Source: Muribaculaceae bacterium (lineage in GTDB: Bacteria; Bacteroidota; Bacteroidia; Bacteroidales; Muribaculaceae). From it: DNA of 38,865 nt. The DNA lies in NCBI GenBank assembly GCA_017451225.1, contig JAFSPZ010000062.1, forward strand, positions 1-38,865, written 5' to 3'. A program made the translations under genes and the position numbers. Shown in pieces: positions 1-38,865 of the stretch. Below the pieces are notes generated by a model. That model searched no databases. It was not told the DNA's origin and saw nothing but the letters and a program-made list of their open reading frames with translations. The stretch's first letter is position 1. Each line of letters starts with the position of its first letter.

Positions 1-208
1 TCTGCGCAAACGTGGTGAGAAAGACGGTCTCAACGACCTCATCAACTTTGGCGATCAGCTCGAAGGCGCTTGCTTCGATACTCTCAACGCAGGTATCGTA
101 ACTAAGGACCTCGTTAACCTCATGGAAGGCATCGAGCCCAAGCAGGTTAACAGCCTCGACTTCATCAAGGCTATCCGCGCCAACCTCGAGAAACGTCTCG
201 GTTGCTAA
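1..208 (+). CDS. icd: NADP-dependent isocitrate dehydrogenase, C-terminal fragment
   Basis: The window opens inside a gene read in the frame starting at base 2, which gives 68 residues and a TAA stop. The fragment contains DTLNAGIVTKDL followed by VNSLDFIKAI and ANLEKRLG. This matches the extreme C-terminus of the eukaryotic-type homodimeric NADP isocitrate dehydrogenases, where an 'IEAGFMTKDL'-like segment is followed by a final helix. The enzyme converts isocitrate to 2-oxoglutarate and CO2 with NADPH in the cytoplasm. The catalytic part lies outside the window, so the family call rests on the tail only. A strong hairpin follows 23 bases after the stop. Confidence 0.82.
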   Translation, partial: LRKRGEKDGLNDLINFGDQLEGACFDTLNAGIVTKDLVNLMEGIEPKQVNSLDFIKAIRANLEKRLGC

Positions 209-230
209 TCACACCATTACTATCAGAAAC

Positions 231-261
231 AAAAAACACCGGCATTTTTGTCGGTGTTTTT
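231..261. terminator. Bidirectional terminator between icd and the aldo/keto reductase
   Basis: The arms AAAAAACACCG (231-241) and CGGTGTTTTT (252-261) form an A/T-flanked stem. It carries a T run on the plus side and, through the A run, also on the minus side. It lies between two convergent genes and probably ends both transcripts. Confidence 0.8.
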
Positions 262-282
262 ATCTTTATTAATTCATTATGA

Positions 283-1380
283 TTAGTAGAATTTCTCACC
301 CATTTCGGTCATAATTGACGGGATGTCGATTGACTGTGGACAGTGGCTGGCGCAGCTACCACAATTGAGGCATTCCGACGGTGGACTGATTGATTCCACC
401 TTAGCCAGCAGGTCTTTTAAGCCAAAATCGCCATCAATTTTGTATTTGTTATAAAGTTTCAAAAACTCTGGAATATTGATGCCCATTGGACAGTCGTCAG
501 TACAGTAACGGCACGCTGTGCAAGGAACTTGCATCTGAGACTTAAACATTTCCATAGCGCGGAAAAGTAGGTCGCGGTCGGCTTCGGTGAAGTTGTTGTC
601 ATCATCAAAGGTTCGCAAGTTGTCTTCTACCTGCTCCATCGTGCTCATGCCGCTCAGTATCACCTGCACTTGTGGAAGCGAGCGCACAAAACGGAACATC
701 CACGATGCCAGCGACCAATCGGGATGAGCCTCACGCAGCATCGCCTCGGCCTCGGGCACTAGACGAGAGAGCCGTCCACCTCGCACAGGCTCCATAACAA
801 CAATGGGAATGTTGCGTTCCTCAAGAATCTTATACTCCTCTTGTGTGTGAGAAAATAGCCAGTCGAAACAATTGAGCTGAATCTGGGCAAAATCCCAATC
901 ATACTGCTCCACAAACCACTTCAACGACTCAATGCTGGCATGACACGAGAAACCGAGGTTGCGAATGCGTCCTTTCTCTTTCTGCTCAATGAGATAGGCC
1001 ACACTGCCATCCTCCACATAAGGATGGATTGTATTGTCGCCAATGGCATGGATTAGATAGAAATCGAAATAGTCGGTCTTGAGCTTCTTGAGCTGAGTCT
1101 CAAACACATGGCGATAATCGGGATTGAAGCCAATGTTGAACTTGGTGGCAAGATAAAAACTTTCACGGGGATAGCTGGGCAGCACCTCACCAAGGAACGT
1201 CTCACTGTCCTCATGATGATACATGAAAGCGGTATCGTAGTAGGTCACACCACCCTTCATGGCACGGTCAATCATGGCACTGGACTTCTCACGGTCGATG
1301 CGTCCGTCTTTCTCGGGCAATCGCATATTGCCAAAGCCCAAGCGGGAAATGGTAATATCTTTATATTCCTTGTATTCCAT
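283..1380 (-). CDS. Aldo/keto reductase with C-terminal 4Fe-4S ferredoxin domain
   Basis: A 365-residue protein. Residues 1-280 are an aldo/keto reductase TIM barrel with the usual tetrad visible as D49, Y54, K80 and H111 (YYDTAFMY, LATKF, LIHAIGD). The C-terminal third holds two ferredoxin-type cysteine clusters, CTACRYCTDDCP and CLNCGSCASHCP, expected to bind two [4Fe-4S] clusters. This architecture is a common family of predicted cytoplasmic oxidoreductases in anaerobes; the substrate is unknown. I chose the ATG at 1380 because the protein then starts MEYKEYKDITISRLGFG, as family members do. An in-frame ATG six codons upstream (1398) is possible. The gene stands alone, convergent with icd. 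Confidence 0.88.
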   Translation of the reverse strand: MEYKEYKDITISRLGFGNMRLPEKDGRIDREKSSAMIDRAMKGGVTYYDTAFMYHHEDSETFLGEVLPSYPRESFYLATKFNIGFNPDYRHVFETQLKKLKTDYFDFYLIHAIGDNTIHPYVEDGSVAYLIEQKEKGRIRNLGFSCHASIESLKWFVEQYDWDFAQIQLNCFDWLFSHTQEEYKILEERNIPIVVMEPVRGGRLSRLVPEAEAMLREAHPDWSLASWMFRFVRSLPQVQVILSGMSTMEQVEDNLRTFDDDNNFTEADRDLLFRAMEMFKSQMQVPCTACRYCTDDCPMGINIPEFLKLYNKYKIDGDFGLKDLLAKVESISPPSECLNCGSCASHCPQSIDIPSIMTEMGEKFY

Positions 1381-1523
1381 AATTATTTTTAAAGACAATT
1401 AAGGACGAAGTGGCATTTTTTCTTTTTTATTAAGGACAATTTTGCACCGCAGTCAATTGTCAGAATATCATAGTATCTAATGCAAAATAATCTTGTGCTT
1501 AGTTGTCTTCCCAAATTAACATT

Positions 1524-2042
1524 TTATTTCTTAAGGAGATAACGTAAAATCAGGTATCCACCCACAATCTGAATCGAGCATCCAGGCCAGCCAAGAATGA
1601 TATCTTGCGAAGCCTTCTCGATTGCCCCAGTCATAGCCCACTCGGCAAGCGAGCCAATGAGCTGATAAGCGATAACAGCCAGTGCAACTGTGAGCAAGGT
1701 CACTTTATTGGTCTTCTTGGCTATCATTGCAGCTGCCACAGCAAGTGTCACACTCTTGATGAGGATGATGGGCAATGCAGCAGCAGGTGGCATGCCAAAC
1801 AATGCGCTGTTGACCAATGGTGAAAGTACAGCAGTTGTTAAACCTACTGTGAATCCATATTTATAGGCTGCTACTAAAGTGAAGAAATAGATGGGCAGGA
1901 AAATCAGTCCGCCCTGTGGCATTAGATGGCATAGCTGGGGCAAAGCAATGTTGCCAACTACAAACAAAGCAGCTAAAAGGTAGGTTTTCATCTGGCTGTA
2001 ACTAAGCTGATACAGCGCAACGTTTTGAGTTGAAGATTTCAT
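1524..2042 (-). CDS. ECF-type transporter S component (membrane substrate-binding subunit)
   Basis: A 172-residue, very hydrophobic protein with about five to six membrane segments, the size and layout of S components of energy-coupling factor vitamin importers. S components bind the vitamin or precursor in the inner membrane and work with a shared EcfA/A'/T module, which is not in this window. The start codon overlaps the stop of the upstream DUF1893 gene by four bases (2039-2042), so the two are translationally coupled. No riboswitch was recognised upstream, so the substrate cannot be named from regulation. The call rests on size, hydrophobicity and general family resemblance. Confidence 0.6.
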   Translation of the reverse strand: MKSSTQNVALYQLSYSQMKTYLLAALFVVGNIALPQLCHLMPQGGLIFLPIYFFTLVAAYKYGFTVGLTTAVLSPLVNSALFGMPPAAALPIILIKSVTLAVAAAMIAKKTNKVTLLTVALAVIAYQLIGSLAEWAMTGAIEKASQDIILGWPGCSIQIVGGYLILRYLLKK

Positions 2043-2464
2043 GATTTAATGATATTTTTGTTGATTAAAAATTCTCTTATAATCTCAAATGCTATCTCTG
2101 GTTCGGAAATATTCATGGTCAATTTCTCAACAGGACAGATATCGGTGCCGTCACGATTGATGATATAGGGAACGACAGTATCATAATCAACCGCAATCTC
2201 AGCAGCTTGAAGAACCTGAACAGCCTGTTCGCTAATAAGCTGAGCAAACACTTGGCTCACATGCCCCATAACTAGCAATAATGCAGCACCGCGACCTATC
2301 ACGCGATCGGCAACGAAAGCTCCCTCAAGCACGTGCTGCCGCGTCGTCACAATGTTGAAGAGGTCTTTCACCCCAGGACTGTGAAACTCCACAATCTCGC
2401 CACCGACGGAGCGAAGCACTCCCCTAATCTTGGGATTGTTGAGCATTTTCTTCAAGTGTTCCAT
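2039..2464 (-). CDS. DUF1893 family protein (TM1506-like, deaminase-like fold)
   Basis: A 141-residue soluble protein. The central segment ADRVIGRGAALLLV, followed by a helix-rich stretch and CPVEKLTMNISEP near the C-terminus, resembles the DUF1893 family. Its structurally known member, Thermotoga TM1506, has a cytidine-deaminase-like fold without the usual zinc site. There is no HAE or PCxxC motif here, so deaminase activity should not be assumed. It is first in a two-gene operon with the ECF S component, overlapping it by ATGA, which suggests a role linked to the transported compound. Function is unknown. Confidence 0.65.
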   Translation of the reverse strand: MEHLKKMLNNPKIRGVLRSVGGEIVEFHSPGVKDLFNIVTTRQHVLEGAFVADRVIGRGAALLLVMGHVSQVFAQLISEQAVQVLQAAEIAVDYDTVVPYIINRDGTDICPVEKLTMNISEPEIAFEIIREFLINKNIIKS

Positions 2465-2556
2465 AACGATATATAATAAATCGGTGTAAAGTTACAAATA
2501 ATTTTTATTTAAATAAAATCATTTTATAAAAAACACTATTCTTAAAAAAGAATTGC

Positions 2557-2564
2557 TAAATTTG
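2557..2564 (+). promoter_or_regulatory. Candidate -7 element for the GH89 gene
   Basis: TAAATTTG matches the Bacteroidetes -7 consensus TAnnTTTG and sits 23 bases before the GH89 start codon. No good TTTG was found at the -33 position, so this is a partial promoter match. Confidence 0.42.
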
Positions 2565-2587
2565 CAAAAACATCAAAATATATAGTC

Positions 2588-4783
2588 ATGAAAAAGACAC
2601 TTTTTTTAATCACAGTTATACTTTGCTTTGCTACAAATGTTATAGCGAATGATTTAGACCAGGTGAAAAATTTGACATCTCGTCTATCTCCTCGATTAGC
2701 ACAAAAAGTGACATATGAAATAATTACAGCCACACACAATGGAGCTGACATTTTCACACTCGAGAGCCGAGGCGACAAGATTGTTATAGGTGGTAACAAT
2801 GCCAACTCGATGGCTGTAGGATTGAACCGTTACCTGAACCGCTATTGCAAGACCACAGTGTCGTGGTATGCCGACATCGCCATCGACCTACCCTCCATTT
2901 TGCCCAACGTGCCAGCAAAAGAAACTATCGAGGCACGAGTGCCACAGCGTTTCTTCTTGAACTACTGTACCTTTGGCTATACCATGCCTTTCTGGGACTG
3001 GTCCGACTGGGAACGATTCATCGACTGGATGGCACTCAACGGCATCAATATGCCTCTCGCCATCACAGGACAAGAGGCGGTATGGTATAATGTTTGGACA
3101 AAGATGGGAATGACCGACGAAGACGTACGTAGCTATTTTACGGGTCCCGTTTATTTACCCTGGCACCGCATGGCAAACATTGACGCTTGGTGCGGACCAT
3201 TGCCAAAGGAATGGCTCGATGGCCAGACCGAGTTGCAGAAGAAAATCGTTGCTCGTGAACGCGCGCTGAATATGCGCCCCGTGCTGCCAGCCTTTGCTGG
3301 TCATGTGCCACGCCAACTCAAGGAAATGTACCCCAATGCCGATATCAAAGCTATGAGCACTTGGGATGAGTTTGAAGAGCCTTATCGCACATTCTTCCTC
3401 AACAGCGAGGACCCACTATACACCAAGATTCAGAAGATGTTCCTAGAGGAGCAGACTCGCATGTTTGGCACCGACCACATCTATGGCATCGACCCATTCA
3501 ACGAGATGGATCCTCCAAGCTTTGAACCAGAATATCTGCACAATGTATCGAAACATATTTATGAAAGTCTTACTGCCGTCGACCCTCAAGCCGAATGGCT
3601 TCAGATGGGCTGGTTTCTTTATTACCAAAGGAAAGACTATACACCTGATCGTGCAAAGGCGATGCTTACTGGTGTGCCACAAGGCAAGATGACAATGCTC
3701 GACTATTACTGCGAGTATAAGGAGATGTGGCGCGACCTCGACGGTTTTTTCGGTCAGCCATACATTTGGTGCTACTTGGGCAATTTTGGAGGGAACAGCA
3801 ATATTCAGGGTAACGTGAAAGAGGCGGGTCAAAAACTTGAAGCCGCATTGAAAGAAGGCGGCGACAACCTTGTGGGAATTGGTTCCACCCTCGAAGGCCT
3901 TGAGGTGCAACAGTTCCCTTATGAGTTCATCTTTGAGAAAGCATGGAGCTTCAACAAAACCGATGAACAAGTGATAAACGAACTTGCCGACCGTCATGCA
4001 GGACGTGAAATGCGACCAGTGCGCGAGGCTTGGAAAATGCTATACGACAGCGTGTTGAACATACGCCCTACCACCTTCTGCGGACCACTACCCTGCCAAT
4101 ATCCCGAACTCGACAAAGAGCATGGAAGGTGCTCGGTTAGTTATAATCCTGAACAGTTGCTATATACTTGGGATAAATTGCTTGAGCAAGACTCTGTGAC
4201 TACCGATGCCATGACCATAGACTTAATATGGATTGGACGTCAATTGCTTGGCGATCTCTTCCTTGCTGAAAAGAAGGAACTTGACATTGCCTATCATGAT
4301 GGCGACATGGGCAAGATGAGAGAGCGATTTGAGACAATGGCATATATCATCTTCTTCATGGATGGCTTAAACTTAGAGCATCCCTTCTGCACAATGGATA
4401 AGTGGATAGAACAAGCACGCGACTTGGGCATTGCTCCTGAGGTCAAGGATTATTACGAGATGAATGCCCGGCGACTTGTGACAACTTGGGGAGGAGACCT
4501 CAATGACTATTCATGTCGCAATTGGGCAGGACTACTGAGCGGCTACTACATGAATAGATGGCTCACTTATTTTAACTATCTGACAGCCACAATCGAGCTA
4601 CATGAGCCCTATAATCACTCTGTGCTGCAACGAGAAATTTCGTTGATACAAGATGCATGGCCATTAAAGCAGGGAGCTACAGCTGCTTCATTCACCAAAG
4701 GAAATAGCTTGATTGCCACATGTAGAACTATCAACGAGATGTTTAGAGAGGAATTCAAGAAAATCATGATGACTAATCGGTAG
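2588..4783 (+). CDS. Secreted alpha-N-acetylglucosaminidase, glycoside hydrolase family 89
   Basis: A 731-residue protein with a signal peptide (about residues 1-20, cut near VIA/ND) and no lipobox, so probably periplasmic. It has the full GH89 (NAGLU) layout: an N-terminal small domain, then the TIM barrel beginning at RFFLNYCTFGYTMPFWDW, then a long helical C-terminal domain. The two catalytic glutamates are visible as E306 in DPFNEMDPPS (acid/base) and E436 in STLEGLE (nucleophile), aligned with human NAGLU E316 and E446. The family removes terminal alpha-linked GlcNAc. In the gut, likely sources are alpha-1,4-GlcNAc-capped mucin glycans or heparan sulfate; which one is used here cannot be told. 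Its last 11 bases overlap the 3' end of the convergent thioredoxin-like gene. Confidence 0.93.
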   Translation: MKKTLFLITVILCFATNVIANDLDQVKNLTSRLSPRLAQKVTYEIITATHNGADIFTLESRGDKIVIGGNNANSMAVGLNRYLNRYCKTTVSWYADIAIDLPSILPNVPAKETIEARVPQRFFLNYCTFGYTMPFWDWSDWERFIDWMALNGINMPLAITGQEAVWYNVWTKMGMTDEDVRSYFTGPVYLPWHRMANIDAWCGPLPKEWLDGQTELQKKIVARERALNMRPVLPAFAGHVPRQLKEMYPNADIKAMSTWDEFEEPYRTFFLNSEDPLYTKIQKMFLEEQTRMFGTDHIYGIDPFNEMDPPSFEPEYLHNVSKHIYESLTAVDPQAEWLQMGWFLYYQRKDYTPDRAKAMLTGVPQGKMTMLDYYCEYKEMWRDLDGFFGQPYIWCYLGNFGGNSNIQGNVKEAGQKLEAALKEGGDNLVGIGSTLEGLEVQQFPYEFIFEKAWSFNKTDEQVINELADRHAGREMRPVREAWKMLYDSVLNIRPTTFCGPLPCQYPELDKEHGRCSVSYNPEQLLYTWDKLLEQDSVTTDAMTIDLIWIGRQLLGDLFLAEKKELDIAYHDGDMGKMRERFETMAYIIFFMDGLNLEHPFCTMDKWIEQARDLGIAPEVKDYYEMNARRLVTTWGGDLNDYSCRNWAGLLSGYYMNRWLTYFNYLTATIELHEPYNHSVLQREISLIQDAWPLKQGATAASFTKGNSLIATCRTINEMFREEFKKIMMTNR

Positions 4784-5099
4784 TGGCTTCTTCCCATTTT
4801 GATAGCACAAGCTCTAGTTTCAACGTGTCGATAAACGTGCCCGCTCGATAGACTTCTTTGCCTTCGAAAAAGACTAAAACTGTGGGAGCAGTAGCAACAA
4901 GAAACTCACCTGCAACCTCGGGCACCACGAGCAACTCCACACGAGCAGAGCACACGCTGTCATAACGTAGGACTAAATCTTCTATCTTTTCGAGCATAAT
5001 AGAGCACAAGCCACAATCTGGAGCCTGAATATATAGCAAACAGAACTTGTTGTCGGCAATAAATTCTTTGAGCCTATTAATGTCATTTATCAATTCCAT
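4773..5099 (-). CDS. Thioredoxin-like protein with CGLC active site
   Basis: A 108-residue thioredoxin fold protein without a signal peptide. It shows the core strand LLYIQAPDCGLC (C29 and C32), then the cis-proline region TAPTVLVFFEG. The tryptophan before the active site and the usual CGPC are replaced, so it is a thioredoxin-like family member rather than the main thioredoxin. An earlier in-frame ATG at 5123 lies inside the perfect terminator hairpin of the preceding gene, and another is at 5105. The start at 5099 (MELINDINRL) avoids the hairpin and fits thioredoxin length. The 3' end overlaps the GH89 gene tail-to-tail by 11 bases. Confidence 0.78.
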   Translation of the reverse strand: MELINDINRLKEFIADNKFCLLYIQAPDCGLCSIMLEKIEDLVLRYDSVCSARVELLVVPEVAGEFLVATAPTVLVFFEGKEVYRAGTFIDTLKLELVLSKWEEATTD

Positions 5100-5113
5100 T
5101 GTCATAAAAATAC

Positions 5114-5150
5114 TGAAGGGCAATCACTAAAACTAGTTGATTGCCCTTCA
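5114..5150 (-). terminator. Terminator after the flavodoxin-like lipoprotein gene
   Basis: A perfect 13-bp inverted repeat: 5114-5126 (TGAAGGGCAATCA) pairs with 5138-5150 around an 11-base loop. On the minus strand it is followed by a T-rich stretch (AGTATTTTTAT). It begins 12 bases after the flavodoxin stop codon and sits just upstream of the thioredoxin-like start. Confidence 0.78.
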
Positions 5151-5162
5151 ACATTATGAAAT

Positions 5163-5741
5163 TTACTTCACTAATTTCTGAATTTCCTCTTTGCTCTTGC
5201 CAGTGAGGTTTATTGGCTCTTTCCAGTTGGCTTTAGGAGCCGACGGAGTGAGATATTTCATTGTTTCACCCGCTTCACTGCCACCTGAGGTGAAGAAAGG
5301 AATAACAGTTTTACCCTCTAGGTTGTATTGCTCAACAAACGTGTTGATGATAGTTGGGGCAATATACCACCAGATGGGGTAACCAATATAAACAGTAGTA
5401 TATTGATTCATATTTTCCACTTTGTTTTTAATAGCTGGACGACTGCTTTTGTCTTTCATTTCAACCGAACTACGGCTTTGCTGGTTGTGCCAATTGAGGT
5501 CGGCGTCGGAGTAAGGCGTTTCTGGCTGAATCTCGTGAATATCGGCATCAACCACTTCTGCAAGTTTTTCTGCTGCAGCTTTAGTTGTTCCAGTCGCAGA
5601 GAAATAGGCTACCAATGTTGTTTTCTTTTTCATGTTTTCAGAATTACTTTGCTGCGCACTCCCCTGCTCACTCTTGTTGCCAGCACAGGCACAAAGAATA
5701 ACTGTCAGAGAAAGCGCAAGAATTGTTGTTAATCTTTTCAT
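5163..5741 (-). CDS. Flavodoxin-like lipoprotein
   Basis: A 192-residue protein. Residues 1-19 form a lipoprotein signal peptide ending LCAC, and a polar linker follows. A flavodoxin domain then starts at TTLVAYFSATGTT, where SATGTT is the FMN phosphate-binding loop. YIGYPIWWYIAPT is the second flavin-contact loop and FFTSGGS the third. Bacteroidetes encode several such flavodoxin-family NAD(P)H or electron-transfer proteins. The lipid anchor suggests a periplasmic, membrane-tethered location. The partner is unknown. It is transcribed alone, with a candidate promoter upstream and a clear terminator downstream. Confidence 0.85.
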   Translation of the reverse strand: MKRLTTILALSLTVILCACAGNKSEQGSAQQSNSENMKKKTTLVAYFSATGTTKAAAEKLAEVVDADIHEIQPETPYSDADLNWHNQQSRSSVEMKDKSSRPAIKNKVENMNQYTTVYIGYPIWWYIAPTIINTFVEQYNLEGKTVIPFFTSGGSEAGETMKYLTPSAPKANWKEPINLTGKSKEEIQKLVK

Positions 5742-5853
5742 TTGTTTAATATTTTATTTGTTTTGTGAGACTTACATACTTTCTTTAAGCACTAGGACAA
5801 TCTCTTGTATTGGTCGAGCACTAGAACTGATATTTATGATTTCTCATAGAGTG

Positions 5854-5861
5854 CAAAATTA
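5854..5861 (-). promoter_or_regulatory. Candidate -7 element for the flavodoxin-like gene
   Basis: The minus strand reads TAATTTTG followed by CACT, the extended -7 form shared with several promoters in this window. It lies about 112 bases upstream of the start codon. No TTTG was seen at the right -33 distance. Confidence 0.45.
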
Positions 5862-5984
5862 CTAAAAAAACTAATTTTATAATTATCGATTTTACTTTTT
5901 TTATTGACTATTTTACTGAATGATTCATAAAATCATCAGAAAAAAGCACATTTCAGATATTTTTCAAAAAAAACAGCACAATAT

Positions 5985-6016
5985 CTTGCACAGTTCATAA
6001 AAACACACTAAATTTG
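5985..6016 (+). promoter_or_regulatory. Promoter of tRNA-Cys
   Basis: CTTG (5985-5988) and TAAATTTG (6009-6016) are separated by 20 bases, fitting the Bacteroidetes sigma consensus. Transcription would begin about 10-15 bases before the tRNA. Confidence 0.75.
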
Positions 6017-6036
6017 CAGTCGCAAAATCGAAAACT

Positions 6037-6108
6037 GGTCGCTTGGATGAGTGGTTTAGTCACCGGTCTGCAAAACCGGGCACAGCGGTTCGAGTCCGCT
6101 AGCGACCT
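6037..6108 (+). tRNA. tRNA-Cys (anticodon GCA)
   Basis: The 72-nt cloverleaf is complete. The acceptor stem is GGTCGCT/AGCGACC, the anticodon stem CCGGT/ACCGG holds loop CTGCAAA (anticodon GCA), and the T stem is AGCGG/CCGCT around TTCGAGT. Discriminator base T73 agrees with cysteine identity. CCA is not encoded. Confidence 0.95.
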
Positions 6109-6112
6109 CAGC

Positions 6113-6150
6113 AAAAAAGCATCTCATTACGAGATGCTTTTTTTGTTTTT
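6113..6150 (+). terminator. Terminator after tRNA-Cys
   Basis: AAAAGCATCTC (6115-6125) pairs with GAGATGCTTTT (6131-6141) around a 5-base loop, followed by a long T run. It starts five bases after the tRNA. Confidence 0.88.
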
Positions 6151-6439
6151 GCTAAAATGCTGTTAATGTCATATTGTTATTATGCGCGCCCAAATATGAA
6201 TAATTTCTCAAAAATATTCTGTTTGTGTTGAAAAAATACCAATAAATTATTTTATTTTTAGATTTCTTTTTATTAATTTTGTGTCGATTTTTATAAACTA
6301 TTATTTTAGTTTCTTGTAATAAATACTTAAGCCGTGATAATACACTATGCATTACTTTAAATTACAATCTATTAGCGTGATATTTAAAGCAAAATACTAA
6401 TTATATTAACAAAAATTCATTAACAATCTAAACAGATGC
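6151..6439. other. AT-rich leader between tRNA-Cys terminator and susC-like gene
   Basis: This 289-base stretch has no convincing gene. A weak 66-codon minus-strand frame rich in Lys, Asn and Ile has no family resemblance. The stretch contains one weak -7-like motif (6274-6281) and would give the SusC-like gene a leader of about 150 bases. I recognised no riboswitch or operator. Confidence 0.5.
6274..6281 (+). promoter_or_regulatory. Weak candidate -7 element for the SusCD operon
   Basis: TAATTTTG matches TAnnTTTG. It lacks the GCAC extension seen at other promoters here and has only TTTA near the -33 position. If used, the leader is about 150 bases. Its weakness is compatible with activator-dependent expression, but this is inference. 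Confidence 0.3.
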
Positions 6440-9400
6440 ATGATGAGAAACTTTAAATTAATGTCATTGCGACTTCTATTCTTGCTGTCGGTGATGACCA
6501 TTTGGTCTTCATTGACCGCACAACCTATTATGGTTGCGCCTCTTGCTGAAGCCAGTGGTGGTGATAAGGTTGCCGCCGCACCGCAATCAACAGGCAAGAT
6601 TGTAGTCACTGGACGTGTTACCGACAAGAACGGTGAGCCGTTGCCTGGCGCATCGGTTACTGCAGGTGACCAAGGTACCATTACAGACATTGATGGTAAC
6701 TATAGCATTTCGCTTAAAAGTCCAGCCACATTGTCTTATCAATTTGTGGGTTATTCAACCCAAGAGATCAAGATTAGCGGTTCTTGCACTCGCAACATTG
6801 TCTTAGATGAGGATGAAGTTCTTCTGAATGAGATGGTTGTTGTAGGCTATGCTACCCAAAAGCGTATCAATCTTACAGGTGCAGTGAGTACAGTTGATGT
6901 GGCTAAACAATTAGAGGCACGCCCTATTACTGACATTGCTCGCGGTCTGCAAGGTTCTGCTCCTGGTTTGACTGTACGCACTGCGACAGGAGAACTTGGT
7001 ACCGATCCAACCATGAAGATTCGTGGTATAATAGGTTCGGTTAATGGTAGCTCAAGTCCTCTTATTCTTGTTGATAACGTTGAGTGTAACAGCCTTCAGA
7101 ACATCAATCCTGATGATGTGGAGAGCATTTCGGTACTAAAGGATGCTGCATCAGCATCAATTTATGGTGTTAAAGCAGCCTTTGGTGTTGTACTAATCAC
7201 AACTAAGCAAGCCAAGAAAGGCGAAAAAGTGAAAATCACCTATACCGACAACTTCTCATGGCGTCGTCCCACTGTAACCCCTGAAGTTGTTAAAACCTAC
7301 GAAGGAGCCGAGATGTCTTGGGCTGCTGGATTACGTCAGAATCCTAATCTCTCGGAGCAAGTTAATTCATGCTATCTAACATGGAATTTAGAGTCTATAG
7401 AACGCATGAAAGAATGGGATCGTGTTTATGGCGGACTTAATCTTAGCGATGAGCTAGTTTTAGGCCGTGACTTTGAAATCATGGATGGTAAGTTGTATTT
7501 CTATCGTGGTTTTGATGCTTCGGACATGTTTATGAAGAAAAACACCTTCCAGCAGACACATAACCTTAATATCTCGGGTTCGGTTAGCAACACTTCATAT
7601 ACCGTAGGCCTTGGCTATTTGGGACAAGATGGTATTATGAAGGTGAATACCGATAGCTACAAACGCTATAATGTGTCGTTCGGAACCAATTCTACGTTGA
7701 ACAAATACATAGACATCCGCACTAAACTGCTCTATACTCACTATAAACTTGAAGACCCATATTACTTTGGTCCCTCAAGTTATTATGATGAGTGGTATTA
7801 CCTGTATCGCTGGCCACAGATAATGCCTTATGGTACTTATCAGGGCATTCCTTTCCGTAATTCAGTTACTGAGATTCAGCAAGCCAACCGTAATGTTAAG
7901 TCCAATAACTATATGCGCATCACTCTTGGTGCAACAGCTCATATTGTAGAAGGACTTGATTTTGAGGCTGATTATACATTCACTCATGTAAACCGATATG
8001 TCCGCACCAATGGTGGTCAGGCTGAGGGCTGGAACTTCTGGGGTGGCTCAGGCTTGCGTAATGAGGTTTGGACTTTGACATCTCATAACAAAGTTATAAA
8101 TCAAACACAAAATAGTGATTTCCATGTTTTCAATGGACTGTTCCGCTATAAAAACACATTTAAGGAAGACCATGAATTTGGTGCGCTTTTAGGTGTGAAT
8201 GTTGAGCATTACACTGAATATGGCAACACTGCCGAGCGTCGTGACCTTTTGTTGATTGACCACACCGAGTTGCCGTTAGCAACTGGTGAGCAGTACTCCA
8301 ACAGTTATCATGACCATGAGTCTCGTCTTGGTTTCTTTGCACGCCTCAATTATGCATATAAGAATCGCTATTTGCTTGAGCTTAATGGCCGTTATGACGG
8401 TTCTTCAAAGTTCCCAAGTGACAAGCTATGGGGCTTCTTCCCCTCAATGTCGGCTGGATGGGTAATCAGCGAAGAGAGTTTCATGGAAAGCTTGAAACCA
8501 ACGTTGAGTTTATGGAAGATAAGAGGTTCATGGGGTCAGATTGGTAATCAGGATGTGGGTCAATACCGCTTCTTGCCATTGCTTAGTTCGAGCACATATA
8601 ACTGGATTATAAACGATACGAAAGTTATGTCGTTTGGGCTGCCAACAGCCATTAAGGATGGTTTCACTTGGGAAACTATCACAACAACCGACATTGGTAC
8701 CGACATCCGCTTGTTCAGCAATCGTTTGGGCATTAGCTTTGATTGGTTCAAACGTGTGACCAGCGACATGATTACCGATGGAGAGGCTTTGCCATCAACA
8801 TTTGGTCAAACTGCACCCAAAGAGAACTTTGGCGAGCTCACAACGAAAGGATGGGAAATATCTCTTGATTTCCATCATCATTTCAACTTTGGTCTGGGCC
8901 TGAATATCACAGCTTACTTAAGTGATGCAAAGACCAAATACACTAAAATTCCATCGGCCAACCGTAATATAAACGATGTTTATGAAGGCAAGGAATATGG
9001 CGAGATTTGGGGTTATGAAACCGACCGTCTATTCCAATATGATGACTTTGATGTTGATCCAGCTGGCAGATATGTACTTAAGGATGGCATTCCTTCTCAA
9101 AGTTATTTCGAGACAGATGGATGGTTCTTCTTTGGCCCTGGTGATGTGAAGTATAAAGACCTTAATGGTGATGGCGTGATTACCCCTGGCAACAGCACAG
9201 TTGAAAACCATGGCGACTTGAAGCGCATTGGTAATAGCTGCCCTCGCTATGAATATGGTATTCGTCTAGACATGGATTATAAGGGCATTGACTTTGGTAT
9301 TTTCTTCCAGGGTGTAGGCAAACGTGATTATTGGGGCAGCGGTTCTATCGTTATTCCTGGATTCAACTATCTTGAGGCATGGTACACTCACCAGCTTGAT

Positions 9401-9748
9401 TATTGGACTCCAGAGCATACCGATGCCTTCTATCCTCGCTTGACTAATAACGGCCAGTCAAACAATGCTCGCAACTTCTTGCGTCAATCTCGTTATCTTC
9501 TTAACATGGCTTATTGCCGTCTCAAGAATTTGACTGTTGGATATTCATTCCCCGATAATTGGATGCGTAAGATTCACTTGCAGAAACTTCGTCTCTATGT
9601 ATCACTTGAGAACCTCTTTGAATTTGATCACATGCACGATATGCCAATTGATCCTGAGACCCAGTACCGCACTGGTGATGGTGACTATTTAGGACGCTCT
9701 TATCCTTATTCAAGGACTGCTTCATTTGGTGTTCAAGTTACATTCTAA
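6440..9748 (+). CDS. SusC/RagA-family TonB-linked outer membrane transporter
   Basis: A 1102-residue outer membrane beta-barrel receptor. After a signal peptide (about 1-28), residues 53-122 form a carboxypeptidase-regulatory-like domain (VVTGRVTDKNGEPLPGASV). A TonB-box-like stretch (LLNEMVVVGYATQ, about 128-140) follows, then the plug with the SusC signature SVLKDAASASIYG (231-243) and the barrel, ending in the aromatic motif ASFGVQVTF. SusC proteins import oligomers too large for porins, driven by TonB-ExbBD, with a SusD lid. No N-terminal STN signalling domain is present, so sensing through an anti-sigma factor is unlikely. It is the first gene of a seven-gene operon, 20 bases upstream of the SusD partner. 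Two in-frame ATGs are adjacent (6440 and 6443). Confidence 0.95.
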   Translation: MMRNFKLMSLRLLFLLSVMTIWSSLTAQPIMVAPLAEASGGDKVAAAPQSTGKIVVTGRVTDKNGEPLPGASVTAGDQGTITDIDGNYSISLKSPATLSYQFVGYSTQEIKISGSCTRNIVLDEDEVLLNEMVVVGYATQKRINLTGAVSTVDVAKQLEARPITDIARGLQGSAPGLTVRTATGELGTDPTMKIRGIIGSVNGSSSPLILVDNVECNSLQNINPDDVESISVLKDAASASIYGVKAAFGVVLITTKQAKKGEKVKITYTDNFSWRRPTVTPEVVKTYEGAEMSWAAGLRQNPNLSEQVNSCYLTWNLESIERMKEWDRVYGGLNLSDELVLGRDFEIMDGKLYFYRGFDASDMFMKKNTFQQTHNLNISGSVSNTSYTVGLGYLGQDGIMKVNTDSYKRYNVSFGTNSTLNKYIDIRTKLLYTHYKLEDPYYFGPSSYYDEWYYLYRWPQIMPYGTYQGIPFRNSVTEIQQANRNVKSNNYMRITLGATAHIVEGLDFEADYTFTHVNRYVRTNGGQAEGWNFWGGSGLRNEVWTLTSHNKVINQTQNSDFHVFNGLFRYKNTFKEDHEFGALLGVNVEHYTEYGNTAERRDLLLIDHTELPLATGEQYSNSYHDHESRLGFFARLNYAYKNRYLLELNGRYDGSSKFPSDKLWGFFPSMSAGWVISEESFMESLKPTLSLWKIRGSWGQIGNQDVGQYRFLPLLSSSTYNWIINDTKVMSFGLPTAIKDGFTWETITTTDIGTDIRLFSNRLGISFDWFKRVTSDMITDGEALPSTFGQTAPKENFGELTTKGWEISLDFHHHFNFGLGLNITAYLSDAKTKYTKIPSANRNINDVYEGKEYGEIWGYETDRLFQYDDFDVDPAGRYVLKDGIPSQSYFETDGWFFFGPGDVKYKDLNGDGVITPGNSTVENHGDLKRIGNSCPRYEYGIRLDMDYKGIDFGIFFQGVGKRDYWGSGSIVIPGFNYLEAWYTHQLDYWTPEHTDAFYPRLTNNGQSNNARNFLRQSRYLLNMAYCRLKNLTVGYSFPDNWMRKIHLQKLRLYVSLENLFEFDHMHDMPIDPETQYRTGDGDYLGRSYPYSRTASFGVQVTF

Positions 9749-9768
9749 CCCATTAAAGACAGAAAATC

Positions 9769-11502
9769 ATGAAACGATATAAATTATTATCAATACTTTC
9801 GGTAGTTCTTTTATTGTTGTGTTCGTGCAACGACTATATTGAGCTCTCACCTTATGACCAGATTCAAGATACTGAATATTGGCAAAATGAAGAGCAAATA
9901 AGAATCTACAGCTACAGTTTCTATCCTGCCTATTTTGTGGGATATGGAGCTACTGGATTGATTGGTGGCAGCAAGTTTGGTAACGGTGACACCTTCAACG
10001 ATGATATTGCATGGCGCACTCAGGGTGAGTTCACCCCTATTCGTGTGCCTGATACCGACAGTGGTTGGGATTTTAGTTATGTGCGCAAAGCAAATTATAT
10101 GCTGGAGAAAGTTCAAACAGTTCCAAACCTCAGTGAAGAAGCTTTGAAACACTGGACTGGCGTTTCTCGATTGCTTCGTGGAATGGAATACAGTGACCTC
10201 ACATTCCTCTATGGTGATGTCCCATTCTATGATCACAGGCTTGGTTCTACAGAGTATGATGAGCTTTATAAAGACCGTGACGACCGCACCTATGTAGACC
10301 AGAAAATAATGGAAGACTTTGAGTATGCAATTGCCAACATACGCACTAATGATGGCGAACTCATGATTAACCGCTATGTTGCTGCAGCTTTAGTATCTCG
10401 CTTGGCTCTGCGTGAGGGTACATTCCTGAAATATCATAATATTGATGCAGAATTGGGTAACAGGATGATAGACTTGTCGCGTCGTGCCTCACTTATCGTT
10501 ATGGAGAGTGGAAAATTCAGTATCACTGGCGATTATGGCAAGCTCTTTACAAGCGATGACCTTGCAGGAAATCCCGAAATTATCATGTATCGCAAATATG
10601 TTGATGGAGTGCTTACCCATTGTACACTTACTTACAATAATGCCGAGGCACAGACTGGTGCCAATAAAGCATTGCTTGACAGCTATCTTAACAGCGATGG
10701 TAAGCCTGTATATGCAGTAAATCCTTCATTCTGTCCCAAGACTGCTGAAGAATTCTTCCAAGGCCGCGATCCACGCATGAACTTGACATTCCGTGACAAG
10801 TACTACATTCGTGGTGAGGACTGTTCTCCATTCAATTATTCGACATCGGGTTACTCGATGCACAAGTTTATGAATGATGCCGACACAGCTAGCACTGACC
10901 TTAAATTCCGCAATGCCAACAATGTGACCGATGCTCCTTGTTTGCGTTATGCTGAGGTTCTGCTCAACTATGCCGAGGCATGCTATGAACTTGGAACACT
11001 AACTCAGGCTGATCTTGACAGGTCAATTAATCTGCTGCGCGCACGAGCAGGTGTCAATATGCCTCCATTACAGACTCTTGGCGGTCAACCAGGTGTGAAT
11101 GGCGTAGTATATGATGACCCACGTCGTGATCCAAGTGTTCCTTCATTGTTGTGGGAAATCCGTCGCGAGCGTCGCGTTGAGATGGCATTTGAGGGCTTGC
11201 GATATAATGACCTGAAACGTTGGAAAAAGCTGGAGTATATGTGCAATGACTATAACCCCGACATCAAATATGGTGCCTATATAGTTTATGCCGATTATCC
11301 AAAAGCCAACAAGACCGAGGTGGTTCTTGAGAACAGTGATGCTAGTGAAGGCTACATTTTGTGTAATACAGGAACTGCGCGTCAGGCCCCAAAAGATTAT
11401 AATTATGTGCGTCCAGTTCCAAAAGATCAAATCACACTCTATGAGAATAACGGCTATAAGCTGCATCAAACCAAAGAGTGGGTTGGAACAGGATTAGAAT
11501 AA
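9769..11502 (+). CDS. SusD/RagB-family nutrient-binding lipoprotein
   Basis: A 577-residue outer membrane lipoprotein. The signal peptide ends LLLLCSC with C20 as the probable lipidated residue, followed by the typical SusD opening NDYIELSPYDQIQDTEYWQ. The helical TPR-like core follows, including the family motif APCLRYAEVLLNYAEACYELG and, near the C-terminus, WEIRRERRVEMAFEGLRYNDLKRW. SusD forms a lid on SusC and binds the ligand at the cell surface. The ligand is not readable from this sequence. The downstream amidase and GHL10 genes suggest a peptidoglycan-derived ligand, by inference. Confidence 0.95.
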   Translation: MKRYKLLSILSVVLLLLCSCNDYIELSPYDQIQDTEYWQNEEQIRIYSYSFYPAYFVGYGATGLIGGSKFGNGDTFNDDIAWRTQGEFTPIRVPDTDSGWDFSYVRKANYMLEKVQTVPNLSEEALKHWTGVSRLLRGMEYSDLTFLYGDVPFYDHRLGSTEYDELYKDRDDRTYVDQKIMEDFEYAIANIRTNDGELMINRYVAAALVSRLALREGTFLKYHNIDAELGNRMIDLSRRASLIVMESGKFSITGDYGKLFTSDDLAGNPEIIMYRKYVDGVLTHCTLTYNNAEAQTGANKALLDSYLNSDGKPVYAVNPSFCPKTAEEFFQGRDPRMNLTFRDKYYIRGEDCSPFNYSTSGYSMHKFMNDADTASTDLKFRNANNVTDAPCLRYAEVLLNYAEACYELGTLTQADLDRSINLLRARAGVNMPPLQTLGGQPGVNGVVYDDPRRDPSVPSLLWEIRRERRVEMAFEGLRYNDLKRWKKLEYMCNDYNPDIKYGAYIVYADYPKANKTEVVLENSDASEGYILCNTGTARQAPKDYNYVRPVPKDQITLYENNGYKLHQTKEWVGTGLE

Positions 11503-11549
11503 TCATAATAAAGAATTAGAAGTTAATAACAATATACATTAGATATATT

Positions 11550-13238
11550 ATGAAACACAAACTTTTATACGGACTTCTCATGATTGTGGGGCTCTTTGCA
11601 CTCAACTCTTGTAGTGATGACCCTATTGTAGAGAATCCCTCGGGCGAGACTTTCATATACCGCCTGAGTATTGCTAATGGAGGTTTGACAGGAACTGATG
11701 CTATTATTGGCACCATCAACGAGGAGTCAAAGACAATCACCTTTGACGCTCCTGCCGAAACCGATATTGAAGCTATAAAATTTGCTGCAAAACTGTCATT
11801 AGGCGCCCACCTCGATAAGGAGACCTATGATTTCAGCCAAAGTAATACTGTTCCTGTAACAGTTGTCAATGGTGAGAATGTGGGAACTTATCAGGTTACA
11901 ATTAACTTTGCCGAACCTAAGGAGACTCCGATGATTACTGCTGTGAGAGTTAAGCTTCCAGATGGAACCGAAAAGAACGCTTATGTGAGTGAGATTGACA
12001 AGAGTATCTATATGGGTGCTGAAGAATTTGAAAGTGTAGAAATACTTTCTATCTCATGCTTACCCAAGCGCACCGTGACAACTCTCACCACGGCTAACAA
12101 CAATATTGTTCAAAAAGACAATCCAGGCTCTATAATGCTAGACTTTATGGGTATTACTAACGAATATCGCTTGCTGTTTGCTGCAATTCCAGTGTTTGGT
12201 GCCGACTTCAACAATGGAACAGCCTATACTTTCTGCAACTCAACCGGTAATCTCTTTGGCGATTTTGTTGGTGAGAATACTCGTAGCGCCGACTTCGATG
12301 GCAACAACTTGCTTATCGTGTCTCGCGAGGGTGGTCTTAATGTAAGGGTTATACCTTTTAACGAAATCAAGGGTGGCAATCCTGGAGGAACCAGTTTGAG
12401 CCTTGATGGAGTTGAAATGGGTACATTCCTCGTAAGTTCTGGTCGCATAAGCCATGGTCACTACTACGTGAGCAACTTGTCGACAAGTGTGGGTGAGGAC
12501 CAACCACTCAAACTTTATTACTGGGATAACATCAATTCAAATCCTCAAGTACTGCTTGAGTTCTTGGGCGCTGCCAATGGCCCTGAAGGTGAAGTTGACT
12601 TATCAAAACTTAGGTTTGGTGACAATTTGAACGTTTGTCTCGATGAGAGTGGTAACGGTTTCATCTACTTTGTGACTCAAGATGGTACTGCCGTTCTGCG
12701 ATTCAACGTGACAGGCTTCACTAATTTGGAGAATCCAACTTATATAGTACCACCTACTACATTATCTTACTATGCTGCTGTTAACCAGGTTGATGGCAAG
12801 GATAATGAATATATTGTGACAAGTGTTCAAGCTGGTATTTACTTGACTGACGAGAACCTTAACCCAATCACATTGATAGAACCTGAGAAGATTCCGGTAC
12901 GCTGCACCGATGCACGCGTTATTACTTTCGACAGCGAACGTTATCTTATCACAACATCTGCCCGTTGGGGTGCATGGTCAAAAGATGACCCGCAGGCATT
13001 CTATGTTTATGATCTTAGCAACGGTGCAACAACAGCACTTGCTATGATGAACCTCGTTGATTGTGATGGAATGGCTCAGCCTCTGTTTACATTCACAATT
13101 GGTGGCGACTCACCTGCATCCTATGGTTCAGCACCGTCGGCAAGCACTGGATGGGGTGTGGTCAATGGTATGCTTCGCCTTATGACAGCTGCTCCAAAGG
13201 CGGGATTTGCAATATTTGAATTCCCTGAAAGAGAATAA
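11550..13238 (+). CDS. Surface lipoprotein, DUF5018/DUF4623-like, in SusE/F position
   Basis: A 562-residue lipoprotein. The lipobox ALNSC (C21) is followed by SDDP, an acidic stretch like the surface lipoprotein export signals described in Bacteroidetes. Residues about 33-125 look like a DUF5018-type Ig-like domain (FIYRLSIANG ... YQVTINFAEP). The remaining ~430 residues are beta-rich with propeller-like phrases (SADFDGNNLLIVSREGG, GNGFIYFVTQDGTAVLRFNV) and resemble DUF4623-type proteins. Its position right after SusCD is where surface glycan-binding proteins (SusE/F, SGBP) usually lie, so it may capture the ligand. The domain names are from memory and not verified. Confidence 0.68.
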   Translation: MKHKLLYGLLMIVGLFALNSCSDDPIVENPSGETFIYRLSIANGGLTGTDAIIGTINEESKTITFDAPAETDIEAIKFAAKLSLGAHLDKETYDFSQSNTVPVTVVNGENVGTYQVTINFAEPKETPMITAVRVKLPDGTEKNAYVSEIDKSIYMGAEEFESVEILSISCLPKRTVTTLTTANNNIVQKDNPGSIMLDFMGITNEYRLLFAAIPVFGADFNNGTAYTFCNSTGNLFGDFVGENTRSADFDGNNLLIVSREGGLNVRVIPFNEIKGGNPGGTSLSLDGVEMGTFLVSSGRISHGHYYVSNLSTSVGEDQPLKLYYWDNINSNPQVLLEFLGAANGPEGEVDLSKLRFGDNLNVCLDESGNGFIYFVTQDGTAVLRFNVTGFTNLENPTYIVPPTTLSYYAAVNQVDGKDNEYIVTSVQAGIYLTDENLNPITLIEPEKIPVRCTDARVITFDSERYLITTSARWGAWSKDDPQAFYVYDLSNGATTALAMMNLVDCDGMAQPLFTFTIGGDSPASYGSAPSASTGWGVVNGMLRLMTAAPKAGFAIFEFPERE

Positions 13239-13259
13239 CTCAATCTATATTATTAACCA

Positions 13260-13302
13260 AACTTTGATGTTGGGGGAAGTACTATTCCCCCACATCAAAG
13301 TT
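13260..13302 (+). promoter_or_regulatory. Strong intercistronic hairpin between lipoprotein and propeller-dockerin genes
   Basis: The left arm 13260-13278 pairs with the right arm 13285-13302, giving 18 base pairs with a single bulged T (13270) around loop GTACTA. There is no T run after it on the plus strand, and the next start codon follows 16 bases later. It therefore looks more like an mRNA-stabilising or processing element than a terminator, separating the SusCD-lipoprotein part of the message from the enzyme part. Confidence 0.6.
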
Positions 13303-13318
13303 CTTAAAAAACTTAATT

Positions 13319-14899
13319 ATGAAACTTAAAACATTACTTTTCGTAGTTTTGGCAAGCGTTGCAACTATGGCTGGCGCACGTGAGGCCAACGTGTTTGCTT
13401 CGGGACTTATGGCTTTTGAGTGCGACAACGGTACTAATACCGACTTCATGATCTGCTACACCCTTAATGCTCCAGCAACTAGTGTTACCATCAACATCTA
13501 TCAAGGCGAGACACTTGTTAAGACAATTGAAAGCTCGGGGCTTGCTAAAGGTTATAATGAGCAAGCAATCAATCTGGCTGGGCTCAGTGGTGAATATACT
13601 TGGAGCGTGAAAGCCACTGGTGAGGCTTGGAGTGAAGGTGAAACTGCAACCATGGTTATTGACGAGAACAATACTGCCACACTTGAAGGCTATATGAGTC
13701 CTCGTGGAATCACCATCGATAAAGACACTGAAAGTGAGTTTTACGGACGAATTTATGTTACTGAGACACGCAATGATGTGAGAAATGTTGGTATCTATGT
13801 CTATGATGCTGCTTTCAACGATATTACCGGTCAGGGAAATACTGCTTATAACGGCAACGTTGCTTGGGGCGCATCAAGTGGCTGTACACGCATCTTTCTC
13901 AACAAGGACGGCAAGATATACTTAAGCGACTGGAGTGATGGACACCCTGGAGTGTGGCGCGCTGATGCTTTTGATTTGAATGCTGACTTCGTTCCCGTGT
14001 TTGGTGGCACACCCAATGGCGATGGTCTCCGTTTCAATGAAGATGAAGTTGCAATAGCTGGTTCTATCCCTAGTTGCTGGGTTGAAGGCACAGGAGAGAA
14101 CACTGTTCTCTACACCTTCGATGAGGACTATATCAATACAAACGGCAATGTTCAGGGTGTTTACCAGTACAATATTGGCAATCTTGAGCAGCCTTGGGCT
14201 GATGCTCCAAGTGCTATTATCTATGACAATGCTGAGAATCTTCATCAGAATGGCAATAGCATGATTATACCTCAAAATGGTGGCTGGTGGATTTCACAGA
14301 CTCGCTGGACTGATGGTGCTGCTATTCCTTCTCTTGTTTACGTAAAGAACAACGAAGTACTCTTCAATTCTGGTGCCGTTGATCCTGAAATGATTCTTCG
14401 TAGTTATTCTTCAGCTATCTGTCTCTTTGACGAAGGAACCAAGTTGGCTGTCTCTAGCTATAACAACATTAAGATTTTTGAAGTAACCTTTGATGACGCA
14501 GGTGTTCCCTCTCTTTCCGAGTTGATGAACATTGATCCAGCACTTGGACAAAATTGCTACAGCATTGCAATTGACGCTGCTCACAACATGTACCTCGCTG
14601 TTGATCGTGCTAATGCAAGCAGCACTGGCAATGTGGGTGTGTTTGCACTTCCTGTACCTGAGAACGTATGCGAGACTCCTGCTCCATCTGCTCAGAAGCT
14701 ATTTGTAGGAGGTGGGACAGTTGTCGCTGGTGACGTTGACGGTGATGGAGTTGCTACTGCAGGTGATATAACTGCCCTATACAACTATTTGCTTAATAGT
14801 GATAGCAGCGCCATTGTAAATGGTGATCAAGATGGCGATGGTACCATTACTGCTGGTGATATTACACTTGTCTACAACATACTGCTTGGCAGCAATTAA
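13319..14899 (+). CDS. Secreted propeller-like protein with C-terminal dockerin-like repeats
   Basis: A 526-residue protein with a signal peptide cut near MAGA/RE. Residues about 25-110 look like a FlgD-type Ig-like domain (TSVTINIYQGETLVKTI ... YTWSVKATG). Residues 115-450 are beta-propeller-like with SPRGITIDKD, GRIYVTE, KIYLSDWSDGHPGVW and IPQNGGWWISQTRW. Residues 469-526 carry two calcium-loop repeats, DVDGDGVATAGD and DQDGDGTITAGD, each followed by an aliphatic helix ending NYLL or NILL, exactly like type I dockerins. The body is paralogous to the C-terminal half of the amidase two genes downstream. No catalytic motif was seen, so a binding or scaffold role is more likely than an enzyme. 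Partners are unknown. Confidence 0.72.
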   Translation: MKLKTLLFVVLASVATMAGAREANVFASGLMAFECDNGTNTDFMICYTLNAPATSVTINIYQGETLVKTIESSGLAKGYNEQAINLAGLSGEYTWSVKATGEAWSEGETATMVIDENNTATLEGYMSPRGITIDKDTESEFYGRIYVTETRNDVRNVGIYVYDAAFNDITGQGNTAYNGNVAWGASSGCTRIFLNKDGKIYLSDWSDGHPGVWRADAFDLNADFVPVFGGTPNGDGLRFNEDEVAIAGSIPSCWVEGTGENTVLYTFDEDYINTNGNVQGVYQYNIGNLEQPWADAPSAIIYDNAENLHQNGNSMIIPQNGGWWISQTRWTDGAAIPSLVYVKNNEVLFNSGAVDPEMILRSYSSAICLFDEGTKLAVSSYNNIKIFEVTFDDAGVPSLSELMNIDPALGQNCYSIAIDAAHNMYLAVDRANASSTGNVGVFALPVPENVCETPAPSAQKLFVGGGTVVAGDVDGDGVATAGDITALYNYLLNSDSSAIVNGDQDGDGTITAGDITLVYNILLGSN

Positions 14900-14925
14900 T
14901 TAATTGTGTTTTCACTTCAAGAATT

Positions 14926-15627
14926 ATGAAAATAAAAAACATAATTTTATCATACCTGCTGTGCATGGGTTTTGCGGCCAGTGCACAGCAGGTGGAAGTG
15001 GTAAATATGACGCGTGTCAATACCGACACTCAAGCATATCATCCCACTTTCACAGCCGATGGTAATAGTATACTTACTTCGACCGAGGACTATATTGGTT
15101 TGAAAGAAACGAATTTGATAACAGGCAAGACTACCGTGCTTTCTACCGAGCCACGTGCCGGCATGAACGCAAGGCTTCGCGGGCTGACAGGAAAAAGTGT
15201 TAATAATTTTGAGAACCTAAAAATTAACATCGTTGATGGCGATAAAGTGACAACAATAGCTCCAAATGGAGAGAATGAACGCTACTTGTGGCCCACTTTC
15301 TCTCCTGATGGGTTAAAGATTGCTTACACTGTTTCAGGAAAAGGGTCTTACGTTTATGACACTGCAACACGAAGTACAACTTTTTTGGGTAAATTCCGTG
15401 CCCCACAATGGATGGGAAACGACTATGTTGTTGCAATGAACGATAGTGATGACGGCTATAAAATTACAGGTTCTACTGTGATGGTCTGCGCCGCAGATGG
15501 CTCATTTGCACAACAAGTGACGCCCGACGATATGATTGCCATGTTCCCTAGCGCTACTACTAATAAGATCGCTTTCCATACCCTCGAGGGCGAGATTTAC
15601 ATAATGGACATTACTATAACCAAATAA
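14926..15627 (+). CDS. Small secreted PD40/TolB-like propeller protein
   Basis: A 233-residue exported protein (signal peptide about 1-20, ending ASAQ). It has PD40-type repeats: AYHPTFTADGNSILTSTED, LWPTFSPDGLKIAYTVSGKGSYVYD, and a final blade GEIYIMDITITK. Such WD40-like repeats occur in TolB and in peptidase-linked propellers. At this length only part of a six- or seven-bladed propeller could be formed, so it may be a small propeller or need a partner. It lies 26 bases after the dockerin protein and 12 bases before the amidase, so it is in the same operon. Role unknown; periplasmic binding of cell-wall material would fit the context. Confidence 0.65.
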   Translation: MKIKNIILSYLLCMGFAASAQQVEVVNMTRVNTDTQAYHPTFTADGNSILTSTEDYIGLKETNLITGKTTVLSTEPRAGMNARLRGLTGKSVNNFENLKINIVDGDKVTTIAPNGENERYLWPTFSPDGLKIAYTVSGKGSYVYDTATRSTTFLGKFRAPQWMGNDYVVAMNDSDDGYKITGSTVMVCAADGSFAQQVTPDDMIAMFPSATTNKIAFHTLEGEIYIMDITITK

Positions 15628-15639
15628 CATTGTAAAAGC

Positions 15640-18240
15640 ATGAAAAAGTATATATTTCTTCTCACTGCCTTTGCAATGATTGCAGGCAGTAATGCATTTG
15701 CCAATGATCTGACTGGCAAGAAGATCTATGTGAATCCTGGGCATGGTGGCTATGATCCCACTAATGACCGCAACGTGCCCACCATCCCATTTCCTGCGGG
15801 TGACCACAACGGTTTTTATGAGTCAACTTGCAACCTTGTGAAAGGACTTGAGCTTCGTGACTTGCTTGAATCATCAGGTGCTACCGTAATGATGTCTCGA
15901 ACCCAGAATCGTGATGAGGATGATAAGGTGCTTACCGAGATTTCGGCCGAAGCTAATGCCTTTGGTGCCGATGCGTTTGTCTCGGTACATAGCAATGCAC
16001 TGGGTGCAAACTCTGGCACAAACTATCTTTTGACACTCTATAAAGGTAATGAGAATGCAGCTGCTGGCGTGCCTTGGAAACCCGAAGATAAAGAGATGGC
16101 GACAAGATGTTGGCCGTTCCTCTATGAGAACAACACTTCTATCTGGACAGCCGGCTCACCCTCTAACCCTATCGTGCGCGATGACTATCATTTCTTGGGC
16201 TTCTATCTGGGTGTGATGCGTACTCTCACCGTACCAGGCTTCTTGATTGAAGGTTCATTCCATGACTATGAGCCAGAGACTCACCGATTGCTCAATCATG
16301 ACTATGATCACATTAATGCAATCAACACTTATCGCTTCTTTCTTGACTATTATGGTGCCGACGCTCCTGCAACAGGCGAGATTCTTGGGTCGGTTAAGGA
16401 TAGCCAGCGTAAGATGAGTGCTCCTGAGTTCAACAATTTCGTCAAAAAGTCGCATGATCAATATCAGCCACTTAATGGTGCTACTGTAACACTGATGAAT
16501 GCTAGCGGCACAACTTTGGACACTTACACTACCGACGATTGGTATAACGGTATCTATGTGTTCCGCAACCTGGCTCCTGGCAGCTATAAGGTGCGCATGG
16601 AGATGCCTGGCTACATCACTCAAGAGAAAGATGTTACAGTTGAGGCTGCTAAGACAACAAGTTTCTACACTCTGCTCGAGGATCCTACTTACGAACCTCC
16701 TGCATTAGTTACAGCTATGCCCAACATCTATGCTTCGGAGCTTTCGGCTGGTGAGAACGGAGAGGGCCATTATGTTCTCTCATTCACGCTTAATGCCGAT
16801 GCTACCGAGGTGCAAGTGACAGTTTATAATGAGATTGGAGATCCAATCGTCATTGACGCTGGAGCACTTCCTCGTGGACGTAACAACGTACTTGTGAAGA
16901 TGGATGATGTGAAAGGGAACGCTGTTAAATGGGAAGTAAAAGCTACAGGCGAGGCCAACACTCTTACTGCCCCTGCAATCAGTTGTGATCGTGAGGCATC
17001 ACAGCTCAGTTTCAAGCAGGCTCGTGGTATTGCTGTGGACAATAGCATGGAGAGTGAATTCTTTGGGCGTGTATATATCACTGAAGGAAGTGGTGGTACT
17101 GCTGGAGACCGCGTAACTCAGAACGGCCTTTATGTGCTCGATGCCAACCTCAGTGATGTTACTGGTCAAGGCAGCAACAGCTACGCTGGCAATGTGGTAT
17201 GGTCAAGTTCATCAAGCCCAATGCGTCCCTCTGTTGGTGAGGATGGAACTATCTACCTTGCTGACTGGAGCGATGCGCATTCTGGTATTTGGAAAGCTAA
17301 CCCAGCCAATCTCAGTGGCGAATTTATACCAGTCTTTGGTGGTACGCGTGATGGTGATGGCCTCTTCTGGAATGGCGACACCAAGATTGCAGGTTCTGTA
17401 TCATCATGTTATGTTACGGGCACAGGCGAGAACACAGTGCTCTACACTACTGATGAGGACTACCTGGGCACTTATATGAACAGTGGTAGTGTGCTGCCAA
17501 GGGTTGCTTTATTGCAATATAACATTGGTAACGCTGAAACTCCATGGACCGAAGCTCCATCGGCTGTATTGTTTGACAATCCAATTAATGATAACAATGG
17601 CTATGCAATCCTCAGTAACGCCAACTGTGTGGTTATTCCACAAAATGGAGGTGTATGGGTATCGCAATATCGCTGGAGCGATGGTGCTGCTCTTCCTTCG
17701 TTGTCTTATATCAAGAACAATGAGGCATTGTTTAAGTCTGGTAGTGTTGACGCTTCGCTTATCAGCACTTCTCAACGCGGTGCTCTGGCTTTGAACTACG
17801 ATGGTACTATGATTGCCGTGGGCGCTGGTGATGAAACTCGCGTCTTTAATGTGACCTTCAATGGTGACGTTCCATCAATCACTCCATTGTATATCATCGA
17901 CCATGGTCTTGGTGGAGATAGCTATGGTCTGGCATTTGACTATGCTAATAATATCTATCTTGCCAATAATTCAGATGGCATTGCCGAGTTTACATTGCCA
18001 ACAGCCGACAATAGCCGCATCACTGTTGCGCCAACATCGCAATATTTGAAAGGCTCGGCAGGAGTTTATGGCGATGTTGACGGTGATGGTATAGTTTCGT
18101 CGGTTGATATTACAGCAATTTACAACTATTTGCTTAATGGCGATGAAACATACTTGCTCACTAGTGATGTTGACAAAGATGGAGTTGTGTCATCGGTTGA
18201 TATCACTATAATTTATAATATATTACTTGGTAACAAATAA
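15640..18240 (+). CDS. N-acetylmuramoyl-L-alanine amidase (Amidase_3) fused to propeller and dockerin-like tail
   Basis: An 866-residue secreted multidomain enzyme. A signal peptide (1-21) precedes an Amidase_3 catalytic domain (about 25-240). Its zinc ligands are H35 (NPGHGG), E61 (FYEST) and H117 (SVHSN), with catalytic E204 (FLIEGSFHD), all present. Residues about 245-345 form a carboxypeptidase-regulatory-like domain (GATVTLMNASG ... GSYKVRMEMPGYITQEKDVTV). Residues 360-805 repeat the Ig-like plus propeller module of the neighbouring 526-residue protein. Residues 808-866 are two dockerin-like repeats, DVDGDGIVSSVD and DVDKDGVVSSVD. The enzyme should cleave the bond between MurNAc and L-Ala of peptidoglycan. 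Ordinary cell-division amidases lack these accessory modules and are not in SusCD loci, so a nutritional role is plausible. Confidence 0.88.
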   Translation: MKKYIFLLTAFAMIAGSNAFANDLTGKKIYVNPGHGGYDPTNDRNVPTIPFPAGDHNGFYESTCNLVKGLELRDLLESSGATVMMSRTQNRDEDDKVLTEISAEANAFGADAFVSVHSNALGANSGTNYLLTLYKGNENAAAGVPWKPEDKEMATRCWPFLYENNTSIWTAGSPSNPIVRDDYHFLGFYLGVMRTLTVPGFLIEGSFHDYEPETHRLLNHDYDHINAINTYRFFLDYYGADAPATGEILGSVKDSQRKMSAPEFNNFVKKSHDQYQPLNGATVTLMNASGTTLDTYTTDDWYNGIYVFRNLAPGSYKVRMEMPGYITQEKDVTVEAAKTTSFYTLLEDPTYEPPALVTAMPNIYASELSAGENGEGHYVLSFTLNADATEVQVTVYNEIGDPIVIDAGALPRGRNNVLVKMDDVKGNAVKWEVKATGEANTLTAPAISCDREASQLSFKQARGIAVDNSMESEFFGRVYITEGSGGTAGDRVTQNGLYVLDANLSDVTGQGSNSYAGNVVWSSSSSPMRPSVGEDGTIYLADWSDAHSGIWKANPANLSGEFIPVFGGTRDGDGLFWNGDTKIAGSVSSCYVTGTGENTVLYTTDEDYLGTYMNSGSVLPRVALLQYNIGNAETPWTEAPSAVLFDNPINDNNGYAILSNANCVVIPQNGGVWVSQYRWSDGAALPSLSYIKNNEALFKSGSVDASLISTSQRGALALNYDGTMIAVGAGDETRVFNVTFNGDVPSITPLYIIDHGLGGDSYGLAFDYANNIYLANNSDGIAEFTLPTADNSRITVAPTSQYLKGSAGVYGDVDGDGIVSSVDITAIYNYLLNGDETYLLTSDVDKDGVVSSVDITIIYNILLGNK

Positions 18241-18259
18241 TTCTTAACCTACTATAATT

Positions 18260-18313
18260 AAAGGGGTAATACTCTTAAATTTTGTCACGTCATGAGATTT
18301 TGCCCCTTTTTTT
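18260..18313 (+). terminator. Possible terminator or attenuator before the GHL10 gene
   Basis: AAAGGGGTAA (18260-18269) can pair with TTGCCCCTTT (18300-18309) with one G-U pair, followed by T residues, across a 30-base loop. It lies 20 bases after the amidase stop and 15 bases before the GHL10 start, so it may reduce read-through rather than separate unrelated genes. Confidence 0.5.
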
Positions 18314-18328
18314 AAAAAAAGACAATAG

Positions 18329-19846
18329 ATGATAAAGAAATTATTATTCTTGCTTATAATTGCGATTGGAATGGTATCATGCGGAGGAGATGAGCCAAGT
18401 CCTACTCCAGGCCCCAATCCTAACCCAAATCCTGATCCAGGCACTGAAACTACACTCAAACCTGAGGATGTGACCATGCCGCGTAAGGAAATAAGGGCAG
18501 TATGGCTTTGCACGGTGCGTGACATAGACTGGCCCCGCAATAAAAGCAATCCCGAGGTTCAGAAGCAGGAATTCATTGAATACCTTGACTTGTTCAAGCA
18601 GTACAATGTAAATACCGTTATCATGCAGGTTAGGCCATGTGCCGATGCGTTTTATAACTCATCACTTGAGCCATGGAGCCAGTATCTTACTGGTACACAA
18701 GGCCAAGATCCCGGATGGGATGTGATGAATTTCATGATTGACGAGACTCACAAACGCGGAATGGAGTTTCATGCTTGGATGAATCCTTATCGCATATGTG
18801 AGGATTACACCAAGTTCAATCCTGCTGCTAATGCTATTTCCAACACACATCCCGAATGGGTAATGCAGTATGGAAAGTTGTGGATTTTAAATCCTGGTCT
18901 TCCCGAGGTTCGTCAACATTTGTGCAATGTAGTTGCCGACTTGCTAGACAAATATGATGTAGATGGTATACACTTTGATGACTACTTCTACCCTTATCCT
19001 AATGGTTCCTCTTTGCCCGATATGGAGGACTACAAGGCCTATGGCGTTCCAGCGGGCTTCACAAGTATTGCCAACTGGCGTCGCGATAACGTGAACAAAG
19101 CCATTGAGATGGTGCACAACACAATCCTTGCTCACAAGCCAGGAGCTGTGTTCTCGATTAGCCCCTTCTGTGTGTGGCGTAACATCAGTGCCGATCCTCG
19201 TGGCTCGCAGACCTATACCGACATCACTAATTATGACAGCCTCTATGCCGATATCCTTAAGTGGTGTGAAGAAAACTGGATAGACCTTGTGGTTCCACAG
19301 CTCTACCCTACTACTCAGAACACCAATGCAAACTTTATAACCTTGGTTAAATGGTGGCCTGAGCATGTGGGTAATTGTCCTTTGGCTATTGGATTGGAAC
19401 TTGACCTTTATAGCTCGAATCATAGTCAGGCTGTTTATCAAACAACTACCGAGCTTGAACAAGAGTTCTTCTATGCTCGCCGTCAAGAGAAGGTGCAAGG
19501 TACTTTCCTGTTTTGCGCAAAGGTTTTTAAAGAGAACAAGATTAACCTTCTGGGCAAGCTTGCACAGATGTATCCCGAACCTTCGGTTATACCATTCTTT
19601 GGCAGGTCAACTGCAGCTGAGCCCTCAGCTTTGACACAGCTTAAGGCCGACGGCAGGAAGCTCACGTGGGAGAACAAAGGTAAAGGTATGCGCTATGTTG
19701 TTTACCGCATTGAATCTAAGGTGGCTCACACATTGGATATTGTTGACACCAATTTTTATGAGGTAGATGGAACTGGCTATTTTGCTGTTTCGGTTCTTAA
19801 TGCGGACAATACCGAGAGTCAAATCGCAATAGTTAAGGTTGACTAA
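18329..19846 (+). CDS. GHL10 (DUF187/DigH-type) glycosidase, surface-type lipoprotein
   Basis: A 505-residue lipoprotein. The signal peptide ends GMVSC (C18), followed by GGDEP and a proline/asparagine-rich linker (residues 23-40). Residues 50-400 are the glycosyl hydrolase-like 10 barrel: EIRAVWLCTVRDIDWP, VNTVIMQVRPCADAFY, EFHAWMNPYRI, the conserved acidic motif VDGIHFDDYFYPYP (211-224) and DLVVPQLYPTTQ. A fibronectin-III-like domain occupies the last ~85 residues. The characterised member, E. coli DigH (YddW), cleaves peptidoglycan glycan strands from which stem peptides have been removed. It follows an amidase gene that would make exactly such denuded glycans. Substrate assignment is by homology and context only. 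Confidence 0.87.
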   Translation: MIKKLLFLLIIAIGMVSCGGDEPSPTPGPNPNPNPDPGTETTLKPEDVTMPRKEIRAVWLCTVRDIDWPRNKSNPEVQKQEFIEYLDLFKQYNVNTVIMQVRPCADAFYNSSLEPWSQYLTGTQGQDPGWDVMNFMIDETHKRGMEFHAWMNPYRICEDYTKFNPAANAISNTHPEWVMQYGKLWILNPGLPEVRQHLCNVVADLLDKYDVDGIHFDDYFYPYPNGSSLPDMEDYKAYGVPAGFTSIANWRRDNVNKAIEMVHNTILAHKPGAVFSISPFCVWRNISADPRGSQTYTDITNYDSLYADILKWCEENWIDLVVPQLYPTTQNTNANFITLVKWWPEHVGNCPLAIGLELDLYSSNHSQAVYQTTTELEQEFFYARRQEKVQGTFLFCAKVFKENKINLLGKLAQMYPEPSVIPFFGRSTAAEPSALTQLKADGRKLTWENKGKGMRYVVYRIESKVAHTLDIVDTNFYEVDGTGYFAVSVLNADNTESQIAIVKVD

Positions 19847-19875
19847 CGACTTTATACGCACAAATCCCATATATA

Positions 19876-19920
19876 AATAATAAGGCTGCCACTCTAGAGA
19901 GGGCAACCTTATTATTTTGT
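19876..19920. terminator. Bidirectional terminator ending the SusCD operon and the sigma factor gene
   Basis: AATAATAAGG (19876-19885) pairs with CCTTATTATT (19907-19916), with further pairing inside (TGCC with GGCA) after one mismatch, and T-rich flanks on both strands. It lies between convergent genes. Confidence 0.78.
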
Positions 19921-19934
19921 TTATGCTTAAAAGA

Positions 19935-20525
19935 TTACATTGTGAGCACGATATTGTTTTCAACGGCCAGTCGCCGCATGTTAAGTATTGCATATCGCAT
20001 GCGTCCTAGGGCGGTGTTGATGCTTACATTGGTGCGGTCGGCAATCTCCTTGAAGCTCATGTTCTTGTAGTAGCGCATGAGCAGCACTTCTCGCTGGTTG
20101 GCCGGCAGAGCAGTGACGAGGCGTCGCACGTCGCTGTGAATTTGATCAACAATTAGGTTGTCTTCGACAGTTGCTTCGCTGAGTTCTTTTCGATTTAGAA
20201 TGTCAACCTCGGTAGAGTCGCTTGACTGTAGATTCTCGGACTTTTCTTGCCTGTAGAAATCAATGATAAGATTGTGTGCAATGCGTGTTATCCATGCGGC
20301 AAAATGTCCATTCTCGACATACCTTCCTTGCTTGATTGTCATTATCGCCTTGACAAATGTTTCTTGGAAAATATCGTTGGCAAGATCTTCATCTTTTACT
20401 GAGTGAAAGATATAATTAAAGATGCGGTTTTTGTGGCGCTCAATCAGCGCATCAAAAGCCTCATTCTTACCTTCGACATACTTTACGATGAGTTTATCAT
20501 CGCTTACGTCTGCAAATTTTGTCAT
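19935..20525 (-). CDS. Sigma-70 family (ECF-type) RNA polymerase sigma factor
   Basis: A 196-residue sigma factor. Region 2 spans about residues 20-95 (FDALIERHKNRIFNYIF, DIFQETFVKA, FAAWITRIAHNLIIDFYR), then a linker. Region 4 spans about 130-185 with LPANQREVLLMRYYKNMSFKEIAD and the recognition helix TNVSINTALGRMRYAI. No FecR-type anti-sigma factor or SusC receptor with an STN domain is next to it, so it does not look like a PUL-specific ECF system. It could be one of the stand-alone sigma factors conserved across Bacteroidales. It has its own consensus promoter and converges on the SusCD operon. Confidence 0.92.
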   Translation of the reverse strand: MTKFADVSDDKLIVKYVEGKNEAFDALIERHKNRIFNYIFHSVKDEDLANDIFQETFVKAIMTIKQGRYVENGHFAAWITRIAHNLIIDFYRQEKSENLQSSDSTEVDILNRKELSEATVEDNLIVDQIHSDVRRLVTALPANQREVLLMRYYKNMSFKEIADRTNVSINTALGRMRYAILNMRRLAVENNIVLTM

Positions 20526-20641
20526 TACTCTATGTGTATTGGTTAATAAGTAATGTTTTAGTCTATAGGCGTAACAGTTTTAAAAATTTATAATTAGTAA
20601 GTTTATGGTTAAATTCTCCTTCAATGGTGAGGAAAACGTGG

Positions 20642-20672
20642 CAAAATTATAATATTTTTATTAACTGACAAA
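20642..20672 (-). promoter_or_regulatory. Promoter of the sigma factor gene
   Basis: On the minus strand TTTG (20669-20672) and TAATTTTG (20642-20649) are separated by 19 bases, a full consensus match. The 5' leader would be about 110 bases. Confidence 0.72.
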
Positions 20673-20727
20673 ATATTTTACAAAAAAAATACAATTTTTC
20701 TCTTAATACCACGTTTTGAAACGACTA

Positions 20728-21039
20728 TTATTTTTTGCGTCTAGAATAAAGCCTAAGTAGAATTCCTATTGCTTTTGCTCCAAGGAAGAGGTAGTCGGCT
20801 TTTTTGAGTCCAGTGATAGTGTTGTTGCTGAACAAAAGCCCTCTTATACCGTTTTGAGATACATTGTCGCGCGCGTTGTTGAACTGGTAAGATAGATTTG
20901 CACGATTCACCTCACGCAACACCAACGACTTTGCACGCCTCATTTTGAGTTCATCCATTGTTAACCCTTTCCACTCTTTTTGTTGAGTTGATGTTGTTGT
21001 AGGTACGGCTGTCGTTGGAAGTGTGTTATTTGCACTCAT
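20728..21039 (-). CDS. Conserved-looking small protein of the YtxH/holin operon, unknown function
   Basis: A 103-residue protein with a Thr/Pro-rich, probably disordered N-terminus (1-25), a charged helix (ELKMRRAKSLVLREVNRANLSYQF), and a hydrophobic segment near the C-terminus (ADYLFLGAKAIGILLRLYS) ending in basic residues RRKK. I do not recognise a family. It is the last gene of a four-gene minus-strand operon, 10 bases after the holin-like gene, and the hydrophobic tail suggests the envelope. No terminator was identified directly downstream. Confidence 0.6.
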   Translation of the reverse strand: MSANNTLPTTAVPTTTSTQQKEWKGLTMDELKMRRAKSLVLREVNRANLSYQFNNARDNVSQNGIRGLLFSNNTITGLKKADYLFLGAKAIGILLRLYSRRKK

Positions 21040-21049
21040 AATTCATTAA

Positions 21050-21394
21050 CTATTCTTCAGGATTTAACAACAGTTTGGTGACAAAACGCGTTACAGGATT
21101 AATGACAAGTTGCTTGCGATAGCCGTAGAGTACTAGCAAGAGAACGATGAGCACAGCAAGTGACACAAGCACTCCAGTCCATAGACTTTCAGTAATTTGT
21201 ACTAGCCAGTGTGTGAGTCCCCATTCAAGGAGGAATAATGCACAAGCTGCGAAAATGATGAGAATCAACACTATGATACCCCTTGAGAGTAATATTGACA
21301 GTTTTTCGGAGAGGGTCAACTTGGAGTACTCAAATTCCACCTTAGCACTTTGCTTAAGGTTTTCAACTAATAATTTAAACTTCTCGTCCATCAC
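21050..21394 (-). CDS. Phage-holin-superfamily (holin-X-like) membrane protein
   Basis: A 114-residue protein: an amphipathic N-terminal helix (MDEKFKLLVENLKQSAKVEFEYSKLTLSEKL), then two membrane segments (LLSRGIIVLILIIFAACALFL and LWTGVLVSLAVLIVLLLVLYG) and a basic tail. This is the layout of the 'phage holin family' (Holin-X/DUF1469-type) proteins, which in bacterial chromosomes are usually not phage genes but small envelope proteins found with YtxH partners. No phage genes surround it. Two adjacent ATGs (21394 and 21391) are possible starts. Confidence 0.72.
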   Translation of the reverse strand: MMDEKFKLLVENLKQSAKVEFEYSKLTLSEKLSILLSRGIIVLILIIFAACALFLLEWGLTHWLVQITESLWTGVLVSLAVLIVLLLVLYGYRKQLVINPVTRFVTKLLLNPEE

Positions 21395-21424
21395 TAGTGT
21401 GTGTCAAAATCTACAACCAAGCCA

Positions 21425-21454
21425 CACATGGCCACTATATAAAGTGGTCATGTG
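21425..21454 (-). promoter_or_regulatory. Intercistronic hairpin in the YtxH/holin operon
   Basis: CACATGGCCACT (21425-21436) pairs with AGTGGTCATGTG (21443-21454), 12 pairs including one G-U, with a 6-base loop. No T run follows on either strand, so it is probably an RNA processing or stability element between the YtxH and holin-like genes. Confidence 0.5.
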
Positions 21455-21478
21455 CCGCTCATATATTAAAAGTGTTGC

Positions 21479-21685
21479 TTATTGCTCAATTTGAGCGCTG
21501 ATTTGATTTACGAGCTGTTCTACCTCATCGTCGCTGAAATCGATGCCTTTTTTCTTGAGCAACTCCTTGATGCGTGTACGCAAGTCTTTTCCACTTTCGG
21601 GAGCATAAAGCAATGCCAATCCAGCGCCTAAAATAGCTCCACCAATGAAAGCATACAGCAAGCTTAATGATCTCATGTCTCTCAT
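21479..21685 (-). CDS. YtxH domain protein
   Basis: A 68-residue protein with one membrane helix containing the glycine-rich YtxH signature FIGGAILGAGLALLYAPESG, then KDLRTRIKELLKKKG and an acidic C-terminal helix. YtxH proteins are small membrane proteins linked to stress responses in many bacteria; their biochemical role is unclear. It is a diverged paralog of the 66-residue protein just upstream: both share ALLxAPxxGxDxRxxIxEzLKKKGI-type spacing. It is in the same operon as the holin-like gene. Confidence 0.82.
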   Translation of the reverse strand: MRDMRSLSLLYAFIGGAILGAGLALLYAPESGKDLRTRIKELLKKKGIDFSDDEVEQLVNQISAQIEQ

Positions 21686-21747
21686 AACTTATATGTGTTT
21701 AAAAGATATTCTAAAATTAATAATATTGAATAGTGAAAAAACGGTTA

Positions 21748-21948
21748 TTACTCTTCTTTGATTTCCTTTGTGATATCGTCGATGAGTTCATCCATTTCTG
21801 AATCTTTCAGATTTATGCCTTTTTTCTTTAGAATTTCAGCAATCTTGTTACGAGTATCGACTCCCTTGGCGGGTGCAAAGAGTAAACCTACAGCAGCTCC
21901 AGCGAGAGCTCCGCTCAATACTGCTAAAATGATGTGAATTGGTTTCAT
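21748..21948 (-). CDS. YtxH domain protein (first of pair)
   Basis: A 66-residue protein with the membrane helix LSGALAGAAVGLLFAPAKG, then DTRNKIAEILKKKGINLKD and an acidic tail EMDELIDDITKEIKEE. It has the same architecture as the next gene, so the pair arose by tandem duplication. It is the first gene of the four-gene minus-strand operon. Confidence 0.82.
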   Translation of the reverse strand: MKPIHIILAVLSGALAGAAVGLLFAPAKGVDTRNKIAEILKKKGINLKDSEMDELIDDITKEIKEE

Positions 21949-22000
21949 TGTAAAAAATATTTTGAGGGTGAATAATAAGTATGTCTTGTTTTAACGATTA

Positions 22001-22008
22001 CAAATATA
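22001..22008 (-). promoter_or_regulatory. Weak candidate -7 element for the YtxH/holin operon
   Basis: The minus strand reads TATATTTG, matching TAnnTTTG, 53 bases before the first start codon. There is no recognisable -33 TTTG and no GCAC extension, so use of this site is uncertain. Confidence 0.38.
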
Positions 22009-22083
22009 GCACATTTAATTAAAAGGTGTATTGTTTTTAGCATTTTTTTTGAAAAATGGTATTAATTTTCTTCATCCAGTAAA

Positions 22084-22115
22084 CATAAAAACGTCCAATC
22101 ATTGATTGGACGTTT
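22084..22115 (-). terminator. Terminator of the secreted-protein operon
   Basis: A perfect 12-bp stem, AAACGTCCAATC (22089-22100) with GATTGGACGTTT (22104-22115) and a 3-base loop. On the minus strand it is followed by TTTATGTTTA. It lies 44 bases after the last gene of the secreted-protein operon. Confidence 0.85.
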
Positions 22116-22159
22116 AGCTATGAAGGAGTTTTAGAATAATTGATGTATCATTTAATCTA

Positions 22160-22816
22160 TTATTCATCAAGCTTAAAACCAAGAGGTTTGAGTACGGCTT
22201 TAGGCAAGCGTGTGCGCTTTGTTGTCGCTTTTCTCTTGGGTCGCTCGGTCGTTACGATGCGCTTGTTTGTAAGATAGTTCTCGCTGGTAACTACAGTTTT
22301 GCCTGTGTTGCGCTCATACTCAGTAACATCTTTCCCGATAAGGAAGAAATCTCCGTTTTGATAACGGAAAAGATATTTTGTTGTGGGTTGTGTCCAGCTC
22401 CCTGCACTTGCAAATAATTCTAATGTGATTTCGAGCACCCCTTTCTTGGTTATATCAAGAGCAGGAGTGATACTGATAAATTCGTCCTCGCGCGCTGGAA
22501 TCACATTGTCATATTGCATGTAGAGGTTGAAGTCGCCATCTTTATCTCCCCAATAAATGGCAAGAATAGGCTGGTTGAAATTGTAAACATAGCCGTCATC
22601 GCGAGTTCTCATCTTCTCTTTGTTGCAAGGCGTGGCGATGATAGCGAGATCGGCGATGCCATCACCATTGAGGTCGCCTGTCTTGAAAATTGATTCCCAA
22701 TCGTTTGGCACAACATCGGCAGCGCTTTTACCATTTGATTTAAGCCCTTGAGCCAAAGATGATTGTGGCATTATTGCCAAAACAGCTATAATAATAGTAA
22801 ATATAGTTTTCATCAT
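22160..22816 (-). CDS. Secreted protein with FG-GAP-like calcium loop, unknown function
   Basis: A 218-residue exported protein (signal peptide about 1-22, ending SLAQ). Near the N-terminus of the mature part is GDLNGDGIADLAII, with D48, N50, D52 and D56 in the spacing of an FG-GAP/VCBS calcium-binding loop. The rest is beta-rich (PILAIYWGDKDGDFNLYMQYDNV, TTKYLFRYQNGDFFLIGKDV), and the C-terminus is strongly basic before LGFKLDE. It resembles proteins that store a value of 'fraction/energy'-type hypothetical families, and I cannot name it further. Last gene of a four-gene operon of small secreted proteins; 33 bases after the gene upstream. Confidence 0.62.
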   Translation of the reverse strand: MMKTIFTIIIAVLAIMPQSSLAQGLKSNGKSAADVVPNDWESIFKTGDLNGDGIADLAIIATPCNKEKMRTRDDGYVYNFNQPILAIYWGDKDGDFNLYMQYDNVIPAREDEFISITPALDITKKGVLEITLELFASAGSWTQPTTKYLFRYQNGDFFLIGKDVTEYERNTGKTVVTSENYLTNKRIVTTERPKRKATTKRTRLPKAVLKPLGFKLDE

Positions 22817-22849
22817 AATATGAAATGCTTTAAATATAGCAATTAGAAA

Positions 22850-23536
22850 TTACATGCCGAACGCAGATAGAATATTTCTCCATTCGGTTGGCAGTTTGGA
22901 TTTTTTATTAGTCTCTAATTTCTTGTTTGTTGCAATCTTGTCGAGGTTGTCACCCTTTACAACAGTGTAATGCCGCTTAACCCCATATTCTTTGTAGGCT
23001 TTGGAATCGGTGATTTCAACTAAAGTCTCGGAAGTGATTAACTTATTGCCTTTCCACTTATAGATGGTGTAGTATTCAGAACAGTAACTACCTGAGCCCT
23101 GGCTAACAAGAATCTTCTTGCTAGGATTTACCAGCATATTTCCATTAAGAACACTTCCCTCCATGGGGATAAATTCACCTTTTTTGTCGTCCCAAAGCAG
23201 GATTGTGCTATAGTTGCGTGAAGCGGCAGGTCCTACCAGTATATCCATACTGCCATCGAAATTTGCATCCAAGTAGTACAAATCACCACTAGTAACTTCT
23301 AAGTTGAAAGTCTGTGATAGTTCCTTTCCACGGTAGATGTTGACATTGTAAGAACCGTCATCTTGCTCCTCGGTAGAAGCTTTAATGAATGATAACGAGG
23401 TAGGGCAATCTACAACGCTGTAAAAGCCGTGTTTATCGGTCTTGGGCTGCAATGAGGCCGACTCGCCTTGAGCTAACAGCTGCAGCGGCATCAATGCCAC
23501 TGCAGCCATAATGAGATTAAAAAACAATCTGTCCAT
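22850..23536 (-). CDS. Secreted XAC2610-like protein (candidate lysozyme-inhibitor-type fold)
   Basis: A 228-residue exported protein (signal peptide ending LLAQ). The central part runs NVNIYRGKELSQTFNLE, then LYYLDANFDGSMDILVG with D90, N92, D94 and D98 in calcium-loop spacing, then TILLWDDKKGEFIPM and YTIYKWKGNKLITSE. This order (strand, NFDGxxD loop, aromatic strand ending in D, F, then YxWxGxKL) resembles XAC2610-related proteins. The Xanthomonas XAC2610 is a periplasmic immunity protein related to PliI lysozyme inhibitors. Here the assignment is pattern-based and unverified. Third gene of the operon. Confidence 0.58.
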   Translation of the reverse strand: MDRLFFNLIMAAVALMPLQLLAQGESASLQPKTDKHGFYSVVDCPTSLSFIKASTEEQDDGSYNVNIYRGKELSQTFNLEVTSGDLYYLDANFDGSMDILVGPAASRNYSTILLWDDKKGEFIPMEGSVLNGNMLVNPSKKILVSQGSGSYCSEYYTIYKWKGNKLITSETLVEITDSKAYKEYGVKRHYTVVKGDNLDKIATNKKLETNKKSKLPTEWRNILSAFGM

Positions 23537-23561
23537 TATTCTTGTTATTTAAAGATAATGA

Positions 23562-24083
23562 TTAACCCTTGGCAGTTGGATAGAAAGTGATTCTTTCGCC
23601 AGAGCTGTCGCCCAGAATGAGCTTGTCTTTGCTAACCGATATCACCTTCATGTCGTCCATGAAAGGAGGCACCAGTAATAGCATTTGTTCTCTCATCTCA
23701 GGCTCCATCTTTTTAAGTTCAGGCTCGATCATCGATTTAAACAAAGACTTAGCTTGCTTATCGGCTCCATTAATATCGATGTCGTAAGAGAACTCGGCTT
23801 TTTTCTTGTTGAAGCTCAAGGTGATGTCGCGCCCGTCTTGATTATAAATGCCAGGAACAGCTAGCGAAGAGCGTATAATCATGTTCATGCCTGCATCCAG
23901 TTGCTCAAACTCTTCGGTTGTTAGGATGATATAGCATTCGCCATCATCGTCAAAGTTAAGTACCATCTCCATTTCCTGATCACCAGGAACCATTGTCGAC
24001 CATGCAGTTGCAGTTAGATATTGGGCCTGAATTGAAACTATCGACGCAATCATGAGCGTCAAGGTTAGAAGTGTTTTTTTCAT
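23562..24083 (-). CDS. Small secreted protein, unknown function
   Basis: A 173-residue exported protein (signal peptide about 1-20, ending IQAQ). The mature part has alternating beta-strands (MEMVLNFDDDGECYIILTTEE, DITLSFNKKKAEFSYDIDING), an acidic/methionine-rich helix (PELKKMEPEMREQMLLLV) and a final hairpin KLILGDSSGERITFYP. It looks like a lipocalin-like or beta-sandwich protein of the type common as hypothetical secreted proteins in Bacteroidales, but I do not recognise a family. Second gene in the operon, 25 bases before the XAC2610-like gene. Confidence 0.6.
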   Translation of the reverse strand: MKKTLLTLTLMIASIVSIQAQYLTATAWSTMVPGDQEMEMVLNFDDDGECYIILTTEEFEQLDAGMNMIIRSSLAVPGIYNQDGRDITLSFNKKKAEFSYDIDINGADKQAKSLFKSMIEPELKKMEPEMREQMLLLVPPFMDDMKVISVSKDKLILGDSSGERITFYPTAKG

Positions 24084-24127
24084 AAATATTCAAAGTTTAA
24101 TTGTTAAAAATATGTTGTAAGTATAAG

Positions 24128-24787
24128 TTACTTAATTTTGAACGACGAGCCGTTCCATTTCATGGTGCCGGTGCGCTGCATGGTTTTAGCCACAGCTGTT
24201 GGGTCTGCCATGCGGAAGGTGATATCTTTGCCCGCACGAGGCAGCTGATAGCATGGCATATACTTGTTGGCGTCCTCATTCTTGGCACTCTTTACCTGTT
24301 CTGTCACTTTCTCGCTGGCTTTCTTGCTTAGCATGTCGACGGGTTGAGGCTCACGGTCGAAAGGCAAGTCTATGAGCTTCATTTCCTTGGTTTTCACATC
24401 ATAACGATAAAAATAGAGGAAGCTTTCGTCATAACCGGTAGTGCTGTTGCTAACACGGTTTACTGCAACCAGTTTCTCGTTCTTGTCGTCGCAGTTCCAG
24501 AATGTCATCTCCAAAATTTCGGTGATGCCGTCTTGCTTGTCAGAATATTTAACATAGCCGTTTTTTTTGTCAACAACACATCTCTTGGAATTGCCTTTGT
24601 TGATTGCAGCAAGAGCCTGAGTTTCGAAACTGTTTTGTTCGCACTGTGAGCAATAAGCACGAGCGAAGTCTTTAATAGTGACTTTAGAACCTGCTACTTT
24701 CACATTGCAAGACTCGGGCTGAGCCATTGCAATTACAGGCATCGCACAAAAAGCGAAAATGAGTAAAGATCTAAGAAAATGTTTCAT
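24128..24787 (-). CDS. Cysteine-containing small secreted protein, unknown function
   Basis: A 219-residue exported protein (signal peptide about 1-22, ending AMAQ). The mature part contains several cysteines, including C27, C46, C49 (CSQC), C70, C99 and one in MPCYQL, suggesting disulfide bonds in the periplasm. A beta-rich central region (ITEILEMTFWNCDDKNEKLVAVNRV, SFLYFYRYDVKTKEMKLI) precedes a C-terminal TGTMKWNGSSFKI hairpin. The 'K-W-N-G-x-x-F' ending is common in small secreted proteins that end in a 'WNGKKF'-type strand. First gene of the four-gene operon; no family recognised. Confidence 0.62.
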   Translation of the reverse strand: MKHFLRSLLIFAFCAMPVIAMAQPESCNVKVAGSKVTIKDFARAYCSQCEQNSFETQALAAINKGNSKRCVVDKKNGYVKYSDKQDGITEILEMTFWNCDDKNEKLVAVNRVSNSTTGYDESFLYFYRYDVKTKEMKLIDLPFDREPQPVDMLSKKASEKVTEQVKSAKNEDANKYMPCYQLPRAGKDITFRMADPTAVAKTMQRTGTMKWNGSSFKIK

Positions 24788-24905
24788 TGTAATTATTGGT
24801 TAAAATAAATATTTTGTTTCTTCTATAAGACTTGTAGCTAGATGCATAAGTTTAATCGATGAAAGCATTTATGATTGGAGAAATACAATTTTCTACTAAT
24901 TAGTG

Positions 24906-24938
24906 CAAAATTAAGAATTATTTTTAAGAAATGAGCAA
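24906..24938 (-). promoter_or_regulatory. Promoter of the four-gene secreted-protein operon
   Basis: On the minus strand TTG (24936-24938) and TAATTTTG (24906-24913) are separated by 22 bases; CACT follows the -7 box as at other promoters here. The spacer is slightly long and the leader about 115 bases. Confidence 0.52.
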
Positions 24939-25027
24939 TATTTTCAAAAAAAATGATATAATCTTTAATGCTGAGAATTAATTGTTATATAATTATAATA
25001 AAAATAGGTTGAATGGGAAATAATTTG

Positions 25028-25035
25028 TAATTTTG
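25028..25035 (+). promoter_or_regulatory. Candidate -7 element for uvrA
   Basis: TAATTTTG followed by CGGT, 21 bases before the uvrA start codon. The nearest TTG upstream gives only a 16-base spacer, shorter than usual. Confidence 0.5.
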
Positions 25036-25056
25036 CGGTCTGTTTGAAATTAGGCT

Positions 25057-27891
25057 ATGAAGAGTGATGACATAATTGTTAAAGGTGCAAGGGTTAATAA
25101 CCTCAAGAACATCGATGTTACTATTCCTCGCAACAAGTTTGTGGTGATTACTGGCTTATCAGGGTCGGGAAAATCATCATTGGCATTCGACACTCTTTAT
25201 GCTGAGGGTCAGCGACGTTATGTTGAGAGTCTGTCATCCTATGCCCGCCAGTTCTTGGGTCGCATGTCGAAGCCGGAGTGCGATTTTATTAAAGGACTGC
25301 CGCCGGCTATTGCCATAGAACAAAAGGTCAACAATCGCAACTCACGCAGCACTGTGGGCACTTCGACCGAAATATATGACTATCTTAGACTTCTGTTTGC
25401 CCGAATTGGTAAAACCTATTCACCCGTTAGTGGTGAGCTGGTTAAAAAGCACACTACAAGCGATGTGATTGATGCTGTCAAACAATTGCCCGATGGAGTG
25501 CGTTTTGCCCTGCTAGCACCTATCATTGTTCCCGATGGTCGTGATTTTGCCCAGCAGTTGGAAATTCTTCAAAAAGGTGGTTATTCACGTCTCGAAGAAG
25601 ATGGGAAGTTTGTCTCCATTGCCCTTGCCATTGATAATGCCGATGAACCAGGGCATAATTATCGTCTGCTTGTTGACCGCATGGTCGCTCCAATCAGCCT
25701 TGATGATGAACTTCGCTTGCGCGATTCTATTGCCACAGCGTTCTATGAAGGTCATGATGAGTGCGTCGTTCTTGTTTATAATGCTGATGGCTCCACAAGA
25801 GAGCTGAATTTCTCAAAACGCTTTGAGGCCGATGGCATTACCTTTCAGGAGCCAAACGACCTGATGTTCAATTTTAATAACCCCATAGGAGCCTGTGTAA
25901 CTTGTGAGGGTTTTGGCAACATAGTGGGAATTGATGAGGAACTTGTAGTGCCAAACAAGACATTATCAATCTATGACGATGCTGTGATGTGCTGGCGTGG
26001 TCAAGTGATGAGTGAATGGAAGAATGCATTTATCAGGATTGCATCAAAATATGATTTCCCTATACATAGGCCCTATTACCAGCTCACTCAAGAGCAGCAT
26101 GACTTGCTGTGGCATGGCTGTTCCGACTTCCCAGGCATTGACGGCTTTTTTGAGTGGATAAAGAGCAAATCCTATTCAATCCAGTATCGAGTGCTTCTTG
26201 CTCGCTATCGTGGCAAGACTGTGTGCCCCACTTGCCATGGCTCTAGACTGAAGCCCGATGCTTCATATATTAAAATAGCTGGCAAGACAATAGGCGAGCT
26301 TGTGCACATGCCTATAGATAATCTTGCAAAATGGTTCAAGGAATTGAAGCTTGACACAGGAGACTCTATCATTGCTAAACGCCTGTTGACTGAGATAAAC
26401 AATCGCCTTTCGTTCTTAATTGAGGTGGGACTCCCCTACTTGACCCTTGACCGATTGTCGGGAACATTGTCGGGAGGAGAGAGTCAGCGCATCAACTTGG
26501 CAACGTCGCTAGGAAGTACACTGGTTGGCTCAATCTATATTCTTGATGAGCCAAGCATAGGCTTGCATCCTCGTGACAACAACCGTCTCATAAATGTTCT
26601 CAAGATGCTTCAGGCGCTTGGAAACACTGTTGTGGTTGTGGAACATGACGAGGAGATAATGCGTGCTGCCGACTATATCATCGACATGGGACCACATGCA
26701 GGAAGATTGGGCGGTGAGGTTGTGTATCAAGGCACAATGGAAAATCTTTTGGAACGAGATTATAGTTCACACATGTCGGCTCACCTTTTACCTTCCACCA
26801 ACAGTTATACATTGAAATATCTCACTGGTGAGATGAAGATTATGATGCCCAGTCATCGCCGCCATTGGAACAACTATATCGAAGTAAAAGGTGCGGCTCA
26901 GAACAATTTAAAAGGAATAGATGTAAAGTTTCCTCTTGGAGTGATGACAGTTGTCACTGGAGTGAGTGGCTCGGGCAAATCGACTCTTGTTAATGATATT
27001 CTTTATAAAGCGCTGGCCCGCCACTTGGGTGAGAGTGCCGTAGCTCCTGGTACTTATTCGTCCATAGGTGGCGATATCCACATTGTTAAGGCTGTGGAGT
27101 TTGTTGACCAAGACCCTATAGGTAAATCTTCGCGCAGCAATCCCGCTATTTATCTCAAAGCGTTTGACGAGATTCGTCATCTCTTTGCTCAGCAGCAACT
27201 GTCGAAGCAGATGGGGTATAATGCAGGATTTTTCTCGTTTAATTCGCCTGGTGGGCGCTGTGAGGAGTGCAAGGGCGATGGCAAAATCTCTATTGAGATG
27301 CAGTTTATGGCAAATATCACACTCACTTGTGATACTTGCCATGGCAGACGCTTCAGTAACAATGCCTTGGAGGTCACCTATCGCGGCAAATCGGTTTATG
27401 ATGTGCTAGAGATGACGGTTAATCAGGCTATTGAGTTCTTCTCTCAGGAAGTGACTTATAATGAGAAGAAGATTGTGTCTCGCCTCAAGCCGCTTCAAGA
27501 CGTTGGGCTTGGCTATATCAAGCTGGGGCAGGCATCGTCAACCCTGTCGGGCGGCGAGAACCAACGTGTGAAACTGGCTAGTTTCCTCGGCGGTGAGAAG
27601 AAAGCACACACTTTATTCATCTTTGACGAGCCAACTACCGGACTTCATTTCCATGATATCAACACGCTGATGAAGTCGTTCAACCAGCTCATTGACCGTG
27701 GTCATACGGTTATAATCATCGAGCATAACCTTGAAGTGATAAAATGCGCCGACTATATCATCGATTTGGGCCCCGAAGGTGGTGAAGGCGGCGGTACTGT
27801 AGTTGCAATAGGCACTCCAGAAGAAGTGGCAAGTCATCCCACAAGCTACACTGCCAAATACCTTAAAGAAGCAATTATTAGTTCAAAATGA
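25057..27891 (+). CDS. uvrA: Excinuclease ABC subunit UvrA
   Basis: A 944-residue protein of normal UvrA length with two ABC modules. Module 1: Walker [10 protein letters not shown] (33-41), signature LSGGESQR (471-478), Walker [11 protein letters not shown]. Module 2: Walker [10 protein letters not shown], a zinc module CEECKGDGK ... CDTCHGRR, signature LSGGENQR and Walker [11 protein letters not shown]. UvrA dimers find DNA lesions and load UvrB in nucleotide excision repair. Oddity: of the four cysteines expected in the first zinc module near residues 253-283, only C280 and C283 (GACVTC) remain; the first CxxC pair is absent. It stands alone and converges on nhaD with a 21-base gap. Confidence 0.96.
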
Positions 27892-27912
27892 TGGGAGATG
27901 GATTGAGTATCG

Positions 27913-29226
27913 TCATGCGAAGATAAAATTCTCAAGCCAAATAAACAGAATTCCAGCTACGTACCCCAAGAAAGCAATGAAAGTGATTTTCTTCAGATAC
28001 CAGAAAAATTGTATTTTCTCGATTCCCATTGCTACCACTCCTGCCGCCGAACCAATGATGAGCAAGCTGCCCCCCACTCCTGCTGTAAAGGTGAGGAGAT
28101 GCCAGAACAGTCCGTCCTCGACAAAATAAGCCAGATAATTGGGGTCGGCTCCAGTCATGTCGGTAAACATCTTTATGCACGCTGCCACCAAAGGAACGTT
28201 GTCGACTATGGATGAGAGCACACCAATCAAGCCTGCTATGGTGACAGGCTCGTGAATTGAGTCGTTGAGCCCCCCTGCTACCATGTGCAATATGCCTGCT
28301 TGCTGCAATGCCGACACACTCATGAGAATACCCAGGAAGAACAGAATTGACGACATATCGATGTGGCGCATCGCTTGAGACACTCGTCCGCCAAGCTTGG
28401 GGTCAATCTTGTAACGCGTAATCAAAATCTCGGTAACGAGCCAAATCACTCCAAGCGACATCATCATACCCATGTAGGGAGGAAGGTGAGTCACTGTTTT
28501 GAAGATGGGAACAAAAAGCAGCCCGGCGACACCAAGGATGAGTATCGCTTTGCTGATGTGGGGATGCTCTTCCGACATCTGAATAGCTTCCTCGCGTCGT
28601 GCCATGGGCTTGGGCATGGGCTCGTTTTTTATCCAGCGCGTAGCAATGGCTACAGGAACAATAACCGAAATGATAGATGGAATCAAAAGATTGTCAATCA
28701 GGCTTATTGCAGTTACCTTGTCGGCCATCCACAGCATGATTGTTGTTACGTCACCAATTGGCGACCATGCGCCGCCGCTGTTGGCCGCAAGCACCAGCAC
28801 TCCAGCAAAGAGCCATCGCTCCTTCTGGTCGGGGAGCAAACGGCGCAGCATCATAATCATGATGATAGTTGTGGTCATGTTGTCTAGCACTGCCGACATG
28901 AAGAATGTTGTTACCGAAAGAATCCACAGCATGCGGCGCTTGTTCTTGGCATGAATGTGCTCGGTTATAAAGCTGAATCCGCCATATCGGTCGATGTGTT
29001 CAACAATAGTCATCGCACCAATGAGGAACATCAATATTTCGCACGTTTCGCCCAGGTACATGAGCAGTTCATTCTCCATTCCGGAGTCGTGAGTACACAG
29101 GGAGTAAACCGACCATAGCACTCCACACATAATAAGAGCAAACGTTGACTTGTTAACCTTCAACGTGTGCTCAAGTGCAATCAACAAATAACCAATCACA
29201 AACAATGTGATTAATGCAGCTATCAT
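27913..29226 (-). CDS. nhaD: NhaD-type Na+/H+ antiporter
   Basis: A 437-residue inner membrane protein with about 12 hydrophobic segments, matching NhaD of the ion transporter superfamily. Family-typical stretches are TTFFMSAVLDNMTTTIIMIMML and LAANSGGAWSPIGDVTTIMLW in the first half, and the mirrored SSIVDNVPLVAACIKM and FTAGVGGSLLIIGSAAGVVAMG in the second half. These are the two inverted repeats with DNxT/DNVP and GG(A/S) hairpins. It exports Na+ (or Li+) in exchange for protons. It is the second gene of an operon, 30 bases after the DUF4293 gene. Confidence 0.9.
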   Translation of the reverse strand: MIAALITLFVIGYLLIALEHTLKVNKSTFALIMCGVLWSVYSLCTHDSGMENELLMYLGETCEILMFLIGAMTIVEHIDRYGGFSFITEHIHAKNKRRMLWILSVTTFFMSAVLDNMTTTIIMIMMLRRLLPDQKERWLFAGVLVLAANSGGAWSPIGDVTTIMLWMADKVTAISLIDNLLIPSIISVIVPVAIATRWIKNEPMPKPMARREEAIQMSEEHPHISKAILILGVAGLLFVPIFKTVTHLPPYMGMMMSLGVIWLVTEILITRYKIDPKLGGRVSQAMRHIDMSSILFFLGILMSVSALQQAGILHMVAGGLNDSIHEPVTIAGLIGVLSSIVDNVPLVAACIKMFTDMTGADPNYLAYFVEDGLFWHLLTFTAGVGGSLLIIGSAAGVVAMGIEKIQFFWYLKKITFIAFLGYVAGILFIWLENFIFA

Positions 29227-29256
29227 TATTTAAAAATGTTTTAAATATAAAATGTA

Positions 29257-29682
29257 TTATCTGATGCGACTGCTTCCTCGTAGCAATTTTTGGTCATGCG
29301 ATATGCCCTTGTGAGCTAGCAGTAGGAAAATTATTGCCACAACCGGCAAGATGTTGAAATAGGTGAGGCTGCCAACTATGTCGCAATCCTTCTGCATGAA
29401 CGCCACCAGGCATATTGTAGCCAGAGAAGCGATAATGAGCATAATGTTTACCACGCACAGCACTTTCTGAAATCTCAAACTCTTGAACTTGAAGATGGCG
29501 ATGAGCGAGAGCAGAGCCACCAAGCAGTTGATGATGAAAACCACTCCACCCATTCCTTCATGGGTCATGCCGCCAAGGATAACCTGACCGTTGGAGTTTA
29601 TCAATAATGGCACGAAAGCAAATACACCCATCAGCAAAGCCGATATGAGCAGGAATAATGTCTGTTTGCGTTGAATTACCAT
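29257..29682 (-). CDS. DUF4293 family membrane protein
   Basis: A 141-residue protein with four membrane helices, starting MVIQRKQTLFLLISALLMG and ending in a polar/basic tail LLRGSSRIR. This matches DUF4293, a four-helix membrane family that is nearly confined to Bacteroidetes. The function is unknown. It is first in an operon with nhaD and is driven by a consensus promoter. Confidence 0.82.
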   Translation of the reverse strand: MVIQRKQTLFLLISALLMGVFAFVPLLINSNGQVILGGMTHEGMGGVVFIINCLVALLSLIAIFKFKSLRFQKVLCVVNIMLIIASLATICLVAFMQKDCDIVGSLTYFNILPVVAIIFLLLAHKGISHDQKLLRGSSRIR

Positions 29683-29738
29683 TTTTTATATTCTTAAAAC
29701 GTTAATATTTGTTTTTATATGTTTCTCAAAATTTAGTG

Positions 29739-29769
29739 CAAAAGTAATGCAAAGTGCGATAATAGCAAA
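29739..29769 (-). promoter_or_regulatory. Promoter of the DUF4293-nhaD operon
   Basis: On the minus strand TTTG (29766-29769), a 19-base spacer and TACTTTTG (29739-29746) followed by CACT. This is a full Bacteroidetes consensus, 56 bases before the start codon. Confidence 0.78.
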
Positions 29770-29837
29770 ATAAAAACAGAGTTTTTAATCGAAAACAATC
29801 ATTTTTAATGTGGCATTGTTTTTTATGAGACCGATTT

Positions 29838-29870
29838 TTTGTCACTTTTCGGCCAAAATGATTATTTTTG
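29838..29870 (+). promoter_or_regulatory. Promoter of the TPR protein gene
   Basis: TTTG (29838-29841), a 21-base spacer and TATTTTTG (29863-29870) followed by CACG. It is divergent from the DUF4293-nhaD promoter, about 70 bases away. Confidence 0.75.
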
Positions 29871-29919
29871 CACGAGTTTTGCAGTAAAAGTTTTTATTCA
29901 AAATCATATATTCTGCTAG

Positions 29920-32130
29920 ATGGACAAAAATGAAATTTCAAAATACAGAAACAACATTTACCATTATTTAGAGAACCGACAGCTCATTCAGGCGTTTGAC
30001 AACCTCAAAATCATGGTCGATGCCACTCAGCAATGGGCTTTGAACCAGGAGCTCGAACGCCTGACCACTTCCTATGGCTTCATGTTGCAATATTTGTCGC
30101 AGGGAGTTCTCGATCCTGAGCGAGACAACATATTGTCGCAAATCATCGTCGATGCTTTCACGCTTACCGATCAAGCTGTTATATCGCTTGCCGCGCCACT
30201 TTCGACCCACATTTTTTATCAACGGCATCAGCAGTATAAGGACCAGTCGCTCCAGTCAATGGTCGAAGACTATCTAGTTGAGCTCAACAAAGTCAATCTC
30301 TTGAGCGGCGCCAGTAATGAAGATTCCGGCAGCATTGCCATGACGTCGCTACTGAGTCGCTGCGAGAGCTTTGAAAGCGACATTTTCAACAAAGTTTGGA
30401 GCTCTTTCCCCGTCTCGACTGCCGAAGTCGAGGACTTGAAGTCTTTGCTTTCTAACGACGGCGTTCCCGCACACCTCAAAAGCCTTGCTCTGTCGGCCTT
30501 GATGCTCGGTTTAACCAAATTCTTCGATGCTCCCAAGCTTGTCTTGTTGATTGAGTCCTACTGTATGCTGGGTGATGCTGAACTCAAACTACGCGCGCTT
30601 ATCAATGCTGTGATAATAATCTATTTATACCGCAACCGAATAAATACTTATAAAGATGTATTTACAGCGTTAAAATCACTTGAGATGCAACCCGATTTTG
30701 AAGGTGACATGCAACTGGTTTTCACCAGATTAATTCATAGTCGCAACACCGACAACATTTCGCGCAAGCTCAAAGACGACATAATGCCAGAGCTTCAGAA
30801 GCTGAGTCCAGACTTGTTCAATAAGATAAAGGGCAAAACTCCAGGCACCATCGACTTCAGCGACATCGAGGAAAACCCACAATGGCAAGAATGGCTCGAC
30901 AAGAGTGGCATAACCCGTAAACTTGAAGAATATAATGAACTTCAACTACAAGGTGGCGATGTATTTATCTCCACTTTTGCCAAACTCAAGAGTTATCCGT
31001 TTTTCAATACTCTATCCAACTGGTTCCTCCCCTACCATGACAACTGCACTGCAGTGACAAGCGCGTTTGGCGGCAAGAGGCACCCACTCACAGGACTATT
31101 CAAGGTGATGCCAATTTTATGTGACAGCGATAAGTACTCAATGCTGCTTTCAATCGCAGCTACGCCTGAGTCGCAACGCAACATGATGTTTCAACAGTTT
31201 GAAGCACAACGTGAGCAGCTTCAAGAGCTGCAGAACGAAGAGGTTCAGTCAGTTATAAAGATGCGCGATAACATTATAAATCGCTACATTCAGGACTTGT
31301 ATCGATTCTTTAAGCTCTATTCGCGTCGCCGAGAATTCAAATCGATATTCGACACCGACATTAATCTCACCGACGTTGACTGTCTTAAACCATTTATAAC
31401 ACAAACACCCACGCTCTCAGTAATAGCTGAATTTTACTTCAAAAATGGTTTCTATGATGATGCCATCAAGTTCTACCGACTCATGGTATCGAATCACGAT
31501 GCCGACCCACATGTATACCAAAAGATTGGCTACTCATTCCAATCGCTTGGCAAGTGGCATGAAGCGTTAAGGAATTATTCAAGGTATGAACTAGTCGACA
31601 GCAGTGACGTGTGGAACACCAAGCAAATGGCCCAGTGCTACCGCTCGCTGCATGACCACGCCAAGGCAATTGAGTACTATAGCAAAGCACTTGATATCTC
31701 TCCACAGAGTGTGAATCTCTGCCTAAGTCTAGGGCACTGTTTTCTCGATAAGGGAGACTATGATAAAGCCCTGCAGCAATACTATAAAGCCGATTTCATG
31801 CCTAAGGCCAAACATCGAGCCTGGCGCCCCATTGCTTGGTGCTCATTGCTAACCGGCAAGCATGAACAAGCTATTAATTATTATAAGAAAATCATAGACG
31901 AGGATACTGCAACCTCACAAGATTATCTCAATTATGGACATGTACTTCAAGTGATGGGCAACATTGCTGAAGCTATTGTCCAATATCGAGAGTCTTTGGC
32001 GCTTGAAAAACACAACGAGGAGGTATTTGCTAAGCAATACATGGCTGATGCAAAATATGTGGTCAACAAACTTAACGTTCAGGCGAGTGACTTTGCCTTA
32101 CTGCTTGATGCAACACTTCAAACAAGTTAA
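29920..32130 (+). CDS. Tetratricopeptide repeat protein
   Basis: A 736-residue protein without a signal peptide. The first ~500 residues are helical and not similar to anything I can name. From about residue 505 there are several TPR units: AEFYFKNGFYDDAIKFYRLMV, IGYSFQSLGKWHEALRNYSRYEL, QCYRSLHDHAKAIEYYSKAL, LGHCFLDKGDYDKALQQYYKA, WCSLLTGKHEQAINYYKKII and YGHVLQVMGNIAEAIVQYRESL. It probably acts as a cytoplasmic protein-interaction scaffold. It has its own promoter and ends 13 bases before the peptidase gene, so the two are likely cotranscribed. Partner unknown. Confidence 0.85.
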   Translation: MDKNEISKYRNNIYHYLENRQLIQAFDNLKIMVDATQQWALNQELERLTTSYGFMLQYLSQGVLDPERDNILSQIIVDAFTLTDQAVISLAAPLSTHIFYQRHQQYKDQSLQSMVEDYLVELNKVNLLSGASNEDSGSIAMTSLLSRCESFESDIFNKVWSSFPVSTAEVEDLKSLLSNDGVPAHLKSLALSALMLGLTKFFDAPKLVLLIESYCMLGDAELKLRALINAVIIIYLYRNRINTYKDVFTALKSLEMQPDFEGDMQLVFTRLIHSRNTDNISRKLKDDIMPELQKLSPDLFNKIKGKTPGTIDFSDIEENPQWQEWLDKSGITRKLEEYNELQLQGGDVFISTFAKLKSYPFFNTLSNWFLPYHDNCTAVTSAFGGKRHPLTGLFKVMPILCDSDKYSMLLSIAATPESQRNMMFQQFEAQREQLQELQNEEVQSVIKMRDNIINRYIQDLYRFFKLYSRRREFKSIFDTDINLTDVDCLKPFITQTPTLSVIAEFYFKNGFYDDAIKFYRLMVSNHDADPHVYQKIGYSFQSLGKWHEALRNYSRYELVDSSDVWNTKQMAQCYRSLHDHAKAIEYYSKALDISPQSVNLCLSLGHCFLDKGDYDKALQQYYKADFMPKAKHRAWRPIAWCSLLTGKHEQAINYYKKIIDEDTATSQDYLNYGHVLQVMGNIAEAIVQYRESLALEKHNEEVFAKQYMADAKYVVNKLNVQASDFALLLDATLQTS

Positions 32131-32143
32131 TAACATCACTTTT

Positions 32144-34234
32144 ATGAAAAAATTCTTTTTATCAATCTCATTATTTCTTTCTATTGCAACTATGATTAGT
32201 GCCGATAACGTATTTTTCCAACCATTTAAGACTACCAACGGAGCTATTCCCTTCGATCGCATTACCACTGCCGACTATGAGCCAGCAATCATCGAGGGAA
32301 TGAAGCGACACACCGCCGAAATCGATGCTATAGCCAACCAAGAAGCGACTCCAACCTTCGAGAACACAATTGTTGCCTTGGAGCGTTCAGGCGAAATGCT
32401 TAATAGAGTGCTTGGTGTGTTCTACCCCATGCTCTCGGCTAATGCAGATGACTCACTTATGGCAGTGTCGGAGCGCATTACACCAAAGATTACAGAGCAT
32501 GGCAACAGTGTTACACTTAACGAGAAGCTGTGGCAACGCATCGACTATGTATATAAAAGCTTTGATAAATCAAAATATGACAAGGAAGACTGGATGCTTC
32601 TTGACAAAACTCATGAATCGTTTGTTCGTAGCGGTGCAGCTTTAAAAGGTGCTGACCGTGATAAATACAAAGAACTGTCTACACGTCTTTCACAACTAAC
32701 GCTTAAGTTTGACCAGAATGCCTTGAAAGAGACATCGAAATATGAGTTGTGGCTCACTAAAAATGATCTCGATGGTCTGCCAGAGAGTGCTGTTGATGCT
32801 GCCGCTGCCGCTGCCAAGGCAAAAGAACGAGAAGGTGAATATCTCATAACACTGCACGCCCCTAGCTACATGGCTTTTATGAAATATAGCTCTCGTCGCG
32901 ACTTGCGCGAGAAACTCTACAAGATGTATAACTCTCAATGTACTAGTGGTGAGTATAACAACATCGATATTATGCAGCAAATTGCGAATACTCGCCTAGA
33001 GCTTGCCAATCTGCTTGGATACAAGACTTTTGCCGACTATCAGCTAGCCAACAAGATGGCCGAGAATCCAACCAACGTCTATAATATGCTCAACCAGCTC
33101 AAAGATGCATACACTGAGGCTCAGAAGATAGACATGGATGCTCTAAACAAATATGCCAGCCAACTCGAAGGCAAAAAATTAACTATAATGCCGTGGGACT
33201 ATTCTTACTACTCCAATAAGCTAAAAGAGGAGAAATATTCTATTAATGACGAACTCTTGAGACCATATTTCCAGCTTGAAAATGTGATTGATGGTGTGTT
33301 TGGCCTAGCCACAAGACTCTATGGCCTGCATTTCACCGAGAACTTTGATGCCCAAGTGTTCCACCCAGAAGTTAAGGTTTACAATGTTACTGATGACAAT
33401 GGTAACTTCGTTGCTTTACTTTATACCGATTTCTTCCCACGTGAGACTAAACAGAGTGGAGCCTGGATGACCAACTTCCGCGAGCAATACCTAGATGCCA
33501 GTGGCAACGATGTGCGCCCCATCGTTACTCTCACTATGAACTTCACACGTCCCACCGAGAACAAGCCTTCATTGCTCACATACTATGAGGTTGAAACTTT
33601 CATGCATGAGTTTGGTCATGGTCTTCATGGCATGCTCTCGAAGTGCAAATATACCTCCACTTCTGGAACCAACGTGTATCGCGACTTCGTGGAGTTGCCA
33701 TCACAATTCAATGAGAATTTCCTCAGCGAACGAGAATATCTCGACAGTTTTGCCAAGCATTATCTCACAGGTGAGAGCATACCACAAGAGTTGGTTGAAA
33801 AGATTAAGGCTTCTGAACAATATGGTGCAGCTTACGCATGCTTGCGGCAGCTCAGCTTCGGCTTCCTCGATATGGCTTACCACAGCATAACAAAATCAGT
33901 TTCGGGGGATGCTTTCAAATTCGAGTATGATGCCATGAAGCCTGTACAGATATTTGAACCTGTAGACGGATGTATCATGTCTCCGCAATTTACTCATATC
34001 TTCTCGGGCGGATATGCTGCAGGTTACTATGGCTACAAGTGGGCCGAGATTCTCGATGCCGATGCCTTTAGTAAGTTCCAGGAAGATGGCATATTCAATC
34101 CAGTTACCGCCAAGTCGTTCAAAGAGAACATCCTCGAGCGTGGTGGTACCGAGCCCCCGATGACATTATACAAGCGTTTCCGTGGACGAGAGCCTAAAAT
34201 CGATGCGCTGCTAAAGCGCGACGGAATCAAATAA
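32144..34234 (+). CDS. dcp: Exported M3 family metallopeptidase (Dcp-type peptidyl-dipeptidase)
   Basis: A 696-residue M3 zinc peptidase. The start at 32144 gives a signal peptide (MKKFFLSISLFLSIATMISA) and a 13-base gap from the upstream TPR gene; the same frame is open further upstream, but that would run into the TPR gene and bury the signal peptide. The zinc site is HEFGH (488-492) inside ETFMHEFGHGLH, with E517 (FVELPSQ) as third ligand. Near the C-terminus SGGYAAGYYGYKWAE is the family's substrate-binding tyrosine loop. Members remove dipeptides or cleave short oligopeptides. The Bacteroidales version is exported, consistent with periplasmic peptide digestion. Confidence 0.92.
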   Translation: MKKFFLSISLFLSIATMISADNVFFQPFKTTNGAIPFDRITTADYEPAIIEGMKRHTAEIDAIANQEATPTFENTIVALERSGEMLNRVLGVFYPMLSANADDSLMAVSERITPKITEHGNSVTLNEKLWQRIDYVYKSFDKSKYDKEDWMLLDKTHESFVRSGAALKGADRDKYKELSTRLSQLTLKFDQNALKETSKYELWLTKNDLDGLPESAVDAAAAAAKAKEREGEYLITLHAPSYMAFMKYSSRRDLREKLYKMYNSQCTSGEYNNIDIMQQIANTRLELANLLGYKTFADYQLANKMAENPTNVYNMLNQLKDAYTEAQKIDMDALNKYASQLEGKKLTIMPWDYSYYSNKLKEEKYSINDELLRPYFQLENVIDGVFGLATRLYGLHFTENFDAQVFHPEVKVYNVTDDNGNFVALLYTDFFPRETKQSGAWMTNFREQYLDASGNDVRPIVTLTMNFTRPTENKPSLLTYYEVETFMHEFGHGLHGMLSKCKYTSTSGTNVYRDFVELPSQFNENFLSEREYLDSFAKHYLTGESIPQELVEKIKASEQYGAAYACLRQLSFGFLDMAYHSITKSVSGDAFKFEYDAMKPVQIFEPVDGCIMSPQFTHIFSGGYAAGYYGYKWAEILDADAFSKFQEDGIFNPVTAKSFKENILERGGTEPPMTLYKRFRGREPKIDALLKRDGIK

Positions 34235-34263
34235 TGTAGAATGGTAATAGAGAATTTAAGTTT

Positions 34264-34310
34264 GAGAGGAATTAGAGGTGTATTTGTAATCCTTTAATTC
34301 CTTTCTTTCG
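34264..34310 (+). terminator. Possible terminator after the M3 peptidase
   Basis: GAGAGGAATTAGAGG (34264-34278) can pair with CCTTTAATTCCTTTC (34291-34305) with a few G-U or mismatched positions around a 12-base loop, followed by a pyrimidine-rich stretch. It is less regular than the other terminators here. Confidence 0.42.
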
Positions 34311-34371
34311 TTTAACTCCTTTATCTATAACACTTGTGAATAACTCATTGTAATATTTTCGCCCTATTTCC

Positions 34372-34402
34372 TTTGTCGTCTGACACTTTATGCGTACCTT
34401 TG
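34372..34402 (+). promoter_or_regulatory. Promoter of nifJ
   Basis: TTTG (34372-34375), a 19-base spacer and TACCTTTG (34395-34402) followed by CACC. This is a full consensus, with an AT-rich leader of about 100 bases before the start codon. Confidence 0.8.
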
Positions 34403-34506
34403 CACCGTTTTTTAGAATGCCCATTTTTAAAAGACTATATCAATCAAGAAAACTAATTCATTTTTCACAATAATTTCTAAAAGTACTTTTTGAATTAACT
34501 AAAATT

Positions 34507-37500
34507 ATGGCTAAAGAAAAGAAATTCATGACCTGTGATGGTAACCAGGCCGCAGCTCACATCAGTTACATGTTTACCGAAGTTGCAGCTATCTACCCCA
34601 TCACTCCGTCATCTACAATGGCAGAGCACGTTGACGAATGGGCAGCTGCCGGTCGTAAAAACATCTTTGGCGAGACTGTTCTCGTGCAAGAAATGCAGAG
34701 TGAGGCAGGTGCTGCTGGTGCCGTTCACGGTTCGCTCCAGGCTGGCGCTTTGACCACCACCTACACCGCTTCGCAAGGTCTCTTGCTCATGATTCCTAAC
34801 ATGTACAAGATTGCCGGCGAGTTGCTTCCTGGCGTTTTCCATGTTTCGGCTCGTACGCTTGCTTCTCACACCTTGTGTATCTTCGGTGACCACCAGGATG
34901 TGATGGCAACCCGCCAGACGGGCTTCGCCATGTTGTGCGAAGGCTCGGTACAAGAGGTTATGGACCTCGCTGCTGTTGCTCATTTGAGCGCTATCAAGGG
35001 ACGTGTGCCTTTCGTTAACTTCTTTGACGGCTTCCGCACTTCTCACGAGATTCAGAAGGTTGAGGCTATTGAACAAGAGGACCTCAAGCCACTCGTTGAC
35101 ATGGACGCCCTCAATGGCTTCCGCCAACGTGCTATGAACCCCGATAAACCCGTCACTCGCGGTACTGCCGAGAACCCTGATGTGTTCTTCCAGCATCGTG
35201 AATCGTGCAACGACTACTACACAGCTGTTCCTGCCATCGTAGAGGAATACATGAATAAGATTAGCGACCTCACTGGACGCAAATATGGTCTCTTCGACTA
35301 CTACGGAGCTAAGGATGCCGATCGCGTGATCATCGCTATGGGTTCGGTTACTGAGGCTATCCGCGAGACTATCGACCACCTCACCGAGCAAGGCGAGAAA
35401 GTGGGTCTCGTAGCAGTGCACTTGTATCGTCCATTCTCGGCCAAGCACTTCCTTGCTGCTGTTCCTAGCACAGCCAAGCGCATCGCTGTGCTCGACCGTA
35501 CTAAAGAGCCTGGTGCTGTGGGTGAGCCTCTCTATCTAGACGTTAAGGACTGCTTCTACGGTGCCGAGAATGCTCCTCTTATCGTTGGAGGTCGCTACGG
35601 CTTAGGTTCAAAGGACACTACCCCAGCTCAGATTCTCGCGGTTTACGAGAACCTTTCGTTACCAGTTCCCAAGAATCAGTTCACCATTGGCATTGAGGAT
35701 GATGTAACATTTGCTTCTCTGCCACAGAAAGAAGAAATCGCACTTGGTGGCGAGGGTCTCTTCCAGGCTAAGTTCTACGGCCTTGGCGCCGACGGTACTG
35801 TGGGTGCCAACAAGAACTCGGTTAAGATCATAGGTGACAACACCGACAAGCATTGCCAAGCTTATTTCTCTTATGACTCTAAGAAGTCGGGTGGCTTTAC
35901 TTGTTCTCATCTCCGTTTTGGTGACCAGCCCATCCGTTCTACTTATCTTGTGACTACTCCAAACTTCGTTGCTTGCCATGTTCAGGCTTATTTGCACATG
36001 TACGACGTGACTCGTGGTCTCCAGAAGAACGGAACATTCCTGCTCAACACCGTTTGGGAAGGTGAAGATCTTGCTAAGAACTTGCCTAACAAAGTAAAGA
36101 AATACTTTGCCGACAACAACATCACAGTTTACTATATCAACGCTACCAAGATTGCACAAGAGATTGGTTTGGGCAACCGCACCAACACTATCCTTCAGTC
36201 TGCATTCTTCCGCATTACTGGCGTTATCCCCGTTGAGCTCGCTGTAGAGCAGATGAAGAAGTATATCGTTAAGTCTTACGGCCGCAAGGGTGAGGACGTA
36301 GTGAACAAGAACAATCAGGCTGTAGACCGTGGTGGCGAATACAAGCAACTTACAGTTGACCCAGAATGGAGCAACTTGCCAGTCGATAATGACATCGACG
36401 ACAATGCACCTGCATTCATCAATGATGTAGTTCGCCCAATCAATGCTCAGAATGGTGACTTGCTTCCTGTATCGGCATTCCGTGGTCGTGAAGACGGTAC
36501 TTGGGACGCAGGCACTGCAGCCTATGAGAAGCGTGGTGTAGCCACCTTCGTTCCAGTTTGGAACGCTCAGAACTGTATCCAGTGTAACAAGTGTGCTCTT
36601 GTTTGTCCACACGCTGCAATTCGTCCATTCCTCATGAACGAGGAAGAGGCTACTGCATCTCCGTTTGCTGAGGCCGACAAGTTGCAAGCAATTGGTAAGA
36701 CACTTACTGGCTTGAAGTTCGTTCAGGCTGTTGACGTTATGGACTGCCTGGGTTGTGGTAACTGTGCCGACGTTTGTCCTGGCAAGAAGGGCGAGAAGGC
36801 TCTCACTATGGTTCCTCTTGAGGAACAGGTTGAGAACCAGAAGCTTTGGGACTATTGCGTTGCCAATGTCACCTCTAAGCAAGACCTCGTTGATATCAAG
36901 AACAATGTGAAGAACTCACAGTTTGCTACACCACTATTTGAGTTCAGCGGCGCTTGCTCTGGTTGTGGTGAGACTCCATATGTGAAACTCATTTCGCAAC
37001 TCTTTGGTGACCGTGAGATGGTAGCCAACGCAACTGGATGTAGCTCAATCTACTCGGCATCAGTTCCATCTTCTCCTTATACTACTAACGAGAAGGGACA
37101 TGGACCTGCTTGGGCAAACTCTCTGTTTGAGGACTTCTGCGAGTTTGGTCTTGGTATGACTATTGCTGATGAGAAGATGCGCAACCGCGTGACTGGTTTC
37201 GTTAAGGATGCTATTGCATGCGATAACGTTAATGGTGACATGAAGGCCCTCTACCAAGAGTGGCTCGACAACAAGGACGATGGCGCAAAGAGCCGTGAGC
37301 TCAGCGACAAGATTCTTGCTTCTATTGAGAACAGCGACAACGAGTGCGATAAGAAGGTGAAGAGCCTTGGTCAGTACCTTGTTAAGCGTTCACAATGGAT
37401 CATTGGTGGTGACGGTGCAAGCTACGACATCGGTTTCGGTGGTCTCGACCATGTGATTGCTAGTGGCAAGAATGTTAACATACTAGTTATAGATACTGAG

Positions 37501-38061
37501 GTTTACTCTAATACTGGTGGTCAGGCTTCGAAGGCTACACCTATTGGTGCCATCGCCAAATTTGCCGCTGCTGGCAAGCGCATCCGCAAGAAAGACCTTG
37601 GTCTGATTGCATCAACCTACGGCTATGTATATGTTGCTCAGGTTGCAATGGGCGCTAGCGATGCACAGTGCCTTAAGGCATTCCGTGAGGCTGAGGCTTA
37701 TGATGGCCCTTCAATCATAATTGCTTACGCTCCATGTATCAACCATGGTTTGAAGGTTGGTATGGGCAAGTCGCAAGCCGAGGAGGCTAAAGCTGTAGAA
37801 TGCGGCTACTGGCACCTGTGGCGTTACAACCCCGAGCTCGAGAAAGAGGGTAAGAACCCATTCACTCTCGACAGCAAGGAGCCAAACTGGGATGAGTTTG
37901 AGAACTTCTTGAAGGGCGAGGTACGCTATGCATCGGTAATGAAGCAGTATCCTGAAGAGGCCGAACAACTCTTCGCTGCTGCCAAGGAGAACGCTCAGTG
38001 GCGCTACAACAACTACCGCCGTCTGGCTCGCCAGCAGTGGGGTGTTGAACCCGAAGAGTAA
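34507..38061 (+). CDS. nifJ: Pyruvate:ferredoxin (flavodoxin) oxidoreductase
   Basis: An 1184-residue single-chain PFOR with all domains in order: the N-terminal pyrimidine domain (AIYPITPSSTMAEHVDEW), the transketolase-C-like domain, the gamma domain, a two-cluster ferredoxin domain with C690/693/696/700 (CIQCNKCALVCP) and C747/750/753/757 (CLGCGNCADVCP), then the TPP-binding domain. C817 and C820 (CSGCGET) bind the proximal cluster, and GGDGASYDIGFGG (967 onward) with DTEVYSNTGGQ binds TPP-Mg. It converts pyruvate and CoA to acetyl-CoA, CO2 and reduced ferredoxin or flavodoxin, the central step of anaerobic catabolism. Codon use is stronger (more C-ending codons) than in neighbours, as expected for a highly expressed gene. 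Confidence 0.97.
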   Translation: MAKEKKFMTCDGNQAAAHISYMFTEVAAIYPITPSSTMAEHVDEWAAAGRKNIFGETVLVQEMQSEAGAAGAVHGSLQAGALTTTYTASQGLLLMIPNMYKIAGELLPGVFHVSARTLASHTLCIFGDHQDVMATRQTGFAMLCEGSVQEVMDLAAVAHLSAIKGRVPFVNFFDGFRTSHEIQKVEAIEQEDLKPLVDMDALNGFRQRAMNPDKPVTRGTAENPDVFFQHRESCNDYYTAVPAIVEEYMNKISDLTGRKYGLFDYYGAKDADRVIIAMGSVTEAIRETIDHLTEQGEKVGLVAVHLYRPFSAKHFLAAVPSTAKRIAVLDRTKEPGAVGEPLYLDVKDCFYGAENAPLIVGGRYGLGSKDTTPAQILAVYENLSLPVPKNQFTIGIEDDVTFASLPQKEEIALGGEGLFQAKFYGLGADGTVGANKNSVKIIGDNTDKHCQAYFSYDSKKSGGFTCSHLRFGDQPIRSTYLVTTPNFVACHVQAYLHMYDVTRGLQKNGTFLLNTVWEGEDLAKNLPNKVKKYFADNNITVYYINATKIAQEIGLGNRTNTILQSAFFRITGVIPVELAVEQMKKYIVKSYGRKGEDVVNKNNQAVDRGGEYKQLTVDPEWSNLPVDNDIDDNAPAFINDVVRPINAQNGDLLPVSAFRGREDGTWDAGTAAYEKRGVATFVPVWNAQNCIQCNKCALVCPHAAIRPFLMNEEEATASPFAEADKLQAIGKTLTGLKFVQAVDVMDCLGCGNCADVCPGKKGEKALTMVPLEEQVENQKLWDYCVANVTSKQDLVDIKNNVKNSQFATPLFEFSGACSGCGETPYVKLISQLFGDREMVANATGCSSIYSASVPSSPYTTNEKGHGPAWANSLFEDFCEFGLGMTIADEKMRNRVTGFVKDAIACDNVNGDMKALYQEWLDNKDDGAKSRELSDKILASIENSDNECDKKVKSLGQYLVKRSQWIIGGDGASYDIGFGGLDHVIASGKNVNILVIDTEVYSNTGGQASKATPIGAIAKFAAAGKRIRKKDLGLIASTYGYVYVAQVAMGASDAQCLKAFREAEAYDGPSIIIAYAPCINHGLKVGMGKSQAEEAKAVECGYWHLWRYNPELEKEGKNPFTLDSKEPNWDEFENFLKGEVRYASVMKQYPEEAEQLFAAAKENAQWRYNNYRRLARQQWGVEPEE

Positions 38062-38097
38062 TTATCTTTGACGATAGTTCCAAAAACTATTTATAAT

Positions 38098-38136
38098 AAA
38101 GTTGCGATGTCTATTTCAGGCGTCGCAACTTTTGTT
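38098..38136 (+). terminator. Terminator of nifJ
   Basis: AAAGTTGCGA (38098-38107) pairs with TCGCAACTTT (38123-38132), followed by TTGTTT. It starts 37 bases after the nifJ stop. Confidence 0.85.
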
Positions 38137-38264
38137 TCAACAAGCCTTGATGTATATTTGGCTAACGGCTGAAAAATACTCTTGCATGTGGTGCCGGCTA
38201 TGTGCTTTGAAGCCCTAAAGGAATGATAGATGACAATTTAGTTTAATAAAAATGTGTTCTGTTG

Positions 38265-38296
38265 TTTGCAATAATTCAAAAATTAATGTATTTTTG
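38265..38296 (+). promoter_or_regulatory. Intact promoter upstream of the remnant gene
   Basis: TTTG (38265-38268), a 20-base spacer and TATTTTTG (38289-38296) followed by CACT. It is a full consensus match, 22 bases before the ATG of the broken gene. Confidence 0.7.
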
Positions 38297-38317
38297 CACT
38301 ACCAAACTCAACTAAGT

Positions 38318-38570
38318 ATGAAAAGGATATATCTAATATTCATGTGCTTGCTCACATGTTTAGCCATGACAGCAGCACAGTTCTCAAAATGAGCTGGCAA
38401 AACAAGTCGCTGAGCAGTTTTTGAAACAAAAAGTCGGTAAGGTTACCACTATTAAGGCGACCAAGGTGGTGCCCATCAAGCAATTCAAGTCTTCGGCGAC
38501 GAACAATGAGTGCAAGACGATGGCATATGCTGTAAACATTGGCAAAAATGAAGAGGAGATAAAAGATTGA
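38318..38570 (+). pseudogene. Frameshifted, truncated remnant of a secreted protein (C10-peptidase-propeptide-like)
   Basis: The ATG at 38318 opens a signal peptide, MKRIYLIFMCLLTCLAMTAAQ, but the frame hits TGA at 38390-38392 after FSK. In the frame one base over, coding continues from about 38385: QNELAKQVAEQFLKQKVGK, TIKATKVVPIKQ, MAYAVNIGKNEEE, then TGA at 38568. 'AKQVAEQFLKQK ... AYAVN' resembles the start of the propeptide of streptopain-like (C10) peptidases of Bacteroidales. The rest of such a protein is missing, so the gene is both frameshifted and truncated. Alternatives are a sequencing error plus a genuinely small secreted protein. The last 20 bases form one arm of a large hairpin. 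Confidence 0.6.
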
Positions 38571-38594
38571 ATGTCAATCAATTATCTCCTCTTT
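38551..38594 (-). terminator. Long hairpin, probable terminator of the tRNA array
   Basis: Arms 38551-38570 and 38574-38593 are 20 bases each with two mismatches and a 3-base loop (ATG). On the minus strand it follows tRNA-Leu by five bases and is followed by CATTTTTG. It also overlaps the last codons of the remnant gene on the other strand, so it may serve both. Confidence 0.72.
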
Positions 38595-38598
38595 CAGG

Positions 38599-38682
38599 TG
38601 TCCAAGATGAGAGTCGAACTCACACGCCCAATCGGGCACTACCCCCTCAAAGTAGCGCGTCTACCAATTCCGCCACCTGGAC
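38599..38682 (-). tRNA. tRNA-Leu (anticodon GAG)
   Basis: An 84-nt class II tRNA. The acceptor is GTCCAGG/CTTGGAC (one G-U) with A73, and the D arm contains GGTAGACGC. The anticodon stem CTACT/GGTAG holds loop TTGAGGG (anticodon GAG). A long variable arm (GCCC GATT GGGC) and T stem GTGAG/CTCAT complete it. CCA is not encoded. Last member of the minus-strand array. Confidence 0.94.
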
Positions 38683-38696
38683 ATGAGGTTAAAACC

Positions 38697-38772
38697 TGGA
38701 GCGACAGACGGGACTCGGACCCGCGACCTCGACCTTGGCAAGGTCGCGCTCTACCAACTGAGCTACTGTCGC
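38697..38772 (-). tRNA. tRNA-Gly (anticodon GCC), copy 1
   Basis: A 73-nt body plus encoded CCA. The acceptor is GCGACAG/CTGTCGC with T73, the D arm contains AGCTCAGTTGGTAGAGC, and the anticodon arm CGACC TTGCCAA GGTCG gives GCC. The T arm is GCGGG TCCGAGT CCCGT. It is identical to the copy upstream in the array. Confidence 0.95.
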
Positions 38773-38788
38773 AAAAAATTCAAAGAAC

Positions 38789-38864
38789 TGGAGCGACAGA
38801 CGGGACTCGGACCCGCGACCTCGACCTTGGCAAGGTCGCGCTCTACCAACTGAGCTACTGTCGC
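38789..38864 (-). tRNA. tRNA-Gly (anticodon GCC), copy 2
   Basis: Same 76-nt sequence (including CCA) as the other copy, separated from it by 16 bases (38773-38788). The gene reaches the last bases of the window, so the array may continue beyond it, and its promoter lies outside. Confidence 0.95.
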
Positions 38865-38865
38865 A

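Follow-up and report, generated by a model that had tools for sequence, protein, structure and literature searches.

The seven genes at positions 6440..19846 of the window, the whole 38,865 nucleotide stretch of DNA analysed here, probably encode a Sus-like system for peptidoglycan. All seven open reading frames were confirmed on the + strand, with intergenic gaps, from SusC to GHL10, of 20, 47, 80, 26, 12 and 88 bp, and we regard them as one putative operon. This bears out the preliminary description of seven same-strand genes with short gaps, and profile matches upheld its domain calls (SusC, SusD, lipoprotein, dockerin, PD40, Amidase_3 and GHL10). Two degradative enzymes, the Amidase_3 and GHL10 proteins, are encoded alongside the SusCD pair as in other Sus-like loci (gaps 12-88 bp), and the peptidoglycan reading is favoured because both belong to cell-wall-acting families. 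The earlier proposal of a SusCD locus for peptidoglycan also gains support from gene association, as the SusC/SusD clade lies beside NamZ and MurQ genes elsewhere and the window genome carries a salvage cluster on contig C44.

The operon opens with a SusC-type TonB-dependent transporter (6440..9748, + strand, 1102 aa; TIGR04056, 872 bits against a cut-off of 368), followed after 20 bp by the adjoining gene for a SusD-type surface lipoprotein (9769..11502, + strand, 577 aa; PF07980, 2e-36), the pairing that defines Sus-like systems. The best solved matches to the SusD profile are, in a near tie, NanU (4l7t, 92.9 bits), a sialic-acid binder according to the excerpted source, and BF1063 (3i4g, 92.1 bits). 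The profile also reaches the SusD homologues 5lx8 (E 5e-13) and 6z8i (E 6e-13).

The first enzyme is an N-acetylmuramoyl-L-alanine amidase (15640..18240, + strand, 866 aa; PF01520, 55 bits against a cut-off of 27) with, in addition, a CarboxypepD_reg domain, a C-terminal part in common with gene 4 of the operon and a C-terminal Dockerin_1 domain. The catalytic residues noted previously are indeed present (H35, E61, H117 and E204, invariant in 9/9 aligned sequences, window included), and the description is amended in that the amidase itself also bears a dockerin. We take H35, E61 and H117 to be the metal ligands (H, E, H) and E204 the catalytic Glu; LytH and Cwp6 both align at the three ligand positions, and a Cwp6 Glu falls opposite E204 in a second aligned segment alone, itself non-significant (-1.4 bits). 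The enzyme is predicted to cleave the MurNAc-L-Ala bond. Its surface location is only putative: a signal peptide and the dockerin are present, but no match to a T9SS tail was obtained.

The second enzyme is a GHL10 lipoprotein (18329..19846, + strand, 505 aa; PF02638, 8e-73, 245.6 bits against a cut-off of 27.9), one of four GHL10 genes in the window genome and predicted to cut peptidoglycan glycan strands. The only solved GHL10 protein that it matched is Cwp19 (5oq2), with 309 bits and 4e-91. DigH of E. coli is presumably a GHL10 protein as well. The excerpted text of PMC12288456, from which the term 'GHL10' is absent, describes DigH as degrading peptide-free glycan. Cwp19 of C. difficile is a GHL10 protein reported as a lytic transglycosylase in the excerpts of PMC6016235, so the products of the window enzyme could carry anhydro ends.

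The three genes between transporter pair and enzymes encode candidate accessory proteins. A DUF4623 lipoprotein (11550..13238, + strand, 562 aa; PF15416, 5e-67; solved relative 4ftd), in which Cys is followed by an export-signal-like SDD, is a candidate surface glycan-binding protein; no mention of DUF4623 was found in the open-licence PMC literature. Gene 4 (13319..14899, + strand, 526 aa) encodes a secreted protein with an Ig-like region, for which the match scores below cut-off, and a C-terminal dockerin (Dockerin_1, 2e-9), and is a paralogue of the amidase C-terminal part, sharing 45% identity with the C-terminal two thirds of that enzyme. It had been called a dockerin-tagged propeller: the dockerin stands, and the propeller is only putative because no Pfam propeller family was matched and the sole hint is a weak profile match to Atg21/Atg18 chains (E 4e-4 and 8e-3). 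Kinship of gene 4 with DUF4623 was considered and rejected (profile comparison probability 0.84%). The third is a small PD40 (TolB-like) protein (14926..15627, + strand, 233 aa; PF07676, 1e-6) whose profile matches TolB chains (1e-6). A profile search gave 74 dockerin matches in the window genome (85.5% complete) and, for a cohesin scaffold, only two sub-threshold matches, so that no cellulosome is recognised there.

The search for the same gene order in other Bacteroidales proposed earlier was productive: all seven genes occur in order at 7/11 window-type loci, window included, and in the six other complete loci every gene is 69-98% identical to its window counterpart. DUF4623 is rare, being found in 11/393 genomes of the order, and a full-length gene is present in eight of the 101 relatives searched, seven of them, window included, in the window's genus. 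Given this rarity and the identity of the seven-gene loci, the locus is more than a chance assembly. At 2/11 related loci the amidase lacks an adjacent GHL10 gene, which is hence non-universal, and of the loci examined only those of window type and G132 combine classical Amidase_3 with GHL10. A SusCD-DUF4623-GHL10 core, in either block order, is found in two Dysgonomonas genomes and in G119, G340 and G491. The record titles of 8/10 named related MAGs give a ruminant host.

Upstream, a tRNA-Cys gene (6037-6109) and a terminator-like hairpin (6113..6143, + strand; 13 pairs, then a T-rich tail) part the operon from its neighbours. A GH89-type (NAGLU) gene of the alpha-N-acetylglucosaminidase family (2588-4783) was considered as a member and rejected, as it is cut off by a reverse-strand flavodoxin gene, the tRNA-Cys and the hairpin; it was seen at only 3/10 named related loci, in several of which the contig ends first. 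The motif TAnnTTTG at 6274..6281 (+ strand), which we take to be the Bacteroidales -7 element, is a putative promoter element in a stretch that aligns in 6/7 upstream regions (not L044). Other predicted signals were given no weight, terminator-like sites showing no excess (7 against 11.3 expected in shuffles) and promoter-like sites (54 against 34 expected) being scattered through coding sequence on both strands; an Rfam search of the window returned tRNAs only. Of regulators dedicated to the locus (HTCS, SusR or ECF/anti-sigma pair), none turned up among the ORFs scanned beside the operon, where the single candidate is an ECF sigma factor gene in convergent orientation (19935..20525, - strand). 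It is probably not dedicated to the locus: it is a syntenic neighbour, closely similar proteins being encoded at the equivalent position in 3/10 named related loci (L042, L044 and L045), and Pfam gives no match for the ORF after it (20728-21039). An ORF neighbouring the sigma factor resembles a holin-type membrane protein in L042 (below cut-off) and L045 (above). In relative L049 a sigma-70 family (ECF) and FecR pair lies directly upstream of SusC.

Further afield, in members of other families and beyond the order, the SusCD clade adjoins NamZ, MurQ, AmpG-like, BadF-type kinase, SpoIID and golvesin-amidase genes. Dysgonomonas sp. 511 has a run of AmpG-like, NamZ, BadF-type kinase and MurQ genes and, roughly 5 kb further downstream, the homologous block in the order DUF4623-GHL10-SusC-SusD; the interval holds a golvesin/amidase gene and, on the reverse strand, an outer-membrane gene. 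Outside the order, G491 has NamZ-SusC-SusD-DUF4623-GHL10-metallophosphatase/PQQ-GH9-deacetylase-MurQ-SSF, all on the + strand with gaps of 2-184 bp, its SusD, GHL10 and DUF4623 proteins being 35%, 38% and 31% identical to those of the window. MurQ and NamZ accompany the SusCD genes in both G491 and G700, and SSF proteins are encoded near the clade genes in G193, G119, G340, G225, G700 and G491. GH9, which has another apparent use, occurs in clade loci G290, G432 and G491, and a deacetylase likewise in three relatives. The counts below leave out GH9, deacetylase, metallophosphatase-PQQ, SSF and FAD-oxidase genes, which were identified later.

The association was quantified on a SusD tree. The search gave 45 places in 35 genomes, with at most three candidates scored per genome; neighbourhoods were obtained for 39/45, the other six scoring 240-249 bits, and these 39, plus three relatives from the genus and two second SusD genes, make up the 44 tree rows, G368 and G079 being closely related. 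With marker profiles built from the window, Dysgonomonas and other clade loci, and a distance of 9 kb and E<1e-10 as our own choice of rule, a peptidoglycan-hydrolase or MurNAc-salvage marker accompanies 16/26 clade members compared with 0/18 outside (p=1.3e-5). Removing the eight profile-building rows and contigs <7 kb leaves 9/16 against 0/16 (p=0.0004). At a second distance of 12 kb the contrast is weaker (17/26 against 2/18, p=0.0004), the two positive outside rows being second SusD genes within marker-bearing loci. At 9 kb, ten of the 26 clade SusD genes are without a marker, including two on contigs <7 kb. Two rows labelled peptidoglycan-linked on the tree are negative in the strict count, G340b because its NamZ is >9 kb away and G057 because its contig stops short of the catalytic part of the amidase. 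In an earlier test by tiers the figures were 13/18 against 1/17 (p=6e-5) with G119c among the controls, a row the tree later placed inside the clade. The SusC tree is concordant, a 25-row clade containing 18/18 rows labelled peptidoglycan-linked. SusD genes later found outside the order carry markers in five cases of seven and none in two, a count read by eye without a control set.

The window genome itself has candidate genes for the later steps of such a pathway, on a contig (C44) different from that of the SusCD operon (C31). Locus L062 on C44 has genes for a golvesin-amidase, two GT2 proteins, SpoIID, an AmpG-like carrier, NamZ, a BadF-type kinase and MurQ. NamZ and MurQ score over cut-off, and the AmpG-like protein (170 against 350 bits), golvesin Amidase_3 (24.6 against 27) and BadF (23.7 against 31.5) below it. 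The Tannerella-type combination of NamZ, AmpG, MurK-like kinase and MurQ in one region is thus recognisable, and no sodium symporter (MurT) was recognised among ORFs of at least 100 aa in this 20 kb stretch, which is truncated on both sides.

We infer from these genes a route in which the enzymatic steps, surface location, binding and import are all model elements. The secreted, dockerin-bearing Amidase_3 enzyme would strip stem peptides off MurNAc and the GHL10 lipoprotein would cut the glycan strands, the amidase perhaps acting first and GHL10 second on denuded glycan, so that short saccharides would be imported. Fragments would be bound by SusD and the DUF4623 lipoprotein, probably also by the gene 4 and PD40 proteins, and imported by SusC in a TonB-driven step. 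NamZ, the golvesin-type amidase and the SpoIID protein could then trim them in the periplasm, an AmpG-like carrier move them over the inner membrane, and a MurK-like kinase and MurQ channel the sugar into GlcNAc-6P. On balance we favour, with less confidence than for the window operon, extending this to the entire SusC/SusD clade, which ranges over several families and two or more orders of the class, as a dedicated outer-membrane importer of peptidoglycan fragments. This would be the missing step in Bacteroidota MurNAc salvage, with a recurring accessory set of DUF4623 binder, GHL10, metallophosphatase-PQQ protein, and GH9 with deacetylase.

Four other readings of the locus were weighed. RagAB-type systems import oligopeptides, peptide SusCD systems are known and the amidase would release peptides, so the pair might take up freed stem peptides and not glycan, and the reach of the SusD profile to other homologues (5lx8 and 6z8i) fits this. 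Peptide import is nevertheless improbable, as the best solved SusD matches are NanU and, nearly tied, BF1063, and the clade neighbours are sugar genes (NamZ, MurQ, BadF-type kinase and SSF symporter). The system might instead recapture the cell's own shed peptidoglycan, AmpG, MurK and MurQ type genes serving recycling generally, and own and foreign wall are indistinguishable here. Outer-membrane capture with secreted hydrolases would however better fit a polymer from outside, and the locus is accessory, judging by full-length DUF4623 in so few relatives; we consider recapture unlikely.

A third alternative supposes that the resemblance to wall enzymes misleads and that the target is another glycan, such as a plant, host or fungal aminoglycan. 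The wide distribution of GHL10 described in the excerpts of PMC6016235, the GH9 and deacetylase genes of three relatives and the upstream GH89-type gene are compatible with this, but both G491 and G700 have MurQ and NamZ together with SusCD and the Amidase_3 domain retains all four residues, which leaves it very unlikely. Least credible of all is that a SusCD pair merely lies by chance beside housekeeping division hydrolases. GHL10 proteins are not rare, as the four genes of this genome attest, yet the conserved seven-gene order, the SusCD-DUF4623-GHL10 core in further genomes and the clade marker contrast (p=1.3e-5) argue strongly against coincidence.

If the peptidoglycan reading is correct, the gut Bacteroidales bearing the locus, many of them from ruminants, would be cell-wall scavengers, with bearing on rumen microbial turnover and on host-sensed muropeptides. 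Under the clade reading, if true, DUF4623 would be a family that binds peptidoglycan fragments, and some GH9 proteins would be cell-wall enzymes. Such a role for DUF4623 would help flag peptidoglycan loci among unassigned PULs, and the named SusCD clade includes cultured members (Dysgonomonas isolates), making a direct test feasible. Among the matches listed from the open-licence PMC literature, given as titles and abstract openings and with subscription journals outside the scope, none describes a SusCD locus for peptidoglycan.

Several known systems resemble the locus in part. NanO/NanU is likewise a SusCD pair, serving an acidic N-acetylated sugar, and among solved structures NanU matches the window SusD profile best, nearly tied with BF1063, but the window SusD is not a NanU, as it scores only 24.6 bits against the NanU cut-off of 425. 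The window GHL10 protein resembles Cwp19 of C. difficile (4e-91), but Cwp19 and DigH act on the wall of their own cell, whereas it is a lipoprotein encoded in a SusCD operon. Compared by the gene names in the excerpts of PMC5388701, the T. forsythia salvage operon (ampG-ybbC-murTKQ) has the same gene kinds as C44. T. forsythia grows on peptidoglycan, and work on it has addressed the steps at the inner membrane and in the cytoplasm (PMC7670621, PMC5790795 and PMC5388701); in the passages searched in these papers the terms SusD and TonB, under which passage of large wall fragments over the outer membrane might be discussed, are absent and SusC matches are to 'susceptibility'. To this scheme the window adds a candidate outer-membrane importer and secreted hydrolases. 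Like Sus-like systems and PULs at large, the window has adjoining SusC and SusD genes, an accessory surface lipoprotein and cognate secreted enzymes. It differs from them in having no ECF sigma/FecR regulator pair beside the operon, in that one of its two enzymes is an amidase, and in its predicted substrate, the bacterial cell wall.

The SusD clade to which the window operon belongs is mostly marked by nearby genes for peptidoglycan hydrolysis or MurNAc salvage. A profile of eight SusD sequences, run against 393 genomes of the order at E<=1e-70, matched 45 places in 35 genomes (at most three candidates scored per genome), and neighbourhoods covered 39 of the 45. In a quick 44-row tree, whose two chosen outgroup rows do not fall together, 26 rows including the window form a clade with SH-aLRT 97. 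A marker was a profile match at E<1e-10 to NamZ, MurQ, BadF kinase, AmpG, SpoIID, golvesin-amidase, Amidase_3 or GHL10 within 9 kb of SusD. By Fisher tests, which ignore relatedness, markers accompany 16/26 rows inside the clade vs 0/18 outside (p=1.3e-5), or 10/26 vs 0/18 for catabolic markers only (p=0.002), and 9/16 vs 0/16 when the eight profile rows and contigs below 7 kb are removed (p=0.0004); at 12 kb the counts, on the same test, are 17/26 vs 2/18 (p=0.0004) and, catabolic only, 11/26 vs 2/18 (p=0.026), both outside positives being second SusD genes in the neighbourhoods of clade members. Ten of the 26 clade members have no marker within 9 kb. With slightly looser labels (18 rows) the SusD tree requires seven label changes vs 14.2 in shuffles, none of 500 being as low, and in a FastTree SusC tree of 39 rows all 18 labelled rows fall in one 25-row clade.

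The same profile searched against 395 genomes of the class (E<=1e-110) matched ten, six of them outside the order and carrying seven SusD genes, of which five have a marker within 9 kb, as read by eye with no control set. Both genes of G700 lie near NamZ, the first also near MurQ; that of G777 has NamZ nearby and that of G752 a BadF kinase and GHL10, and those of G593 and G820 have no marker within 9 kb. Because MurQ, as the etherase for MurNAc-6-phosphate, identifies the sugar, we give most weight to a same-strand run in the genome G491 (gaps 2-184 bp throughout) of NamZ, SusC, SusD, DUF4623, GHL10, metallophosphatase-PQQ, GH9, polysaccharide deacetylase, MurQ and an SSF symporter.

The window itself corresponds to contig C31 in a genome of 2.28 Mb (70 contigs, 85.5% complete). 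Seven plus-strand genes at 6440-19846, with gaps of 20, 47, 80, 26, 12 and 88 bp, bear out the preliminary description of a closely spaced same-strand set. The first encodes SusC (TIGR04056, 872 bits), and profile searches identify the others as SusD, DUF4623, a dockerin protein, a PD40 protein, Amidase_3 with CarboxypepD_reg and dockerin, and GHL10. A hairpin 3' of tRNA-Cys, ahead of susC, and, at 6274, a TAnnTTTG site lying within sequence alignable across six of seven relatives are consistent, as pattern evidence only, with a single promoter before susC. After their signal peptides the DUF4623 and GHL10 lipoproteins carry Cys-Ser-Asp-Asp and Cys-Gly-Gly-Asp-Glu; acidic residues after the cysteine resemble the Bacteroidetes lipoprotein export signal, for which the excerpted text of PMC5080379 gives a proposed B. 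fragilis consensus SDDDD, so surface exposure of both is plausible. Separately, four consecutive reverse-strand genes at 22160-24787 encode proteins 173-228 aa long whose N termini look signal-like; one has FG-GAP repeats, and the other three match no family over a cut-off.

The amidase does retain the full catalytic set claimed for it, H35, E61, H117 and E204 being invariant in 9/9 aligned sequences. H35, E61 and H117 each have an aligned counterpart in LytH (7tj4) and Cwp6 (5j72), and E204 pairs with a Cwp6 Glu only in a second, non-significant alignment stretch. For the GHL10 protein, a match to Cwp19 (5oq2) extends over residues 52-415 (E 4e-91), and we take DigH to be a GHL10 protein too. 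In the cited portions of the two papers, the Cwp19 GHL10 domain gives lytic transglycosylase activity on peptidoglycan (PMC6016235) and DigH is specific for peptide-free glycan (PMC12288456). Among the loci examined, Amidase_3 and GHL10 share a locus only in window-type loci and in the genome G132. At L023:8905-17720 (G000:C64) in the window genome, a second GHL10 protein (1128 aa, with dockerin) lies directly upstream of another SusC and SusD-like gene. As to amidase export, the genome has SprA but just two T9SS tails that pass the cut-off. A T9SS sorting tail is present on the DUF4623-like protein of G132, and the G132 amidase has a tail match below the cut-off (24.8 vs 27 bits), where the window proteins carry dockerins. 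Dockerins may serve as sorting or attachment tails. Dockerin_1 has 74 matches across the 2.28 Mb, those in the window at 14726-14887 and 18067-18228, and cohesin two sub-threshold matches (C63:3981-4745).

The same order, sought in other Bacteroidales, is complete in seven of 11 distinct window-type loci, window included; in one of these the contig stops within GHL10, and the six other than the window are 69-98% identical to it per gene. Two loci (L047, L049) keep SusC to amidase at 39-71% identity, GHL10 not being adjacent, and two end before the remaining genes could be judged. ECF sigma factors are known to pair with FecR-type anti-sigma proteins in other PULs. Such a pair lies directly upstream of SusC at L049:2872-4622, and none occurs next to the window operon in the part scanned; the excerpted text of PMC6987092 describes this pairing. 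As a query against 101 genomes, the DUF4623 protein matched nine: full-length in the window genome and six of its genus, as a fragment in one more genus member, and in Dysgonomonas sp. 511 (G079, whose proteins are identical to those at the named locus L052). A scan of named genomes gave 12 loci, two from Dysgonomonas and ten from the nearest relatives, all MAGs (nine labelled Muribaculaceae, one Prevotellaceae, RUG228), eight with a ruminant host (buffalo, yak, deer) in the title. A SusCD-DUF4623-GHL10 core recurs in Dysgonomonas sp. 511 and PF1-14, where DUF4623-GHL10 precede SusCD, and in G119, G340 and G491; the order in G132 is GHL10-PD40-Amidase_3-DUF4623-like-SusC-SusD.

The Dysgonomonas sp. 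511 locus joins this core to salvage genes: AmpG-like (TIGR00901 1.7e-28, under its cut-off), NamZ (PF07075 3e-84), BadF-type kinase, MurQ (TIGR00274, 308 vs cut-off 302 bits), golvesin protein (weak Amidase_3 match, 18 vs 27 bits) and a reverse-strand outer-membrane gene, then DUF4623, GHL10, SusC, SusD and ROK kinase. The corresponding genes of the window genome lie on a different contig from the operon, C44, with three assignments under cut-offs: golvesin protein (cut by the end of the stretch), two GT2, DUF4922, SpoIID, AmpG-like (170 vs 350 bits), NamZ, FAD-linked oxidase, a DUF5009-like gene, BadF-type kinase (23.7 vs 31.5 bits; sharing 50% identity with the Dysgonomonas kinase) and MurQ (317 vs 302 bits). 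We take ybbC to be the Bacillus name of NamZ, and T. forsythia lytB to be a SpoIID protein. The C44 genes are of the same kinds as the excerpted text of PMC5388701 lists for a T. forsythia operon, namely xanthan lyase, two glycosyltransferases, lytB, ampG and ybbC, then murT, murK and murQ. MurT belongs, according to the portion of PMC5790795 cited, to the sodium symporter superfamily; SSF proteins occur near clade SusCD in G193, G119, G340, G225, G700 and G491.

Further genes recur at these loci. A metallophosphatase-PQQ propeller fusion protein, possibly removing phosphate-linked wall polymers, lies beside clade SusCD in five genomes (L132:13884-15731, L131:7022-8878, L098:1893-3752, L103:16983-18836, L059:17740-19692). 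GH9 with polysaccharide deacetylase, likewise beside clade SusCD and fused in two and adjacent in one (L096:6487-9000, L098:11015-13588, L132:15774-18256), suggests GH9 enzymes acting on amino-sugar glycan. NAGPA-type phosphodiester glycosidase genes adjoin SusCD loci inside and outside the clade (L059:338-2812, Pfam match; L114:4686-7163 and L119:12847-15390, profile matches). FAD-linked oxidase/Fe-S proteins adjoin the SusCD pair in G255 and G341 (L100:6078-8978, L107:6325-9156), and another lies in the window genome's salvage cluster (L062:10606-13392); MurQ also releases D-lactate, which these oxidases could use, and this could explain their presence.

From gene identities we propose that the secreted amidase would release stem peptides and GHL10 would cleave glycan strands, the fragments being held by SusD, DUF4623 and other secreted proteins and imported by SusC; periplasmic trimming by NamZ and others would follow, transport inward would be by an AmpG-like carrier or a symporter, and a kinase and MurQ would yield GlcNAc-6P. 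The imported substrate could instead be peptides, and the material could derive from the wall of the cell itself. Among the matches listed, no SusCD locus for peptidoglycan is described in the open-licence literature, so that import of peptidoglycan fragments would add a substrate class not described there to a system of known kind, the SusCD locus.
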